64,000 nucleotides of DNA. Origin: Nocardioides panzhihuensis (GTDB lineage Bacteria; Actinomycetota; Actinomycetes; Propionibacteriales; Nocardioidaceae). The stretch's first letter is position 1; every line of letters begins with the position of its first letter. Location: NCBI RefSeq assembly GCF_013408335.1, contig NZ_JACBZR010000001.1:4981001-5045000 (forward strand), written 5' to 3'. A program made the position numbers and the translations under genes. Below, piece by piece: positions 1-64,000 of the stretch. The notes beneath the pieces are model-generated. The model was not told the origin of the DNA, did not search any database, and saw only the letters and a program-made list of their open reading frames with translations.

Positions 1-1224
1 CGCCTTGCCGAGACCGCCCTCGAGCTCACGCGCCCCGGCAGCGAGCCGGGCGTTGGCGTCGGCGACCTGCGACGCTCCGGACGCGACCTTCCCGGCCCCG
101 ACCGCCGCCGTCGAGATCCCTCCGGTCAGCTCAGGCGCCGCCTGCGACAGCGCCGAAGCACCCGAGGCGACCTCGGCCGCGCCTGCGGCGAGCTGGTCGG
201 CCTGCCCACCACCGGATCCGACCGCCGCCCCGGTGGCGCCGCACAGCTGTGGCTTGGAGGCCGCGAGCAGCGGGTCGCTCGCGCACGCCTGCGCCCAGCC
301 CTTGGCGAGCTGGGTGTAGCCGTCCACGCCCTCCGACACCTGCGTGGCGCCGGTCGCGAGCGCCGAGGCCTGCGACGGGAGCTCCGCGGTCGAGCTCTCG
401 AGCCGACCGAGGCCACCGGCGAGCGAGTCGGCCCCGGCGGCCAGCGAGGAGGCACCCTTCGAAGCCTTCCCGGCACCCCTCGCCAACGAGTCCGCCCCGC
501 TGTAGAGCCGACCGAGACCACCCGCGAGCGAGTCGGCCCCGCCCGCGACCTGCGCGGCACCATCGGCCGCCCCGGAGGCACCGGAGCTGAGCGACCTGGC
601 GCCGTCGGCGACCTTCCCCGCACCCGAGTCGGCGGCGGAGGTTCCGTCGGCGAGCTGGTCGGCGCCGTCAGCAGCCGAGGTCAGGCTGGACTTGAGCTTC
701 CCGGTCTGGTCGCGGACACCGTCGAGATAGGTGGTGGTGACCGTACGTCCCAGGGTCGATGCCGACTGCCGCGCGACCTGCCGCGCGATCCCGGCGGTCA
801 CCTCGCTCGAGGCGTCGGACGCCTCCACTCTCACCCGACCGGCGCTGGGGTCGCTCCCCTGCACCCCGGACAGCGTCTTGGACAGATCCTCCGGGATCGT
901 GATCACCGCCGCGTACGTCCCATCGGCGTAGCCCGAGCGCGCGTCCTCCTCGTCGGTGAGCTCCCAGCCGAGCGTGGGGCTCGACGACTCCGAGGAGGAG
1001 ACGAGGTCCGCGGCCAGCGCTCTCCCGGCGTAGATCGTCTGCTTGCTCTTCCCGCTTCCCGTCGTCACCGGCTCGTCGAGATTGACCACGGCGGCAGGAA
1101 CTCGGTCGAGGTTCTCGGTCCGGTCGCCGAGCGCGACGAGCGCGAGCGCCGTCACGACGACCGGCAGCAGGATCGCGGCGGCGATCAGACGGCGGCCGCC
1201 CCACCATGATTTCGTACGTTTCAT
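1..1224 (-). CDS. YhgE/Pip-type membrane protein, N-terminal 408 residues (cut by window edge)
   Basis: The gene starts with MKRTKSWW at 1224 and stays open to base 1, so its C-terminus lies outside the window. One membrane segment (about residues 12-30, LIAAAILLPVVVTALALVAL) is followed by an extracytoplasmic region. From about residue 180 that region becomes a long series of short heptad-like repeats rich in Ala, Gly and Ser, of the form GAxxLAxGAxxLxxG. This layout is typical of YhgE/Pip (phage-infection-protein-like) exporters, which have ABC-2-like transmembrane segments at both ends; the second membrane half would be beyond the edge. The ATG overlaps the stop of the upstream MMPL gene in an ATGA junction, so the two are probably translationally coupled. 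The substrate is unknown. The family call rests on architecture rather than a unique motif. Confidence 0.75.
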   Translation of the reverse strand, partial: MKRTKSWWGGRRLIAAAILLPVVVTALALVALGDRTENLDRVPAAVVNLDEPVTTGSGKSKQTIYAGRALAADLVSSSESSSPTLGWELTDEEDARSGYADGTYAAVITIPEDLSKTLSGVQGSDPSAGRVRVEASDASSEVTAGIARQVARQSASTLGRTVTTTYLDGVRDQTGKLKSSLTSAADGADQLADGTSAADSGAGKVADGARSLSSGASGAADGAAQVAGGADSLAGGLGRLYSGADSLARGAGKASKGASSLAAGADSLAGGLGRLESSTAELPSQASALATGATQVSEGVDGYTQLAKGWAQACASDPLLAASKPQLCGATGAAVGSGGGQADQLAAGAAEVASGASALSQAAPELTGGISTAAVGAGKVASGASQVADANARLAAGARELEGGLGKA

Positions 1225-3923
1225 CGGACTGTCTCCAGGTCGGCGACCGGAGCAACGGTGTCAGCGAGCTCGGTCTGAGGTTGGTTGTCTGAGGCCGGCA
1301 CGGCCCGAGCGATCGCATCCGCGACCTGTGGCACGGCGGGCACCGACGGCATCCCGAGAAGCACCGTGGTGCCTCGCGAGGTCAGCGCGGACAGGGCGGC
1401 GATCTGGCCGCTGTCGAGCGAGGTGGGGCTGTCGATCGCGACCAGCGCCGGCACCCGTCGGGCCTCTGCGAACCGAAGCGCCTCGGCGACGCTGCCGACG
1501 AGAGCCGCCCGGGCGCGTACCGCTCCGGACTCCTCGGGCAGCAGCCGGTCGAGCACCACCAGCTGCCCCGAGAACCCGAGCCGGCCGGTGAGGGCCGCGA
1601 GCGCAGCAGAGCGCGCCACGGGATCGGGCCCGTGGACGACGCCGATCCCGGCCGGCCGAAGCGTCAGGTCGAGCGGAGCGAGCGCACCGGAGACGGCGAC
1701 GTGCCGTGCCCGAACCGCGACCTCGCCGTGCGAGTCCACGAAGTCGGCGTGCTCGAGGTGGTGGACGAGCGCCTCGCCCTCGATGTCGAGGACCGGCATC
1801 CGGCGGTCCAGCCAGCGCGGCAGCCACCAGGCCCGGCGCCCGAGCAGGGCGAGCACCGCCGGCACCAGCGTCATTCGCACCAGGAACGCATCGATGAGCA
1901 CACCCACGGTGAGACCGAGCGCCATCGGTTTCACGATCGGGTCCCCGTTGGGGACGAAGGCCGCAAAGACGGCGATCATGATGATCGCCGCGGCGGTGAC
2001 GACGCGCGCGCTGGCGGTGAACCCGGTGTCGACGGAGCGCCGCGCATCCCCGGTGTGGACGAAGTCCTCCCGCATCCGGGAGACCAGGAACACCTCGTAG
2101 TCCATCGCGAGCCCGAAGAGCACGCCCATCAGGATGATCGGGAAGAACGCGATCACCGGGCCGACCTTGGCGACGTTGAACAGGTCGGCGCCCCAGCCCC
2201 ACTCGAAGACCGCAGCGACGACGCCGAACGATGCCGCCACCGACAGCACATAGCCGAGCGTCGCCTTCAACGGGACCGCGATCGAGCGGAACACGATCGT
2301 CAGCAGGATCAGCGACAGCCCGACGACGACCGCGCCGAACGGCAGGATCGCGCCGGAGAGGCGGTCGCTGACGTCGATGGCGACCGCCGTCTGCCCGGTG
2401 ACCATGACGTCCTCGATCCCGAACCGCTTCTCCAGGTCAGCCGAGTCCGCGCGGATCTCCTCGACCAGCGCGGCGGTCGCCGGGTCGCTCTTCTCGGTGG
2501 TCGGGTAGATCACCACGAGCCCGAGGTCGGCGGTCCGGTTCGGGGTGGCCAGGGCGACCTTCTGGACGCCGTCATGATCCCCGAGCGCCTTGCCGAGATC
2601 GTCCACCACGCCGATCGGGTCGGTGGTGTCGATGATGTCCGCGGTCACGAACAGCGGCGCGTTGTACCCCGGCCCGAAGTCACGGCTGATCAGGTCGTAC
2701 GTCTCCCGCTCGCTGCTGCCCGGCTCGGCGCTGCCGTTGTCGCTCAGCCCCAGCGCGAGGTCGCGCGCCGGGATCGCCAGGACGGCGATGATCAGCAGGG
2801 AGATCACGACGGTGACCACCGGCATCCTGGTCACCAGTCGCACCCAGCGGGCTCCGAGAGTGATGGCGTGAGGCCGCCCCTCCGCGGCAGCCTCACGCCG
2901 ATGGGCCCGAGACCCAAACTTCGGCCGCAACCGCTCCCCCGCGAGCGCGAGGAGAGCCGGCACGGCGGTGAGCGCGACGAGCACCGCGACCAGGACGGCC
3001 GCGGCCGCTGCGTACCCCATCACCGCCAGGAACGGGATGCCCGCGACCACCAGGCCGCACAGCGCGATGATGACCGTGACGCCAGCGAAGATGACCGCGC
3101 TTCCCGCGGTCGCGACCGCTCGGGCGATCGACTCCTCCACACCGAGACCGGTGGCCAGCTGGCTGCGGTGGCGGGCGATCACGAACAGCGCGTAGTCGAT
3201 ACCGACCGCGAGCCCGATCATCAGCGCGAGAGTCGGGGTCGTGGCCGAGATCGTGGTGACCGCGGCGACGGAGAAGATCCCGGCCATCGCGATCGCCACC
3301 CCGAGCAGCGCGGTCAGGATCGGCAGGCCGGCTGCCAGCAACGACCCGAACGTGATCGCGAGGACCAGCAGGGCGATCAGCAGACCGATCGCCTCGGTCG
3401 CGCTGACGTGCACCCCCGTGACGGAGTACGCATCCCCGCCGATGTGGAGCTCGACCGGAGACCCCTCCGGCAGCTCCGCGGCCTCCTCCAGCTCGTCGGT
3501 CACCCGCTCGGGGAGCTCGTCGAGACCGAGGTCGAACTGCACCGTCGCCAGCGCATCGCGGCCGTCGTCGCTCACCGTCCGGCTCTCCGACGCCAGCGGG
3601 TCGGTGACCGTCGCGACGTGGTCCACCTTCTCGACCTCGGCGAGCACGTCGGCGATCTCGCGCCGATGATCCTGGATCTTCTGCCCCTCGGGAGCCACGA
3701 AGACCAGCTGCGCCGAGGTCCCGGAGACCTCGGGGAAGCGCTGCGTGAGCGCGTCCAGGCCCTGCTGGGACTCCGTGCCAGGGATCGTGAAGTCGTTCTG
3801 AAGCTTGCCGCCGAGCGAGACCGTCAGCGCGCCCAGCAGCACGGCGAGCAGGAGCCAGAGGGCCAGCACTGTCTTGGCTCGGCGCGCGACCTGCCGGCCG
3901 AGGCGGTAGAGGTAGGAGGACAC
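1221..3923 (-). CDS. MMPL/RND-family transporter with C-terminal degenerate ABC-ATPase-like domain
   Basis: A 900-residue inner-membrane exporter of the MMPL (RND-superfamily) type. Each half has one leading membrane helix, a large extracytoplasmic loop and a block of five helices. The first block contains the GLAVGIDYALFVIARHR motif and the second contains FGLAMDYEVFLVSRMRE, both classic MMPL signatures. Residues after about 700 are unusual for the family. The stretch GPDPVARSAALAALTG lines up with an ABC Walker A region but with the P-loop Lys replaced by Arg and the glycines lost. Further on, VAIDSPTSLDSG resembles a Walker B/D-loop without the catalytic Glu. The gene is divergent from a TetR regulator across 61 bp and overlaps the YhgE-like gene downstream. 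MMPL proteins export lipids, drugs or siderophores; nothing here fixes the substrate. Confidence 0.9.
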   Translation of the reverse strand: MSSYLYRLGRQVARRAKTVLALWLLLAVLLGALTVSLGGKLQNDFTIPGTESQQGLDALTQRFPEVSGTSAQLVFVAPEGQKIQDHRREIADVLAEVEKVDHVATVTDPLASESRTVSDDGRDALATVQFDLGLDELPERVTDELEEAAELPEGSPVELHIGGDAYSVTGVHVSATEAIGLLIALLVLAITFGSLLAAGLPILTALLGVAIAMAGIFSVAAVTTISATTPTLALMIGLAVGIDYALFVIARHRSQLATGLGVEESIARAVATAGSAVIFAGVTVIIALCGLVVAGIPFLAVMGYAAAAAVLVAVLVALTAVPALLALAGERLRPKFGSRAHRREAAAEGRPHAITLGARWVRLVTRMPVVTVVISLLIIAVLAIPARDLALGLSDNGSAEPGSSERETYDLISRDFGPGYNAPLFVTADIIDTTDPIGVVDDLGKALGDHDGVQKVALATPNRTADLGLVVIYPTTEKSDPATAALVEEIRADSADLEKRFGIEDVMVTGQTAVAIDVSDRLSGAILPFGAVVVGLSLILLTIVFRSIAVPLKATLGYVLSVAASFGVVAAVFEWGWGADLFNVAKVGPVIAFFPIILMGVLFGLAMDYEVFLVSRMREDFVHTGDARRSVDTGFTASARVVTAAAIIMIAVFAAFVPNGDPIVKPMALGLTVGVLIDAFLVRMTLVPAVLALLGRRAWWLPRWLDRRMPVLDIEGEALVHHLEHADFVDSHGEVAVRARHVAVSGALAPLDLTLRPAGIGVVHGPDPVARSAALAALTGRLGFSGQLVVLDRLLPEESGAVRARAALVGSVAEALRFAEARRVPALVAIDSPTSLDSGQIAALSALTSRGTTVLLGMPSVPAVPQVADAIARAVPASDNQPQTELADTVAPVADLETVR

Positions 3924-3926
3924 GTT

Positions 3927-3961
3927 CGATACATTAACGCATTCAATACGAAAGTGTATCG
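3927..3961. promoter_or_regulatory. Candidate TetR operator between MMPL gene and regulator
   Basis: An inverted repeat, CGATACA at 3927-3933 and TGTATCG at 3955-3961, is centred in the 61-bp gap between the divergent MMPL and TetR genes. This is where a local TetR repressor would be expected to act on both promoters. The region is AT-rich compared with its surroundings. The dyad is seen directly; assigning it to this TetR protein is inference. Confidence 0.45.
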
Positions 3962-3984
3962 TCGGTGTATGTGAGGATTGCTAC

Positions 3985-4605
3985 ATGACCGAGGTGAAGG
4001 CCCCCAGGCGACGTACGAACACCCGCGCGCGACTGCTGGCCGCGGCTGTCGACGTCTTCGTCGAGCGCGGGGCGCGCCGGGTCACCGTCGACGACCTCGT
4101 CAGCGCCGCCGGCTACACGCGCGGCGCCTTCTACTCCAACTTCGGCAGCGTCGAGGAGGTGCTTCTCGAGGCGTTCAAGGAGGAGTCCGAGAGGCTGATC
4201 GAGGCCGTACGCACCGCCGTCGCCGAGCACAGCGACGCCGACTCGAGCGGATCGCTGATCAGAGCGGCCTTCGACGCGGTCGGCCCCATGCAGGACCGCT
4301 GGTACGTCCTGCAGAGCGAGGTGGTGCTGCAGAGCCTGCGCGACCCCGATGCCCGAGAGATCAGCTCGGCGACCTTCACGGCACTCAGCGAGCAGCTCGT
4401 CGAGGTGGTCGAGCTCGCGCTCGACCGCCTCGACTGCACCTCCACGATGCCGACCGACCTTCTCGCCCAGACGATGATGGGCGTGTTCCTGCACAGCCTC
4501 ACGATGCGTACGATCCGGCCCGACGACCCTCGTGCCGACCGACTCCTCGACGACGCGCTCCCCCAGATCCTCGATGGGGTGTCGATCCCGCGAACCTCCG
4601 CCTAG
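3985..4605 (+). CDS. TetR-family transcriptional regulator
   Basis: A 206-residue protein with an N-terminal TetR helix-turn-helix at about residues 12-60 (RARLLAAAVDVFVERG, then VTVDDLVSAAGYTRGAFYSNFGSVEEVLLEAF). The C-terminal part is an all-helical ligand domain of the usual length. The start MTEVKAPRR is chosen because it leaves a normal short tail before the first helix. It is divergent from the MMPL/YhgE pair, and a dyad sits in the shared promoter, so it probably represses that exporter and is released by a substrate of the pump. The inducer is unknown. Confidence 0.9.
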   Translation: MTEVKAPRRRTNTRARLLAAAVDVFVERGARRVTVDDLVSAAGYTRGAFYSNFGSVEEVLLEAFKEESERLIEAVRTAVAEHSDADSSGSLIRAAFDAVGPMQDRWYVLQSEVVLQSLRDPDAREISSATFTALSEQLVEVVELALDRLDCTSTMPTDLLAQTMMGVFLHSLTMRTIRPDDPRADRLLDDALPQILDGVSIPRTSA

Positions 4606-4664
4606 GCTGAACCGCGAGTCCCGCTCGGACCGACTCGCAGATCGACTCTCAGGGGGTTGTCAGC

Positions 4665-5891
4665 ATGGGCGCACCGACATGGGTGTGGGTGGTCACCGTG
4701 GTCGCGATCGTCGGCCTGCTCGGGTTCGACTACTTCTTCCACGTCCGCAAGGCCCACACACCCACGCTGAAGGAGGCGGCCACCTGGTCGGCGCTCTACG
4801 TCGCGATCGCGCTGCTCTTCGGCGTCGGCGTGCTGATCATCGGCGGCGGCGCGATGGGCGGGGAGTACTTCGCCGGCTACATCACCGAGAAGGCGCTCTC
4901 GGTCGACAACCTGTTCGTCTTCCTGATCATCATCACCAGCTTTCGGGTGCCGCGCGACGACCAGCAGAAGGTGCTGCTCTTCGGAATCACCTTCTCGCTG
5001 ATCGCGCGCACCGGGTTCATCTTCGTGGGCGCCGCTCTGATCAACACCTTCGCCTGGGTGTTCTACCTGTTCGGGCTGATCCTGCTGATGACGGCCGGCA
5101 ACATGCTGAAGCCCGACGACCACTCCGACAAGGAGAACTTCGTCGTCCGCCTGTCCCGGAGACTGTTCCACGTCAGTGAGCACTACGACGGCGACAAGCT
5201 CTTCACGGTGGAGAACGGCAAGCGCATCCTGACGCCGATGCTGCTGGTGATGGTGGCCATCGGCGGCACCGACATCCTCTTCGCGCTCGACTCGATCCCT
5301 GCGATCTTCGGTCTGACACAGAACGTCTATCTCGTCTTCACCGCGACCGCGTTCTCCCTGCTGGGCCTGCGCCAGCTCTACTTCCTGCTCGACGGCCTCC
5401 TCGACCGGCTCATCTTCCTGTCCTACGGGTTGGCCGCGATCCTCGCCTTCATCGGCGTGAAGCTGATCCTGCACGCACTCCACGAGAACAACGTCCCGTT
5501 CATCAACGACGGCGACCCCGTGCACGTGGTCGAGATCAGCACCGGCCTGTCCTTGAGCGTCATCCTCGGCGTACTCGTGGTCACCGTCGTCGCCTCTCTC
5601 TTCAGCAAGCGCGGCCGGGCCAAGAACGCCATCGCCAACGCCCGCCGGCACGCAGCGTCGTACCTGGACTCGGAGTACACCACCGACCCCGCCGAGCGCG
5701 AGCGCATCCACAACGCCCTCCTCGCCGAACGCGACCTCATCGTCTCCCTCGGCCCGGACTACCTGCAGATGGCGCGCGAGGAGACCCCTCTCATGGAGCT
5801 CCTCGAACGCGCTCTCGCCAGCCACACCGCCGCCGTCGAGCGCGGCGAGGCATCGTCGGCGGGTCCGCCGAAGATCCTCCGCGAGGAGTAG
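4665..5891 (+). CDS. TerC/Alx-family integral membrane protein
   Basis: A 408-residue polytopic membrane protein. It carries both TerC signatures: EKALSVDNLFVFLIII near residue 75 and GGTDILFALDSIPAIFGLT near residue 200. The acidic residues in these helices are proposed to bind metal. Members of the family, such as Alx of E. coli and TerC of tellurite-resistance loci, are linked to manganese export and metal loading of secreted proteins. The C-terminal 100 residues form a charged cytoplasmic tail rich in Arg and Glu. A purine-rich ribosome site (CAGGGGG) precedes the ATG. I see no manganese riboswitch in the 59 bp upstream. Confidence 0.9.
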   Translation: MGAPTWVWVVTVVAIVGLLGFDYFFHVRKAHTPTLKEAATWSALYVAIALLFGVGVLIIGGGAMGGEYFAGYITEKALSVDNLFVFLIIITSFRVPRDDQQKVLLFGITFSLIARTGFIFVGAALINTFAWVFYLFGLILLMTAGNMLKPDDHSDKENFVVRLSRRLFHVSEHYDGDKLFTVENGKRILTPMLLVMVAIGGTDILFALDSIPAIFGLTQNVYLVFTATAFSLLGLRQLYFLLDGLLDRLIFLSYGLAAILAFIGVKLILHALHENNVPFINDGDPVHVVEISTGLSLSVILGVLVVTVVASLFSKRGRAKNAIANARRHAASYLDSEYTTDPAERERIHNALLAERDLIVSLGPDYLQMAREETPLMELLERALASHTAAVERGEASSAGPPKILREE

Positions 5892-5900
5892 GGCAGGGCC

Positions 5901-6812
5901 TCAGGCGACATGGCGGCTCCGGTAGGAGGTCGGCGAGGTGCCGTGGACGCGCTTGAAGGCAGCGCTGAGTGCGAACGGGTTGGCGTAGCCGACGCGGGCG
6001 GCGATCGCCGACAGGGTCAGGTCCGTGCCGACCAGCAGGTCTGCCGCCAGAGCGAGCCGCCACCGGGTCAGGTACGCCAGCGGTGGCTCGCCGACCTGCT
6101 CGGTGAAGCGTCGCGCCAGAGCGGCTCGCGAGAGACCGACCTGCTCACCGAGACCGGCGACCGTCCAGGGCAGCTCGGGGTGCTGCTCCATCGCCCGCAG
6201 CACCGCGGCCACGGCGTCGTCGGCAGGAAGTGCCGGTGAGTCCGCGAGCACCTCCCGGACAGCTTTGACCGCGAGTACGTCCAGCAGCCGGTCGAGCAGA
6301 GCCGCCTGTCCGGCCTCCTCACGCACCAGCTCTGTCGACAGCAGGTCGAGAACGGCGGTGTCGAAGCCGCGCAGCACCACGCTGGTCGGCAGCCGGGACA
6401 ACAGCAGCGAGCCCACCGACGTCTCGCGCTCATAGGTCCCGATGAGCATCACGGTTGCCTCCGGCGAGCGGCTGTTGCCCCACGTGCGTACGCCCAGCGC
6501 CAGTTCCTCGGCCAGCAGGGCCCCGTTCGTGTCGATACAGACCTGGCCGGGCAGGATCCGGATGTCGGCGGGACGATCGGCCGAGTCGGCGATGACATAG
6601 GTCGCCGGCCCGCGGCACACGATCACATCCCCTGCCGCCACCTCCTGCGGTCCCTCGCAGCCGGTGAAGACCGCCTCGCCGCGTGCTATCGCGATGACCG
6701 TGAGCGGCACCTCGTCCTCGGCGGTGATCGACCACTCCCCGGCGAACACCGCCTTCAACAGGAAGGCGGCCTGGGCCCGCGGGCCGTCCATGAGCAGATC
6801 GAGTGACGACAT
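5901..6812 (-). CDS. AraC-family transcriptional regulator with N-terminal cupin sensor
   Basis: A 303-residue protein. The first 180 residues form a cupin-like sensor domain (MDGPRAQAAFLLKAVF, then WSITAEDEVPLTVIAIARG). The C-terminal 100 residues hold two AraC helix-turn-helix motifs, ending in IAARVGYANPFALSAAFKRVHGTSP. The start MSSLDLLMDGPR is chosen by the usual beginning of this subfamily; an in-frame ATG 18 bp further upstream is possible. The gene is divergent across 73 bp from an NmrA-type reductase and DUF1772 pair. That is the standard arrangement for AraC regulators of this type with a small redox gene, so it probably controls that pair. The ligand is unknown. Confidence 0.88.
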   Translation of the reverse strand: MSSLDLLMDGPRAQAAFLLKAVFAGEWSITAEDEVPLTVIAIARGEAVFTGCEGPQEVAAGDVIVCRGPATYVIADSADRPADIRILPGQVCIDTNGALLAEELALGVRTWGNSRSPEATVMLIGTYERETSVGSLLLSRLPTSVVLRGFDTAVLDLLSTELVREEAGQAALLDRLLDVLAVKAVREVLADSPALPADDAVAAVLRAMEQHPELPWTVAGLGEQVGLSRAALARRFTEQVGEPPLAYLTRWRLALAADLLVGTDLTLSAIAARVGYANPFALSAAFKRVHGTSPTSYRSRHVA

Positions 6813-6885
6813 GGTGAGACGATAACGCATGGCTACTGGAGCCAAGCGTATTCCATCGTCGCTTTCGCCAGGCCAGATTAGAGGC

Positions 6886-7674
6886 ATGACAACTCTCATC
6901 ACCGGCGCCACCGGCAAGACCGGCCAGCGCGTCGCCCGCCGTCTGCAGACCCTTGACCACGACGTACGTGCCGTCACCCGGCACTCGGCGCCCCGGTTCG
7001 ACTGGCACGACCAGACCACCTGGGCCGAGGCCATCGAGGGCTGCGCGTCGGCCTACCTGACCTTCCAGCCCGACCTGGGCCTGCCGGGCGCCGACGAGAT
7101 CATCGGCGCGTTCGCCGCTCAGGCGGTCGCCGCGGGTTGCGGCCGTCTCGTACTGCTCTCCGGCCGCGGCGAGGACGGTGCCCAGCGAGCCGAGCAGGCC
7201 GTGATGGCCTCAGGCGCCGAGTGGACGATCCTGCGTTCGGCCTTCTTCGTGCAGAACTTCACCGAAGGTGCGTTCGCGGACGAGCTCGCGGCCGGGTCGT
7301 TCACCATGGTCGAGCACACCGCCGCCGAGCCGTTCGTCGACGCCGACGACATCGCCGACGTCGCCGTCGCGACCCTCCTCGACAAGGGCTACGTCGGCGG
7401 GGTCCTGGAGCTCACCGGGCCTCGACTGCTCACCTTCGAGGAGGCCGCGCACGCCATCGGCGGGCCCACCGTCACGTACCGCTCCATGCCCACGGAGGAC
7501 TACGTCTCGGTCCTGACCGCGGCCGGGTTGCCGACGCCCGACGCGGCTGGACTGGCGTACCTGTTCGAAGAGGTTCTCGACGGACGCAACGCATACGTGA
7601 CCGGCGACGTCGAGGCAGTCCTGGGCCGCGCTGCTCGAAGCATCGATGATCTCGACCGGGGTGATCAGTCATGA
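6886..7674 (+). CDS. NmrA-like NAD(P)-binding oxidoreductase
   Basis: A 262-residue atypical short-chain dehydrogenase/reductase. The nucleotide-binding motif GATGKTG lies at residues 6-12, right after the first strand, as in NmrA-family NAD(P)H-binding proteins. A YxxxK active site is not evident, so it may bind cofactor for sensing or reduce quinone-like compounds rather than act as a classical SDR. The ATG at 6886 is chosen because translation then begins directly at the Rossmann fold. Its stop overlaps the start of the next gene (ATGA), so the two are coupled. The divergent AraC gene probably regulates it. Confidence 0.85.
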   Translation: MTTLITGATGKTGQRVARRLQTLDHDVRAVTRHSAPRFDWHDQTTWAEAIEGCASAYLTFQPDLGLPGADEIIGAFAAQAVAAGCGRLVLLSGRGEDGAQRAEQAVMASGAEWTILRSAFFVQNFTEGAFADELAAGSFTMVEHTAAEPFVDADDIADVAVATLLDKGYVGGVLELTGPRLLTFEEAAHAIGGPTVTYRSMPTEDYVSVLTAAGLPTPDAAGLAYLFEEVLDGRNAYVTGDVEAVLGRAARSIDDLDRGDQS

Positions 7675-8108
7675 GCGAGGTCGTACTCACCGGCGCGAGG
7701 CTGCTCAACGGCGTCACCGCCGGCGTCTACATCGCCTTCCTTGTCGCATTCATGCCGGCGCTGCACGGCCAGCCTGACGATGTCTACGCCCGGGTGGTGA
7801 ACCGGCTCAACGTGGTCATCGTCAACCCGGTGTTCCTGGCCTTCTTCCTGGGCGCCCCGCTACTGGCCCTGATGCTCCTCGGATGGCACCGGAGCCCCCT
7901 CGCCATCACCGCCGCCTGCCTCGCCGTCGCTGCCGTCGTCATCACCTTCGCGGCGAACCTGCCATTGAACGACGCCCTGGCGAACGGCGGCTCCGTGTCC
8001 TCGTTCGAGAGGCCGTGGCTGATCTTCCACACGCTACGAACCCTCGCCGCAACCGGTGCCTTCGTTCTTCTCAGCCTGCCCGGGGCCGTCACCCGGATAT
8101 CGGGCTAG
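7671..8108 (+). CDS. DUF1772 (anthrone oxygenase-like) small membrane protein
   Basis: A 145-residue protein with four membrane helices. The typical DUF1772 pattern of an N-terminal helix (GVYIAFLVAFMPAL) and a conserved NLPLN-like turn (AANLPLNDAL) is followed by a W-x-x-F/H segment (RPWLIFHTLRTLAATGAF). Some family members are anthrone oxygenases; others are uncharacterised. It overlaps the NmrA-like reductase by 4 bp and is probably co-transcribed with it. Its TAG stop shares the CTAG palindrome with the stop of the convergent kinase gene, so the two genes end on overlapping bases. Confidence 0.8.
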   Translation: MSEVVLTGARLLNGVTAGVYIAFLVAFMPALHGQPDDVYARVVNRLNVVIVNPVFLAFFLGAPLLALMLLGWHRSPLAITAACLAVAAVVITFAANLPLNDALANGGSVSSFERPWLIFHTLRTLAATGAFVLLSLPGAVTRISG

Positions 8109-9454
8109 CAGCAGACGACCTGCTGCACCTTGAACAGGGTGTCCTCTTGGCGCTGCATGTTGACGTAGCCCTGGTCCACCCAGACCACCCGGAAGAGCCC
8201 GTCCCCGAGATCCTCGACCCGCCGCTCGCCGCCGGCGTCGAGGTCTTCGAGGATGTGGTAGTAGAAACCGTCGCCGCCGTTGGCGTCATCGGTACAGTCC
8301 CACCCGGCCGGGTCGTCGAGGTCGGGCATGTAGAGGCCAGCGGCCTCGCAGTCACCTGCCTGGAGCGCGTCGACGAACCGGACGGCCGCGGTCTCCGCGC
8401 CGCTGACCGGCTTCCCGGCCGCCGTCTCCGCGGCGTTGGCCGGATCCTCCGCCGGACCGCCGCGCGCCACGAACCAGGTCGCCGCACCGACAAGCACCAG
8501 CGCGACACCGACGGCGGCAGCGATGAGGACGCCGTTGCGTCGCCGGCGCGCGGGCGGCGCCTGCGTCGGCTGCGTCGCTTGCGGCTGCGTCGAGGACGGC
8601 GACCGGAGCACGGTCTGCGCCTCTGAAGGAGGAGGTACGACGACTGCCCGCCCCTCGGCCGCAGCGGTGAGCGCTGCGGCGAAGCTCCCCGCGTCCGGCC
8701 AGCGGTCCTCGGCCCTCGGCTCCAGGGCGCGCATGATCACCGCGGACACCGCTGCCGGCACGGGCGCGACCGTGCCGAGGTCGGGAACGCGGGATACGAC
8801 CGTCAAAGCCGGCGCCGGTGAGCGGCCCGCGAACATCGCCCACGCCACCGCGCCCAGGCTGCGTACGTCGGCACGATGATCGATCGGCAGCGACTCGTCG
8901 AACTGCTCGGGCGCCATGTAGGCGGGCGTCCCGATCTGCCGGGTCACCTCCGAGTGCTGGTCGAGCGCGCGGGCCACGCCGAGATCGGCGACCATTGCGC
9001 GCAGCCGACCGTCGGACCCGCCGGTGAGCAGGATGTTGGCCGGCTTCACGTCGCGATGGATGACCGAGAGGGCGTGCAGTGCGTCGAGGCCGGACGCGGC
9101 CTGTGCCACCACGTCGGCCACCGTCTGCGGCGGCATGCCTTGAGGGTGCTGGGTGATCAGCTCCGCGACGCTCCCCGCGTCGGCGTACGACATCACGAAG
9201 TAGGGCGCACCCGACGGGGTCTCGCCGATGTCGTGGACCGAGACGACATGGGGCGAGTCGACCGACCGAAGGAAGCGCGCCTCCTGCAGGAACCGCTCCC
9301 GGATGTCAGCCGCCTGAGTCCATTGGGCACTGAGCACCTTCACGGCCACCAGCGAGTCGAGGACCGGGTCTTGGTAGAGCCACACCTCGGCGAATCCGCC
9401 GGAACCGAGAGGTTTGACCTGGCGCAGGCGCCCGAGGAGCTGGGGAAGGGTCAC
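8105..9454 (-). CDS. Transmembrane serine/threonine protein kinase (PknB-type)
   Basis: A 449-residue Hanks-type kinase. Residues 17-23 form the Gly-rich loop (GSGGFAEV), followed by AVKVL with the ATP-binding Lys. HRDVKPANILL at about 133 is the catalytic loop, DLG at about 157 replaces DFG, and MAPEQ at about 180 is the APE box. A Pro/Gln-rich linker and RRRR cluster lead to one membrane helix at about 309-330. A 120-residue extracellular domain with several Cys follows and ends in VVCC. The GTG at 9454 is preferred because a CATAAT element lies 6 bp upstream, as in leaderless actinobacterial transcripts; an alternative GTG is at 9514. The last four bases are shared with the convergent DUF1772 gene. 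Confidence 0.9.
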   Translation of the reverse strand: MTLPQLLGRLRQVKPLGSGGFAEVWLYQDPVLDSLVAVKVLSAQWTQAADIRERFLQEARFLRSVDSPHVVSVHDIGETPSGAPYFVMSYADAGSVAELITQHPQGMPPQTVADVVAQAASGLDALHALSVIHRDVKPANILLTGGSDGRLRAMVADLGVARALDQHSEVTRQIGTPAYMAPEQFDESLPIDHRADVRSLGAVAWAMFAGRSPAPALTVVSRVPDLGTVAPVPAAVSAVIMRALEPRAEDRWPDAGSFAAALTAAAEGRAVVVPPPSEAQTVLRSPSSTQPQATQPTQAPPARRRRNGVLIAAAVGVALVLVGAATWFVARGGPAEDPANAAETAAGKPVSGAETAAVRFVDALQAGDCEAAGLYMPDLDDPAGWDCTDDANGGDGFYYHILEDLDAGGERRVEDLGDGLFRVVWVDQGYVNMQRQEDTLFKVQQVVCC

Positions 9455-9460
9455 CGGGAC

Positions 9461-9466
9461 ATTATG
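9461..9466 (-). promoter_or_regulatory. Candidate -10 element for a leaderless kinase transcript
   Basis: On the minus strand CATAAT ends 6 bp before the GTG at 9454, and no ribosome site is present. This fits transcription starting at the start codon itself. Confidence 0.4.
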
Positions 9467-9567
9467 GGGCCGAGCCTCAGCCGGTGCGCGCAACCCGTCG
9501 ATCTCGCCGACCACACTCCGGGCCAGACCGTGTTGGATGCCAAGCGGTCCGCAGTGATCATTGGTCC

Positions 9568-10386
9568 ATGGCGGTCGACATCTCCTCGATACCAGCCGGG
9601 CTGCTGCCCGCCGACGGCACGGACTGGAAGTCGGTCACCACCGGAGAGTCGGGCGCCATGGTCCTCCACGACCGTGCCCGTGGACGGTTCGCCAAGCTCG
9701 CCCCCGCGGCATACCGGGATGACGTGGCTGCGGAGCGGGACCGGATCACGTGGCTCGGCGAGGCAGGCCTCCCCACTGCGTCTGTCCTCGCATGGCGGTC
9801 CAACGACGAAGGCGCGTGCCTGATCACCAGCGCCGTTGCCGGTGTCCCTGCCGACCAGCTCGATGCCGCTGCGCTCCGGCGCGCCTGGTCGGGGATAGCC
9901 GCCATCGCACGGGACCTGCACGACCTCCCCACCGCGGACTGTCCCTTCGACAGAGGACTCGCATCGATGATGCCCCTGGCGCGTACGACGGTGGCACAGG
10001 GCCGGGTCCAGACCGAGTTCCTGCCGCTACCGCTTCAGCAGGTGCCGCCTGCCCATGTCCTCGGCCAGGTCGAGGACGACCTGCCACGACGCCAACGGCA
10101 GGAGGAGGACGAACGCGTCGTCTGCCACGGCGACCTCTGCCTGCCGAACATCCTCATCGACCCCGACACCATGCGGGTGGCTGGACTGATCGACCTGGGC
10201 CGTCTCGGCGTCGCCGACCCGTACGCCGACCTCGCGCTGCTGCTGGCCAACGCCCGCGAGACCTGGCCCGACGAGGTCACCGCTCGCGCGGCTGATCATG
10301 AGTTCGGCGAGCTGTACGGGATCGACCTGGACGCGGAGAGGCAGCGCTTCTATCTCCTCCTCGACCCGTTGACCTGGCCAGCCTGA
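9568..10386 (+). CDS. Aminoglycoside O-phosphotransferase, APH(3'')-like
   Basis: A 272-residue kinase-like phosphotransferase. The motif VVCHGDLCLPNILID is the catalytic loop, with Asp in HGD. GLIDLGRLGVADPYADLALL is the DxD metal-binding and following helix; this wording matches streptomycin 3''-phosphotransferases closely. The N-terminal half has the GESGAMV nucleotide loop, and the protein ends in DPLTW as that subgroup does. The enzyme would transfer phosphate from ATP to a hydroxyl of an aminoglycoside. It lies on ordinary chromosomal DNA, divergent from the kinase gene and with no mobile element adjacent. It may therefore be an intrinsic gene whose true substrate differs. The start ATG at 9568 was chosen by family alignment. 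Confidence 0.85.
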   Translation: MAVDISSIPAGLLPADGTDWKSVTTGESGAMVLHDRARGRFAKLAPAAYRDDVAAERDRITWLGEAGLPTASVLAWRSNDEGACLITSAVAGVPADQLDAAALRRAWSGIAAIARDLHDLPTADCPFDRGLASMMPLARTTVAQGRVQTEFLPLPLQQVPPAHVLGQVEDDLPRRQRQEEDERVVCHGDLCLPNILIDPDTMRVAGLIDLGRLGVADPYADLALLLANARETWPDEVTARAADHEFGELYGIDLDAERQRFYLLLDPLTWPA

Positions 10387-10432
10387 CGATGGGACCGGGC
10401 GGTTGCGACCGGTTCGCCACTACCATCGTCGG

Positions 10433-10801
10433 ATGCAGGCGAAAGAGCTGGTCGGGGTCTACGACGCCGACGGCGGGCTGCTCGGAGAGGCGGCCTACGT
10501 GTGGGGGCGCCTTCGCGGCACCCGCCACTGCTCCCTGTGCGACATCACCCACTCGCCACTTCGCCGGAAACCCAGCTGGGACGAGCTCCTTGCTCGACTC
10601 CCGGTCCCGTTCACGACACTCCATCTCAACGAGATGCCGGCCGACGTCGCCGACGTGGTCCGTACGGCAGGTGCTCCGGTCGTCCTGGTCCGAACCGATG
10701 CCGATCTGACCGTCCTGCTCGATGCGGCGGACCTCGAGCGCGCAGGCGGTGACGTCCAGCGCTTCGAGCAGTTGCTCCGGCTTCGCCTGGAGTCGATCTG
10801 A
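10433..10801 (+). CDS. Small conserved hypothetical protein with CSLCDITH motif
   Basis: A 122-residue soluble protein of unknown function. It opens with a strand-turn-strand segment (ELVGVYDADGGLLGEAAYVWG). The motif CSLCDITHSP at about 35-44 follows, with the CxxC and His spaced so that they could bind a metal or form a redox pair. The remainder alternates short strands and helices (APVVLVRTDADLTVLL). ATG 10433 is the only start that gives a compact product. Its codon use is typical of the genome, so it is a real gene. It stands alone between the phosphotransferase and the next small gene. Confidence 0.7.
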   Translation: MQAKELVGVYDADGGLLGEAAYVWGRLRGTRHCSLCDITHSPLRRKPSWDELLARLPVPFTTLHLNEMPADVADVVRTAGAPVVLVRTDADLTVLLDAADLERAGGDVQRFEQLLRLRLESI

Positions 10802-10901
10802 GGCTTCGTCCGAAGCTGGACGCACGGCTCGCTCGGGCCCGTGGCCGCGCCTGAACCAGACTGTCGGCGCGCACGGCTAGAGTCAGACAGGTGAAGACAC
10901 G

Positions 10902-11138
10902 ATGAGTAAGGATGCAGCCAATCGGGCGATGCGGGAGGCCCGGTATCGCGAGAGGGCGGCCACGCCGACCACTGCCTCGACGCCGGCCCGTCCCGCGGTT
11001 CGGCCTGCGAAAGCCCAGTCCGCCAGCCCAGCTCCTCCGCCGTCGCCTACCGAGACACTATGTGGGCACCGTTCGATGAGTGGGCGCACCTGCACACGCG
11101 AGCAGGGCCACGAAGCAAAGAGCCACCGCTACTCCTAG
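10902..11138 (+). CDS. Small hypothetical protein with C-terminal Cys/His cluster
   Basis: A 78-residue protein. The first 25 residues are charged and probably helical (SKDAANRAMREARYRERAA). A Pro/Ala/Ser-rich linker follows. The last 25 residues contain CGHRSMSGRTC and then GHEAKSHRY, a pattern of two Cys and several His that could form a small zinc site. No homologue is recognised with confidence. A purine-rich stretch lies upstream of the ATG. Confidence 0.55.
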   Translation: MSKDAANRAMREARYRERAATPTTASTPARPAVRPAKAQSASPAPPPSPTETLCGHRSMSGRTCTREQGHEAKSHRYS

Positions 11139-11247
11139 CGTTCTGGCACGTGTTGGGTCGTGCCGTCGGGCCAAAGGCGACCGACGGTCACGTCCTCCCA
11201 CGATGACGCGCTGACACCTGGTGCGAGTGCCGGATGTGAAAAAGAAG

Positions 11248-11287
11248 AACCGCCCCGTCCCAGCGGTTTGGCTGGTCAAGGGCGGTT
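11248..11287 (-). terminator. Displaced intrinsic terminator of tRNA-Arg
   Basis: On the minus strand AACCGCCC (11287-11280) pairs with GGGCGGTT (11255-11248). An inner stem CCAGC/GCTGG lies in the loop, and CTTCTTTTT follows: a complete intrinsic terminator. It lies directly beyond the 36-bp tRNA-Arg remnant at 11297-11332. It is therefore best read as the original terminator of tRNA-Arg, moved 15.6 kb away when the island inserted. Confidence 0.65.
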
Positions 11288-11296
11288 TCAAGGTTC

Positions 11297-11332
11297 TGCG
11301 CGCCTGTATGGATTCGAACCCCAAACCTTCTG
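11297..11332 (-). repeat. Island attachment site, tRNA-Arg 3' fragment
   Basis: These 36 bases match the 3' end of the intact tRNA-Arg gene at 26879-26914 with one mismatch (T for G at the 13th base), in the same orientation. The copy is cut off at the anticodon stem, so it cannot be a functional tRNA. With the integrase next to the intact copy, the pair marks the two ends of an integrated element. Confidence 0.9.
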
Positions 11333-11633
11333 GTCGCGATCGCGCAGACCGACCTCTCGGCCGATCTCGTCCATCTTCGGTTCAACTCGCAGCTTCTCTG
11401 GCTCTGACCAGCGGGAACGCCGACACTCCGGGTTCCTTCGTCGATCAGACTACCCGACGTCTCGGCCACCTTCGAGACTTCTGGCAGCGCCGTCTCAGGG
11501 CTGATGTGTGGAGTTGATGTTGACCCCATGGGCGTGGCCGTACCTGACAGGGCCCCGGTCGAAGTGCCGGTGAAGCAGGTGTAGGTCCCACGGCGACACA
11601 CTCATCTGTCATCCATGGTGCAGGTGTGTCTAC
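11333..11633. other. Non-coding stretch inside the left island end
   Basis: There are 300 bp between the left attachment site and the first island gene. No open frame with plausible codon use, RNA gene or clear dyad is seen. Confidence 0.5.
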
Positions 11634-12230
11634 TCACTCCTCGAGCCGACATGCGCGAGGCGCATCCGGGAACGTCAACGTGGCAAAGACACTGTCCGTG
11701 TACATATCAATCCACAGCGTGACACGTTCGTTCCCAATGGACTTGGTCAGCGTCGTTCTCACTGGCCCGTTCACCCCGTCCCCCGATTCTTCGTGGGAAT
11801 CGGTTCGATCGGTCCAGCCGCGGGCGACCACCGACTCGACGATCTCGGCATAACCAGCACGAACCTCCGGAACCACCGCATCCAAACTTGGGTATCCATT
11901 TCGGGAGGCGTCAGTGGCCCAGTGCTTCTCGGCCGTGAGCTGCACCAACGAACCATCTGACTCGTCAATGGCACACGGCCTGACGCGCGCTGGCTCGTCC
12001 GCCGGAATACCGGGTGGATCAGGAAAGGAGTTCAAGTCATCTAGCGCTGGACTCAGAGTCGACTTCCAGACGGAAAGTGCAGCAGCATCAGTGACCACAC
12101 CTGTACGTTCACGCGTATCGCCTGAAACCTTGGACAGAGCCGTGACAACGAGTACGGTGAAAGCCACCACCGCGCACAAGACGAGCGACGCCCAAACGAA
12201 CCTGTTTGATGTTCTCCTCAACTTTTGCAC
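11634..12230 (-). CDS. Membrane-anchored hypothetical protein, possible immunity protein
   Basis: A 198-residue protein with a GTG start at 12230 preceded by GAGGAA at good spacing. An N-terminal signal-anchor (FVWASLVLCAVVAFTVLVVTALS, about residues 12-34) is followed by about 160 extracytoplasmic residues with two Cys (RPCAIDE and RACRLEE). The family is not recognised. It starts inside the 3' end of a frame that looks like an orphan polymorphic-toxin tip. In such loci the gene right after a tip usually encodes its immunity protein, and a membrane-anchored extracytoplasmic domain would suit that role. That role is inference. GC is clearly lower than in flanking chromosome genes. Confidence 0.6.
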   Translation of the reverse strand: MQKLRRTSNRFVWASLVLCAVVAFTVLVVTALSKVSGDTRERTGVVTDAAALSVWKSTLSPALDDLNSFPDPPGIPADEPARVRPCAIDESDGSLVQLTAEKHWATDASRNGYPSLDAVVPEVRAGYAEIVESVVARGWTDRTDSHEESGDGVNGPVRTTLTKSIGNERVTLWIDMYTDSVFATLTFPDAPRACRLEE

Positions 12231-12567
12231 TTGCTTCCTCGAAATACTTCGTTCTGCTTAGAACAGTATCCGTACATGTATCCGCATATGAACAGGCTGA
12301 CTCCATGCCAGTAGAGCTGAACCATGTCGCCACGGTCAGGGAAAATCCGATATACGACGCCGTCATTCCCTTATGCCTCGAGTACCACCCTAGAGCATAG
12401 GCATTGTTGGAGAAGTCGCGCTGCGAATCCTTCTTTTTCGGCGCATTGAACTCATGAGCGACTCCCATCGCTCGAGCAGCCTTGGTGCCTACATAATGCG
12501 CCGACATCACCATGAACGCGAAGTGCCGGCCGGCATTCTTTTGTGGGCTCTTCCTACTTGATGGCGT
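12109..12567 (-). pseudogene. Orphan polymorphic-toxin tip, DUF6973-like, without its N-terminal carrier
   Basis: Read in frame on the minus strand from a TAG at 12570-12568, the sequence gives KNAGRHFAFMVMSAHYVGTK, then AMGVAHEFN, then DFSNNAYALGW. The arrangement RH, then AHE, then D-x-x-NN-x-x-G is that of the DUF6973 family of toxin tips seen at the ends of large secreted proteins. The first ATG (12513) comes after the conserved RH, and no start codon lies between the stop and RH. The module thus appears to be a displaced C-terminal cassette rather than a complete gene. It lies just downstream of the intact RHS toxin and its immunity gene, where silent spare tips are usual. The last 40 residues overlap the next gene in another frame and may be meaningless. 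Confidence 0.5.
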
Positions 12568-12655
12568 CTATTTGTTTCTGTTTAAACTAGAGGGTTCCGG
12601 GCCATCGCGTCCCTGAACTCCCATTCCTCAGAGGCCAGGCTCGGGTGTGCCTTGC

Positions 12656-13417
12656 TTACCGGTTGCGCGCTGCACTGGCAGCCAACTCGAGGCTGCTGAC
12701 CAGATCGGCAACCGGTAACTTGAACCGAACACCGGCTTGGCGAACAAGATCTACGACGAGCTCAATCCCCACATCTGACCGGTCCTCGGGGAGGGCATCG
12801 AGATCGAACACCGCAGACACCTTGCACCGCCCGTTACGACGGGAAAACTTCGGAGGCTCAACGGTGCCATCCATATGCCACGGGAAAATCTCGACATAGA
12901 CCGACTTGACCTCACCGCTGTCAACGACAGCCTGAAGCGCCTTGTCGCTCTCGACAATCTCCTCCGCACGTTCGAAACCGCGCGCGATGTTGGGCACCCC
13001 CCAGTCGGCGACATCGGCTACAACCGAGAAGATCAGCTTCCCGTCGGCCCAATCACCCTCAGGCTCCTCAGCCTCCGCCTCCAAGACCTCCATCAGCTCG
13101 AGCCCCCGCTCCACAGGCTCAGGAACGGTCACCACACCAGCAGCGATCGCCTCCGCAGTCCGGTCACGCCCGCCCGCCAAGAGCATCATTGCCGCGGCCA
13201 ACTTCGCATCCCCGACATAGGAACAACCCTCGCCATCGACGAGATCGACCACCGACACAGCCTCGAGCGTCCTGTCCAGGTGACCCCGAAAGTCCTTGAG
13301 CTGTCTCTGCGAGAACAGCCGCAGCATGTTGCGAAACATAGCGAGGTCGTCCGAATCATCGACGCCCGTCGAGAGCAGCTCCCACATGATCCGTGAGCGT
13401 GTGAGTTGGGCCCTCAT
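12656..13417 (-). CDS. DUF4240-like immunity protein of the RHS toxin
   Basis: A 253-residue cytoplasmic protein starting at ATG 13417, which overlaps the RHS stop by one base (TGATG); an upstream extension of the frame runs into the RHS gene and is ignored. The N-terminal 110 residues (MWELLSTG, FSQRQLKDFRGHLDRTLEA, GEGCSYVGDAKLAAAMMLLAGGRDRTAEAI) follow the pattern of DUF4240. That pattern is F/M-W-x-L-I, L-S-x-x-x-L-x-x-F-x-x-x-x-D, then a G-C/G-S region and an LI-x-x-GR helix. DUF4240 proteins are known as immunity partners in polymorphic toxin loci. The remaining 140 residues are unassigned. Tight coupling to the toxin supports co-production and protection of the maker. Confidence 0.7.
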   Translation of the reverse strand: MRAQLTRSRIMWELLSTGVDDSDDLAMFRNMLRLFSQRQLKDFRGHLDRTLEAVSVVDLVDGEGCSYVGDAKLAAAMMLLAGGRDRTAEAIAAGVVTVPEPVERGLELMEVLEAEAEEPEGDWADGKLIFSVVADVADWGVPNIARGFERAEEIVESDKALQAVVDSGEVKSVYVEIFPWHMDGTVEPPKFSRRNGRCKVSAVFDLDALPEDRSDVGIELVVDLVRQAGVRFKLPVADLVSSLELAASAARNR

Positions 13418-16400
13418 CAGATACAACTCAAGTATTGTCCGGGCGGGCAGTGCCCATGTCTCTTGGCATACTTCCAGATCAAACCAGCCTCGGCCATACG
13501 GGCATAGTACCAGCCATAAACGTAGAACTTCGCCGACCATTTGCACTTGCTGCCGTAGTACCTTCCGCATTTGGGCAACTGGCTCGCGGGACGGGACGGA
13601 CCGTGGCGCGAGATTCCGTACTTGTAGGTGCGCCCTGAACTGACGTTGTAGATCCGATAAACGAGATATCTCGATCCTCGGTGGTTCCATGCGGAAGGTG
13701 CGAATGGGTTCGGGAACGGAATCGAGAAGCTTCGTACCTTTACGTTGCAGCCAAATGTGCAGTTTCGAAGCAGGTACCAGGTCAGCATGATGAGGCCCGC
13801 AGTAACGGCGAAGATCGCCAGGAGAAAAGCCGCGGCGTCATCGACCCCGGCGATTAGGCCGCTCGTGTCGGAACTGTTGACTGGATCAGCCGGATAGGCG
13901 TAGGCGGTTGCGTTTCCTCCGAGCACTCTATCGACGCTGAGGAACGAGCCGGAGATGGGATTGTAGAGGCGAGCTCCCATGAGCGTGAGGCCGCCGAGGT
14001 TCGTGGATGCGCGTTGGCTGGACCCGAGGTACCCGTATCGCGAATCTGGTCTGGAACTGCCTGTCACGGCGTTGCCGAACTCGTCAGTTTCGCCGTAGTT
14101 CCTTAGGCCTGGTTCTTCCAGGCCGACGGTCGCGACGGTGTCCCCGTGAAGGTTCGCGAGGTTGAGGGTGGCCGTGGTATCTGTGATCGAGGCCACCATG
14201 CCGGCGGTTCCGATCGAGACGTATCTCATTGTCGACCACTTGGTTCCCGCGTTGGTCGAGGTACGCACGACGCTCGGGCTGTCCCCGCTTGCGGCGAAGA
14301 CGAACTGTTCGCGGCTGGTCTCAGCGCCGGCAGTGGTGTTGGTGATGGTGTTGATGCGGCCGGTTGGGTCGAGGCCATAGCGCGTGGTTTTCGCCACCTG
14401 CGTGGGGCCGGTGTCGGTTACGCCGTCGCCGTCGGTGTCGGTTCCTGCGGTCTGTACCGTCTGAGTGAGCGACTTGGCCATGTCGTTGGCGTAGTAGGTA
14501 GCGCTGAGGGGGCTGACCGAGATGTCGGACCCGTTGGACGTGTCTGCAGCTGGGACAGTTTGAGTGCGGCCAAGGGTGTCGTAGGTGTAGCCGGCGTCGC
14601 GGATGCGGCTGGCTGCGTCGTAGGTCGTCGTGTCCGTCGATTTCTCGGTGGTTGTCTGGCATCGGCCGATACCGGAGTCAGGTTCTCCGTCACCATCGGT
14701 GTCGGTCCCGGTAGCGGGTGCGTAGGTTGCGAGGCTGGTGCGCTCGGACGTGGCGCTGAATCCGTAGACCCGGCTGGTACATCCGTCGGCTCTGGTGTCT
14801 TCGGTCTTGGTGAGTCGACCGAGAGCGTCGTAGGTGTAGGCCTGGGTGGATTCCGGACTAGTTGACTCCACGACACGTCCATCGACGTCGAGTGTGTTGG
14901 TGAACTCGAGCAAGTCGCTTCCGTCACCGTTGGTGTACTCGAGCCCGGTGATGGCTCCGGCCTGGTCACGGGTGTAGGCCGCGGTGGTGCCGCCGGGATA
15001 GCTGATCTGAGCCGTGCGGTCCGCCGCGTCGTAGGAAAGCTTGAACGGGACAGCTGAGGTGCCGTCGGCCTTGAGAATGCCGGCGTGGACGGTGGTTGCG
15101 ACGCGGCGGTGCTCCCCTGAGGGCCCGTCGTAGGTGTAGGTGTAGGTGCCTGCTGAGTCGTTGAAGGAAGCGATCTGTCCGTCGACGGTGTAGGACGTAG
15201 TTGAGGTGTTCCCCAGCGAGTCGGTGTAGGTGCTCACCCTGCCCCAGGTGTCGTAGGTGGTCGTGATGGTGCCATCAGTGTTGGACTGTGTGGTGGGCAT
15301 GCCTGTTTTGGGGTCGTACCCGGTGGTCATTGACCGTGAATCGGCCTCGATCCCGCCACCTTGAGTGGTGGTCGTGGTGGTCTGGCTGCGGCCGAGGAGG
15401 TCATAGGAAATGGTCGTGGTCCGAGTCGTGGCCCCGGAGCTCTCCGTGACCCGTGTGGGCTGGAGGGCTTCGTCGTACGCGGCGTAGTGGGTCACCGGCA
15501 TGGTTGGTGCGTCCGTCGTATCTGGCTGCGCTGCGGGACCGCTCTTACAGAGCTGGGCTTCCCAGCCGGCACGTTCGGGGTGACCGGTGACGTCACAGTC
15601 GGGATCAGTGCTGTTCTTGGCGTAGTAGGAGAACACGTTGGCGTGCGCGTCGGCACCAGACCCGTCCGCGTTGGCGGCACCGCCTGGCTGCCGGGACTCG
15701 ATGCGTCGTCCGTCGCTGTCGTGGCGTGTGATCTGGGTCGACCATGTCGGAGCCCCGGTGCTGTCCGAGCCGGTTTGTGTCTTGATCTTGGTCGGCGAGT
15801 TGAGCTTCCACCCGCTTCCGTCGCCCTCGACGACGGGATCATAGACGTTGCGGGTGAGGGTGATGTCGTAGTCAGCACTCATGTCTGCGCTCGCGGCGGA
15901 GTCGGATTGCTCGACCACAAGGTTGAATGTTGCCTGCCCCTCGGGGAGCGCGGGCTTGTCGTCGCCTCCGAGCTCGGGAGCTTGGTCGTCGTAGACATAG
16001 TGGCTGTGGCTTCGATACTGGCCGATGCTGCCGTCCTCGAGAGTGGCGGTGTGGGCAGGACCGTACTCGTCGAGGACACGGTCACCGAGACCTTCATCGC
16101 TGCCTTCGGAACCTCCAGCGACCTTGGGTACTGGTCCGTAGACGGTGAACGCGGAAGCATCGAAAGCGACCTGCGAATTGACTGCAGGGTCAGTAGAAGC
16201 TGCCAACGCCTGGGCTCGTCCAGCCGCGTCCAACGTTCTGTGAGTGTTGCCGGCGTTGTCGTACCACGTGGTGTCGACCAGCCATTCGCCGTCGCCGCTG
16301 CCGTCGTTGGTCACGTTGCCGTGCTTGGCCGTGTTGACGGTTTGGCCAGCGGCGTCTGTGTAGTAAAGCGAGGCGTAGGACAGGTCGGCAGTGCTTGGCG

Positions 16401-19400
16401 TGCTACTAGGAACACGTTCGGGGCCGAAGACGGCATAGACCTTGGTAGGCGCGGTGTCCTGGCCCCACTTGGACGTTGCGGCTGTACTCATGTCAGGCAG
16501 GCCAGCGGTACTTGTGGGCAAACCGTAGGCGATGGTCCAGATTGCCTCGGTGGTGTTCGAGGTGACGTTGGCTGGATCCAGCGGCCTGGACACGCTGGTA
16601 AGACGCCCGGTGGAGTCGTAGTCGAACTGCCAGGGTTTCTGGCCAGGTGCGGCCGCGCTCACGAGCAGAGTCCTGCCACCTACTGTGGTGTAGTCGTAGC
16701 TGGCACACAGCGCCGTCTTGGCGCCGGCACCGTCAGGGTCAGGCCCGCAGACGTCGACGAGTTGACCAGCGGCGTTGTAGGAGTAGGTGGCCAGGGTGGT
16801 GAGCCCTGTGGTGCCTGCGATGCCTCGCTCGATCTTGGTGACCCGTTTGGCATCGTCGGCACCGGTGTAGGAGATCTGCAGCCAACGACACCCGCTGGTC
16901 TGCTGAACTGGCGTACAAGTGGCGGCGACCCCAGCCTCAGTCTGGCCGATCCAGGTTGTGCCATCGACACTACCGCTGAACGAGGTGGTACCTCCTCCAT
17001 TCGCCTTCGCCAAGACCCATTCCTCTGGTTCAGTGCCCGGCGTCGTGTCGGTGGCATCGGGCCGCTTCCAGGTCCATGTCGTGCTCACCTGCTGCGGACG
17101 GGTCACCACTACGCTCGATGGGGCCTGAGCCGATGCCGGCGACAGGACGAGACGCGAACCGTCTTCACCACCAGTTGGAACGAACGTAACCGGACCTGTC
17201 GGGTTGACAACATCAGCGCTGTTATCTGCCGGGGTGTAGGTCTGGGACGCATTCCCAGCGGTGACAAGGACAAAAGTGGCGTCCTTGGCTCGGTTGTCTA
17301 CCAGATAGGCGTCGGAGTCACCTTCCGAGAGCAGCTCGGTTGACCAGCCAAGGCCGAACTCACCCGGGCTGGAGGTGGCAGCATCGTAAGAGGAGAACGT
17401 ACGCCCAACCCCTGCGAGAGTGTCCACAGCATCGGTCTCGCTGAAGGCGACCTCGCCTGTCAAGAGCGCGACGCTGGCCGGTCCGAGATCAGTGGTCGGG
17501 AAGTTGTCACCGAACGCAGAGGGAACCAGCTCGACAGGCTGCGCCGGCGTGCAGGCATCTGTCGCCCCGCTGGGATAGCTGAAGCAGACTCGAAGCTCGA
17601 TATGCGACGGTGCCTTGATCTCGACGGGGTCAGCCTCGGTTCCGGCCGCTGGGTCCGCCTGCGCGGAGGCGTCCCAGTTCAAGGTTCCTGTCGCCGAGGA
17701 TGCTGAGTCACTGGTGACAGCGCCATCCCACTCACCGCTGCCCTTGGTGACGTCGTCGGCCGTGTTCCATTCGGGTGTCGTGGTCGAGGTGGAGGTGTAG
17801 CGCCAGGAAACGGTGGCATCCTCTGCACCCGGAGGTCCTTCGGCAGACACTGGGAACAACCCGGTCGAGCGCGTGTCCTTGTTGGGCAGGACGAAACCGG
17901 CAGACCCTACGCCGAACGTGAAGTCGCCAGGGGTGTAGTTGTTCCCGGCTTTGTCGGTCGCGGTGACCTTCAGCATGTGGGAGCCGTTGGCGGGCACCCA
18001 TGACAGGGACGCATCACCCGAGCTGTTCGCGGTCAGCATCGTGGCGGCACCGCCGTCGCGGACGACGCTGAACGACTTGGTGTCGGTGGACCCGTTGAAG
18101 GTGAACGTGTTCGAGGCCGGCCGGTCGGTGCGCCACTGCCCGTTGGTGAACGACGACGCGGTGACCGTAACGTTGGGTTTGACTGTATCGACCGTGAATG
18201 TCTTCGAGGCCGAGTAGCTCTTCGACCAGTTGGTTCCGTCGAAGGCGCGTGCCCGCACGGTGTAGGTCGACCCGTTGGTCAGCTTGCCTGTTGGGATCGT
18301 GGGGCAGACGTTCGTGCCGTTCGTGACTGCACTCGCTTCGGTTGCAGTCCAGGACCACAACGCTGCCCCGGACGCCGTAGAGCCGGCGTAGACCTCTACC
18401 GAGCCCCGCAGCTTCGCACCGGGGTCGGTGTCCGAGACCGTGAAACAGATCTTCGGGGTCGCCGACGTGGCATACGGCGCGGTGCCAGGAGAGACCACCG
18501 GCGTGCTAGCTGTACCGGGGTAGGAGTTGTAGGTCACCGACAGCGTCGGGGCCAGGGACGTATCGGTGTAGTTCGCGGACCGGTACCGACGCCAGGAACT
18601 GTTGACGTCCTCATCGACGGCCATCAACCGGAGGCCGTAGTTCTTGGTGCCGCTGGCCCAGGCCTGGGCCATGGAGGTCAGATTGAAGGACACATCAGCG
18701 GCCGGGCATGACGAGCTGAATCCACGTGCGGTCGACATGTCGGTGTAGTTGGTGGTCGCGCCGTTGGGCTGGTTGCCCCAGGTCAATCCGGACAGGTCCC
18801 AGTTCGACGTGAGTCTCGAGGCCCGGATGGCAGATCCCGTGCAGGATCCGGAGTAGAAGTTGCGCAGCTTCATCGAGGCCGAGGTGACGTGGTTGCCGGC
18901 CCAGGTCTTATTGCCGCCGTCGAACTTCAGGTACGACCGCGCCGTGTGGGCGCCCAAATCGTTGGTGCCGACACGGAGCTCTTGCGAGCTCACCTGGGAG
19001 GTGGTGTAGTCCGGTGTCTGGATCCAGGTGTCAGCGGTCGGGTCGATCGTGAACGACGGATCGACGACGACAGGTCCGGATGCAGCCGCGCTCTTGAGGA
19101 CCTCGGCAGGGATGCCCAGCCTGATCACAGAGACACCGGTGGCTGTGCCGTTCTTGGACAGGTTTCGGGCGCTGGTCTTCGCCTTATGCACATGCCCTTC
19201 ATCCGCCGGTTCCCCTGGCGGGGTGGTGCGCTTCGGGGGTTTCTTGCCGCGCGTCTTCAGCGCTTTGGCTGCAGGGTCGAACTCATCGGGTCCCGTGGTG
19301 GTGGCGTCCCAGTAGAGCGGCCCCGGCGCCTGCAGCACCGACGTTTCCTTGTCCGTGAGGATCTTGATCCCGCCACTGTCGGTGGTGACCACCTCGACCG

Positions 19401-20436
19401 GGTCAACCTTCGAGTTCGTCTGCGCGGTCACATCGGTGACCGTCAACCCAAGGTCAAGATCGGTGATACTCGCCTCGGATAGCGCTGTCCCATCCTCTGC
19501 CGCTCTCGCCGAGGGTGCCGTCGACTTCTGTGCCGTGGTCTGCGCGGGGTTCAGGACCCACCAGTGCTCGAACCCGATGGCCGATGCGCGGACCACCAGG
19601 TCAGCGCTCCACGCCTCATCGGAGGCGACGTCCTTGTACACCGCTGTGTTCTCCGAGACCACAGGCGTCCCGAACTGCACCGGCGACCCGCCGCCGGTAC
19701 CGGCATCGGCACCACCGGCAGCCAGGTCACCATCCAGACCGAACCGAAGCTCATGACCCGCCTGAGTCAGCGAGGCGAACCAGTCAGTCCCACCCGCGGT
19801 GAACGACTGCTCGACCACCGCATGAGCCGGCCGCCACCCGGCCGCGGTGCCCGGAGCCTCGACGAGAGTGGGGTCAACCAGATTCCACTGAGCTGTCCCG
19901 TCGGCCCCCGGGGCCCCGTCCTGCACCTGGGTCGGCTCCGATGCCGTCTCCGAGGTCCAACTGCCATCAGGGTTCGCGAACACACGCTCGGACTCACTGC
20001 GCTGCGAGATGTCCTCCACGGCCACCCCGGAGGTCCGGGCCGTCACCGAGGCCGACACCGCATCCGGGCGTCCGGGCCGGTCATCGAGATCACCAGGCCC
20101 CAACACAGGGTCATCCGCCGCTTGGACCGAAGCTGCCGCCGGCGTTACTGGTATCCACAGACCGACGACCGCCACGGCCAACGACAGGACGCCGACAAGA
20201 GCAGCCAATGTCCCTGGACGGACACAACGAGCACGAAAAAAGATGAACGAGTCGACGAATAGGTCAGACCCGCGGTTAGACAGGTGTCGGAGGGCATGGG
20301 AAAGCACACCGGGGTGGGGGAGATTCACTGGACTCCTGAAGAATCGAACAATCAGAAACGCATCTCCGACCCCGAGCCGGCGAGCAAGCGGAAACATAAG
20401 CCGGCGGGGGTATCGCTCGGCAATTTTCGAGCCCAT
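13417..20436 (-). CDS. Secreted RHS/YD-repeat polymorphic toxin with GIY-YIG-like nuclease tip
   Basis: A protein of about 2339 residues. A long charged N-tail precedes a signal/membrane helix (about 73-98, LAALVGVLSLAVAVVGLWIP, then AAA). Next comes a DNRLRE-type beta domain (TADTWIQTP, LRVGTNDLG, RSYLKFD), fibronectin-like segments and a long run of YD repeats such as YTYDALGRLTKTED and YTYDTLGRTQTVP. The RHS core ends with GARLYNPISGSFLSVDRVLGG and YAYPADPVNSSD. After a hydrophobic stretch the last 90 residues form the variable tip: YLVYRIYN, YKYGIS, then YARMAEAGLIWKYAK and GHCPPGQ. This order of Y, YGI, R and E suggests a GIY-YIG (Tox-URI-like) nuclease. The start is uncertain: ATG 20496 or GTG 20307 are alternatives. 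The immunity gene follows at TGATG. Confidence 0.85.
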   Translation of the reverse strand: MGSKIAERYPRRLMFPLARRLGVGDAFLIVRFFRSPVNLPHPGVLSHALRHLSNRGSDLFVDSFIFFRARCVRPGTLAALVGVLSLAVAVVGLWIPVTPAAASVQAADDPVLGPGDLDDRPGRPDAVSASVTARTSGVAVEDISQRSESERVFANPDGSWTSETASEPTQVQDGAPGADGTAQWNLVDPTLVEAPGTAAGWRPAHAVVEQSFTAGGTDWFASLTQAGHELRFGLDGDLAAGGADAGTGGGSPVQFGTPVVSENTAVYKDVASDEAWSADLVVRASAIGFEHWWVLNPAQTTAQKSTAPSARAAEDGTALSEASITDLDLGLTVTDVTAQTNSKVDPVEVVTTDSGGIKILTDKETSVLQAPGPLYWDATTTGPDEFDPAAKALKTRGKKPPKRTTPPGEPADEGHVHKAKTSARNLSKNGTATGVSVIRLGIPAEVLKSAAASGPVVVDPSFTIDPTADTWIQTPDYTTSQVSSQELRVGTNDLGAHTARSYLKFDGGNKTWAGNHVTSASMKLRNFYSGSCTGSAIRASRLTSNWDLSGLTWGNQPNGATTNYTDMSTARGFSSSCPAADVSFNLTSMAQAWASGTKNYGLRLMAVDEDVNSSWRRYRSANYTDTSLAPTLSVTYNSYPGTASTPVVSPGTAPYATSATPKICFTVSDTDPGAKLRGSVEVYAGSTASGAALWSWTATEASAVTNGTNVCPTIPTGKLTNGSTYTVRARAFDGTNWSKSYSASKTFTVDTVKPNVTVTASSFTNGQWRTDRPASNTFTFNGSTDTKSFSVVRDGGAATMLTANSSGDASLSWVPANGSHMLKVTATDKAGNNYTPGDFTFGVGSAGFVLPNKDTRSTGLFPVSAEGPPGAEDATVSWRYTSTSTTTPEWNTADDVTKGSGEWDGAVTSDSASSATGTLNWDASAQADPAAGTEADPVEIKAPSHIELRVCFSYPSGATDACTPAQPVELVPSAFGDNFPTTDLGPASVALLTGEVAFSETDAVDTLAGVGRTFSSYDAATSSPGEFGLGWSTELLSEGDSDAYLVDNRAKDATFVLVTAGNASQTYTPADNSADVVNPTGPVTFVPTGGEDGSRLVLSPASAQAPSSVVVTRPQQVSTTWTWKRPDATDTTPGTEPEEWVLAKANGGGTTSFSGSVDGTTWIGQTEAGVAATCTPVQQTSGCRWLQISYTGADDAKRVTKIERGIAGTTGLTTLATYSYNAAGQLVDVCGPDPDGAGAKTALCASYDYTTVGGRTLLVSAAAPGQKPWQFDYDSTGRLTSVSRPLDPANVTSNTTEAIWTIAYGLPTSTAGLPDMSTAATSKWGQDTAPTKVYAVFGPERVPSSTPSTADLSYASLYYTDAAGQTVNTAKHGNVTNDGSGDGEWLVDTTWYDNAGNTHRTLDAAGRAQALAASTDPAVNSQVAFDASAFTVYGPVPKVAGGSEGSDEGLGDRVLDEYGPAHTATLEDGSIGQYRSHSHYVYDDQAPELGGDDKPALPEGQATFNLVVEQSDSAASADMSADYDITLTRNVYDPVVEGDGSGWKLNSPTKIKTQTGSDSTGAPTWSTQITRHDSDGRRIESRQPGGAANADGSGADAHANVFSYYAKNSTDPDCDVTGHPERAGWEAQLCKSGPAAQPDTTDAPTMPVTHYAAYDEALQPTRVTESSGATTRTTTISYDLLGRSQTTTTTTQGGGIEADSRSMTTGYDPKTGMPTTQSNTDGTITTTYDTWGRVSTYTDSLGNTSTTSYTVDGQIASFNDSAGTYTYTYDGPSGEHRRVATTVHAGILKADGTSAVPFKLSYDAADRTAQISYPGGTTAAYTRDQAGAITGLEYTNGDGSDLLEFTNTLDVDGRVVESTSPESTQAYTYDALGRLTKTEDTRADGCTSRVYGFSATSERTSLATYAPATGTDTDGDGEPDSGIGRCQTTTEKSTDTTTYDAASRIRDAGYTYDTLGRTQTVPAADTSNGSDISVSPLSATYYANDMAKSLTQTVQTAGTDTDGDGVTDTGPTQVAKTTRYGLDPTGRINTITNTTAGAETSREQFVFAASGDSPSVVRTSTNAGTKWSTMRYVSIGTAGMVASITDTTATLNLANLHGDTVATVGLEEPGLRNYGETDEFGNAVTGSSRPDSRYGYLGSSQRASTNLGGLTLMGARLYNPISGSFLSVDRVLGGNATAYAYPADPVNSSDTSGLIAGVDDAAAFLLAIFAVTAGLIMLTWYLLRNCTFGCNVKVRSFSIPFPNPFAPSAWNHRGSRYLVYRIYNVSSGRTYKYGISRHGPSRPASQLPKCGRYYGSKCKWSAKFYVYGWYYARMAEAGLIWKYAKRHGHCPPGQYLSCI

Positions 20437-21041
20437 TGTTAACCGTTTGTATCTCCCGGGATTGTCCTGAAACGAGACTCCAACAACGGCATCCAAACTT
20501 GAAGGAAGGGCGCCATCAGATCGCCGCTCTGTCCTCGATCCGTGACTTGGGGCCGAGTGCCAACCACCGCCTCGCCCTGTCGAGCATCTGACGAAACCAG
20601 GCGTGGGCGGTACGCAAGGAGTGAGAGGTCACCAGTTTCTGCCCCGACGATGGATGGGGAACTCTTCCGCGCGTCGCGAAAGGCCAGGGTTTGCGGTCGT
20701 CGATCCCGTCGCCCTGCGAGGAACTCCGTTGAGCAAGGCGGTCGCCTCACATTCCGGCCCTGACCCCCCTATCAATCGGCGCGGCACGGCCGCGGGATCG
20801 GCCGCCACAGGGTCGGCAAACGAATCCGCTCGGTCGCTCCGATCGCAGCCGCACGGCATCTCCCCGCAGCATGCCGAGGTATCGAACGCTGACGATCACT
20901 GCCGACACCTGAATCAGCAGGCGCCAGGCACCCTTTCAGCCCTCAAGACCCCGGCACGCATGCTACGCATTTCAGTAGCGAATACTCTCCTGACCTGCAG
21001 ATTTGCGATTGTCGACGGTTGTTGATGGGCGGTGATTTCGG
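20437..21041. other. 605-bp intergenic region between divergent RHS toxin and relaxase genes
   Basis: No convincing gene is seen. This region must hold the promoters of the toxin (minus strand) and the relaxase (plus strand). A small hairpin, GCTAC and GTAGC with an 8-bp loop, lies at 20962-20979, 63 bp before the relaxase start. That is a reasonable place for a transfer origin, but there is no further evidence for one. Confidence 0.4.
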
Positions 21042-23726
21042 ATGCATGGTGGCGTGGTGGCCTACTGCGGGGCCGCGGCGGATGCCCGCAAGTATCTGGA
21101 GCGGGATCGGTCCTCAGCGGATGACTACTACCTGGCCGAGGGCACCGGTCTCGCCCTCCGGTACGTCGCCACTCCGGAGACGGTGCACCTGGCCGGGGTG
21201 ATGGATGGCGACATCTATGAGCGCTGGGTGGCCGGGTTGCAGATCGATGGCCCGAAGGCTGGGCGTCCGAAGGGGCGGCTGCGGAACGACAAGGCGGCGA
21301 ACCGGTTCATGGAGTTCACCGTCAACGGCCCCAAGACCTGGTCGCTGGCCGCGGCACAGGAGCCGAAGATCGCCGAAGCCTACGACGCAGCGCAGGAGCG
21401 AGCGGCCCAGGAGATCATCGGCTGGCTGGCACGGCACTCCACCACCAGAGTTGGTCCTCGTGGGCGTCAGGTACAGGTGCCGGTGGCCGAGATCGAGGCA
21501 GCGGTCATCCGGCACTACACCTCACGCGCCGGCGATCCACACCGCCACCTGCACGTCCAGATCAACACCCGGGTCCTCGCCAAAGTGATGGGCAGCACCG
21601 GATGGCGCGGCTTGCACACGATCGGGATGCGCGACGCGATCGCGGCGATCAACGGGATCGGTCACGCCTCGATGATGTGCGACCCCGAGTTCCGCGCCAC
21701 GCTCGCAGCCCACGGGTTCCATGTCGATCTCGACACCGGCGAGCTCACCGAGCTGACACCGTACGTCTCGGCGTTCTCGGCCCGGTCGCGACAGATCGAG
21801 CAGAACATGGACCGCTACGAGGCAAGCTGGCGTCGCGACCACCCCGGGCAGGAACCCGGACCGCGGCTCCTGCAGGCCTGGGACCGGCGCGCCTGGGCCG
21901 ACGAGCGACCCGACAAGATCGTCCCCACCTCCGGCGCGGACCTGGAGTGTGCCTGGCGGGATCACCTCGCCGACCTCGGCTACCGTCCACCGACACGGCC
22001 CGCGACCCTCGAGGTGACCCGGATCGGGCGCCTGCGCCGAATCGAGTTGACCGCGGAGGTACTGACCCGGCTGGGGGCGCGCCGCTCGGCCTGGAACATC
22101 GCCGACGTGCGAGGCGAGGTCGAACAGCTGATCGCCGCCGCCGGCGTGATCACCCAGGCTGCCGTCCGTCACGAGCTGACCGAGGACCTCGCCGCCCGCG
22201 TCCTGGCAGCTTCCCAGTCGCTGCTGGACCGTGACGACGTCCCCGAGCACGTACGCTCCTTGACCTCACCCCACGTGCTGGCAGTCGAGCATCACCTGAC
22301 CAGCCGCCTCGCGAAACGCGCCGAATCCGGGTCGCCACCCGCCACTCGGACCGTTTCGGCGATCCAGCGTGACTCGAGCCGACGAGAGCGGCTCACCCGG
22401 GAGCAGGTCCTGGCCGCCGCGCATCTGGCCAGCACCGAGGCGCTGGTGGTCGTCGAAGGCGCAGCCGGCACCGGCAAGACCGCGACCCTCGCCGCAACCC
22501 AGGCCGCGCTGGCCGACGCCGGCCGCCGGATGCTGGTCGTCGCCCCCACGCTCAAGGCGGCCAAGGTCGCCGCCGGACAAGTCGGCGCCACGTCGTACTC
22601 AGCCGCGTGGCTGCTCCACCAGCACGGCTTCCGTTGGGACGACCACGGCCACTGGGCACACGACGCCGCGATTCCAGGACCGGACGCGCGACTGCGGCGC
22701 GGTGATCTGCTCGTCGTCGACGAAGCCGGGATGCTCGATCAGGACACCGCGGTCGCACTGATCCACGTCGCCGACGAGACCGGCGCACGCCTGGCACTGA
22801 TCGGCGACCGCCACCAGCTCCCTGCCGTCGGCCGCGGCGGCGTGCTCGACCTCGCCAGCCGCTACGCCACCAACCGGTGCATCGACCTGGACGGCGTACG
22901 CCGTTTCACCGACCCCGGCTACGCCCACCTGAGCCTCCAGATGCGCGCCGGCGACCGGCCCGGTGAGACCTTCGACCAGCTACTGGCCAGGGGCGAGATC
23001 GTTATCCACCCCAGCGACGTCGAACGCCTCACCGAGCTGGCGGCACTCGCAATCGGCATGGATCCCTCGGGCCAGAACGGCGAGTGCGTGGTGATCGCCG
23101 ATACTCGCGAGGCCGCAGCACGGATCAACACCCTCGTGCATCACACCCGCAGGCTCGCCGGCCAGGTCACCGAGGAGATCACCACCAACGCCGGAGAACG
23201 CATCGGGATCGGCGACAAGATCGCGACCCGCCGCAACAACCCCGACGCCGACGTCGCCAACCGTGACACCTGGACCGTCACCGGCCGCGACAAGCACGGA
23301 CTCGTCGTCCACGGCGACGCCGGACGTCGACACCTACCGATGGCCTACGTCCACCACGACGTCGAACTGGCCTACGCAACCACGACCTACGGCATCCAGG
23401 GCGCCACTGCGCACGACGCGCACGTTCTGGTCGGGGGCCACACCAGCGCCGCCTCCGCCTATGTCGGCATGACCCGCGGGCGCGACCACAACACCGCACA
23501 CCTCGTCGCTGACTCCGTCGAGGACGCCCGGCAGCAATGGATCGACATCTTCGGGCATGACCGAGCCGACCTGGGCCCCGCGCGCGCCGCCCGGCGTGCC
23601 CTCGAGGACATCGACCGCTACGGCCCCCGGCCAGCCGCACGTCGGCCCCTGCGCCCAGGCGCTCAGGCCGATCCGCTCGCCACGTTTCGACCGGCGCCCG
23701 CCACGACGCCGGGGATCGGGCTATGA
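21042..23726 (+). CDS. MobF-family conjugative relaxase with RecD-like helicase domain
   Basis: An 894-residue protein. The N-terminal 300 residues are a TrwC-type relaxase domain: FMEFTVNGPKTWSLAAA, then HYTSRAGDPHRHLHVQIN carrying the three metal-binding His near residues 165-175. Candidate nicking tyrosines lie in the ERDRSSADDYYLAEG segment near residue 25. A helicase follows with Walker A GAAGTGKT at about 472, Walker B VVDEAGM at about 557, and C-terminal RecD-like motifs (AYATTTYGIQGATAHD, YVGMTRGR). It would nick the transfer origin, stay on the 5' end and unwind the strand. At 894 residues it is shorter than many actinobacterial relatives, mainly at the C-terminus. It is the island's only transfer gene. 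The start MHGGVVAY matches the family. Confidence 0.92.
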   Translation: MHGGVVAYCGAAADARKYLERDRSSADDYYLAEGTGLALRYVATPETVHLAGVMDGDIYERWVAGLQIDGPKAGRPKGRLRNDKAANRFMEFTVNGPKTWSLAAAQEPKIAEAYDAAQERAAQEIIGWLARHSTTRVGPRGRQVQVPVAEIEAAVIRHYTSRAGDPHRHLHVQINTRVLAKVMGSTGWRGLHTIGMRDAIAAINGIGHASMMCDPEFRATLAAHGFHVDLDTGELTELTPYVSAFSARSRQIEQNMDRYEASWRRDHPGQEPGPRLLQAWDRRAWADERPDKIVPTSGADLECAWRDHLADLGYRPPTRPATLEVTRIGRLRRIELTAEVLTRLGARRSAWNIADVRGEVEQLIAAAGVITQAAVRHELTEDLAARVLAASQSLLDRDDVPEHVRSLTSPHVLAVEHHLTSRLAKRAESGSPPATRTVSAIQRDSSRRERLTREQVLAAAHLASTEALVVVEGAAGTGKTATLAATQAALADAGRRMLVVAPTLKAAKVAAGQVGATSYSAAWLLHQHGFRWDDHGHWAHDAAIPGPDARLRRGDLLVVDEAGMLDQDTAVALIHVADETGARLALIGDRHQLPAVGRGGVLDLASRYATNRCIDLDGVRRFTDPGYAHLSLQMRAGDRPGETFDQLLARGEIVIHPSDVERLTELAALAIGMDPSGQNGECVVIADTREAAARINTLVHHTRRLAGQVTEEITTNAGERIGIGDKIATRRNNPDADVANRDTWTVTGRDKHGLVVHGDAGRRHLPMAYVHHDVELAYATTTYGIQGATAHDAHVLVGGHTSAASAYVGMTRGRDHNTAHLVADSVEDARQQWIDIFGHDRADLGPARAARRALEDIDRYGPRPAARRPLRPGAQADPLATFRPAPATTPGIGL

Positions 23727-23745
23727 CCTACCGAGGCGTGGCGCG

Positions 23746-24063
23746 TCAGCGGCGTACTCGATCTCGCCAGTAGCCCGGTCGACGCTTGGCATGAGCCACC
23801 GCCACGATCGTCAGCACGTCCTGGTTGACGACGTAGACGACCCGGTACGGAAACCCGGCGACGCCCTTCGCGTGCACCGACGGCTCACGATCCCAGCCCT
23901 GCCACCTCGCCCACGCCTCCGGGTCCTCGACTGCGGCGTCGATCGCTGCGCGGACGGCCTGTGCGAAGCGACCACCCAGACCGTCCTCCCGATCGTCGTA
24001 CCAGTCGACGTCAGCAGCGAACTCAGCCCGAGCTTCCGGATGGAAGTCGAACGCAGACCTCAT
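23746..24063 (-). CDS. ParE/RelE-family toxin
   Basis: A 105-residue toxin of the ParE/RelE fold. The pattern FHPEARAEFAADVDWYDDR, then LGGRFAQAVRAAIDAAVEDP, then a strand pair ending VAGFPYRVVYVVNQDVLTIVAVAHAKRRPGYW is typical. The paired R-x-V-Y strand and the terminal AHAKRRPGYW are the usual conserved ends. Family members block gyrase or cleave mRNA. Its ATG overlaps the antitoxin stop (ATGA), the standard type II arrangement, and it probably stabilises the island. Confidence 0.9.
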   Translation of the reverse strand: MRSAFDFHPEARAEFAADVDWYDDREDGLGGRFAQAVRAAIDAAVEDPEAWARWQGWDREPSVHAKGVAGFPYRVVYVVNQDVLTIVAVAHAKRRPGYWRDRVRR

Positions 24064-24302
24064 GCGCTACGAGCAGCCCGCCGAGCGGCGATCTCCGCGA
24101 AGACCTGCTCGCCCGAGACCGTCTCGACCCGACCGCTCACCACGTCGTCCACACGCGAGGCGATCTCCTCCGACCACGCCTCCTCGACCGCGTCGTCATC
24201 GACGACCTCGACCGACTCCAGCAACCGAAGAGCCACGTCCTTGCGCACCGACGGAGGCAGGTTCAGGCCCGCCTCGAAGAACTCAGATGCGCTCAGCGTC
24301 AT
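24060..24302 (-). CDS. Antitoxin of the ParE/RelE toxin (addiction-module component family)
   Basis: An 80-residue acidic, largely helical protein starting MTLSASEFFEAGLNLPPSVRK. The sequence PPSVRKDVALRLLESVEV is the hallmark of the addiction-module component family, in which a helix ending LL-x-S-L/V precedes an acidic linker. The acidic middle and the basic-hydrophobic C-terminus would wrap the toxin. The start at 24302 is chosen by family length; a longer frame upstream has no support. It is coupled to the toxin and probably autorepresses the operon. Confidence 0.82.
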   Translation of the reverse strand: MTLSASEFFEAGLNLPPSVRKDVALRLLESVEVVDDDAVEEAWSEEIASRVDDVVSGRVETVSGEQVFAEIAARRAARSA

Positions 24303-24581
24303 GTGATCAGTGTACGCAGGCACGACACTCCTGCCACGGTGTTCGCGAACCCGCAAGGCAACCACCACACCCGAGAAGCAGTCGACCCAACGGCTGTCGA
24401 CGACTGGTGACGGTCAATGACGAGGTGGACCCAGAACACACCTGGTCCTTGAAATTCGCGCCGATCGAGCGGATAGTCGAAGGCATGTTCGACCTGATCG
24501 GTGCCGACGTCCCGTGGCGCGATCGCGCCGCGAGCCGGGCTCCGAACGCGCTCGGTGGCGGCCAGCAGCATGGGGCGGAGA

Positions 24582-24673
24582 CGGTGGGGATGATTCATCA
24601 CCACCGTGAGATCGATGGCTTTGGTCCGGCACATTGCTCGGGAATCTACGGTGCCGATGAATCATCAGCACCG
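24582..24673. repeat. Pair of related 25-bp palindromes
   Basis: At 24582-24606 the left arm CGGTGGGGATGA pairs with TCATCACCACCG at 11 of 12 positions around one central base. At 24649-24673 CGGTGCCGATGA pairs with TCATCAGCACCG, again at 11 of 12. Both share the frame CGGTG, GATGA, TCATC, CACCG, and their centres are 67 bp apart. They look like two copies of one element whose arm sequence has drifted. Confidence 0.75.
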
Positions 24674-24703
24674 TACGACCTGCGGAAACTCGCGAGAGAC
24701 ACG

Positions 24704-24850
24704 GGTTCCGAGGGCTCCTCGGAACCAGCGGCCGGTCGCAGCCCATCCGGGGAGAGCGCGGGGAGAGCACGGTTCCGGTGACTCACCGGCACCGCGAGCA
24801 CGGCACGGTCCGTTTCGAGGATTGACCGGTTCCGGCGCTGCGCCGGAACC
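24704..24850. repeat. Three 23-bp palindromes sharing GGTTCCG arms
   Basis: The copies are 24704-24726 (arm GGTTCCGAGG, loop GCT), 24771-24793 (arm GGTTCCGGTGA, 1-base loop, one mismatch) and 24828-24850 (arm GGTTCCGGCG, loop CTG). The outer seven bases are common while the inner arm bases differ in each copy. The paired base changes with them, so pairing rather than sequence is kept. Starts are 67 and 57 bp apart. Confidence 0.8.
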
Positions 24851-24858
24851 GTGCGATC

Positions 24859-25083
24859 TCAGAAGGGTCTGCGGCTGGCGAGCCGCTGCTGTCGCATGAA
24901 TCGGCGTACGTCGCCCACGGTGGTGACCAGGCGGCGGCCCAGCTTGAAGAAGTCGGGCCCGGTCCGGTTCTGGCGCCACCAGCGCAGCGTGTTCGGTGAG
25001 ACCTTGAGGATCTCGGCGACCTCGGCGAAAGTCAGCACCTCCTCTTCGTCGCGGCGGGAGAACGGGATCTGCTCAGTGCTCAT
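24859..25083 (-). CDS. Helix-turn-helix DNA-binding protein (AlpA/excisionase-like)
   Basis: A 74-residue protein starting MSTEQIPFSRRDEEE. The core VLTFAEVAEILKVSPNTLRWWRQNRTGPDFFKLGRRLVTTVGDVRRFM is a MerR/excisionase-type winged helix-turn-helix, with the recognition helix followed by a G-x-x-F-x-L-G-R-R wing. It is the second such protein in the island and lies downstream of the integrase on the same strand. It could act as recombination directionality factor or as regulator of the transfer and toxin genes. The start at 25083 is chosen by family length. Confidence 0.8.
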   Translation of the reverse strand: MSTEQIPFSRRDEEEVLTFAEVAEILKVSPNTLRWWRQNRTGPDFFKLGRRLVTTVGDVRRFMRQQRLASRRPF

Positions 25084-25175
25084 CGGAAACCTCCAGTATC
25101 TGTTGGGTGCCACCGATGGGTGACGGCGGCTGCAGTAGCCAGGTGCGCGACGCTCCCCGCGGCGAGAGAATTCAC

Positions 25176-26462
25176 TCAGGCCGCGTTCCCCTCGATGCCG
25201 TCGTTGTCGGTCGCGGGGTCGATCTCGTCGAGGATCTCGGCCTCCTCCTCGCTCATCGCCCTGGAAAGCAGTCGGGGGTCTGGCCGCTCCGCACGGAGCG
25301 TGCGCTGCAGGTGCGCCGTCGGCGTCCGGTCGACGGCCCGGTCCGGCTCGATGTAGTGCCCCTCGGTGACAACAGTCGAGGAGTGCCCGAGGAAGTCGGC
25401 GGCGGCGTCCGCCCCCATCGCTCTGGCGACGACAGTCGCCGCGGTGCGTCGATACCAGCGCAGGCTGATCCCGGAATCGGCCAAGCCGGCGAGCACCAGG
25501 AACTCACGAAACGTACGTCGGACGTTCGGCGGGCTGAGCACACCACCGCGACGATTCGCGAAGATCGTGCGCTCCGGCTGACCGTCGAGTGCCGCCAGTC
25601 GGCGACGAACCACATCGGCCCCGAACTCGGGGACCGGCACGAATCGCTTCGAGGCATGCGTCTTGGGCCGGTCCTGCCGATACGCGCCCTTCCCCTTGCG
25701 CTGCACCACGGTCCCCGTGACCTCGATGAGCATCCCCTTCGGCCCGTCGATGACGTCGCAGGGCCTGATGGCGAGCACCTCGCCCGGCCGCATCCCCGTC
25801 GCCAGAAGCACCTCGAGGATGTCCCGGACGACTCCATCAGGCTTTGGACCAGGCCGCCCCGGCTCGGTGCGCCATGCGCACGCCGCCTCCCGGATCGCGG
25901 CGACCTGCTCCAGCGTCAGCGCCTGCGGTACGCCGGCCGGTCGCGGCAGCGGCGAGGTCCCGTCGACAGGGTTGCGAGCCATCGCGTCGTGCCGCATCGC
26001 GAAGCCGAAGAGCTGGTTGAGCAGGGTCCGCGCGGTCCGAGCCTGCGCATACGACGTCTCGTACTGCCTGCGCAGGAACCACTCCACGCGGCTGGTCGTG
26101 ATCTCGTTGAGGGTGAAGTGCTCGAGCGCCGGACGAACGTGCAGACGAAGGGCATCGCCATAGCGGTCCCGGGTCCCGTCCGCGACGTCCCGGGTCTCGA
26201 GCTCGGCCTGCCATAAGTCGACGAGTCGCCCGAAGGGGCTGGTCGAGTCCAGGACGGCACCGGCGCCGAACTGTGGCCGCTGCAGGATGCGCTGCTTCAG
26301 CAACGTGACTGCAACCGTCTTGGAGGATCCGGTGGCCGTGGCCTGACGCATCTTGCCGTCGTGGTCGCGCACCCACGTTCCGGCCGTGACCTTCTTGCCC
26401 TTCGGCGTCGTCCAGATCTCGCCGTGGGTTCCGATCGTCAGCCGTGGGCGTCCGCCGCTCAT
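25176..26462 (-). CDS. int: Tyrosine site-specific integrase
   Basis: A 428-residue phage-type integrase. The N-terminal domain (about 1-70) binds arm sites. A SAM-like core-binding domain covers about 75-170. The catalytic domain has Arg225 (GMRPGEVL), Lys267 (RPKTHASKR), the second box RWYRRTAAT at 335-343 with Arg338, His360 (LGHSS) and the nucleophile Tyr370 (HYIEP). The first His of the usual HxxR is Arg335 here. It lies 419 bp from the tRNA-Arg attachment site, the usual place for the enzyme that inserted the island. Its ATG overlaps the stop of the upstream excisionase gene (ATGA). The 92-bp gap to the next gene holds nothing obvious. Confidence 0.93.
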   Translation of the reverse strand: MSGGRPRLTIGTHGEIWTTPKGKKVTAGTWVRDHDGKMRQATATGSSKTVAVTLLKQRILQRPQFGAGAVLDSTSPFGRLVDLWQAELETRDVADGTRDRYGDALRLHVRPALEHFTLNEITTSRVEWFLRRQYETSYAQARTARTLLNQLFGFAMRHDAMARNPVDGTSPLPRPAGVPQALTLEQVAAIREAACAWRTEPGRPGPKPDGVVRDILEVLLATGMRPGEVLAIRPCDVIDGPKGMLIEVTGTVVQRKGKGAYRQDRPKTHASKRFVPVPEFGADVVRRRLAALDGQPERTIFANRRGGVLSPPNVRRTFREFLVLAGLADSGISLRWYRRTAATVVARAMGADAAADFLGHSSTVVTEGHYIEPDRAVDRTPTAHLQRTLRAERPDPRLLSRAMSEEEAEILDEIDPATDNDGIEGNAA

Positions 26463-26731
26463 CGCGGTTCCTCCGGCGTCCGGCCGGCCATGTGTCGGTC
26501 AGCGTCGTCGTGCTCCATCCGCGAGAGCCAGGCCTCGACCTCACGTAGGCGGAAGCGGATCTCGCGGCCGACGCGGAAGCCCCGCGGGCCGCGGCCCTGG
26601 CAGCGCAGGTCGTAGATGGTCTGCACGGCGACGTGCAGGTAGGCGGCGAGCTCGGAGATCGACATCACAGCGTTCAGGCCGTGCTCGTCGGTCGCCGATG
26701 CGAGGGTCAGGTGTGTGCTCTTGGTGTCCAT
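26459..26731 (-). CDS. xis: Excisionase-type helix-turn-helix protein
   Basis: A 90-residue protein. MSISELAAYLHVAVQTIYDLRCQGRGPRGFRVGREIRFRLREVEAWLSRM is a textbook excisionase/HTH_17 domain with helix-turn-helix and basic wing. ATG 26731 is chosen; ATG 26665 at the start of the domain is an alternative. It is the first gene after the tRNA-side attachment site and overlaps the integrase by 4 bp, so the two form one operon that controls excision and integration. The C-terminal tail contains several acidic and His residues. Confidence 0.85.
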   Translation of the reverse strand: MDTKSTHLTLASATDEHGLNAVMSISELAAYLHVAVQTIYDLRCQGRGPRGFRVGREIRFRLREVEAWLSRMEHDDADRHMAGRTPEEPR

Positions 26732-26878
26732 GCACGGTAGGTGCACGAGACTCGCCAAGCGCCTCGGAAACACGTCGAGGGCCGTCGATGACGACCCCGA
26801 AGTGTTGAATATCTGTTGAATCTGCATGTTTGCTCCTCTTCTGAGGAGTGCCGCACATGCCGCTGACCTGCAAAGTCT

Positions 26879-26914
26879 TGCGCGCCTGTAGGGATTCGAA
26901 CCCCAAACCTTCTG
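26879..26914 (-). repeat. Island attachment site within tRNA-Arg
   Basis: This is the tRNA-side copy of the 36-bp direct repeat. It covers the 3' half of tRNA-Arg from the anticodon stem to two bases beyond the discriminator. The matching remnant is at 11297-11332. Confidence 0.9.
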
Positions 26915-26953
26915 ATCCGTAGTCAGATGCTCTATCCGTTGAGCTACAGGCGC
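26881..26953 (-). tRNA. tRNA-Arg(ACG)
   Basis: A 73-nt cloverleaf. The acceptor stem is GCGCCTG/CAGGCGC and the D-arm begins TAGCTCAACGGATAGAGC. The anticodon stem-loop has loop CTACGGA, reading anticodon ACG, and the T-arm is GGGTTCGAATCCC. CCA is not encoded. The 3' end still carries the island's attachment core, so the tRNA is intact after integration. Its original terminator is now at 11248-11287. Confidence 0.97.
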
Positions 26954-27060
26954 AGTGTTACCGAAGCAACGTGTAGAAGATTAGCGGATGATGGTCCGTG
27001 ACCAGAAATCGCCACGTGTGAGAGGATCTGGCGCCAGCCACAGCATCGGGGAGGTGGAGC

Positions 27061-28110
27061 GTGAGCAAGCGTCAACCCACGCCGTCCGGCGAGGAGAAGA
27101 ACGTGACCGACGGGGACCGCACGCCGATGACGCGTGCGATGCTCGAGGCCAAGAGCATCGAGCTCTTCGAGCTCATCGCGGACAGAGGCGAGATTCCCGC
27201 ATCAGACTCGCGGATCAGCCAAGGCGGAGAGTTCGCCGACGCACTGACCTCTTTGATAGAGCTCGGACTGGTTCGCCAGGCCGGCGAAGATGACACCAGC
27301 TGGGTGCCTGTCGACCCGGCAACCGTCCAGGCACAGATCGTCACGCCGATGACGCAAGAGGGCATCCGACTGCTCCAGGAGTCGGCCGATTGGGCCAACC
27401 ACTTCACCACGCTGCGTAGCGCGTGGCGACGTTCGGCGCCCAATGACGAGCGTGGCCCCTTCACCTACGTGCATCGCCCCGCCATCCAACCGTTCGTCGA
27501 CTCGCTCGCCGCAGAGTGCGAGTTCGAGGCGCTCACCGCACAGCCTCAGAACAGGAGAGCTGGCGGGGACGCGCTGGCAGAGGCGATCGCCAAGGAGCAG
27601 GCGATGATCGAACGTGGCGTCACTATGCGCACGCTTTACCAACACGCCGCAAGGCGCAGCAGCGAAACCAGGGAGTACGTCTCAGCAGTCGTGGCGGCGG
27701 GCGGCGAGGTCCGCACACTCGATGAGTTCTTCAACCGGATTCTGATCTTCGACCGCCGGATCGCAGTCATTCCCAGCCCGGAAGGCGTCGACGTCGCTGT
27801 CGCCGTTCGCGAACCGTCTGTCGTCGCCTATCTGGTCGATGTCTTCGAGCGTGCCTGGGAACGAGGGCGGCCGTTCGGACACGGCGACCCGTCCACCCTG
27901 AAAGACATCGCCAGCGAGCAGCGGTCGATGACCCTCAGAATGCTGGTCGAAGGGCACTCGGACCCAGCCGCATCAAAGCGACTGGGCGTCAGCCCGAGAA
28001 CCTACGCCGGCTACGTCGCCGACCTCAAAGAGGAGTTCGGCGTCGATACCCGCTTTCAACTCGGCTACGAGATCGGGCGAAGCGGGTCGAGCGCAATCGA
28101 TGACAGCTGA
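27061..28110 (+). CDS. LuxR-type HTH transcriptional regulator with TrmB-like N-terminal domain
   Basis: A 349-residue protein with a GTG start preceded by GGGGAGG. An N-terminal winged-helix-like region (AMLEAKSIELFELIADRGEIPA, then ALTSLIELGLVRQ) resembles TrmB. The middle part contains RGVTMRTLYQHAARRS and a receiver-like segment (FFNRILIFDRRIAVIPS, VAVAVREPSVVAYLVDVFERAWERG). The C-terminal 60 residues are a LuxR-type helix-turn-helix (MTLRMLVEGHSDPAASKRLGVSPRTYAGYVADLKEEFGVDTRFQLGYE). Such proteins are common single-gene regulators in actinobacteria. It is convergent with the short secreted peptide gene, only 11 bp from its stop, which suggests a functional pair. It was not moved by the neighbouring island, which ends in the tRNA. 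Confidence 0.85.
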   Translation: MSKRQPTPSGEEKNVTDGDRTPMTRAMLEAKSIELFELIADRGEIPASDSRISQGGEFADALTSLIELGLVRQAGEDDTSWVPVDPATVQAQIVTPMTQEGIRLLQESADWANHFTTLRSAWRRSAPNDERGPFTYVHRPAIQPFVDSLAAECEFEALTAQPQNRRAGGDALAEAIAKEQAMIERGVTMRTLYQHAARRSSETREYVSAVVAAGGEVRTLDEFFNRILIFDRRIAVIPSPEGVDVAVAVREPSVVAYLVDVFERAWERGRPFGHGDPSTLKDIASEQRSMTLRMLVEGHSDPAASKRLGVSPRTYAGYVADLKEEFGVDTRFQLGYEIGRSGSSAIDDS

Positions 28111-28121
28111 TGCTGGGGCGG

Positions 28122-28331
28122 TCAGCCCCAGGTGATGTCCTTCGCCTGGGTCTTGGAGGCTGTGACGCCGGTGAAACCCCAGGTGATGTCCTGCGCCTGG
28201 ACCGTCTCTCCCTGATCAGCACCGACTCCCCAGGTGATGTCTGCCTGGGTCTGGCCTGCTGGGAACAGCGTGACCACAACCGTCGCCGCCGAGGCCAGCG
28301 CGATAGCCGCCGCAGTGCGTACGAGCTTCAT
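28122..28331 (-). CDS. Secreted 69-residue peptide precursor with three DITWG repeats
   Basis: ATG 28331 is preceded by GGAAGG at normal spacing. Residues 1-30 form a Sec signal peptide (KLVR, then a hydrophobic AAAIALASAATVVVTLF) ending in GQTQA, a fair signal-peptidase site. Directly after it comes DITWG at 31-35, repeated at 48-52 and 65-69: an exact 17-residue period, with the last copy ending at the stop codon. Repeats 2 and 3 are preceded by VQAQ and TQAK, and the signal-peptide end reads TQA. The same QA-type cut could thus occur before every copy. There is no Cys, no RiPP enzyme and no transporter beside it. It may be a peptide-signal precursor; the function is inference. Confidence 0.75.
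   Translation of the reverse strand: MKLVRTAAAIALASAATVVVTLFPAGQTQADITWGVGADQGETVQAQDITWGFTGVTASKTQAKDITWG
28126..28241. repeat. 51-bp-period direct repeats encoding DITWG
   Basis: The 14-mer CCCCAGGTGATGTC begins at 28126, 28177 and 28228, exactly 51 bp apart, and is identical in all three. Synonymous positions are unchanged. The copies are therefore recent or are held constant at the DNA or RNA level. Confidence 0.9.
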
Positions 28332-28470
28332 GTTCTTACCTTCCTGGTCTCGAGGCCGATGCCGGTGCCGAGAGGCCTACGGAATGATTATTGTGCAGGT
28401 TGGGTACTTTCGGGTAACCCATGTTCCGGCGTGCGGACTTTCGCAGTGCGCAAAAATGCAGGTCAGAACG

Positions 28471-28503
28471 GAGTTTGGCCCCCTTCTGAAGGGGGCCAAA
28501 CTC
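28471..28503. terminator. Perfect 33-bp palindrome, terminator of tRNA-Ser(GCT)
   Basis: GAGTTTGGCCCCCTTC and its exact complement GAAGGGGGCCAAACTC flank a single T. It lies 12 bp beyond the 3' end of the minus-strand tRNA-Ser and would stop its transcript. It also separates the tRNA from the promoter of the peptide gene. Confidence 0.75.
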
Positions 28504-28514
28504 GTTGAAACTGG

Positions 28515-28605
28515 CGGAGGCGGAGGGATTTGAACCCTCGATGGGGTTTAAGCCCCAAACTCGATTAGCAGTCGAGCGCCATAGACCGGACTAGGCGACG
28601 CCTCC
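28515..28605 (-). tRNA. tRNA-Ser(GCT)
   Basis: A 91-nt type II tRNA. The acceptor stem is GGAGGCG/CGCCTCC. The anticodon stem-loop CTCGACTGCTAATCGAG reads anticodon GCT. The long variable arm is followed by T-arm GAGGGTTCAAATCCCTC. CCA is not encoded. Confidence 0.97.
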
Positions 28606-28649
28606 ATACCGCGCGATCAGGCTAGCAACACCTGAGCGCCTGGGACCAA

Positions 28650-29135
28650 TCAGGAGGCGTCGGAGGGCCCTGAGTTGGTGTCGAGGGGCTTGATCGTGGC
28701 CTTCAGGTAGCCCTGGATCTCGCGCACGAACTGCTCCCGATCGATGCCGATGATGGTCACGGGGATGGTGGTCGCGCCACCCTTCTTGAGCCGGAGCTCC
28801 AGACACGGCGAACCGGCGGGCATCGTGGTCACCGCCTCCTGGATGTCGGCCCAGCGAGCCTCGCGGACTCCGGCCCCACGCACGAACGCGACTCGGTAGC
28901 CCTGGGCACTGGCGCGCAGGACGTACGCCTTGTTGCGGAGCCACCAGCCGAAACCGATCACTGCGACGATGCCGAGGACCAGCGGGACGAAGAGCCACGC
29001 GAAGTCGATACGTGCCGCGATCACGACAGCCGTGCCGGCGAAGACCAGCAGCGCCAGACCGACCACGGCAGCGCCGAGAAGGCGGGCCTGCACGGTGGGA
29101 GCAAGGCGGTAGTAGGTGAGCTCAGCAGATGACAC
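28650..29135 (-). CDS. Small membrane protein with PH-like C-terminal domain
   Basis: A 161-residue protein with GTG start at 29135. Two membrane helices (about 18-40 and 45-66: LGAAVVGLALLVFAGTAVVIAA and WLFVPLVLGIVAVIGFGWWL) are followed by a 95-residue cytoplasmic domain of alternating strands (YVLRASAQGYRVAFVRGAGVREARWADIQEAV, then IPVTIIGIDREQFVREIQGYL). This resembles bacterial PH-like domains of the DUF304 kind. Function is unknown. It is divergent from the gene at 29213, with a Crp-like palindrome in between. Confidence 0.7.
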   Translation of the reverse strand: MSSAELTYYRLAPTVQARLLGAAVVGLALLVFAGTAVVIAARIDFAWLFVPLVLGIVAVIGFGWWLRNKAYVLRASAQGYRVAFVRGAGVREARWADIQEAVTTMPAGSPCLELRLKKGGATTIPVTIIGIDREQFVREIQGYLKATIKPLDTNSGPSDAS

Positions 29136-29189
29136 GCCCCCATTGTGGCCGACACGGAGTCCCAGGGCCGCATCGGCTTGCTCCCTGAC

Positions 29190-29203
29190 GTGACCTAGGT
29201 CAC
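29190..29203. promoter_or_regulatory. Candidate Crp/GlxR-type operator
   Basis: The perfect 14-bp palindrome GTGACCTAGGTCAC fits the Crp/GlxR pattern TGTGA-n6-TCACA at all but the first base. It lies 10 bp before the ATG at 29213 and between two divergent genes. An ACTTTACT stretch follows. The palindrome is seen directly; the regulator is inferred. Confidence 0.45.
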
Positions 29204-29212
29204 ACTTTACTC

Positions 29213-29539
29213 ATGACAGGTGTGCTTCCCAATATGTCGGATGCTCTTCGGGCCCTGGATACCGCGATCGCTGCTCCTCGCCCCGGTGCCAACGTAGGCC
29301 TATGGCGATGGTCGGTGCGTCAACGCCTCGCAGGGGTACGCGAGGCGCTGATGGTCCTCGACACCGGCCAGGAGTGGCGTGCCCTCAGCGATGTCAACGC
29401 GCTCCGCGACCGGGGCACGCTGCTGAGCCGGCTCGCCGTCCTCGCCGACGACGTGCTCGACCGCGCCGACATCGAGGATCTGCTCCTCGAGCTGCGGCGG
29501 TTGATGATCGATGTGGATCGACACCTGCAGGAGGTCTAG
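29213..29539 (+). CDS. Hypothetical helical protein
   Basis: A 108-residue soluble protein that is almost entirely helical and leucine-rich (SVRQRLAGVREALMVLD, GTLLSRLAVLADDVLDRADIEDLLLELRRLMIDVDRHLQEV). The leucine spacing allows a coiled-coil bundle. I do not recognise a family. ATG 29213 has no ribosome site; ATG 29234 (MSDALRALD) is an alternative start. It follows a Crp-like palindrome and precedes a convergent tRNA-Ser gene. Confidence 0.6.
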   Translation: MTGVLPNMSDALRALDTAIAAPRPGANVGLWRWSVRQRLAGVREALMVLDTGQEWRALSDVNALRDRGTLLSRLAVLADDVLDRADIEDLLLELRRLMIDVDRHLQEV

Positions 29540-29558
29540 CCTCGCTCGTTTTCACTGG

Positions 29559-29643
29559 CAGACGGGGCGGGATTCGAACCCGCGGTAGGTCTCCCTACGA
29601 CCGCTTTCAAGGCGGTTCCGATCGGCCACTCCGGCACCCGTCC
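29559..29643 (-). tRNA. tRNA-Ser(TGA)
   Basis: An 85-nt type II tRNA. Acceptor stem GGACGGG pairs with CCCGTCT (one G-U). The anticodon stem-loop CCGCCTTGAAAGCGG reads TGA. The variable arm GTAGGGAGACCTAC and T-arm GCGGGTTCGAATCCCGC follow. CCA is not encoded. Confidence 0.97.
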
Positions 29644-29686
29644 ATGCGCCCGTAGGCGCGGGAACTGAGTCTAGTAGCCCAGAGCC

Positions 29687-29917
29687 TCAGGCGCTCAACT
29701 CGACGAGGATGTCGCCCTCCTGGACGACATCTCCGGTGGCGACCTTGACCGCCACCACGGTGCCCGGCGTCTCGGCGAGCACCGGGATCTCCATCTTCAT
29801 CGACTCCAGGAGCATGACGGTGTCCCCAACAGCGACCTTGTCTCCGGGCTGCACTCCGACACTCATGACGTTCGCGACCATCTCGGCAGCGATCGTGGTG
29901 GGGGTTCTGCGGTTCAT
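29687..29917 (-). CDS. Biotin/lipoyl carrier protein (BCCP-like)
   Basis: A 76-residue stand-alone biotinyl domain. The biotin site ESMKMEIP lies at about residues 39-46, within the usual half-barrel pattern (VGVQPGDKVAVGDTVMLLESMKMEIPVLAETPGTVVAVKVATGDVVQEGDILVELS). Such short proteins are widespread in actinobacteria and probably serve as carriers for an acyl-CoA carboxylase encoded elsewhere. No carboxylase subunit is adjacent. Confidence 0.88.
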   Translation of the reverse strand: MNRRTPTTIAAEMVANVMSVGVQPGDKVAVGDTVMLLESMKMEIPVLAETPGTVVAVKVATGDVVQEGDILVELSA

Positions 29918-29965
29918 AGCCCGAACCTACGGGTTACCCGAAGGTAGCCCCAGCCAAGAGGCGCC

Positions 29966-31726
29966 TCAGAGCAGCGCGTGGGTGCGGCCGGGCTCCGGCC
30001 GTACGGCGCTGGCCTCGTCGGCCTCACGCGCCGCCCTGCGGCCGCCGCCGGATTGCGTCGAGCCGGTGAGGGCGAGGTCGATGCGGATGATGATGAAGGC
30101 GATCGCCAGACCGATGACGATGCTGTAGACGATCGAGAGCGCCGCCTCCGCGAGCCCGACGTCGGGGTTGAGGAAGGTGCTGGCGACCGGCGCGGTGAGC
30201 GCGACACCGAAGAGGCAGACCCACCAGCCCTGGCGGCGGCGAGCACGCATGTGGGTGCCCCAGATCAGGGCGGGGACCCCGAAGAGCGCCTGGATCGGGT
30301 GCGGGTAGCCACCGAGGTGGATGCGGCACCAGCGCTGCATGTCGTCGATCGAGTCGATCAGGTCGGTGCTGCCGTAGCGGCGCAGCATCTCGGCGTAGAT
30401 CAGCGTGAGCGCGAGCATCAAGCCGCCGATCCCGACGACGATCGCGCCGCGCCGACCGAGGCCGTGCAAGCCGGCACCGAGGCGGTAGACCGCGAAGAAG
30501 GCGATCGCGAGCGAGCAGGCGAGCGTTGCGTACTCGAATCGGGAGACCGTCACGACCGGCTGGAAGCCGAGCGCGGCGAAGCTTCCGAGCGCGGCGATGC
30601 CGACGGCGATGAACGCCTCTCGGATCGTCTTCGGGAAGCGACGCGACGGGACCGTGCTCATCACCGCGAGGACCGCTGCGACCGACGCGACCAGAACCGC
30701 CGCCCCGGTGCGCAGCGCCTCGTTGTCCACGAGCACCACGACGAGCCCGGCAACCCCAGCCAGCGCGCCGAAGATCAGCGGCCGGCCGCCGGTGCGGTGG
30801 GCCAGCGCGAAGGTGAAGGCGGTGCCGACGACGGCGGCGCCGAGGCCGCCGAGGATCTGCGGGCCCAGGTCGAAGGCGCTGACCGCCAGGCCGAGCAGGC
30901 CGACGGCGAGCGCGACCAGCCAGATCGCCCGGACGGTGCCGGCGGTCAGGCTCTCGATGATGCCGAGGCCGGCGCGGGCGGCACCGGCTCCGGGGACGCG
31001 CGGCTGGGCCAGGAACGAGGTCACCTTGGCCGCCGTGGCAGGGCGATCGGTCGGCTCCGGCTCGTAGGGAGCAGCCGGACCGCGGACCGGCTCGAGGTGG
31101 CCGGACTGGTAGGGATCGGACTGGTACGGGGCAGCCTGGTAGGGGTCAGCCGGATAGGCGGGCTGCTGAACGTGGGACGGCGTCTGCGGCGTCTGCGGCG
31201 CCTGCGCCAGTCCGGTCATCCCGACATAGGTCCCCGTGGTGGAGTACGCCGGCGTCTGCCGTGCGCTCGGCGGGGGCGCGGACGGCCCGCTCAGCGCGGG
31301 CTCAGGCTCCGTGCGGAACCCGGGCGCCGGGTAGCCGCCATAGGGGTCCTCCTCCGGCTCCGTCCGCGCAGCACGTTTGCCGGTGTAGCCGCTCGGCTCG
31401 TCCGGCTGCTCCGTCTCGGCGCGGCCGGCGATCCGTCGGCCACCACCCGTGGGAGGAGCCTCCGGGGACGTCTGACGCTCGTCGTACCACGTCTCGTCGG
31501 TCCAGCCGTTCGTGCTCCAGCTCTGACCGTTGCTCTGCGATTCGAAGGGCTGACCGGTGCCCGGGCTGGGCTCCTGATAGCCGGACCAGTCGTCGTCCGC
31601 CCACTGTCCATACGCCAGCGCCTCGCTCGAGGTGGGCTCGACATAAGCGGGTGTGGGCTCGCTGCGACCGGCTGCACGACGGCCACGCTTGCTCTTGTCA
31701 GCGCGACGGCGGGGGGCTCGGTCCAT
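29966..31726 (-). CDS. Polytopic membrane protein with long disordered N-terminal tail
   Basis: A 586-residue protein of unknown function. The first 250 residues are hydrophilic and low-complexity: a basic start (RRRADKSKRGRRAAGR), then Pro/Gln/Tyr-rich repeats of the type DPYQ (ADPYQAAPYQSDPYQSG). Residues 265-570 contain about ten membrane helices, including VRAIWLVALAVGLLGLAVSAF and GAAVLVASVAAVLAVMS. The C-terminus is basic. No transport or enzyme motif is evident. The tail may bind cell-envelope or division partners, by analogy with other actinobacterial DPYQ-rich proteins; that is inference. Confidence 0.75.
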   Translation of the reverse strand: MDRAPRRRADKSKRGRRAAGRSEPTPAYVEPTSSEALAYGQWADDDWSGYQEPSPGTGQPFESQSNGQSWSTNGWTDETWYDERQTSPEAPPTGGGRRIAGRAETEQPDEPSGYTGKRAARTEPEEDPYGGYPAPGFRTEPEPALSGPSAPPPSARQTPAYSTTGTYVGMTGLAQAPQTPQTPSHVQQPAYPADPYQAAPYQSDPYQSGHLEPVRGPAAPYEPEPTDRPATAAKVTSFLAQPRVPGAGAARAGLGIIESLTAGTVRAIWLVALAVGLLGLAVSAFDLGPQILGGLGAAVVGTAFTFALAHRTGGRPLIFGALAGVAGLVVVLVDNEALRTGAAVLVASVAAVLAVMSTVPSRRFPKTIREAFIAVGIAALGSFAALGFQPVVTVSRFEYATLACSLAIAFFAVYRLGAGLHGLGRRGAIVVGIGGLMLALTLIYAEMLRRYGSTDLIDSIDDMQRWCRIHLGGYPHPIQALFGVPALIWGTHMRARRRQGWWVCLFGVALTAPVASTFLNPDVGLAEAALSIVYSIVIGLAIAFIIIRIDLALTGSTQSGGGRRAAREADEASAVRPEPGRTHALL

Positions 31727-31811
31727 AACAGTCGAGGATACCGGGGAAGGGGTGAACCTAACGAGTCATCGATATCCGTTTACCGCTGTGACGGGGACTT
31801 GTTGACCAGGG

Positions 31812-32588
31812 TCACATTCTGCGGTTGACCAGGGACGGGTTGGTCCGTCGAGCCTCGTCGAGAACGGCCCGGTCGATCGTCGCGGAGATGATCTCGTCGC
31901 CGTCTCCGGCCTCGGCCAGCACGTCCCCGAGCGGGTCGACGATCAGCGAGTGTCCGCTGTAGCGCGGCGCGGACTGGGCGGCGGCCGCGATGAAGACGGT
32001 GTTCTCGATCGCGCGTGCGCGTAGGAGGGTGCGCCAGTGGTCGACCTTGCGCGGCCCGGCCACCCACGCCGCCGGCAGGACGATCAGCTCGGCGCCCTGC
32101 TCGACCAGCCGTCGGGCGAGCTCGGGAAAGCGCAGGTCGTAACAGGTCATCAGGCCGGTCGGCACCCCGCCGACATCGACCATCACCGGCTCGGTCGCAC
32201 CCGCGACCAGCGCGTCGGACTCCTTGTAGCCGAAGGAGTCGTAGAGATGGATCTTCCGGTACGCCGCCTCCGCCCCGCCCCGCACCAACAACGTGTTGAA
32301 CGGCCTGCCGTCGGGGTCGCCGCTGGCCTCGAGCATCCCGGCCACAAGGGTGCTCCCGCGCTTCTCCGCCACCCGGGACAGCTCAGTCCCGAAGGGCCCG
32401 TCAGGCTCTTCGGCGTACGGGCTCAGGTCAGACCCCGGCTTGCCGAAGTCGCGGGCGAAGACCTCCGGGAAGACGACCAGGTCGCTGCCCTCCGGGGCGA
32501 GCTCGTCGAGGAGTGCCCGGTTGGCGTCGGGCTCGAGGCCCGAGGCGTGCTGCACGAGACTGATCCGGAGGCTGTTCCAGGTGGTCAT
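31812..32588 (-). CDS. Carbon-nitrogen hydrolase (nitrilase superfamily amidohydrolase)
   Basis: A 258-residue enzyme with the nitrilase Glu-Lys-Cys triad: Glu42 in VVFPEVFAR, Lys in YRKIHLYDSFGYKES, and Cys in LMTCYDLRFPELAR. The sequence around Cys (TCYDLRFPE) and the length place it with the Nit1/YafV-type branch, which acts on omega-amides or deaminated glutathione. A nitrile substrate is less likely. It is divergent from the mobA-like gene. Confidence 0.9.
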   Translation of the reverse strand: MTTWNSLRISLVQHASGLEPDANRALLDELAPEGSDLVVFPEVFARDFGKPGSDLSPYAEEPDGPFGTELSRVAEKRGSTLVAGMLEASGDPDGRPFNTLLVRGGAEAAYRKIHLYDSFGYKESDALVAGATEPVMVDVGGVPTGLMTCYDLRFPELARRLVEQGAELIVLPAAWVAGPRKVDHWRTLLRARAIENTVFIAAAAQSAPRYSGHSLIVDPLGDVLAEAGDGDEIISATIDRAVLDEARRTNPSLVNRRM

Positions 32589-32693
32589 ATCTCCAGACTA
32601 GAGTCGCCCTGTGAGCGAGCGCCTGCGAGTGAGCCGTCGAATCTGCACGCCGACGCGTCCGTATTCTGGCGCTTGCGCAACGGAGGTGGTGGC

Positions 32694-33263
32694 GTGACTG
32701 CCTGGGACGAATGGGAGCCGTACGCCGCCGTGCTGCTCGCCGGCGGACGTAGCTCTCGCCTCGACGGAGTCGACAAGTCCGGGATCGAGCTCGGTGGACG
32801 CACGATGCTGGCCTGGGCGCTGGACGCCGTCGTCGACGCGACCGAGGTCGTCGTCGTGGGCGACCCGGTGAGGACCGAGCGTCCGGTGACCTTCGTCCGC
32901 GAGGATCCCCGGTTCGGCGGCCCGGTCGCCGCCCTGCTGACCGGCGTCGACGCGCTCCTGGCCCCGCGGGCGTACGTCGGGGTGATCGCCGTCGACATGC
33001 CCTTCCTGCGACCGCGGACGCTGTCGCGGCTGCGGGAGGCGGCATTCGGTCACGACGGCGCGGTCCTCAGCGGGCCCGACGGGCGCCGGCAGCTGGCGCT
33101 GGTGCTCTCCGCCGCGCGGCTCGCCGAGGTCCGCCCGGACCACGAGGGGCAGCACGGGATGTCGTTGCGCACGCTGCTGACCGACCTGAAGCTGGTCGAG
33201 GTCGCCTCCGAGGCCGACGAGCACCGCGACGTAGACACCTGGACCGACCTGAAGTCGCTCTGA
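32694..33263 (+). CDS. mobA: MobA-like molybdenum cofactor guanylyltransferase
   Basis: A 189-residue nucleotidyltransferase with GTG start after GGAGG. The signature AAVLLAGGRSSRLDGVDKSGIELGGRTML is the LAGG-x-S-x-R-x-G-x-x-K loop that binds the nucleotide. VIAVDMPFLRP holds the metal-binding Asp. The length fits bacterial MobA, which attaches GMP to molybdopterin. A closely related nucleotidyltransferase with another acceptor cannot be excluded. No other molybdenum gene is nearby. Confidence 0.82.
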   Translation: MTAWDEWEPYAAVLLAGGRSSRLDGVDKSGIELGGRTMLAWALDAVVDATEVVVVGDPVRTERPVTFVREDPRFGGPVAALLTGVDALLAPRAYVGVIAVDMPFLRPRTLSRLREAAFGHDGAVLSGPDGRRQLALVLSAARLAEVRPDHEGQHGMSLRTLLTDLKLVEVASEADEHRDVDTWTDLKSL

Positions 33264-33301
33264 AGTCACTCTGAGGAGTCGCCGCGGCGCCTCACGCGAG
33301 C

Positions 33302-33372
33302 TGTAACACGCGGTTACACCGACTATCCGGTCGTTCACAACAACCGGATAGACCTACGAACGACGTGTTACA
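33302..33372. promoter_or_regulatory. Concentric double inverted repeat upstream of the quinone oxidoreductase gene
   Basis: Inner arms CTATCCGGT (33323-33331) and ACCGGATAG (33343-33351) and outer arms TGTAACACG (33302-33310) and CGTGTTACA (33364-33372) are exact. Both pairs share the same centre at 33337. The spacer segments between inner and outer arms are unpaired and 12 bp each. The end lies 51 bp before the ATG at 33423. It could be an operator for a multimeric repressor or a mobA terminator. Confidence 0.6.
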
Positions 33373-33422
33373 CGTCGCCAGGGCACAGCTCGCCACTCCC
33401 GCAGCCCCCTAGGCTGGGTGGC

Positions 33423-34397
33423 ATGCGAGCCGTCGTAGCCGAGCAGCCCGGAGGGCCCGAGGTCCTCACCGTCACCGACCGCCCCGACCCGGAGCCCGCA
33501 CCTGGCGAGGTCGTGATCGACGTCGCCGCCGCGGGTCTCAACCGGGCGGACCTGCTCCAGCGGCAGGGCTTCTACCCACCCCCTAAGGGCGCGAGCGACA
33601 TCATCGGGATGGAGTGCAGCGGTGTCGTCTCCGCAGTCGGCGAAGGTGTCGAGGAGTGGCAGGAGGGCGACGAGGTGTGCGCGCTCCTGGCCGGTGGTGG
33701 CTATGCGACGAAGGTGGCCGTCCCGGCCGGTCAGGCGATGCCGGTGCCCGAGGGCATGGACCTGGTCACCGCCGCAGCGCTCCCCGAGGTCGCCACCACC
33801 GTGTGGTCCAACGTGTTCATGGTCGGTGGCCTGACCCCTGACGAGACGTTCCTGGTCCACGGCGGCGCCGGCGGGATCGGCACGATGGCGATCCAGCTCG
33901 CCAGCCGGCTCGGCGCCCGGGTGATCACCACGGTCGGCTCGGAGGAGAAGGCAGAGTTCGTGAAGGCTCTCGGCGCCGAGGCGGCCATCAACTACAAGGA
34001 CCAGGACTTCGTCGAGGTCGCCAAGGTCTACGGCGGCGCCGACGTCATCCTCGACAACATGGGCGCGAAGTATCTCGCCCGGAACATCGACGCCCTCAAC
34101 CCCGAAGGCCGGCTGGTCATCATCGGCATGCAGGGCGGCAGCAAGGCGGAGCTCGACATCAGCGCCCTGCTCCGCAAGCGGGGCGCGGTGATCGCCACCA
34201 ACCTTCGCGGCCGCCCGGTCGAGCAGAAGGAGACGATCTGCGAAGAGGTCATTGCGCACGTCTGGCCGATGATCGAGGCCGGTGACGTGAAGGCGGTCGT
34301 GCAGGACGTACTTCCGCTGGAGGATGCGGCCGAGGCCCACCGGCTCATGGAATCCGGCACGCACACAGGCAAGATCCTGCTGACCACCGGAGGCTAG
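33423..34397 (+). CDS. NAD(P)H quinone oxidoreductase, PIG3 family (zinc-less MDR)
   Basis: A 324-residue medium-chain dehydrogenase/reductase. The opening MRAVVAEQPGGPEVLTVTDRPDPEP, NRADLLQRQGFYPPPKGASDIIGMECSG and the Rossmann loop VHGGAGGIGTMAIQLA at about residue 145 are characteristic. QRQGFYPPP is diagnostic of the PIG3/QorA-2 branch. The catalytic-zinc Cys/His are absent as expected. It would reduce quinones with NADPH. It is followed by a 49-bp dyad and then bpa. Confidence 0.92.
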   Translation: MRAVVAEQPGGPEVLTVTDRPDPEPAPGEVVIDVAAAGLNRADLLQRQGFYPPPKGASDIIGMECSGVVSAVGEGVEEWQEGDEVCALLAGGGYATKVAVPAGQAMPVPEGMDLVTAAALPEVATTVWSNVFMVGGLTPDETFLVHGGAGGIGTMAIQLASRLGARVITTVGSEEKAEFVKALGAEAAINYKDQDFVEVAKVYGGADVILDNMGAKYLARNIDALNPEGRLVIIGMQGGSKAELDISALLRKRGAVIATNLRGRPVEQKETICEEVIAHVWPMIEAGDVKAVVQDVLPLEDAAEAHRLMESGTHTGKILLTTGG

Positions 34398-34400
34398 GGG

Positions 34401-34449
34401 CTGTTCGAGAACTCGGCGCCTGGCCGGCGCCTTCCGAGTTGTCGAACAG
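34401..34449. terminator. 49-bp dyad between qor-like gene and bpa
   Basis: CTGTTCGA and AACTCGG pair with CCGAGTT and TCGAACAG around an inner GGCGCC/GGCGCC, with one unpaired G on each side. No T-tract follows, so it may be a Rho-type or attenuating structure. The bpa start is only 22 bp further on. Confidence 0.55.
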
Positions 34450-34470
34450 ACCCTGGGTAGGGTTGAGCGC

Positions 34471-35064
34471 ATGACGCAGGAGCAGACCGGGGAAGTCGTG
34501 GTCATCGGCCCGGACGGGCAGCCGATCTCGGTGCCCGCCCACGTACTCAAGGACGCCACCACGCAGGAGGCCCCCGAGGACGAAGAGCGCGACGTGGCCG
34601 ACCTCGTGGAGCAGCCCGCGAAGGTGATGCGGATCGGATCGATGATCCGCCAGCTGCTCGAAGAGGTGAAGGCCGCCCCGCTCGACGAGGCCTCCCGCAA
34701 CCGGCTCCGCGAGATCCACCAGGCGTCGATAAAGGAGCTCGAGTCCGGGCTCGCGCCGGAGCTGGTCGAGGAGCTGGAGCGGCTCTCGCTGCCGTTCACC
34801 GAGGAGCAGACCCCCTCCGAGGGTGAGCTCCGGATCGCACAGGCGCAGCTGGTCGGCTGGCTCGAGGGCCTCTTCCACGGCATCCAGACCGCGATCTACG
34901 CCCAGCAGGTCGCCGCCCGCGCCCAGTTCGAGCAGATCCGCAAGGGTCTGCCGCCGGGTGTGACCCTATCCGCCGAGGGCCAACCTGCCCCCGGCCAGGG
35001 CGGAGCCCAGCAGTCGGGCGCCCAGAACGACCACGGCGACTCCTCCGGCGGGCTCTACCTCTAG
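34471..35064 (+). CDS. bpa: Bacterial proteasome activator Bpa (PafE)
   Basis: A 197-residue helical protein. The core from about 50 to 165 (LVEQPAKVMRIGSMIRQLLEEVKAAPLDEASRNRLREIH, then GELRIAQAQLVGWLEGLFHGIQTAIYAQQ) forms the four-helix bundle known from mycobacterial Bpa. The C-terminus ends GGLYL, matching the GQYL-type tail that docks on the 20S core. Bpa forms a dodecameric, ATP-independent ring feeding unfolded proteins to the proteasome. Its presence shows that the organism has a 20S proteasome. The flexible N-terminal tail precedes the core as in relatives. Confidence 0.93.
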   Translation: MTQEQTGEVVVIGPDGQPISVPAHVLKDATTQEAPEDEERDVADLVEQPAKVMRIGSMIRQLLEEVKAAPLDEASRNRLREIHQASIKELESGLAPELVEELERLSLPFTEEQTPSEGELRIAQAQLVGWLEGLFHGIQTAIYAQQVAARAQFEQIRKGLPPGVTLSAEGQPAPGQGGAQQSGAQNDHGDSSGGLYL

Positions 35065-35076
35065 GTGAGCGAGCGG

Positions 35077-35104
35077 ATGCTCACCGAGGCACCTCGGTGA
35101 GCAT
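35077..35104. terminator. Convergent terminator between bpa and chrA
   Basis: ATGCTCACCGAG and CTCGGTGAGCAT are exact complements around GCAC. It fills the gap between the convergent genes and touches the chrA stop at 35105. Confidence 0.8.
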
Positions 35105-36241
35105 TCACGGCAGCGGCCCACCAGCCACGGCGACAACCACCCCGACCGCGGCAGCGAGCAGCAGTGTGAGCACCACCCCGCGCTTCAGCAGCAGCAGGAG
35201 TACGCCGGCCGCGGCGAGCACCACCCACTGCCACCACTCGCTCGTCGCCAGCGCCAGCGGGACGGCCGATCCGAGGATCGCACCGATCGCTGCCGGGCCG
35301 GCGCCGTCGAGGAACGCGCGAGTGAGCGGCGAGGAGCGCAGCGCCTCGAAGTGCCGCCCGCCGGCGATGACCATCGCGAACGACGGCCCGAAGGCGATGA
35401 CTACGGCGCCCAGGGCCCCGAGGAGCCCGGCGGCCGCGAACCCGACGACCGCGACCGTGTGGACGACCGGGCCCGGGGTGATCTGCCCGAGCGCGACCGC
35501 GTTGAGGAACTCCGCGTCGCTCATCCAGCCGTAGCGATCGACCGCGTCGGACTGCATCAGCGGGATGATCACGAAACCGCCGCCGTAGGACAGCGCGCCG
35601 ACCTTGAAGGCCGTCCACGCCAGCGGCGCCGCCACCGCGGCGGTGAGTCCGCCCTGGACCAGGAACGGCAGGGTGAGGACGGACTGGAAGGAGTTCGTAC
35701 GCCACGGCCTCCGCATCGCCACCTCGACGAGCCCGGCGCCGACGAGCACGAGGACGACCCATGCCCCGGTGGTCGCGGCGGCGACCGTCCCGATGACGGC
35801 GTAGACGATCCACCGCGGACGCGACGGGGTCCGCTCGAAGGAGGACGGCACCAGCGCCCAGCCCGCCTGGACCGCCACGGCAGCGACCGCCGCACCAGCC
35901 CCCGCGCCCGCGCCCAGCACCCATGCGGGCGGGTCACCGAGGAAGAGGGCCGCCAACGCGAGGATCATGACCAGCCCCGGAAGGATGAACGCGAGGCCCC
36001 CGACCAGCGCACCGCGAGCGCCTCCGACCCGCCAGGCCGTGAAGATCGCCAGCTGCGTCGAAGAGGGTCCGGGGAGCAGATTGCAGGTCGCGATCGCGTC
36101 CTCGAACTCCTCCGGCTCCACCCATCCGCGGCGCTCGACGACGGTCTCGCGCAGCAGCCGGATGTGGGCCGGCGGACCGCCGAACCCGATGACGCCGATC
36201 CGGCCCCATTCCCGAGTGATCTCGGCCAACGACGTGGTCAT
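35105..36241 (-). CDS. chrA: CHR-family chromate transporter
   Basis: A 378-residue two-domain CHR protein. The N-terminal half carries RIGVIGFGGPPAHIRLLRE and the C-terminal half KVGALSYGGGFVIIPLMQSDAV. These are the FGGP and YGGG signatures of the two homologous halves. LGQITPGPVVHTVAVVGF is the second-half PGP motif; the first-half equivalent is NLLPGPSSTQLAIF. About ten membrane helices are expected. Such proteins expel chromate, but many genomes keep them without resistance. Confidence 0.92.
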   Translation of the reverse strand: MTTSLAEITREWGRIGVIGFGGPPAHIRLLRETVVERRGWVEPEEFEDAIATCNLLPGPSSTQLAIFTAWRVGGARGALVGGLAFILPGLVMILALAALFLGDPPAWVLGAGAGAGAAVAAVAVQAGWALVPSSFERTPSRPRWIVYAVIGTVAAATTGAWVVLVLVGAGLVEVAMRRPWRTNSFQSVLTLPFLVQGGLTAAVAAPLAWTAFKVGALSYGGGFVIIPLMQSDAVDRYGWMSDAEFLNAVALGQITPGPVVHTVAVVGFAAAGLLGALGAVVIAFGPSFAMVIAGGRHFEALRSSPLTRAFLDGAGPAAIGAILGSAVPLALATSEWWQWVVLAAAGVLLLLLKRGVVLTLLLAAAVGVVVAVAGGPLP

Positions 36242-36405
36242 GACGCGCAGCGTACGGGCTGAACATGATGTTTCTCAGATGTGGATATTCCGTAACTCTA
36301 AAGTGGCGAAAAGTCGCGTCATGCCCACCCCGCGCCCCCGTCTCTCTCATGTGAAGGCCGCCGACCCGGACGGCCAGCGCCGTTCGCCGAGAAGAGGAAG
36401 AACCA

Positions 36406-36621
36406 ATGGCTACCACCACGATCACCGCACGTCACCGCAGTGACCTGACCGCCGTCGAGTCGATCCGCAACAACGTCCTCGACGCCGTCCGCAGCATCCG
36501 GAAGAGCGACCCGTCCGAGCACAAGCACCGCGGCGGGTTGCCGCCGGCCGTCGGCAACACGATGTTCGGCGTCGCCGCCGTGGCCGCCGTCGGCATCGTC
36601 GCGCTCGGGGCCGTTCGCTGA
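36406..36621 (+). CDS. Small membrane protein of unknown function
   Basis: A 71-residue protein starting after GAAGAGGAAG. The first 50 residues are soluble and basic (HRSDLTAVESIRNNVLDAVRSIRKS). The last 20 form one membrane helix (MFGVAAVAAVGIVALGAV) ending in Arg, a tail-anchor layout. No family is recognised. The ribosome site and codon pattern make it a likely real gene. Confidence 0.65.
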   Translation: MATTTITARHRSDLTAVESIRNNVLDAVRSIRKSDPSEHKHRGGLPPAVGNTMFGVAAVAAVGIVALGAVR

Positions 36622-36649
36622 CCATGCGCAACCATCGTCGGTCCGGAGT

Positions 36650-36668
36650 CCACAGCCTGAGGCTGTGG
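36650..36668. terminator. Hairpin after the small membrane protein gene
   Basis: CCACAGCC and GGCTGTGG surround TGA, 29 bp after the stop. No T-tract follows. The 180 bp between this and the next hairpin hold nothing recognisable. Confidence 0.45.
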
Positions 36669-36837
36669 CTGGCCGCTCTGCGCCGACCGAGGGGGCGGCA
36701 CAGGGCGCGGCCGGGAGGCCGCTCCACGGACTGAGTGTCGTCGCACGTGCCGATCTGGGGATCCGCACTCGAAGCGACGACGCACACCAGAGATCTCGTC
36801 GTACCGGGGGGATGTCGACCAGATCTCGCAAGAACCG

Positions 36838-36869
36838 CAGCCGACCATCCTGGGGGGGATGGTCGGCTG
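36838..36869. terminator. Terminator downstream of the NUDIX gene
   Basis: CAGCCGACCATCC and its exact complement GGATGGTCGGCTG surround a 6-base loop of mostly G. It lies 23 bp beyond the minus-strand NUDIX stop. Confidence 0.7.
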
Positions 36870-36891
36870 TGGTGCTGCTGGGGTAAGGCCG

Positions 36892-37479
36892 TCAGGCCGG
36901 TACCGTCGACTCCTCCACGCGTCCGCCATCGGCCGCCTCGACAGGACCGGCCGCTCCCGAGGCGGCCGCGGCGCGGCGTACGTCGGCGTCCGTCCACAGG
37001 TCGAGGAGCGACGCCGGCCAGATCGCCTCGTCGGTCGTGGCGAGCTCGGCGCGCGTCCACCAGCGATGGCCGGCCATCGTGAGCAGCTCGACCTCGGTGT
37101 GGCCCGCGGTGGAGACCTCGAACTCGGGCACCCAGCACGCGTAGAAGACGTCCTGCTGATCGATGACCACGTCGCTGTAGCCGTGCACGACGGTGCGTCG
37201 CATCGTCGGTCCGAGCAGGTCGGCCTCGGTGATCCGCAGGCCGGTCTCCTCCTCGACCTCGCGCACCGCCGCTTCCGCTTCGCTCTCACCCGGGTCGATG
37301 CCTCCGCCCGGCGTGATCCACCAGCGCGCCCCCGGGACCCCCGGGTCGGAGTCGGCGAAGAGCAGGATCCGGTCGCGATCGTCGATCAGGAGCACCCGAA
37401 CAGTGCTGCGGGTACGACGGGGCCGCTCTCCGGGCGCGACCGGGACGAAGGTGTGTGGAGAGACTTCCTCGGAACTCAT
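36892..37479 (-). CDS. NUDIX hydrolase
   Basis: A 195-residue protein starting MSSEEVSPH. The NUDIX box is complete: GGGIDPGESEAEAAVREVEEETGL fits G-x5-E-x7-R-E-x2-E-E-x-G. The residues before it (LIDDRDRILLF) form the first strand, and WWITPGGG leads into the box. The C-terminal 25 residues are Ala-rich and variable. NUDIX enzymes cleave nucleoside diphosphates linked to another group. The substrate cannot be told, although an ADP-ribose or 8-oxo-dGTP type is common for this size. Confidence 0.9.
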   Translation of the reverse strand: MSSEEVSPHTFVPVAPGERPRRTRSTVRVLLIDDRDRILLFADSDPGVPGARWWITPGGGIDPGESEAEAAVREVEEETGLRITEADLLGPTMRRTVVHGYSDVVIDQQDVFYACWVPEFEVSTAGHTEVELLTMAGHRWWTRAELATTDEAIWPASLLDLWTDADVRRAAAASGAAGPVEAADGGRVEESTVPA

Positions 37480-37489
37480 GATCCCATCC

Positions 37490-37819
37490 TCACCCACGCG
37501 GCGCGTACATGATCACGCCCATCCCGGCCAGGCACAGCGCCGCACCGGCGATGTCCCAGCGGTCCGGCCGGAAGCCGTCCATCGCCATCCCCCAGACGAT
37601 CGAGCCGACGACGAAGACCCCTCCGTACGCAGCCAGGATCCGCCCGAAGTGAGCATCGGGCTGCAGCGTGGCGACGACTCCGTAGAGGCCGAGCGCGATG
37701 AACCCAGCGCCCACCCAGAGCCAGCCGCGGTGCTCCCGCAGCCCCTGCCAGACCAGCCAGGCGCCACCGATCTCGGCGACCGCGGCCAGCGCGAAGAGCA
37801 GGAGCGAGCGGAGGATCAA
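37490..37819 (-). CDS. ynfA: YnfA-family (UPF0060) membrane protein
   Basis: A 109-residue protein with four membrane helices: [57 protein letters not shown] and [24 protein letters not shown]-x-W-x-V-W and AAYGGVF are the conserved YnfA motifs. TTG 37819 is chosen as start: it overlaps the stop of the upstream phosphatase (TTGA) and gives the normal family length. A longer frame to 37882 would add residues not seen in the family. The function is unproven; small-multidrug-like transport has been suggested for the family. Confidence 0.88.
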
Positions 37820-38451
37820 AAGCCCTCGCCGATCAGGTGGGCGCCGCCCAACGGGTCGTTGTTCCAGGAGATCGTCGTCCAACCCTCGTCCGGGCTGCCC
37901 TCGACGACCGCGAGGCCGGTGTTGCGGATCCGGTTGTCGTCACCGAAGGCGGGCGACTGCGTGGTGCGCAGCCCCGTCCACATCCGGATCGCGGCACCGT
38001 GCGAGACGATCGCGACCGTGTCGTCGGGCTCGTGCTGCTTGGCCACCGCCTGCACCGCGGCGTCGTAGCGCGCCAGGAACTCGTGGCCCGCCTCGCCGCC
38101 CGGGACCGGGGTCTCGAGAGTGCCATCGATCCAGTCGGCGAGCGCCTCGAGATAGGCCGTCACCGACTCCTTGTCGGTGGCCATCTCCAGGTGTCCGGCG
38201 TTGATCTCCTCGAAGCCCTCCTGCACCACGACCGGAAGGCCGGTCCGGGCGGCGAGCGGCTCGGCGGTCAGCTGCGTACGGACCAGGCGGGAGGCGTACA
38301 GCCCCGCGATCCTCTCCCCCGCCAGCGCGTCAGGCACCGCTGCGGCCTGGGAAAGGCCGAGCTCGGTCAACCCCGCGCCCGGGAAGGCAGTGTCGAGCGC
38401 CCCCGAGACGTTGCTCGGGGTCTGGCCGTGTCTGATCAGCAGAAGTCTCAT
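37816..38451 (-). CDS. Histidine phosphatase (phosphoglycerate mutase-like) family protein
   Basis: A 211-residue enzyme starting [17 protein letters not shown] holds the catalytic His that becomes phosphorylated. [11 protein letters not shown], the acid in [11 protein letters not shown], and [10 protein letters not shown] with the second His complete the branched-acid phosphatase pattern. The natural substrate is unknown. It overlaps ynfA by 4 bp, so the two form an operon, and is divergent from the WYL regulator. Confidence 0.9.
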
Positions 38452-38534
38452 ATGCCGGTAAGGGTACGGGACCTGCCGTGCCGAGAGCGACGGACTAATC
38501 TGAATCCGGACGAACCAATTCCGGGAGCCGCACG

Positions 38535-39485
38535 ATGGGACACGACGAGAGCCCGACAGCTCGGGCACTGCTCACCCTCGAGCTGCTGCAGTCCTCCCCC
38601 GGCATCACCGCCGAACGGCTGGGCGAGCGGCTGCGGGTCACCGAGCGCGCCGCGCGCCGCTACGTCGCCATCCTGCGAGAGGCCGGGATTCCGGTCGAGT
38701 CCGAGCGCGGCCCGTATGGCGGCTACCGCCTCGGCCGCGGGATGCGTACGCCGCTCATCTTCACCACCGCGGAGGCCCTCGGCCTGGTGATGGCCCTGCT
38801 CGACGGCCACCACGACATCGCCGACGCCACCGGCCCGGTCGGCAGCGCCGTCGGCAAGATCGGCCGGGTGCTGCCCGAGTCGCTGTCACAGACGGTGGCC
38901 GCGGTGCGGCGTACGATCTCGGCCGTCCCCGACCAGAGCGCCGCCACCCCTGACCCGGACATCACCACCAGCCTGGTCCAGGCCTGCGACTCCCAGCGGC
39001 GGAGCACCATCACCTACACGACCGAGAACGGCAACGAGCGCAAGATGGTCGTCGACCCGTGGGCGGTCGTCGTCCGCCACGCCCGCTGGTACCTGCTCTG
39101 CTGGTCCCACACCGCAGACGCGCGCCGGGTGCTCCGGGTCGACCGGATGGCCGCGGTCGACATCGAGGAGACCGCCTTCGTACGACCTGAGATCGATCCC
39201 GTCACCGAGGTCGAGGAACACCTCGGCGAGGGCTGGGCCTACTCGGTCGAGGTCGTCTTCGAGGCCCCGTTCGCGCAGGTCGACCGCTACCTCCCCCGCG
39301 TCCTGGGCCGCCTCGAACCCCTCGACGACGGACACTGCCGCCTCGTCGGGAGCACCAACAGCCCGGATTGGTACGCCCAGGAGCTCGCCCGTCGCGCCGT
39401 CCCGTTCCGGGTGGTCGAGGGCGACGAGGTACGCCGCTGCGTGGCCACCCTAGGCCAACGACTCCTCGACGCCGCCGAGCGCTGA
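38535..39485 (+). CDS. YafY/DeoR-type HTH regulator with WYL domain
   Basis: A 316-residue protein. The N-terminal winged helix (ARALLTLELLQSSPGITAERLGERLRVTERAARRYVAILREAGIPVESERGPYGGYRL) is the HTH_11 type. A WYL domain follows from about 150 (RRSTITYTTENGNERKMVVDPWAVVVRHARWYLLCWSHTADARRVLRVDRM). A WCX domain ends the protein. WYL domains sense nucleic-acid or other ligands. It may regulate the divergent phosphatase operon or itself. Confidence 0.9.
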   Translation: MGHDESPTARALLTLELLQSSPGITAERLGERLRVTERAARRYVAILREAGIPVESERGPYGGYRLGRGMRTPLIFTTAEALGLVMALLDGHHDIADATGPVGSAVGKIGRVLPESLSQTVAAVRRTISAVPDQSAATPDPDITTSLVQACDSQRRSTITYTTENGNERKMVVDPWAVVVRHARWYLLCWSHTADARRVLRVDRMAAVDIEETAFVRPEIDPVTEVEEHLGEGWAYSVEVVFEAPFAQVDRYLPRVLGRLEPLDDGHCRLVGSTNSPDWYAQELARRAVPFRVVEGDEVRRCVATLGQRLLDAAER

Positions 39486-39491
39486 CCTCCC

Positions 39492-39635
39492 GTTGGTCGA
39501 GCCGCGAGGCCGCCTGCGGCCGAGCGCGTCGAGACCAACACGGTCGGATCGGCGCTCGAGGGGACTGTGTTGGTCTCGACACGCCTCCGCCGCCCTCGCT
39601 TCGCTCGGTCGCATAGCGGCTCCGGCGGCTCGACC
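39492..39635. repeat. Dispersed REP-like repeat, two units
   Basis: Unit 1 (39492-39539) runs from GTTGGTCGAG to TCGAGACCAAC. Unit 2 (39569-39635) runs from GTTGGTCTCGAC through CTCGCTTCGCTCGG to GGCTCGACCA. Both have complementary GGTC/GACC ends and GC-rich interiors. Partial matches (GGTCGCCGAG, CTGTCGAGACC) occur at about 56098. They fill the gap between the convergent WYL and P450 genes. Confidence 0.75.
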
Positions 39636-39640
39636 AGCGC

Positions 39641-41044
39641 TCAGAGGAGCTTTGCCGGCAGTCGGGAGTAGCCGCGGAGGATGCGGGTGGGGTGGCGCTC
39701 GCGGTCGCCGACGAGCTCGAGGTCGGGGAACCGTTCGAAGAGGAGCCGGAGCCCGATCTCACCCTCCATCCGGGCCAGCGCGGCGCCGAGGCAGAAGTGG
39801 CGGCCGCTGGAGAAGGAGAGGTGGTCGCGGGCGTTCTCCCGGGTGACGTCGAAGGTGTGCGGGTCGGTGAAGACACCCGGGTCACGGTTGGCGGCGGCCA
39901 GCACCGTGTTGATGATCGTGCCGCGCGGGATCTCCTGACCGGCGATCGTCGAGTTGCGCCGGGCGACCCGGCCGGTGAGCAGCACGGGCGGGTCGAGCCG
40001 GAGGATCTCGTCGGACGCGTTCGCCCACAGCTCGGGGCGTGCCGCGAGCACCTCGAGCTGCGACGGGTTGTCGTGGAGCAGCGCGATGCCGTTGCCGATC
40101 AGGTTCACGGTGGTCTCGAAGCCGGCCGCGAAGACCAGACCGGCGATGGCCCGCAGCTCCTTGTCGCTGAGCCGGTCGCCGTCGTCGCGGAGCGCGACGA
40201 GCTGGCTGAGCAGGTCGTCGCCAGGGTGATCGGCGAGATATGCCAGATGGCCGCGCAGCCAGTTGTCGAACTCCTCCAGCGACGCCTCCATCTCCCGGAA
40301 CGTCCGCCAGCCAAGCCCGATGTCGAGGCTGAGCGCCGCGCCCTTGCCGAGCTCCAACATCCGCTCGCGCAGCTCGACGGGGACGCCCAGCACCTCGGAG
40401 ATCACCGTGATGGGCAGCAGCCCGCAGTAGCGGGTGACGAGGTCGACGCTGTCGCCGGAGGACGCTTCCTTCTCCAGGTCGTCCAGCAGCTCCTGGGCGA
40501 TCTCCGCGGTGCGGGTCCGCAGTCGCTCGACCGCTCGCACGGTGAAGACACGAGTGACCAGCTTGCGATAGCGGGTGTGCTCCGGCGGCTCGGTCGCGAG
40601 CAGCGACGGCGGCTGGAGCGGAGCGAACACGTCGCTGGCAGACCAGGTCGCCGCGCGCGCCAGCAGACCGGTCCCCGACTCGTCGGGCGCGAAGAACCCG
40701 GTGACGAAGTCGTTGCTGGTCAACACCTCTTTGATGACCTCATGATCGACCGCGAGATGGCTGAAGCCGCCTTGGTAGAGCGGCCCACGCGCACGGAACT
40801 CCTCGAACAGGTCGACCAGGTCGAAGGTGTGCGACCCGGGCCCGCTCAGGATCAGGTCACCCTGCAGGTCTCCCTTCCTGGCAGACCGGACGATGGCGGT
40901 ACGCGGCAACCCGTGCCCCAGCGCCCAGCGCACCCCCTGCTTGGCGGTGCGCTCCACCGGCCCCAGCGTCCGGCCCAGCGTCCAGCCCAGCGTCCGGCCG
41001 GCAATCGTGCGAGCGCCGACGGGCGGCGTGATCTTGAGCGGCAT
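39641..41044 (-). CDS. Cytochrome P450
   Basis: A 467-residue soluble P450. The I-helix AGFETTVNLIG carries the AGxET pattern, E-I-L-R is the K-helix ExxR pair, and FSSGRHFCLGAALAR holds the haem-ligand Cys418. The N-terminus (PLKITPPVGARTIAGRTLGWTLG) is longer and more basic than average, with a short internal repeat of RTLG. ATG 41044 is chosen because GGAGG lies 6 bp upstream. It would need separate redox partners, none of which are nearby. The substrate is unknown. Confidence 0.92.
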   Translation of the reverse strand: MPLKITPPVGARTIAGRTLGWTLGRTLGPVERTAKQGVRWALGHGLPRTAIVRSARKGDLQGDLILSGPGSHTFDLVDLFEEFRARGPLYQGGFSHLAVDHEVIKEVLTSNDFVTGFFAPDESGTGLLARAATWSASDVFAPLQPPSLLATEPPEHTRYRKLVTRVFTVRAVERLRTRTAEIAQELLDDLEKEASSGDSVDLVTRYCGLLPITVISEVLGVPVELRERMLELGKGAALSLDIGLGWRTFREMEASLEEFDNWLRGHLAYLADHPGDDLLSQLVALRDDGDRLSDKELRAIAGLVFAAGFETTVNLIGNGIALLHDNPSQLEVLAARPELWANASDEILRLDPPVLLTGRVARRNSTIAGQEIPRGTIINTVLAAANRDPGVFTDPHTFDVTRENARDHLSFSSGRHFCLGAALARMEGEIGLRLLFERFPDLELVGDRERHPTRILRGYSRLPAKLL

Positions 41045-41148
41045 GCGAGACCTCCGAGGCACAGGAACACGTTTCATGCAGCGTACGCCGGGGCCGAAGG
41101 CCGCCACATCCGACCGTGGTAGCAAATCCGGCCGTCCCGGGGCGGCGA

Positions 41149-42372
41149 TCAGCGCTTGATCTTGCGATCGCCCTTGGGCCAGGAGTGCGTGTAGCCGGTG
41201 ACCTTCGCGGCACCGTCGACCCGGACGCTCCATTCGGCGTGGCCCGAGGCGACCGGCTTGACCACGACGAGCTGGTCGGGCTCGGTGATCGTGACCGTAC
41301 GTGTGAACCGCTCCGGCGCGCCCCACGGATCCATCGCGATCCTGGCCGTCACCGGCAGCCTGCTGGTGTCGATCCGAAGACCGATGGCCTCGGTCATAGC
41401 GATCGCCTCCACCGACAGCTTCCTGGTGGGCGCGGGCTCCGCGTTCGGCTTCTTGGTCGGCGAGGGCTTCGGGGTCGGTTTCGGAGTTGGTTTCGGAGTC
41501 GGTTCGACCCCGACCGAGGACGGCGGCCCGCTCGGCGAGACCGCCTCCGACGGCGGCTCGATGACCTCGTCGCTGGCGCCGGCGGTGGGCGCCGACTGCT
41601 CGCTCTGCGGCTCCTTCTTGTCGGACGAGTCGGCATCGGAGCCGGTCACGACGCCGCGTACGACCTCGTAGACCAGGATCAACAGGAGTACGGCGGCGAT
41701 GACCAGCACCACCCGACCACGACGGGTCATCCGAGACCGCCGGTACGGGCCCGGTTCCATGTGGTGCAACGGCACCAACGGCCCGGGCGACCTCTCGGAG
41801 ACCGGTTCAGCGACGAGCTCTGCACCCGGGCCGGGCCCTGGCTCAGGAATCGGCTCAGGAATCAGCGCGGGGGCCGGCGGCGGCCCTGTCGGCGGCGCAG
41901 GCGCCGGCTCGGGTTCCGGCTCGGGTTCCGTTGGCTCGGGCTCAGCCGGCTCGGGCTCCGCTGGCTCGACAGCAGGCGCCGGAACGGCCAGGACCGGCGG
42001 CACGTACGGCTCCTCCGCCTCGGGCTCGGGCTCCTCCACCGGCTCGACGACTTCCTGGACGACCACCGGCGCAGCGGCAGCAGGGAGCCATGCCGCCCCG
42101 GGAGCCTGCCCTGGCGAGGCGTAGGTGCCGAAGACCTCGAGCATCTCGACGTCGGTGACCCGACCGTCGGGATGGACGAGCATCCGGATCCGGGCGTCGT
42201 CGTCGGTGGCGACGACCTCGACGGGCTTGCGGCTCGGGCGGGCGAGCTGCTCGCGCACGGCACGTATGCCTGCCTGATGCGGATCCTCCCCCCACGGACG
42301 ATCCACCACCAAGCCGTTGAGCGTCGTCACACCGCGGTTCACGGAGAGGATGGCTGTCTGCTTCCGGGCCAT
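41149..42372 (-). CDS. Pro-rich single-pass membrane protein
   Basis: A 407-residue protein starting MARKQTAILSV after GGAGG. Residues 1-95 form a compact alpha/beta domain (VNRGVTTLNGLVVDRPW, RIRMLVHPDGRVTDVEMLEVFG). Residues 100-200 are a Pro/Glu stretch of PEPEP and PTEPEP repeats. A basic motif (RRSRMTRRGR) and one membrane helix (VVLVIAAVLLLILVYEVV) follow at about 215-235. The outer part has a PTPKPTPKP linker and a terminal domain (LSVEAIAMTEAIGLRIDTS). The N-terminal domain is thus cytoplasmic and the C-terminal one outside. No family is recognised; an envelope role is likely. Confidence 0.75.
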   Translation of the reverse strand: MARKQTAILSVNRGVTTLNGLVVDRPWGEDPHQAGIRAVREQLARPSRKPVEVVATDDDARIRMLVHPDGRVTDVEMLEVFGTYASPGQAPGAAWLPAAAAPVVVQEVVEPVEEPEPEAEEPYVPPVLAVPAPAVEPAEPEPAEPEPTEPEPEPEPAPAPPTGPPPAPALIPEPIPEPGPGPGAELVAEPVSERSPGPLVPLHHMEPGPYRRSRMTRRGRVVLVIAAVLLLILVYEVVRGVVTGSDADSSDKKEPQSEQSAPTAGASDEVIEPPSEAVSPSGPPSSVGVEPTPKPTPKPTPKPSPTKKPNAEPAPTRKLSVEAIAMTEAIGLRIDTSRLPVTARIAMDPWGAPERFTRTVTITEPDQLVVVKPVASGHAEWSVRVDGAAKVTGYTHSWPKGDRKIKR

Positions 42373-42532
42373 CAGAGGCCTCCGGAAGGGTCGTTGCACA
42401 CGTGTGGGGGTCCTTGTGGTGGGGGAAGCGGGCAAGGGCTCGGAAAGTGTGTCGGTCAAGCCTCATCGGGGCAACTCACACGCGCCGCCCGTGCCCACCA
42501 TTTACTGAGCCGTCAGACTGGTTGGGACCGTG

Positions 42533-43255
42533 TCAGGCGACCTCGAGGACCTTGTCCTCTCGGAAATCGTCGAGCATGTCCACGGCGACCTCGTTCGCAG
42601 CACTGATCTTTTCTTCGCTGACACCGCAGATCCGCAGGCATGAGGCCGCAATAGCCCATGCCTCCGGGCACGAGATCCGCCGGACCGAGTCCTCGGTGCG
42701 CATGTTGATGACACCCTCGACCTGCTGGATGAGCATGTTGCCCAGCTGCTTGAGACCGATCGTCGACAGCACCGTCTCCGTGGCCACCCTGCTGGCGAGA
42801 TCGGCGTAAGCCTCAGCCAGCTTGTCGTGCTCCTCGCGGAAGTCGACGTAGACCTCTTCTTTGGTCACGTCCGGCAGCAGATAGAGCATGCCGACGTTGT
42901 GCGGCACGTCCGCAAGCGTGCGTACGTCGACGAGAACAAGCAGATAGAGGGCTGTCTCGACGTTCAGAGGTGGCACCTGGTTGAGGATCTTCTCGACCTT
43001 GTCCGTGGTCGGACGAACCGTGGTGCGGAGCAGCTCGACAAGGATCTCGTCCTTGCCTGCAAAGTGGTAGTAGAGAGAAGCCTGGCGGATGCCGACATGG
43101 TCGGCGATCTCGCGGGTGGAGGTCGCTGCGAAACCCTGCGACACGAAGAGTTTCGCTGCGGCTTCGAGGATCTGCTCACGTGGTGAGGCGGTGCCCGAAT
43201 CGGGCACATGCCTGGGGCGGCCGGGCCGAGAACGCCTAGTTGTCATGTACGTCAT
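42533..43255 (-). CDS. TetR-family regulator, probable controller of the guanidine/urea operon
   Basis: A 240-residue protein. After a basic tail (RRSRPGRPR), residues 27-72 form the TetR DNA-binding domain (REQILEAAAKLFVSQGFAATSTREIADHVGIRQASLYYHFAGKDEILVELL). The ligand domain has no recognised pattern. ATG 43246 is an alternative start. It lies just past the end of the carboxylase operon on the same strand. Two 18-bp dyads lie before that operon, which makes it a reasonable regulator, but binding is not shown. Confidence 0.88.
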   Translation of the reverse strand: MTYMTTRRSRPGRPRHVPDSGTASPREQILEAAAKLFVSQGFAATSTREIADHVGIRQASLYYHFAGKDEILVELLRTTVRPTTDKVEKILNQVPPLNVETALYLLVLVDVRTLADVPHNVGMLYLLPDVTKEEVYVDFREEHDKLAEAYADLASRVATETVLSTIGLKQLGNMLIQQVEGVINMRTEDSVRRISCPEAWAIAASCLRICGVSEEKISAANEVAVDMLDDFREDKVLEVA

Positions 43256-43276
43256 CTAAGCGGCCTCCCGAGTTTC

Positions 43277-43305
43277 GGGGAAGATTCGAAAGAGTCTTCT
43301 TCCCC
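43277..43305. promoter_or_regulatory. Dyad upstream of the TetR gene
   Basis: GGGGAAGA (43277-43284) and TCTTCCCC (43298-43305) are exact complements with a 13-bp spacer, 22 bp upstream of the TetR start. It may be an autoregulatory operator. The rest of the gap to 43519 (214 bp) shows nothing else. Confidence 0.4.
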
Positions 43306-43519
43306 TAGAGAATAGTGCCGAAAGTCCCGCCAAAGGGTTGAAGTCCTCGTGGACAAACGGTATGGCATGACGAACCGATAAAGCTGGCACGGCATCCTCC
43401 CGAGGACGACGATTTTGGCGGATCCGTGCCCAGTGTGACTCGCATCCGGACGTCTGAACAGGATCGCGTTCCGTCAGAGGGAATGCCTTCGGTCTGGCGC
43501 CCGCTATCCCCGCCGACCC

Positions 43520-45217
43520 TCAAAGGCCCTGCTCAGACCGGTGACGACGCCACCCTCCGTACGACGAGATGTCGGCAGCCCCCTCGACCGCGAAAGGCTC
43601 GACGAGGAATCCGGAGACGGCGGAGCCGTCCGCCAACGTGACCTTCCCGATGGCCATCGGAGCAGGTACGCCGCCCACGAACGCCCCGAAGCCCGCGGCC
43701 GGCACACGCCAGAGCTCGCCCTCGATCCGCACCCCGGTCTCGGAACCACCTGTCCGGACCAGTCCGGGCTTGGGCGGAACGGTCTCCAGCGCGAACAGCC
43801 GGTAGTCGGCCGAAGTCGAGGCCGGGCGCAGCAGGGTGGCTCCGGCTTCGATCAGCTGGTGGTTGAGCGGCATCCCCGACAGATGGGCACCCACCACGAA
43901 GAGGTCGACGCTCGGGCTTAGAAGCGTGTGGCCGAGCGCCGCCAGGGTGCGGTCGCTGCCGGCGGCCCCGGTCAGCATCACCCCGAACGGCAGCCCGTCG
44001 ACCTGGCCCACGGGGACAGCGAGCGACGCCATGTCGAGCAGGTTCGCGAAGTTCGTGTAGCGGCCGAGGCGAGCGTTGGCGCCGACCGGATCCGCCGCCA
44101 CCTCGGCGAGGGTCGGGTGCCAGGTCGTCGTCGGCGTCAGCAGCGCCGAGCATCCGGTCAGCGCCGTGCTCGCCTCGGCACCGAGGCGCGCCAGGAGAGC
44201 CACGTCGCGCGCCCAGTCGGCTGCGCTGGCCGTTGCCCCGGCGAGCACGATCTCCGCGACCGTCGGGTCGAGGTCCGTCCCGATGAGGTCGTGGTTGGCT
44301 TCGAGGTGGGAGCCGACCGCGGCGTACCTCTCGGCTACGAAGGCGCCCTCGTAGAGCAGCCGAGCGGCCTCGAGCAACGGCGAGATGTCGACCTCGACGA
44401 TCTCGACGCCGGCAGAGTCCAGCCGCGCTGCCGCGGCGCGGAAGGCGGCGGCCCATCCCGGGGCGAGACCGTCGAGGTGCTCGCCGGTCGGCACGGCCAC
44501 CCTCGGCGCGGGCGGCAGCCCGGCATCCGGAGGCAGCGTACGAGACAACGGGTCCGAAGGGTCGGGACCGGCCATCAGCTCCGCCGCCGCCCGCGCAGCC
44601 GCGAGATCACGGGCGAAGACGGTGACGCAGTCGAGCGTGTAGCAGGCGGGCACGACACCGGTGACCGGCACCAACCCACGCGATGGCTTGACCCCGACGA
44701 TGCCGTTGAGCGCCGCCGGAACCCGCCCGGAGCCCGCGGTGTCGGTCCCCAGCGCGAGATCGACGAGACCGAGAGCGACCGCCACCGCCGAGCCCGACGA
44801 GGATCCGCCCGAGATCCGGGTGAGGTCCCAGGCGTTGCGGACCGGACCGTAGGGGCTCCGGGTGCCGACCAGTCCGGTCGCGAACTGGTCCAGGTTGGTC
44901 TTTCCCACGACCAGCGCACCGGCCGCACGCAGCCGGGCGACGGCGGTGGCGTCGTGGGCCGGCTGGTAGGCGAAGGAGGGTGCTCCGGCGGTCGTCGGCA
45001 GGCCGTGCACGTCGATGTTGTCCTTGACCGCCAGCAGGCGCCCGGCCAACGGCAGGACCTCACCGCCGGCCACCCTCGCGTCGATCGCGGCGGCCTCCTC
45101 GAGCAGCTCCGTCCGCGTACGCAGCGAGATCCAGATCTCCGGCCGGTCCGACGCCTCGATCCGGTCGAGAGCCTCGGCCGCGCGGTCGACCGCACGACCT
45201 GGGAGCGAGTGGATCAA
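43520..45217 (-). CDS. atzF: Allophanate hydrolase
   Basis: A 565-residue amidase-signature enzyme with the C-terminal allophanate hydrolase domain. The catalytic triad is visible: Lys65 in VKDNID, the cis-Ser in ISGGSSSGSA (about 141) and the nucleophile Ser163 in DTAGSGR. The C-terminal 120 residues (LFVVGAHLSGMPLNHQLIEAGATLL, YRLFALETVPPKPGLVR, GELWRVPAAGFGAFVGGVPAPMAIGKVTLADGS) are the domain that decarboxylates the intermediate. It turns allophanate into ammonia and carbon dioxide. It is the last gene of the operon, overlapping the carboxylase by 4 bp. Confidence 0.95.
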   Translation of the reverse strand: MIHSLPGRAVDRAAEALDRIEASDRPEIWISLRTRTELLEEAAAIDARVAGGEVLPLAGRLLAVKDNIDVHGLPTTAGAPSFAYQPAHDATAVARLRAAGALVVGKTNLDQFATGLVGTRSPYGPVRNAWDLTRISGGSSSGSAVAVALGLVDLALGTDTAGSGRVPAALNGIVGVKPSRGLVPVTGVVPACYTLDCVTVFARDLAAARAAAELMAGPDPSDPLSRTLPPDAGLPPAPRVAVPTGEHLDGLAPGWAAAFRAAAARLDSAGVEIVEVDISPLLEAARLLYEGAFVAERYAAVGSHLEANHDLIGTDLDPTVAEIVLAGATASAADWARDVALLARLGAEASTALTGCSALLTPTTTWHPTLAEVAADPVGANARLGRYTNFANLLDMASLAVPVGQVDGLPFGVMLTGAAGSDRTLAALGHTLLSPSVDLFVVGAHLSGMPLNHQLIEAGATLLRPASTSADYRLFALETVPPKPGLVRTGGSETGVRIEGELWRVPAAGFGAFVGGVPAPMAIGKVTLADGSAVSGFLVEPFAVEGAADISSYGGWRRHRSEQGL

Positions 45218-48200
45218 GACCCGGACCCGTCGGCCGGCCGGACCGCGGCGATGACCTGTCCAGGGGCGATCTGCTCGCCCGGCTTCACGTAGAGCTCGAC
45301 GACCTCTCCGGCGACCGGTATCGGGACGCTCGCCTCCATCTTCATCGCCTCGACGACCATCAGCGGGGCGTCCTGAGCCAGCCGCGCCCCGCGGCTGGCG
45401 ACCACCTTCCAGACCGTCGAGGTGAACGGCGCGGTCACCTGCACGCAGCCGTCCGGCACCTCGACCTCCGACGGCTCGCCTCGCGCGTCGATGCGGTCGC
45501 AGATGTCGAACTCCCCCGCCACCTTCCAGCGCTCGCGCTCCTCCTCGAAGGCGGCCGACTGCCGGTCGCGGAAGTCCGCGATCGAGTCCGCGTTGTCGGT
45601 CAGGAAGCGGTCGTACTCCTTGATCGAGAAGGTGCCCTCCTCGGTCTCGAACTCACCGCGACCGGCATCGACCTCCGCCCGCAGCTCCAGGAGCTCCTCG
45701 GCGGAGACCGGGTACCACTCGATCCGGTCGAAGAACCGCAGCGCCCACGGATCGTCGTGGAAGAGCCCGCCGGCCGACGTAGAGCGCCGGAACCGGTTGA
45801 ACACCTGCGTGGTCCGGCCGACGAGCTGATAGCCGCCCGGCCCCTCCATCCCGTAGATGCACATGTACGCGCCACCGATCCCGACGGAGTTCTCCGCCGT
45901 CCAGGTCCGCGCCGGGTTGTACTTCGTGGTCACCAGCCGGTGCCGCGGGTCCAGCGGCGTCGCGACCGGCGCCCCCAGATAGACGTCCCCCAGCCCGAGG
46001 ACGAGGTACGACGCGTCGAAGACGGTCCGGTGGACCTCCTCCACCGAGGCCAGCCCGTTGATCCGGCGGATGAACTCGATGTTCCACGGCGCCCACGGCG
46101 CGTCGTCACGTACGCCTGCGGTGTAGCGCTCGATCGCCTCCCTGGTCGCCGGGTCGTCCCAGGAGAGCGGCAGTCGTACCCGCCGCGACGGCACGGTGAG
46201 CTCCGAGGTGGCGGGCAGGTCCTCCTCCAGCTCACGCAGCAGCGCCGCGACCTGACCGGCCCGCAGGACCGAGGAGTCGGTATGGACCTGCAGCGACCGG
46301 ATTCCCGGCGTGACGTCGATGATGCCCGCAGGCGCGTGCTCGGCCAGCGCCGACTGCAGCGCGTGCACCCGCATCCGGAGACCCAGGTCGAGAGTCATCG
46401 GCCCGTACTCGACCAGCACGGAGTTGTCCCCGCTCCGCCGGTAGGTGACCTCCGGGCGCTCCGGAGTCCCGGGCAGCCCGCCCAGGACGCCGTCGTCGCC
46501 GTCGCCACCCGCGCCGTCGACCACCGCCAAGGAAGCCCGGTGGTCGACCAGGCCCGCGGCCCTGTCCTCGCGCACCGGCACGAACCGCACCGTGTCGCCG
46601 GGCCGCAGCTGCCCGACCTTCCACAGCTCGCCGCTGGCGACCACCGCCGGGCAGACGAAGCCGCCCAGCGACGGACCGTCGGGGCCGAGGATGATCGGGG
46701 TGTCGCCGGTGAAGTCGAGCGAACCCACCGTGTAGGGGGTGTCGTGGATGTTCGAGGGATGCAGTCCGGCCTCGCCACCGTCGGCACGGGCCCAGGTCGG
46801 CTTCGGTCCGATCAGGCGTACGCCGGTGCGGGCCGAGTTGTGATGGACCCGGTAGTCGGCCGAGTAGAGCTGCTCCAGGTCTGATCGCGTGAAGAACTCC
46901 GGTGCGCCGTGCGGGCCCTCGGTGACGCCGATCTGCCAGCTGTTGGTCAGCGCCGGCCGCCGCGACGCCGGGGTCGCCGCGGGCTGCGCCTGGGGGTCGA
47001 TCGCCGTCCCCGGGCGGAGCACGTCGCCGCGCTGGAGCGTACGTCCGGCGTGCCCGCCGAACCCGCCGAGCGTGAACGTCGAGGCGCTGCCGAGATACTC
47101 GGGCACGTCCAGGCCGCCCCGGACCGCGATGTAGGTCCGCAGTCCCGGCCCGTCGGTGCGGCCCAGCTTCAACGTGGCCCCCGCGGAGAGCTCGATCGGC
47201 TCCCACTGCGGGGCAGGGACGCCGTCGACGCTGACCGGCATGGGGGAACCGGTCACGCAGACGACGGCGGGATCGGTGAAGAGCAACGTCGGCCCGCCGG
47301 ACGTCGTCCGGCCGGTCGCCAGCGGCACCGTGACCTCGAGCCCGGGGGCGCCCCGGTGGTTGCCGACGGCCAGGTTCGCCTCGGCGAAGGAGACCGGGTC
47401 GAACGGCCCCGACGGGGGAACGCCGACCTGCCAGTAGCCCACCCGGCCAGGAAGATCCTGGACGGTGGTGAGCACGCCCGGGTCGAGGACGTCGATGCGC
47501 GGGTCCGGGTCGCCACCTCTGCCCTGCTTGGCCCGTTCGGCCAAGGTCGAGGTCGAGTGCGTGGCCGAGCGGAGCTCGTCGTTCGTCGTCATCGCACGCA
47601 GTGCGGAGACGTTGGTGACGATGCCGTCGATCCGGGTCCGGGCGAGGGCGTCACCCAGCGTGTCCAGCGCCTCGTCACGGGTCGCGCCGGTGGCGATCAC
47701 CTTGGCGATCAGCGGATCGTAGTGAGGCGACACCTCGAGCCCGGTCTCGATCCAGGAGTCCACCCGGACCGTGTCGCTCGGCTCCGGCAGGACCGCACGC
47801 GTCACCAGGCCGGACGACGGCATCGAGTCCTTGGCCGGGTCCTCGGCGTAGACACGTGCTTCGACGGCGTACGCCTTGGGTGCGGGGCACTTGCGGAAGA
47901 GCTCGTCCGGCAGGGCCGCGGCTCCGTCGCTGGCCAGCCGCAGCATCAGCTCGACGATGTCGATGCCCATCACCTGCTCGGTCACCGCGTGCTCGACCTG
48001 GAGACGAGTGTTCATCTCCAGGAAGGAGACCAGTTCGCGGGCCGGGTCGTAGACGAACTCCACGGTCCCGGCCGAGCGGTAGGAGACCGACTTGGCGAGC
48101 TGTCGCGCGGAGTCGTGCAGGACGGTCCGGACGTGCTCGGGGAGAGCCGGCGCCGGCGCCTCCTCGATCACCTTCTGGTTGCGGCGCTGCAGCGAGCAGT

Positions 48201-48894
48201 CGCGGTCGCCGAGCACGGCGACCTGACCCTCCCCGTCGCCGAAGACCTGCACCTCGACATGGCGCGCGGGCCGTACGAGGCGCTCCAGGAACACCCCGGC
48301 GGTGCCGAAGCTGGTCTGAGCGAGCCGTGCGACCCGCTCGAAAGCGATCCGGACATCATCCTCCGAGCTGCACGCGGTCATCCCGATGCCACCACCGCCG
48401 CCGGTCGCCTTGACCATCACCGGCAGCCCGATCCGGGCGGCCTCCTCAGCGGCCTCGTCGGGACCGGAGAGCAGCCCCGAGCCGGCCAGCATCGGAACCC
48501 CGGCGTTCTCGGCGAGCCGGCGAGCCGAGTGCTTCTCGCCGAAAGCACCGATCTGCTCCGGCGTCGGGCCGACGAACCGAATCCCCGCCGCCTCGACCTC
48601 GCGGGCGAAGGCGGCGCTCTCGGACAGGAAGCCGTAGCCGGGATGGAGCAGCCCCGCGCCGGTGCGCAGGGCTGCTGCGATGATCAGGTCGCCACGGAGA
48701 TAGGAGTCGCGTGCGGGCGCCGAGCCCAGACAGACGGCCTCGTCCGCCTCCCGCACGTGCGGCGCCGCTCGGTCGGCCTCGGAGAAGACCGCGACCGTAC
48801 GCAGGCCGAGCTCGCGCGCCGTGCGCATCACTCGGCGGGCGATCTCTCCCCGGTTCGCGACAAGGACGGTGTCGGAGGATGGGCCATGCGTCAT
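45214..48894 (-). CDS. Biotin-dependent urea/guanidine carboxylase
   Basis: A 1226-residue single-chain carboxylase starting MTHGPSSDTVLVANRGEIARR. Domains in order: biotin carboxylase (1-450; ATP loop KATGGGGGIGM, then FLEMNTRLQVEH), AHS2/KipA-like carboxyltransferase half (about 470-760), AHS1/KipI-like half (about 800-1000, SVLVEYGPMTLDLGLRMRVH), a connecting region, and a biotinyl domain ending VVEAMKMEASVPIPVAGEV. It carboxylates urea to allophanate or guanidine to carboxyguanidine. The two DUF1989 genes just upstream are the partners found with guanidine carboxylases, so guanidine is the more likely substrate. An upstream frame extension to 49485 lies over the previous gene and is rejected. 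Confidence 0.93.
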   Translation of the reverse strand: MTHGPSSDTVLVANRGEIARRVMRTARELGLRTVAVFSEADRAAPHVREADEAVCLGSAPARDSYLRGDLIIAAALRTGAGLLHPGYGFLSESAAFAREVEAAGIRFVGPTPEQIGAFGEKHSARRLAENAGVPMLAGSGLLSGPDEAAEEAARIGLPVMVKATGGGGGIGMTACSSEDDVRIAFERVARLAQTSFGTAGVFLERLVRPARHVEVQVFGDGEGQVAVLGDRDCSLQRRNQKVIEEAPAPALPEHVRTVLHDSARQLAKSVSYRSAGTVEFVYDPARELVSFLEMNTRLQVEHAVTEQVMGIDIVELMLRLASDGAAALPDELFRKCPAPKAYAVEARVYAEDPAKDSMPSSGLVTRAVLPEPSDTVRVDSWIETGLEVSPHYDPLIAKVIATGATRDEALDTLGDALARTRIDGIVTNVSALRAMTTNDELRSATHSTSTLAERAKQGRGGDPDPRIDVLDPGVLTTVQDLPGRVGYWQVGVPPSGPFDPVSFAEANLAVGNHRGAPGLEVTVPLATGRTTSGGPTLLFTDPAVVCVTGSPMPVSVDGVPAPQWEPIELSAGATLKLGRTDGPGLRTYIAVRGGLDVPEYLGSASTFTLGGFGGHAGRTLQRGDVLRPGTAIDPQAQPAATPASRRPALTNSWQIGVTEGPHGAPEFFTRSDLEQLYSADYRVHHNSARTGVRLIGPKPTWARADGGEAGLHPSNIHDTPYTVGSLDFTGDTPIILGPDGPSLGGFVCPAVVASGELWKVGQLRPGDTVRFVPVREDRAAGLVDHRASLAVVDGAGGDGDDGVLGGLPGTPERPEVTYRRSGDNSVLVEYGPMTLDLGLRMRVHALQSALAEHAPAGIIDVTPGIRSLQVHTDSSVLRAGQVAALLRELEEDLPATSELTVPSRRVRLPLSWDDPATREAIERYTAGVRDDAPWAPWNIEFIRRINGLASVEEVHRTVFDASYLVLGLGDVYLGAPVATPLDPRHRLVTTKYNPARTWTAENSVGIGGAYMCIYGMEGPGGYQLVGRTTQVFNRFRRSTSAGGLFHDDPWALRFFDRIEWYPVSAEELLELRAEVDAGRGEFETEEGTFSIKEYDRFLTDNADSIADFRDRQSAAFEEERERWKVAGEFDICDRIDARGEPSEVEVPDGCVQVTAPFTSTVWKVVASRGARLAQDAPLMVVEAMKMEASVPIPVAGEVVELYVKPGEQIAPGQVIAAVRPADGSGS

Positions 48895-49688
48895 ACGTCG
48901 GCCTCGTACTCGAGGTCGGTGTCGGGCTCCGAGACGATCATCCGCAGGGGCGTCGGGTTGAAGTCGTTGCAGGGGTTGTTCATCTGCGGGCAGTTGGAGA
49001 TCAGGACGAGCGTGTCGATCTCGGCGCGCAGAGCGACCCTCTTCCCGGGCGCGGACATGCCGTCGACGATGCCGAGCGCACCGTCCTCCTCGATGGGCAC
49101 GTTCATGAACCAGTTGATGTTGGAGACGATGTCGCGCATGCCGAGCCCGTGCTTGGCACCCTCGGTCAGGAAGTTCTCCCGGCAGCCGTGGTGATACATC
49201 ACATGGTGGCCGTAGCGCAGGGTGTTCGACTCGCGCGAGCAGGCGCCGCCGATGGTGTCCTGGCGGTCGATCTCGTTGTCGACCACGGTCATCAGGGCGC
49301 GGCCGAGGTTGCTGCGCAGCACGGTCCCGGTACGGATGTAGGCGCTGTTCTGCCAGGCGAGCGTGTCCTGGGCGCTGTAGCGCTCGTCGGTGTGCTGCGC
49401 GTTGTAGAGCAGACAGTCGCCCGACTGGTTCCCCCCGACGTCGACGATCGTCAGCACCTGCCCGGCCCGCACGACGCCCGACCACGATGCCCGCGGAGCC
49501 AGCTGCTCGTCCAGCACGACGGCACCCGAGACCAGCGGCTCACCCCAGTCCAACGGAGTGTCGTCGGAGTACGACGCCCCGACCGGGACGCTGGAGACCA
49601 GCTGCCCGTCGGGCGTCAGATAGGTGGTCGTCGGAACCGGAACAGTTGTCACAGGCCTCATCACCGGGTTGTCGATCGTGGTAGTCAC
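48891..49688 (-). CDS. DUF1989 protein (urea-carboxylase-associated), probable carboxyguanidine deiminase subunit
   Basis: A 265-residue DUF1989 protein. Conserved features include GQVLTIVDVGGNQSGDCLLYNAQHTDERYSAQDTLAWQN, CSRESNTLRYGHHVMYHHGCRENFL and the C-terminal LISNCPQMNNPCNDFNPTPLRMIV. The pair of DUF1989 proteins beside this type of carboxylase has been described as the heteromeric carboxyguanidine deiminase, which releases ammonia to give allophanate. It overlaps both neighbours by 4 bp. Assignment to subunit A or B is not attempted. Confidence 0.88.
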   Translation of the reverse strand: MTTTIDNPVMRPVTTVPVPTTTYLTPDGQLVSSVPVGASYSDDTPLDWGEPLVSGAVVLDEQLAPRASWSGVVRAGQVLTIVDVGGNQSGDCLLYNAQHTDERYSAQDTLAWQNSAYIRTGTVLRSNLGRALMTVVDNEIDRQDTIGGACSRESNTLRYGHHVMYHHGCRENFLTEGAKHGLGMRDIVSNINWFMNVPIEEDGALGIVDGMSAPGKRVALRAEIDTLVLISNCPQMNNPCNDFNPTPLRMIVSEPDTDLEYEADV

Positions 49689-50539
49689 AGGGCCCGAGCC
49701 TCCGCATAGTCGAGTGTGTTCAGATACGCCCGGCGCACCTCGGGAGAGGCGTCGAAACGCTCGTCCGCCGGGGTGGTCGGGTTGGTCTCCGGCGTACGCC
49801 AGGCGTGCACGCGCAGCGGCCCGACGACGTACTCCGGACGTGGGTCCCGCGGATGCGGGACGTTGGCGATCAGCACGATCAGGGGGAGCTCCGCCACGAG
49901 CTCGACCGCAGTCCCGGCACCTGATGAGCCGGCCCAGTCGAAGCTCCCGTCCGCCGCGACCCGCACGCCTTGGAAGAACGACACCGAAGGAGGCACGTCA
50001 GCCGGGCCGAGCCCGTGCTTGGCGGCCGCCTTCACGAAGAGATCGCGGCCCGCGGGCGCGGGTCCCTCGGGCAGCGCGGTGCCGTAGCGCAGGGCGTTCC
50101 AGGCGGCAGTGCTCGTCCCGCAGAACGCGTCGTGCCGCCCCGAGGTGTCGGTCAGGATCGTGGCGAGCACCCGGCCGTCACCGGAGAGCAGCGGGTGCCC
50201 GGTGCCGAGGTAGGCCTGCCAGGGGATCTTCTGGGTGTCGGCGACGTTGAGGCGCTCGGCCGGCTCGAGTGCGTTGTAGAGGACCGTGTGGGCACAGGCC
50301 TCGCCGGTCGGATCCTCGAGCCGGAGCCGCGTGCCGCGCGCCAGAACCTTGTGGGTGTAGCCCCCGGGAGCGACCGTCTCGGCCCACGTCAGGCTGTCCG
50401 CGGTCACGTCCTCGGGACAGAACGGGCTCGTTGATGCCGGGAGGTACGGCATCCAGTCGCTGACCTGCCCCCCTTGCGCGCGAGCATCTGCCCGTGCGTT
50501 CAGCACCGTGTCCGTGCTGTGGTCTGCGGCTAGCGCCAC
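49685..50539 (-). CDS. DUF1989 protein (urea-carboxylase-associated), second deiminase subunit
   Basis: A 284-residue DUF1989 protein with GTG start 50539 after GGAGG. The core repeats the family pattern: KVLARGTRLRLEDPTGEACAHTVLYNALEPAERLNVADTQKIPWQAYL, then GTSTAAWNALRYG and LIVLIANVPHPRDPRPEY. It is the first gene of the four-gene operon. It is paralogous to the next gene but clearly distinct, as expected for two subunits of one enzyme. The promoter region carries two 18-bp dyads. Confidence 0.88.
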   Translation of the reverse strand: MALAADHSTDTVLNARADARAQGGQVSDWMPYLPASTSPFCPEDVTADSLTWAETVAPGGYTHKVLARGTRLRLEDPTGEACAHTVLYNALEPAERLNVADTQKIPWQAYLGTGHPLLSGDGRVLATILTDTSGRHDAFCGTSTAAWNALRYGTALPEGPAPAGRDLFVKAAAKHGLGPADVPPSVSFFQGVRVAADGSFDWAGSSGAGTAVELVAELPLIVLIANVPHPRDPRPEYVVGPLRVHAWRTPETNPTTPADERFDASPEVRRAYLNTLDYAEARAL

Positions 50540-50564
50540 CCGTGGCCTCCTCGAAACATGATGA

Positions 50565-50582
50565 ACCTGTCGACTGACAGGT
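50565..50582. promoter_or_regulatory. Candidate TetR operator 1 of the guanidine/urea operon
   Basis: ACCTGTC and GACAGGT are exact complements with a 4-bp spacer. The site ends 26 bp upstream of the first start codon and just downstream of a TTGACG box, so a bound repressor would block the promoter. Confidence 0.55.
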
Positions 50583-50807
50583 AAGCATGTACGTCAAGGG
50601 CGTCGGGGGCAAACCATGACTGTTGGGAACCTGACTCCGAAATGTGGGGTCGGAGTCGGCGAAATTCTTCCCTGTCGGTCGATCGATTCTTATCGTTTTC
50701 TACAGGGGCTGGCTAGGGGGCATGGACCATTTCGTGCCGAATTCACGCTTGTGGTGCCGCCTGGCGGAGCGATCTCGCCGAGTCGGAGTCCGCGACACCC
50801 GGCTAGA

Positions 50808-50825
50808 AACTGTCACTGGACAGGT
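50808..50825. promoter_or_regulatory. Candidate TetR operator 2, same motif
   Basis: AACTGTC and GACAGGT with a 4-bp spacer repeat the operator 1 pattern with one changed arm base. The centres are 243 bp apart. It may serve repression by looping or a second promoter. Confidence 0.5.
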
Positions 50826-51009
50826 AACAGAACTCATGTCTCGCCGGACACCGATCCGAGTGTGATCCGCAACCGTGCCGAGGAGCGGACCGGATCGTCG
50901 GTCGAATCACGGATTCCACCCACATCGGCCCCTCGTGAGTGGCATCCTGACCCGGGCGCGACGGCTCCTCGTCGCGCCGATGCGTCGGTCACGCGCGCTC
51001 AGGCGGCGA

Positions 51010-51792
51010 TCAGCGCTGCGACCGCTTCGATCCCCACGGCACGACATTTCCGGACACAAAAGTCCGCGATGCGGACCCATTACGCGGCTCTGGCACCCCG
51101 ACCATCGCGACGAGCTCGCTCAGGTCACCGATCGTCGGCCCGTTCCACTCGGGATCGAGATCGGGGACGACCTCCTGCCGCTGAGCCGGATCCTCGGGCA
51201 GGAAACGCACGGCCCTCATCCCCAAGGCCTCGGCGCCGTACAGCTCGCCATCCCCGCCGTCCCCGACGTAGACGCACTCGGTGGTCGGCACCTCGAGCGC
51301 GGCCGCGGCCACGATGTAGGCACCGGAGTCCGGCTTCCGTACGCCGGTCTGGCACGAGAACGAGGCCGCGCCGAAGTACTCGCTGAGCGGGCTGTCCGGC
51401 CAGACCTCGGTCGTGGCGCAGCAGGAGTCGGAGACCAGACCGAGGCCGAAGCCACGCGCACGAAGTGCGCTCAGGGCCGGAAGCGCCCAGGTCGCGGCGT
51501 GCAGGGAGAGCGTGAAATCGAGACGGCGCCGGATGGCTGCCTCGACCTGGCTCTCGGTGGGAACCGCCCTCAGGCGCCGAGACAGATAGCGCACCGTGTG
51601 ATGCACACTGGCCATCAGGCCACGGGTCCGCTCATCGAGCGTCTCGGCCGTAGCCGCGGCGAATGCGGCAGGGTCGATCCCGAGGTCCGCTCCCATCCCG
51701 CGAGCCATCGCTGCTCGCTCGGCTCTGGAGCCGCCCGGGATCAGCGTGTCGTGAAGACCGAAGAGGACTGCGCGCACGCCACCCTCGTCCAT
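51010..51792 (-). CDS. HAD-superfamily protein without catalytic aspartates
   Basis: A 260-residue HAD-fold protein. Motif I reads AVLFGLHDTL where active enzymes have FDxDxT: both the nucleophile Asp and the acid/base Asp are replaced (by Gly and His). Motif II (GLVSDSC), motif III (VRKPDSGAY with Lys) and motif IV (CVYVGDGGDGELYGAEALGM) are intact, and a helical cap lies between about 20 and 120. It could be a binding or regulatory HAD rather than a phosphatase. It stands alone between the operon promoter region and a MITE-like element. Confidence 0.85.
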   Translation of the reverse strand: MDEGGVRAVLFGLHDTLIPGGSRAERAAMARGMGADLGIDPAAFAAATAETLDERTRGLMASVHHTVRYLSRRLRAVPTESQVEAAIRRRLDFTLSLHAATWALPALSALRARGFGLGLVSDSCCATTEVWPDSPLSEYFGAASFSCQTGVRKPDSGAYIVAAAALEVPTTECVYVGDGGDGELYGAEALGMRAVRFLPEDPAQRQEVVPDLDPEWNGPTIGDLSELVAMVGVPEPRNGSASRTFVSGNVVPWGSKRSQR

Positions 51793-51801
51793 GGGCTCAC
51801 C

Positions 51802-51993
51802 CTAGTGGCGCGTCCCGGAAGTTCCTAGGCGCTTCGCGCCGCCACGGCACGCACCCTTCGACAAGCTCAGGACATCGCCTCGCGGCGTTGGCGCCGCTCG
51901 AAAGACGCCCGGTATGACTTCACGACGCCGGCCTTGCGATGCACGCACCCTGACAACGCCAAGCATCCAGGAACTTCCAGGACACACCACTAG
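51802..51993. mobile_element. MITE-like element with 28-bp terminal inverted repeats
   Basis: The left end CTAGTGGCGCGTCCCGGAAG (28 bp to 51829) and the right end (51966-51993, complement beginning CTAGTGGTGTGTCCTGGAAG) agree at 23 of 28 positions. Both outer ends are CTAG, which may be the duplicated target. The 136-bp interior has no gene and contains ACGCACCCT twice and a CTTCGACAAGCTCAGG segment. Size and ends suit a small non-autonomous transposon. No transposase is in the window. Confidence 0.65.
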
Positions 51994-52056
51994 CCAAGTT
52001 CGGATCGATGCTGAACGACCTCTTCCGCTGCCCGGCACATCTGTGTGACTGTTCAA

Positions 52057-53289
52057 CTAGGGTCGGCCGAGCGCTTCGATCCGTCGGTTCAGGTAGCGCT
52101 GCTCGGGGACGCTCCGGGTCAGCCTCGCCGCCAGCACGTAGTGCTCCCTGGCCACCGCGAGGTCGCCGGACTGCTCGAGCAGGTGCGCGAGCACGGCATG
52201 GGCCCGATGGTGTCGCTGCATCGCCGGGTGCTCCAGCAGGTCGCGGACGATCTCGATCCCGTGCTCGGGCCCGAGGCTCATCGCCACGGCGACAGCCCGG
52301 TTGAGCGTGACCGCAGGCGAAGGTGCCACCTGGGCGAGCATCCCGTAGAGCAGGTTGATCTGGAGCCAGTCGGTGGCCTCGTAGGACTCCGCCTCGGCAT
52401 GGACCGCCGCGATCGCCGCCTGCAGTTGGAAGCGTCCCACCGGCCCCTGCGGGAGTACGTCCTCGAGCAGCGCCGCACCTTCGCGGATGAGCTCGCGGTC
52501 CCACTGCGAGCGGTCCTGGTCCTTGAGCGGGACCAGGTCGCCGAGATGGTCGACGCGGCCGCACGAGCGCGCCTGGGTCAGCAGCATGAGCGCGAGCAGG
52601 CCGGTGGCCTCGTCGTGCTCGGGGAGCACGCCGCGCACGATCCGGGTCAACCGGATCGCTTCGTCGGTGAGCTCGATCCCCTGCAGGTCCGGTCCGCTGG
52701 TGCGGGTGTGGCCCTCGTTGAAGATCAGGTGACAGACGTCGAGCACGCAGGCGATCCGCTCGGGCAGCTCGTCGGGGGCAGGTGAGCAGAAGTCCTCGTT
52801 CTTCAGCGTCGCCCGCGCCCGGCTGAGGCGTTGCCCCATCGTCGCCTCGGGAACCAGGTACGCAGCCGCGATCTCGGTCGTCGTCAGGCCGCCCACGCAC
52901 CGCAGCGTGATCGCCACCTGGGACGGGCGGCGCAGCGCAGGATGGGCACACATCATCATCAGCCGCAGCGAGTCGTCGTAGGCCGAACCGATCTCCACGG
53001 CCGCGGGCTCCGTCTCGTCGAGCCGCCGGGCCATCCCGTCGGCGATCTCACGTCGTCTCCGGGCGGTGTCGGCCCGCATCTGGTCGATGAGCCGCCGGTG
53101 GGCCACCCGGATCAGCCAGGCGCGCGGATCGGCCGGCAGGCCATCGCCGGGCCACCGCCGGCTGGCCGCGATCAGCGCCTCCTGCGCGGCGTCCTCGCAG
53201 TCGGGAAGGTCGGCGTGGACCCGGAGCAGGGCGCCGAGGACGTGGGCGGACTCCTGCCGCCACACGTCCTCGACTCCCGTCACCGTCAT
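52057..53289 (-). CDS. ECF RNA polymerase sigma factor with C-terminal TPR-like extension (ECF42 type)
   Basis: A 410-residue sigma-70-family protein. Region 2 lies at about 10-80 (RVHADLPDCEDAAQEALIAASRRWP, PRAWLIRVAHRRLIDQMRAD) and region 4 at about 120-175 (LRCVGGLTTTEIAAAYLVPEATMGQRLSRARATL). The long C-terminal part (VCHLIFNEGHTR, QLQAAIAAVHAEA, LNRAVAVAMSLGPEHGIEIV) is the helical repeat typical of ECF42. No anti-sigma gene is present. The YCII protein gene ends one base before the ATG, the standard partner arrangement. ATG 53289 is chosen by this spacing. Confidence 0.9.
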   Translation of the reverse strand: MTVTGVEDVWRQESAHVLGALLRVHADLPDCEDAAQEALIAASRRWPGDGLPADPRAWLIRVAHRRLIDQMRADTARRRREIADGMARRLDETEPAAVEIGSAYDDSLRLMMMCAHPALRRPSQVAITLRCVGGLTTTEIAAAYLVPEATMGQRLSRARATLKNEDFCSPAPDELPERIACVLDVCHLIFNEGHTRTSGPDLQGIELTDEAIRLTRIVRGVLPEHDEATGLLALMLLTQARSCGRVDHLGDLVPLKDQDRSQWDRELIREGAALLEDVLPQGPVGRFQLQAAIAAVHAEAESYEATDWLQINLLYGMLAQVAPSPAVTLNRAVAVAMSLGPEHGIEIVRDLLEHPAMQRHHRAHAVLAHLLEQSGDLAVAREHYVLAARLTRSVPEQRYLNRRIEALGRP

Positions 53290-53290
53290 G

Positions 53291-53668
53291 TCAGTAGGTT
53301 GCCACCGGCCGCAGCTCGACCGTCTCACCGGGCCCGCTGAAGCTGCGTACGACTTCCTCGGCCCGCTCCTGGGACTCGACATCGATCAGGAAGAAGCCGG
53401 CCAGGTGCTCCTTCGCCTCCGAGTAGGGGCCGTCGGTGACGATCGGCTCGCCGGCGTCCCAGCGGTAGAGCCTGGCCGAGGCCGGGTCCGCGAGCGCTTG
53501 CCCGCCGAGGAGCTCTCCGTTGGCCGAGAGCTCCTCCAGGACCGTCTCGAAGGCACCGTTGAGCTTCTCCCTCGTCTCCTGCGGCAGCGACTGGAACTCG
53601 GGGATGAAGTCACCCGTCGGGTGCCCCCACGGCTGCGGGTTGGAGTGGATGAGGATGACGTACTTCAT
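53291..53668 (-). CDS. YCII-related (DGPF) domain protein
   Basis: A 125-residue protein starting MKYVILIHSNPQP. DGPYSEAKEHLAGFFLIDVES is the DGP-F/Y motif of YCII-related proteins, a ferredoxin-like fold. These are regularly encoded just before ECF42 sigma factors and are sometimes called DGPF proteins. The biochemical role is unknown; a ligand-binding partner of the sigma factor's C-terminal domain is one idea. Confidence 0.9.
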   Translation of the reverse strand: MKYVILIHSNPQPWGHPTGDFIPEFQSLPQETREKLNGAFETVLEELSANGELLGGQALADPASARLYRWDAGEPIVTDGPYSEAKEHLAGFFLIDVESQERAEEVVRSFSGPGETVELRPVATY

Positions 53669-53832
53669 GGCTGTTCCCTTTCTTGCGCGCCGTCCGTAGG
53701 CGTGCTCACGGGGTTACGTCGTAGCCGGTCGGCGTAGTTCTACATCGTCCCAGAAACTTCCGTGCCACGGAGCGGGTCTCCTCGGTGGAACGCTCTGCGG
53801 CGGCCGTCGCCGATGTGGAATGGTGACCGGTT

Positions 53833-54654
53833 GTGAATCCGGGAGCGTTCGAAGCCATCGACGAACGTCTGGTCTCCACCCTCGACGACCTGCTCGACCA
53901 GCAGTCGCTGGCGCCCGGGATCGTCGTCGACGCACTCTTCAACCGGTTGGTGACCGCCGTGCTGAGCGTGCCCGAGTCGGCCGCCGACTCCGTGCTGGCC
54001 GCCTTGCCGCCCTCACGCTCGCCGGCCGTCTTCCGTTCGGTTGCGTCCGCGGGCGAGCATGCCCTCGAGCGGGTCTGGGCCGACCGGATCATCCGCTCCC
54101 CCGACCCCGTGCGGGCGTTCGCCCGCTTCCCCTACCGCGAGAACTACCGGCTCCTCGTGGAGATGGAGCTGGCAGCCGTACGCCGCGAAGGCACCGTTCC
54201 TCGGCAGGTGCTGCTCCTCGGCTCGGGGCCACTGCCCCTGACCGCGTTCTGCCTGGCCGACCTGGGGATCGCGGTGCACTGTGTCGACCACGATGCCGAG
54301 GCGATCCGGCTGTCCTCCGTCTTGGCAGGTCGCCTGGGCACCGTCGGCGTGACGTTCGAGCACGCTGACGCCGCGGCCGCCACGCCACCGCGACCCGTCG
54401 ACGTCGTGCTCCTCGCCGGCCTGGTCGGAGCCGACGATGCCGCCAAGGCCGAAGTGCTCGACCAGGCGGTCATCCACCTCGATCCGCGAGGCCTCGTCCT
54501 GGCGCGGAGCGCTCGGGGACTGCGTACGCTGCTCTATCCGCCGGTCGGTCCGCCGGCTCTTTCCGGCCTGACCGTGGTCGCCGAGGCCAACCCCGAGGTC
54601 GACGCCCCCGGCACCGACGTGATCAACAGCGCGATCCTCGCCCGCTCGGTCTAG
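53833..54654 (+). CDS. Nicotianamine synthase-like protein
   Basis: A 273-residue protein with GTG start. FARFPYRENYRLLVEMELAAV, then VLLLGSGPLPLTAFCLADLG (SAM-binding GSGPLP), VDHDAEAIRLSSVLAG, VVLLAGLVGADDAAKAEVLDQAV and GLVLARSARGLRTLLYPPV follow the nicotianamine-synthase/CntL order. The end TDVINSAILARS also fits. The family moves aminobutyrate groups from S-adenosylmethionine to make nicotianamine or staphylopine-type metallophore precursors. No opine dehydrogenase or opine transporter is adjacent, so the product is not defined. The start lacks a strong ribosome site. Confidence 0.8.
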   Translation: MNPGAFEAIDERLVSTLDDLLDQQSLAPGIVVDALFNRLVTAVLSVPESAADSVLAALPPSRSPAVFRSVASAGEHALERVWADRIIRSPDPVRAFARFPYRENYRLLVEMELAAVRREGTVPRQVLLLGSGPLPLTAFCLADLGIAVHCVDHDAEAIRLSSVLAGRLGTVGVTFEHADAAAATPPRPVDVVLLAGLVGADDAAKAEVLDQAVIHLDPRGLVLARSARGLRTLLYPPVGPPALSGLTVVAEANPEVDAPGTDVINSAILARSV

Positions 54655-55535
54655 AGGGCAGGGTCCAGGACCTCGGCCTTGAGCTGTGCGGCCCGCTCGA
54701 TCCGCTCGGCACCGGTCTCACCCAGATTCCAGGTCGGCAGGATGAACTCGTCGAACCCTGCCTCGACATAGCGTCCGATCAGGTCCTGCAGCTCACCGGC
54801 CGAGCCCGTCTGCGTCCTGGCGAACCCCGGGTTCGCGCCGTCGAGATCGAGCATGAGGTTGGTGGTCGTCTTGATCGTGCCGGGGTCACGTCCCACCTGC
54901 TCGCACGCCTCCAGGAGCTTGGCCCGCACCGCGCCGGCGCTCTCGGGCGTGCCCCAGGTGTTCCACTCGTCGGCGTGCCGGGCGACGACACGCAGCATCC
55001 GCGGGCCCTTGGCACCGACCAGGATCGGCAGCGGCGAGGCCACCGGCTTCGGCTCGCACGGAGCGTCGGCGACCTGGAAGTAGGTCCCCTCGAAGGTCGT
55101 ACGCGGCTTGTCGAGCAGCGACCGGGTCACCTCGATCGCCTCTTCGAACCGGTCGACCAGCACCTTCGCGCCCGGGAGGTCGATGCCGTACGCCTTGTGC
55201 TCGTTGATCTGCCAGCCGGCACCCATGCCGAGCACGAAGCGCCCACCGGCGATGTGGTCGATCGTCGCGGACCGGTTGGCGAGCAGGGCCGGGTGGTGGA
55301 TCGTCGTCGGGGAGACGAGCGGGCCGATGCGTACGTTCTGGGTCGTCGCGGCCAGCGCCGGCAGGATCCCCCAGACCTCGTGCATGGGCCCGTCGTCGAT
55401 GTCCGCGGAGCCGGTGTTGGGCATGTAGTGGTCCGCGACCCAGACTCCGTACCAACCGGCCTGGTCAGCGGCCTCCGCCTCGGCAAGGATGTCGGCGGTG
55501 GGATAGACGAGATTTGGCCACAGCGAGATCTTCAC
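54651..55535 (-). CDS. LLM-class F420-dependent oxidoreductase
   Basis: A 294-residue luciferase-like monooxygenase fold protein starting MKISLWPNLVYPT. AEAADQAGWYGVWVADHYMPN, GPLVSPTTIHHPALLANRSATIDHIAGGRFVLGMGAGWQINEHKAYG and LPILVGAKGPRMLRVVARHADEWN are the usual landmarks. F420 use is inferred from actinobacterial relatives. The reaction is unknown. It is convergent with the nicotianamine-synthase-like gene, overlapping its stop by 4 bp. Confidence 0.9.
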   Translation of the reverse strand: MKISLWPNLVYPTADILAEAEAADQAGWYGVWVADHYMPNTGSADIDDGPMHEVWGILPALAATTQNVRIGPLVSPTTIHHPALLANRSATIDHIAGGRFVLGMGAGWQINEHKAYGIDLPGAKVLVDRFEEAIEVTRSLLDKPRTTFEGTYFQVADAPCEPKPVASPLPILVGAKGPRMLRVVARHADEWNTWGTPESAGAVRAKLLEACEQVGRDPGTIKTTTNLMLDLDGANPGFARTQTGSAGELQDLIGRYVEAGFDEFILPTWNLGETGAERIERAAQLKAEVLDPAL

Positions 55536-55660
55536 GCTTCCAACCTACCGAGATGTCCCGAAATATTTTCTTGGCTGAGCTGTCGATCTCGCGTAGACCT
55601 CGTTCGACCTAGGGGTGAACGGGCCGGCAAGACGGCCCGACAGACACAGGAGAAACCGAG

Positions 55661-56089
55661 ATGCCGAAGTACATGCTGATCTGGCGCACCATCGACGAGG
55701 ACAAGCAGAACGCCGCGATGGCCGAGATCCCCTTCGAGGAGATGCTCGAGAAGATGGGGCGCCTCAACGACGAGCTCATCAAGTCGGGCGTGCTGCTCGC
55801 CATGGAGGGCCTGGACCCCGAGGAGCACACCGTCGTCACCTACGCCGAAGCCGAGGAGGCGCCGGTGGTCACCGACGGTCCCTACGGCGAGACGAAGGAG
55901 CTCTTCGGGGGCTTCTATCTGATCTCGGTCGCCTCGAAGGAGGAGGCCGTCGAGTGGGCCAAGCGGCTCAGCTACTTCCCCGGTGCCGCCGTCGAGATCC
56001 GTCGGGTGCCGACGATCGACGAGTTCCCGCAGGACAACCCGTGGATCCAGAAGGAGCTCGACTGGCGGACCAAGACCGGGCAGCTCTGA
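55661..56089 (+). CDS. YCII-related (DGPF) domain protein, second copy
   Basis: A 142-residue protein starting MPKYMLIWRTIDED after AGGAGAAACC. VVTDGPYGETKELFGGFYLISVASKEEAVEWA is the DGPF motif with the following strand and helix. It precedes an ECF42 sigma gene by 48 bp and is the second such pair in 4 kb. It shares the fold but little sequence with the first copy, so the two pairs are not a recent duplication. Confidence 0.9.
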   Translation: MPKYMLIWRTIDEDKQNAAMAEIPFEEMLEKMGRLNDELIKSGVLLAMEGLDPEEHTVVTYAEAEEAPVVTDGPYGETKELFGGFYLISVASKEEAVEWAKRLSYFPGAAVEIRRVPTIDEFPQDNPWIQKELDWRTKTGQL

Positions 56090-56137
56090 CGGACCCGGTC
56101 GCCGAGCCTGTCGAGACCACCCGACGAGGAGACATCC

Positions 56138-57379
56138 ATGAGTGACGCGACGCGCGCCGTCGAGGCGATCTGGCGAATCGAGTCGGCCCGCATCGTCGGC
56201 GCCCTCGCGCGCTACACCGGTGACTTCGGCCTCGCCGAGGACGCGGCCCAGGAGGCCCTCGCGGAGGCGCTGGTCTCCTGGCCGCGCGACGGCCAGCCCG
56301 CCAACCCGGTCGGCTGGCTGATGACCACGGCCAAACGGCGGGCGATCGACACGATCCGCCGTGCCGGGGTCCAGCGCGAGAAGTACGAGGCGATCGCCCA
56401 CGACCAGGACGAGGCGTACGCCGACGACCTGGACATCGAGCGGATCGACGACGACGTCCTCGCGCTGATGTTCATCTCCTGCCACCCGGTGCTGTCGAAG
56501 GAGGCCCGGGTGGCGCTCACGCTCAGGGTCGTCGGCGGCCTGAGCAGCGAGGAGATCGCCCGCGCGTTCCTGGTTCCGGTGCCGACGATCCAGGCCCGCA
56601 TCACCCGCGCGAAGAAGACGATCGCGGCCGCGAAGGTGCCGTTCGAGGCGCCTTCGCCCGAGGAGCGCAGACAGCGGCTCCCCGGCGTCCTCAACGTCCT
56701 CTACCTGATCTTCACCGAGGGCTCCACCGCGACCTCCGGCGAAGACCTGATCCGCACCGATCTCGCCAGGGAGGCACGGAGGCTGACCCGTGTGCTGATC
56801 GGCGCGCTGCCCGATGAGCCGGAGGCGTACGGCCTGCTCGCGCTCATGGAGCTGACCGCCTCCCGCTTCCCGGCGCGCACCGACAGGAACGGTGATGCCA
56901 TCCTCCTCGAGAACCAGGACCGGACCCGATGGGATCGGGGTGCGATCCGTCGTGGGCTGGCGGCGCTGGAGCAGGCGACCCCGCGCGGCCTGGGGCCCTA
57001 CGGCCTGCAGGCCGCCATCGCCGGCACCCACGCGGTCGCCGAGTCGGTCGCCACGACAGACTGGGAGCGGATCATCGTGCTCTACGAGGCCTTGGGTCGG
57101 ATCGCGCCGAACCCGATCGTCGATCTCAACCGGGCCGTCGCGGTGGCGATGGCCCACGGGCCGATGCCTGCACTGGAGCTGGTCGATCGGATCGCCGACC
57201 CGATCACCGGGGCGGGGCGGCTCGACCACACCCACCTCCTGCCGACCGTACGCGGCGAGCTGCTGCGCCGGCTGGGCCGAACCGTCGAGGCGCGCGAGGA
57301 GCTCGAGCGGGCGGCGGAGATGTGCACCAACGAGCGCGAGCGCGCCGTACTTCAGCAAAAAGTCGCTGATCTCCCCTAA
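56138..57379 (+). CDS. ECF RNA polymerase sigma factor, ECF42 type, second copy
   Basis: A 413-residue protein. Region 2: RYTGDFGLAEDAAQEALAEALVSWP and NPVGWLMTTAKRRAIDTIRRAG. Region 4: LRVVGGLSSEEIARAFLVPVPTIQARITRAKKTI. The helical extension has VLYLIFTEGSTATSG, YGLQAAIAGTHAVAESV and DLNRAVAVAMAHGPMPALELVD. It follows the YCII gene in the same direction, and the Nramp-like gene begins 21 bp after its stop, so the three may share a transcript. No anti-sigma factor is seen. Confidence 0.9.
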   Translation: MSDATRAVEAIWRIESARIVGALARYTGDFGLAEDAAQEALAEALVSWPRDGQPANPVGWLMTTAKRRAIDTIRRAGVQREKYEAIAHDQDEAYADDLDIERIDDDVLALMFISCHPVLSKEARVALTLRVVGGLSSEEIARAFLVPVPTIQARITRAKKTIAAAKVPFEAPSPEERRQRLPGVLNVLYLIFTEGSTATSGEDLIRTDLAREARRLTRVLIGALPDEPEAYGLLALMELTASRFPARTDRNGDAILLENQDRTRWDRGAIRRGLAALEQATPRGLGPYGLQAAIAGTHAVAESVATTDWERIIVLYEALGRIAPNPIVDLNRAVAVAMAHGPMPALELVDRIADPITGAGRLDHTHLLPTVRGELLRRLGRTVEAREELERAAEMCTNERERAVLQQKVADLP

Positions 57380-57400
57380 AACGGGGTATACCTGTCGCTC

Positions 57401-58666
57401 ATGTCACAAGCAGCGAGGACCGAGTCGTCCGAAACCCCGCGCTGGCGGATCCTTGGCCCCGGCCTCGTCGTAGCCGCAACCGGTGTCGGGGCCGCCGACC
57501 TGGTCGCAACCTTGATCGCGGGCAGCAAGTACGGCTACGCCCTGCTGTGGGCCGTGGTCATCGGATGTGTCCTGAAGGTCGTGCTCGTCGAGGGCGCGGG
57601 GCGCTACAGCCTGGCGACCGGCGAGACGATCTTCCAGGGTTGGCGGCGTCTGGGCATCTGGACGACGATCTACTTCGGCCCCTACATCGTGATCTGGGGC
57701 TTCATCTACGGCGCCGCGGCGATGGCCGGCACCGGCCTGGCCCTGACCGCGCTGTTCCCGTTCGCCTCGGTGAAGGTCTGGGGCATCGTCTCCGGCCTGA
57801 TCGGCCTCGCCATCGTGTGGGCCGGCCGCTACAGCCTGTTCGAGAAGTTCCTCGCGGTCCTGGTCGGGATCATGTTCGTCACCATGGTGGCCGCCGCGCT
57901 CATCACCGTGCCCAACATCCCCGAGCTCCTCAAGGGTCTGGCCCCGACCATCCCGGACGGTGCGCTGGTCAACGTGCTCTCCGTCGCCGGCGGCGTCGGC
58001 GGCACGATCACCCTGGCCGCCTACGGCTACTGGCTGCGGGAGAAGGGCTGGCACACTCCGAAGTTCATGCGGGTGATGCGGATCGACAACGCCACCGCGT
58101 ACGTCGTCACCGGCATCTTCGTGGTCGCGACCCTCATCGTGGGTGCCGAGCTGCTCTACTCGGCTCGGATCGCCATCGGCACCGGCGACCAGGGCATGCT
58201 CGACCTGTCCAAGGTGCTCGCCGACCGCTACGGCAACTGGTTCGGCAAGCTCTTCCTGATCGGCTTCTGGGCCGCGGCGATGTCGTCCCTGGTCGGCGTC
58301 TGGAACGGCGTCAGCCTGATGTTCGCCGACTTCATGGGGACCATCCGCGGGAAGGCGGACGAGCCCGAGGCGAAGAGCGGTGGCCTCTGGTACCGCGCCT
58401 ACATCCTGTGGCTCACCTTCCCCCCGATGATCTGGCTCCTGCTGGCCGACGAGCCCACCTGGCTGATCCTCATCTACGGCGTTCTCGGCGCCTTCTTCAT
58501 GCCCTTCTTGGCGGTCACCCTGCTCTGGCTCCTCAACACCCGTCACACCCCCGTGGAGTGGCGCAGCAAGTGGGTCTCCAACATCGGCCTGACCCTCTGC
58601 GCCCTGATCTTCGCCTGGCTCGCCTACGACCAGATCCGCACCTCCATCGAGAGCCTGCTCGGTTAG
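57401..58666 (+). CDS. Divergent Nramp-family transporter
   Basis: A 421-residue protein with about eleven membrane helices. The start WRILGPGLVVAATGVGAADLVATLIAG aligns with Nramp TM1. The metal-binding DPGN is missing and GVGAADL stands in its place. TM6, usually carrying an MPH motif, reads LSVAGGVGGTITLAAYGYW. The manganese/iron ligands are therefore absent and the substrate may be another cation such as magnesium, or none of these. It is close behind the ECF42 gene. Confidence 0.82.
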   Translation: MSQAARTESSETPRWRILGPGLVVAATGVGAADLVATLIAGSKYGYALLWAVVIGCVLKVVLVEGAGRYSLATGETIFQGWRRLGIWTTIYFGPYIVIWGFIYGAAAMAGTGLALTALFPFASVKVWGIVSGLIGLAIVWAGRYSLFEKFLAVLVGIMFVTMVAAALITVPNIPELLKGLAPTIPDGALVNVLSVAGGVGGTITLAAYGYWLREKGWHTPKFMRVMRIDNATAYVVTGIFVVATLIVGAELLYSARIAIGTGDQGMLDLSKVLADRYGNWFGKLFLIGFWAAAMSSLVGVWNGVSLMFADFMGTIRGKADEPEAKSGGLWYRAYILWLTFPPMIWLLLADEPTWLILIYGVLGAFFMPFLAVTLLWLLNTRHTPVEWRSKWVSNIGLTLCALIFAWLAYDQIRTSIESLLG

Positions 58667-58690
58667 AGCCACCTCAGGCGCCATCACCAT

Positions 58691-58737
58691 CGAGGCCACG
58701 GAGTGGCGAGTGACAAGCTCGCCGCTCCGTGGCCTCG
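58691..58737. terminator. Bidirectional terminator between convergent genes
   Basis: CGAGGCCACGGAG and GGCGAG pair with CTCGCC and CTCCGTGGCCTCG around a short loop, with one T/G mismatch: a 47-nt hairpin. It lies between the stops of the Nramp-like and siderophore-interacting genes. Confidence 0.8.
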
Positions 58738-58749
58738 GGTGATCTAGCC

Positions 58750-59547
58750 TCAAGCCTGGGCCTTGCCCATCCGCCAGTAGCCGACGAACGTGATCTGCGC
58801 TTTGGGCACTCCGAGCGCCACCAGGTGGCGTCGCCCCTCGGTCGGGATCGTCCGCTCACCGACGAGATAGGCGGAGAGCGTGGCCGGATCCTCAGGAGTG
58901 AACGCCTTCAGCTCGGCGAGCGCCAGCGTTCCGGCGCGGTCGGCGTCGCCACGCGGCAACCACCGCACCTCGACGCCCTCGGGCCCGACGACGTCCTGTA
59001 CGTCGGCGATGTCCGGGATCTCGATGATCGCCAGGCCTCGCACGTCCTTCGGAAGGTCGCGGAGGATGCCGAGGATCGCCGGCAGGGCAGACTCGTCACC
59101 GACGAACAGCTGGAACGAGGCGTCCGGAGCGAGGTCGAAGCCTCTGCCCTGGTCCAGGAGCACGACCCGGTCACCAGGCTGAGCGTCGTGGGCCCAGGGA
59201 CCGGCGATCCCGAGATCTCCATGGACGACGAAGTCGACGTCCATCTCTCCGAGCTCGGGCCGGTGCTCGCGCACGGTATAGCTGCGCAGTGGGGGTCGGT
59301 CCCCGTGGGTCAGGTACTTCAGATAGTCGACCATCCCGAGCTTGTCCGGCACCACGTCGAAGTTCGTCGCCTCGCCACCGGGCCTCGGCAGGAAGAGCCG
59401 GAACCACTGATCGAATCCGTGCTGCGGGAACCGCTTCAAGTCGTCGCCCGCCAAGGTGATCCGCACCATGTGCGGCGTGACCTGCTTGTTGTGCAGCACC
59501 TCAGCTGCGTACGTGCCCCTCAGCTTTCGGCCGTCCTCGAAACCCAT
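58750..59547 (-). CDS. Siderophore-interacting FAD-binding protein (SIP)
   Basis: A 265-residue flavoprotein. The FAD domain includes VTPHMVRITLAGDDLKRFP and the RSYTVRE motif (R-x-Y-T/S). The NAD-side domain has GDRVVLLDQGRG, LFVGDESALPAILGILRDLP, and the end ITFVGYWRMGKA. SIP enzymes reduce ferric siderophores in the cytoplasm to free iron. It is divergent from an MFS exporter over a shared IdeR-type iron box, which predicts expression when iron is scarce. Confidence 0.93.
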   Translation of the reverse strand: MGFEDGRKLRGTYAAEVLHNKQVTPHMVRITLAGDDLKRFPQHGFDQWFRLFLPRPGGEATNFDVVPDKLGMVDYLKYLTHGDRPPLRSYTVREHRPELGEMDVDFVVHGDLGIAGPWAHDAQPGDRVVLLDQGRGFDLAPDASFQLFVGDESALPAILGILRDLPKDVRGLAIIEIPDIADVQDVVGPEGVEVRWLPRGDADRAGTLALAELKAFTPEDPATLSAYLVGERTIPTEGRRHLVALGVPKAQITFVGYWRMGKAQA

Positions 59548-59564
59548 ACCAACTCCATTCGGGG

Positions 59565-59583
59565 TCAGGTAAGGCTTACCTGA
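59565..59583. promoter_or_regulatory. IdeR/DtxR-type iron box
   Basis: TCAGGTAAGGCTTACCTGA is a 19-bp palindrome except for its central base. It matches the DtxR/IdeR pattern of TTAGGTTAG-like half-sites. GGG and CCC extend it to 25 bp. It lies 18 bp from the SIP start and 84 bp from the MFS start, so iron-loaded regulator could repress both. Confidence 0.85.
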
Positions 59584-59666
59584 CCCGAACAGGCTAGCGT
59601 GAGCCGAGAAGTCGGCGAGACGAAAGTCGGTTGACGCCTCTTCCGTCCGGGTCGAGGCTGGACGGC

Positions 59667-60959
59667 ATGCCCGCCGACGAGCTTTCCGGCTGGAGGCGCA
59701 ACGCAGCGATCTTCCTCGCCGGCCAAACGGTCTCCCTGCTGGGCTCGATGCTGGTGATGTACGCCGTGATGTGGCATCTCACCATCGAGACGCGCTCCGG
59801 GTCCGTCCTGATGCTGAGTCTCGTCTTCGGGATGCTCCCGCAGGCCTTCATGTCGATCTTCGGCGGCGTCTGGGCCGACCGACATCACCGCAAGTTCCTG
59901 ATCATGGGCTCCGACGCAACCATCGCGGTCGCCACCCTGATCCTGGCCAGCTTGATGGCCAGTGGCATCGATGACCTCTGGATCATCTACCTCGCCTTGG
60001 CCGTCCGTTCGGTCTTCGCCGGCATCCAGATGCCAGCAGTCACCGCGATGATCCCCCAGATCGTTCCGGAGTCCCAACTGCTTCGCATCAACGGAGCGTT
60101 CCAGACCATCCAGGCCGCGATGACACTCCTTGCTCCCGCGCTCGCTGCGGTCATCTACGCCAGCATGGACATCGTCGCCGTCTTCTTCATCGACGCGATC
60201 ACGGCGCTCATCGGGGTAGGCCTCCTCGCACTGGTCCCGGTGGCCCGCATCGTCCGTGCCGACAAGGGGAAGGTCTCCTACTTCGGTGACCTACGGGCCG
60301 GCCTGAAGTACGCCTCCACACACCCGCAGGTGCGGTGGATCCTCGTCCTCTTCACGCTGGTGATGGTCATGGTCGGCGCACCGTCCTATCTCACCCCGCT
60401 GATGGTCACCCGCACCTTCGGCGACGAGGTCTGGAAGCTCACCGCCAACGAGCTGTTCTGGGGCTTCGGCATGCTGGCCGGTGGCGCAGTCATCGCTACG
60501 TTGGGGCCCAAGATCGTGCACCGCATCCGGCTGATGGTCGGATCCGTCATCCTCATCGGACTGCTGGTCGTCGGTCTCGGCGTATCGACGAACATGTGGA
60601 TCTTCTTCACCTGCGGGCTGCTGATCGGTGTGCTCTTCTCGTTCTTGAGCGCGCCTGCGATGACGATCCTCCAGGAGCGCGTCGAGCCGGCGATGCAGGG
60701 ACGCGTCTTCGGCATCGTCGGGATCGTCATGTCGGTCGCGATGCCGCTGTCGATGGTCGTCTTCGGCCCGCTCGCCGATCAGTTCTCGGTCGAGTCCCTG
60801 CTCATCCTCGCCGGAGTTCTGCTCTTCGTCGTGGTGGCCGGCATCCTCGCCATTCCCAGCGCTCGCCGGTCCCTGGCTGCGGTCGACCGCCCGAAGGAAG
60901 AGCCCGTCCCGCCCGCCGAGGTCGCCCCGGACGAGGAAGCCACACAGAGCACCAAATGA
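59667..60959 (+). CDS. MFS transporter, EntS-like, iron-regulated
   Basis: A 430-residue transporter with twelve membrane helices. VSLLGSMLVMYAVMWHLTIETRSG, FGGVWADRHHRKFLIMGSD (the loop 2-3 motif G-x-x-A-D-R-x-x-R-K) and GLKYASTHPQVRWILVLFTLV in the middle are typical of the DHA3/EntS branch. The C-terminal tail is acidic. In iron-boxed loci such proteins export siderophores. No biosynthesis genes are nearby, so a broader substrate range is possible. ATG 59667 is chosen; an upstream TTG in frame is less likely. Confidence 0.88.
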   Translation: MPADELSGWRRNAAIFLAGQTVSLLGSMLVMYAVMWHLTIETRSGSVLMLSLVFGMLPQAFMSIFGGVWADRHHRKFLIMGSDATIAVATLILASLMASGIDDLWIIYLALAVRSVFAGIQMPAVTAMIPQIVPESQLLRINGAFQTIQAAMTLLAPALAAVIYASMDIVAVFFIDAITALIGVGLLALVPVARIVRADKGKVSYFGDLRAGLKYASTHPQVRWILVLFTLVMVMVGAPSYLTPLMVTRTFGDEVWKLTANELFWGFGMLAGGAVIATLGPKIVHRIRLMVGSVILIGLLVVGLGVSTNMWIFFTCGLLIGVLFSFLSAPAMTILQERVEPAMQGRVFGIVGIVMSVAMPLSMVVFGPLADQFSVESLLILAGVLLFVVVAGILAIPSARRSLAAVDRPKEEPVPPAEVAPDEEATQSTK

Positions 60960-60994
60960 CAGTTGCCCGGCACCTCGAGGGCACCGGGCAACTG
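60960..60994. terminator. Terminator after the MFS gene
   Basis: CAGTTGCCCGG and CCGGGCAACTG are exact complements starting at the base after the stop codon, with an inner CCTCGAGG. It would also end transcription of the small peptide gene from the other side. Confidence 0.75.
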
Positions 60995-61007
60995 ACGAAG
61001 CTCTGGA

Positions 61008-61085
61008 TCAGCGGCTGGCGACCAGCTTGATGGCCACACCGAGACCCGCGGCAACGACGGCGGCGATGATCAGCTTCTTGACCAT
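61008..61085 (-). CDS. 25-residue membrane micropeptide
   Basis: On the minus strand ATG 61085 is preceded by AGGAGTCACCC, a good ribosome site. The product starts MVKKLIIAAVV and ends KLVASR. It is one hydrophobic helix flanked by Lys at the start and Lys/Arg at the end. The frame stops cleanly before a terminator hairpin. It lies 156 bp downstream of the rrn terminator. Function and conservation are unknown; the ribosome site is the main evidence that it is real. Confidence 0.6.
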   Translation of the reverse strand: MVKKLIIAAVVAAGLGVAIKLVASR

Positions 61086-61240
61086 GGGTGACTCCTAGTT
61101 CGACGATGTTGATACGGACTGCAACTATGACATTGGAACCCCGCATCGCGACCCAGGTCAACCGGGCGTGGCGCGAAGAGGCCACGACAATGATCTCGAA
61201 CGGCTCGATACACCGCATCGCAAATGGGCTAGAAATGGCA

Positions 61241-61270
61241 GCAGGGCCACCTCCGAAGAGGTGGCCCTGC
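61241..61270. terminator. rrn operon terminator
   Basis: GCAGGGCCACCTC and GAGGTGGCCCTGC are exact complements around CGAA, just beyond the 5S 3' end on the minus strand. A TGCCATTTCT stretch follows. Confidence 0.85.
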
Positions 61271-61280
61271 GCAAAGATAT

Positions 61281-61398
61281 GTCCGGCGGCGTCCTACTCT
61301 CCCACAGCCTCTCGGTTGCAGTACCATCGGCGCTGAAGGGCTTGACTTCCGGGTTCGGGATGGGACCGGGTATTTCCCCTTCGCTATGGCCGCCGTAA
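61281..61398 (-). rRNA. rrf: 5S ribosomal RNA
   Basis: On the minus strand the sequence runs from TTACGGCGGCCATAGCG through CCCATCCCGAACCCGGAAG, GCGCCGATGGTACTGC and GTGGGAGAGTAGGACGCCGCC. These are all standard actinobacterial 5S blocks. The ends are placed to within a few bases. It is separated from the 23S gene by a spacer of about 120 bp. Confidence 0.93.
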
Positions 61399-61517
61399 CT
61401 CTTGAGATCACCCATTGGGTGACCAAACCTGTGTTACAACAGTTGGTTCGTGGACGCGAACAGTCTCATCAAAGAAGTTGTCTTCGATGGTTGTTGTTTT
61501 TGTTGAGGGTTTATGAA

Positions 61518-64000
<2,483 letters not shown>

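What the first reader, a model, noticed from the sequence alone, without database searches (positions are those of the whole stretch)
27061..28331. Tandem-repeat secreted peptide convergent with a LuxR/TrmB-like regulator: possible peptide-signalling pair
The 69-residue product has a signal peptide and then DITWG at residues 31, 48 and 65, an exact 17-residue period, with the last copy ending at the stop. Each copy follows a QA or QA-x sequence like the signal-peptidase end (TQA), so one type of cut could release all copies. The encoding 14-mer is identical at 28126, 28177 and 28228. The regulator gene ends 11 bp from the peptide gene. Short repeated, secreted precursors are a hallmark of peptide pheromones, but I know of no described family with this repeat. 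The alternative is a small structural or surface peptide.
Basis: partly seen in the sequence, partly recalled or inferred. Interest (0 to 1): 0.88.

Follow-up and report, generated by a model that had tools for sequence, protein, structure and literature searches.

The report
Actinobacterial repeat peptide pheromone with receptor
A tiny secreted bacterial protein carrying repeated copies of a five-letter signal sits beside the gene for what is probably its own sensor, and sequence comparisons suggest that together they form an undescribed bacterial communication system tied to protein-digesting enzymes.

Summary
Across Nocardioidaceae the regulator is followed by a convergent signal-peptide ORF with a D-x-x-W core in 169 of 176 loci, against 0 of 176, 0 of 175 and 1 of 880 in controls. 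Precursors hold 1 to 10 copies; in 50 of 51 multi-copy precursors every copy has the same DxxW, while cores differ between species. The third core residue co-varies with regulator residues 172 and 175 in its PLD/TrmB-like domain. A TGCA-box element precedes the peptide gene in 148 of 170 loci, a conserved hairpin RNA in 38 of 39 and a protease gene in 25 of 39 further loci, two subtilisin genes of this genome included. Streptomyces-like genomes carry a related pair arranged divergently. Best explanation: a linear DxxW(G) pheromone, released from a repeat precursor, imported and sensed by a PLD-fold transcription factor that controls its own precursor, a small RNA and exoproteases. Processing, import, binding, operator recognition and direction of control are inferred. 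The open-access papers searched showed no such system.

The parts
27061..28110 (+). Regulator gene (349 aa, GTG start): N-terminal winged-helix-like part, long helix, PLD/TrmB-like effector domain, C-terminal HTH; proposed cytoplasmic pheromone receptor
27451..27882 (+). PLD-like (TrmB-type) effector domain, residues 131-274; proposed ligand-binding domain
27574..27585 (+). Codons 172-175: residues 172 and 175 co-vary with the third core residue of the peptide
   Evidence: family-wise p 0.0006 and 0.019 (over columns, not over the three labels tested)
27787..27789 (+). Codon 243: co-varies with the residue after the core Trp
   Evidence: family-wise p 0.011; 0.18 with the stricter pair set
27919..28029 (+). 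C-terminal helix-turn-helix (HTH_23-like, residues 287-323), below the Pfam cut-off
28122..28331 (-). Peptide precursor gene (69 aa)
28242..28331 (-). Signal peptide, residues 1-30, ending TQA (by eye; no signal-peptide predictor was run beyond a crude script)
   Evidence: sequence; alike in relatives
28227..28241 (-). DITWG copy 1
28176..28190 (-). DITWG copy 2
28125..28139 (-). DITWG copy 3, at the C-terminus
28339..28345 (-). AGGAAGG, likely ribosome-binding site of the peptide gene
   Evidence: sequence
28426..28466 (-). TGCA-box element upstream of the peptide gene (core 28440-28461), a degenerate version; proposed operator of the regulator

Best explanation
A peptide-pheromone system. 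The 69-residue precursor is exported by its signal peptide (strong sequence inference); proteolysis outside the cell frees short linear peptides with the core D-x-x-W(-G), here three DITWG (inferred; the last copy ends at the stop, so no residue after G is needed). The peptide re-enters, probably through an oligopeptide permease (inferred, not tested), and binds the PLD-like domain of the neighbouring cytoplasmic regulator near helix 170-184 and strand 242-249 (inferred from co-variation). The regulator binds TGCA-box elements (inferred) that stand before the precursor gene itself (feedback), before a genus-wide hairpin RNA, and before genes for secreted proteases (element, RNA and genes shown; direction of control unknown). 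The result would be density- or diffusion-dependent release of exoproteases.
For: Pair in 169 of 176 loci; controls 0 of 176 (sense strand), 0 of 175 (upstream, each strand), 1 of 880 shuffles. Of 23 distant paralog loci of the regulator, 20 could be placed, and only L156 has a signal-peptide ORF with DxxW nearby. Copies homogeneous in 50 of 51 precursors; 268 of 270 pairs identical against a permuted mean of 33; about 15 changes between single and multi copy on the regulator tree, shuffled mean 29. Co-variation: the columns that reach family-wise significance all lie in the PLD-like domain. Element before 148 of 170 peptide genes, scored with a matrix trained on these same sequences; pattern with up to 1 mismatch in 58 of 59 genomes, 4 matches of the reversed pattern. 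Hairpin RNA in 58 of 59 genomes, 20 of 28 pairs with compensatory change, element upstream in 38 of 39 (36 of 37 without duplicates). Proteases after 25 of 39 other element loci, none in 228 control loci; Pfam S8, M4, M43, M10/M12-like. G054, G062 and G066 (99-100% complete, no regulator ortholog) also lack pattern matches and the RNA (G066 one weak 30-bit match).
Against: 22 of 170 peptide genes lack the element; 14 of 39 other element loci have no such protease. The RNA, with an element upstream, is present in draft genomes G031, G075 and G100 in which no regulator ortholog was found (84, 89 and 98% complete). The pattern search missed elements that the matrix finds in G061, G075 and G100, so absence of the element in G054, G062 and G066 rests on the pattern alone; these three may also share one loss. 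The RNA model matched none of 21 genomes outside the genus. With closer pairs residues 172 and 175 hold but 243 does not; p values are not corrected for three labels. Strict misses of the pair: L017, L022, L055, L076, L106, L125, L126; L022 and L055 show no candidate. Nothing shows expression, processing, import, binding or DNA binding.
Confidence: 0.83

Rival explanations
1. The peptide is a proteolysis probe rather than a density signal: the secreted precursor is cut only when exoproteases work nearby, and imported fragments report the yield of digestion to the regulator, which tunes protease genes and the RNA.
For: Secreted proteases are the one gene class recognised downstream of the other elements (25 of 39 loci; Pfam); in 103 of 193 distinct peptides the first core does not directly follow a simple A-x-A-like site, or no core was counted, so a further cut would be needed there.
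Against: The same data fit a pheromone; in 90 of 193 the first core directly follows such a site.
Confidence: 0.25
2. The small secreted peptide is an effector (bacteriocin, surface or structural peptide, or protease inhibitor) that the neighbouring regulator merely controls together with proteases; the regulator senses something else, such as a sugar.
For: The TrmB structure matched is titled a sugar-binding domain (2f5t); small secreted products can be co-regulated with proteases.
Against: From the first core on, the peptide can be as short as 5 residues (DTSWG and the like); copies within a precursor keep one core; core residues co-vary with the effector domain; the two genes stay adjacent in two different orientations.
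Confidence: 0.1
3. A ribosomally made, modified peptide whose maturation genes lie elsewhere; the DxxW core is a modification site.
For: 42 of 193 distinct peptides have a Cys after the first core, many as D(S/T)SWGCGGxC.
Against: Most have no Cys there. Maturation enzymes were not searched for; five window proteins around the pair gave no such family.
Confidence: 0.07

Closest known systems
NprR-NprX / PlcR-PapR (RRNPP peptide receptors of Bacillus)
   Same: Secreted precursor next to a cytoplasmic DNA-binding receptor, short linear peptide, control of proteases (largely recalled; starts of the abstracts of PMC5641580 and PMC4701985 seen)
   Different: Receptor here has a PLD/TrmB-like fold, not the TPR fold of RRNPP (TPR recalled); genes convergent or divergent; multi-copy DxxW precursors; class Actinomycetes
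agr-RNAIII of Staphylococcus (recalled)
   Same: Peptide signal, a regulatory RNA and exoproteases in one circuit
   Different: No membrane sensor kinase or cyclic peptide is proposed here; the RNA is a hairpin of unknown role
TrmB / TrmBL2 archaeal regulators
   Same: Winged-helix plus PLD-like effector domain
   Different: Extra C-terminal HTH; proposed ligand a peptide; Pfam Regulator_TrmB matched by only 3 of 34 members at E up to 0.1
BldK-imported Bld261 signal of Streptomyces
   Same: Imported oligopeptide signal in an actinomycete (passages of PMC11303876)
   Different: No precursor or receptor link shown; any identity with DxxW peptides is speculation
Repeat pheromone precursors such as yeast alpha-factor (recalled)
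   Same: Several copies of one signal with divergent spacers
   Different: Bacterial, proposed cytoplasmic receptor

Membership tests
RRNPP receptors | TPR-repeat peptide-binding domain (recalled) | tested here: not met
RRNPP receptors | Secreted small precursor encoded next to receptor | tested here: met
   169 of 176 loci
RRNPP receptors | Import by oligopeptide permease and direct peptide binding | not testable with these tools
   needs experiment
TrmB family | PLD-like effector domain with N-terminal winged helix | tested here: met
TrmB family | Pfam Regulator_TrmB match | tested here: inconclusive
   3 of 34 members match at E up to 0.1
LuxR family | GerE domain above cut-off | tested here: not met
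   11.5 bits against 23.5 in the window protein; 1 of 34 members at E up to 0.1
Catalytic PLD enzymes | H-x-K-x4-D motif (recalled) | tested here: not met
   the stretch placed there by eye reads F-x-R-x4-D; F224 is invariant in the 34-member alignment

The most novel reading that the evidence does not exclude
A class-wide pheromone language of actinomycetes: tetra- to pentapeptides of the form DxxW(G) are the ligands of a receptor family built on a dead phospholipase-D fold; the peptide dialect changes in all copies at once together with receptor residues 172 and 175 (perhaps 243); in Nocardioides the receptor drives an RNAIII-like hairpin RNA plus exoproteases, and Streptomyces carries arrays of up to five paralogous receptors around one precursor with up to ten copies.
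Probability: 0.6. Interest if true: 0.96.

Novelty: new variant of a known kind. Interest (0 to 1): 0.92.

Why it matters
Signalling through imported peptides is textbook for Firmicutes but little documented for actinomycetes, where small butyrolactones dominate (general knowledge; passages of PMC4748050). A conserved peptide-receptor-operator-RNA-protease circuit through Nocardioides and a related pair in Streptomyces would add a new receptor fold, a readable specificity code (dialect residue against receptor residue), and a handle on how soil actinomycetes time exoenzyme release. It also makes testable whether orphan oligopeptide signals of Streptomyces belong to this family.

Tried and rejected
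Base-pairing of the hairpin loop (UCUCGGG) with the peptide mRNA leader: C[CT]CGAGA in 16 of 170 leaders against 41 of 3400 shuffles, half of them in one clade; inconclusive. Rfam: no credible match for the hairpin (4 matches at E up to 0.1, all far below the gathering scores). Pfam and NCBIfam: no family for the peptide. Distant paralogous regulators as further pairs: not seen in 19 of 20 placed loci. Other element sites in the window's clade (between a map-like and a DUF3263-like gene; beside a DUF1048-like gene; names from my reading, no call) have no such protease and stay unexplained. A regulator residue separating DISWG from DITWG strains in the window's clade: only position 44, five sequences, not pursued. 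Residues 182 and 141 against the second core residue: family-wise p 0.058 and 0.17, not claimed. Positions 300, 337 and 338, in or near the C-terminal HTH, appear in the top-ten lists without family-wise significance.

Literature: searches listed no paper on such a pair; some lists were capped (20 of 45, 15 of 70, 10 of 11), and subscription papers and preprints are not held. PMC4748050, PMC13220807 and PMC11303876 were seen as passages only; all others as search listings.

Counting notes. The 177 distinct loci come from 246 after removing identical regulator tails; L049 at a contig end was left out of the 176. The element matrix was trained on the sequences it scores, and its background is one mononucleotide shuffle per sequence. 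The 39 hairpin loci hold two duplicates (L401, L402); L377, L399 and L400 were dropped because the loop was not where expected. The 39 protease-test loci are those fetched around non-peptide, non-hairpin sites; L326 (same kind of site as L337, a likely negative) and L353 (hairpin locus with a second site before an M43 gene) were not in the count, and a few listed sites were not fetched. Many of the 25 are orthologs of each other. The 228 control loci are regulator flanks, partly overlapping.

Full report
WHAT IS THERE. The window lies in a genome of 6.3 Mb of the genus Nocardioides, judged by its relatives; the nearest named locus is from Nocardioides albus at 93% regulator identity. The regulator gene (27061-28110, +) and the 69-residue peptide gene (28122-28331, -) converge with an 11-bp gap, between a tRNA-Arg and a tRNA-Ser gene. 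All stated coordinates and repeats are correct.

CONSERVATION OF THE PAIR. In 112 of 118 sampled genomes of the genus the best regulator match has E below 1e-40 (a match of any kind in 117); further genera of the family also have it. After removal of duplicates 177 loci remained; 170 have a downstream, antisense, signal-peptide ORF with DxxW or SSW/SAW. With a strict D-x-x-W criterion and a fixed window: 169 of 176; the sense strand gives 0 of 176, the upstream flank 0 of 175 on either strand, dinucleotide shuffles 1 of 880. The seven strict misses: L076 and L017 have SSWG and TSWG, L106 has SDWP, L125 and L126 have 28-residue ORFs with DTSWG, L022 and L055 show none. Of 23 distant paralog loci from the family 20 could be placed; only L156 has a nearby signal-peptide ORF with DxxW, convergent and ending DWGWE.

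THE SIGNAL. The conserved part of the mature region is the core: D, then mostly T/S/I, then S/T/G, then W, usually followed by G. Single-copy precursors are the commonest (141 of 193 distinct peptides, 177 of them from the family and 16 Streptomyces-like); 51 carry 2 to 10 copies. In 50 of these 51 all copies have one and the same DxxW, while spacers differ; 268 of 270 within-precursor pairs are identical against a permuted mean of 33 and maximum of 54. Recent duplication could add to this, but in the window's own clade DITWG and DISWG strains differ in all copies at once although the spacers have diverged. On a tree of the regulators copy state changes about 15 times (shuffled mean 29) and the third core residue 33 times. 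Copies ending at the stop (DITWG, DTSW, DSGW) show that nothing beyond W(G) is required on the C-side. These are marks of a multi-copy pheromone precursor.

THE ELEMENT AND ITS TARGETS. Upstream of the peptide gene stands TTGCA-N6-TGCA-N-TGCA-N6-TG, median 86 bp before the start; 148 of 170 score above every shuffled control, with a matrix trained on the same set. The window's version is degenerate, at 28426-28466. With up to one mismatch the pattern occurs in 58 of 59 genomes; the reversed pattern gives 4 matches. Sites other than at the peptide fall into classes. (a) A hairpin RNA found in 58 of 59 genomes, usually at one locus (G017 has two, G001 and G051 a second weak match, some matches are partial), with an invariant UCUCGGG loop in 17 aligned sequences and 20 of 28 pairs showing compensatory change, with G-U pairs on one strand; the element lies upstream in 38 of 39 loci, on the other side in 0 of 39, in shuffles 0 of 39; in this genome C1:1145827-1145920. 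(b) Genes for proteases: 25 of 39 other loci have one starting downstream, against 0 of 228 control loci totalling 1.03 Mb. Those scanned are, by Pfam, subtilases with I9 (two in this genome), thermolysin-type M4, M43, and M10/M12-like, with signal-peptide-like N-termini in most. (c) Unexplained sites. G054, G062 and G066, complete and without the regulator ortholog, show no pattern match and no RNA (G066 one weak 30-bit match), whereas drafts G031, G075 and G100 have the RNA, with an element, but no detected regulator. The losses may share ancestry, and the pattern misses some elements.

BEYOND THE FAMILY. In the class, 89 of 296 genomes match the regulator profile at E up to 1e-20, outside the family most strongly one large-genome genus with 1 to 7 copies, taken as Streptomyces from the names of homologous peptides. 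Of 28 loci from it (some overlapping) 26 show a signal-peptide ORF with DxxW, up to 10 copies (DSTW, DSGW, DVGW, DTGW and others); of 6 loci from two other families none has a strict DxxW (counted by hand). Where listed the peptide is divergent from a regulator, beside arrays of up to five regulator genes. The intergenic region holds TGCAGGAACATGATGCATCG, similar by eye to the Nocardioides element; with up to 3 mismatches there is exactly one such site in each of 16 genomes, in every case beside a regulator match. The hairpin model found nothing in 21 genomes outside the genus.

HOW IT MOST LIKELY WORKS. Shown: genes, conservation, homogeneous copies, co-variation, element, shared downstream genes. 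Inferred: export, trimming, import, binding, operator recognition, direction of control. It would work like NprR-NprX but is not a member of RRNPP, because the receptor fold differs.

Noticed in passing
11310-26914: Probable integrated island of about 15.6 kb: integrase 25176-26462, excisionase-like 26459-26827, ParE toxin 23746-24063 with antitoxin 24060-24368; 23 bp of the tRNA-Arg gene (26892-26914) recur at 11310, and of five related loci four align only from 26879 on, one from 26729. The peptide pair lies outside it.
   Followed up: partly
L359:1609-1700 (G000:C1:1145827-1145920): Genus-wide hairpin RNA with invariant UCUCGGG loop, no Rfam family, sharing the promoter element with the peptide gene.
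   Followed up: partly
L337 2775-2805, L338 2589: Element sites in the window's clade without a protease, near hairpins with a TCTCGGG loop; function unknown.
   Followed up: partly
L285, L287, L288, L290: Streptomyces-like arrays of 3 to 5 regulator paralogs around one precursor.
   Followed up: partly
L156, L157: Two distant regulator paralogs have small secreted peptides nearby (one ending DWGWE, one ending CIGCW); possible further peptide-receptor pairs.
   Followed up: no
L125, L126: 28-residue ORFs with the DTSWG core but no clear signal peptide; decayed or differently exported.
   Followed up: no
L013, L014, L025: Single-copy peptides of the form D(S/T)SWGCGG(Y/F)CR with two cysteines, perhaps disulfide-closed variants.
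   Followed up: no
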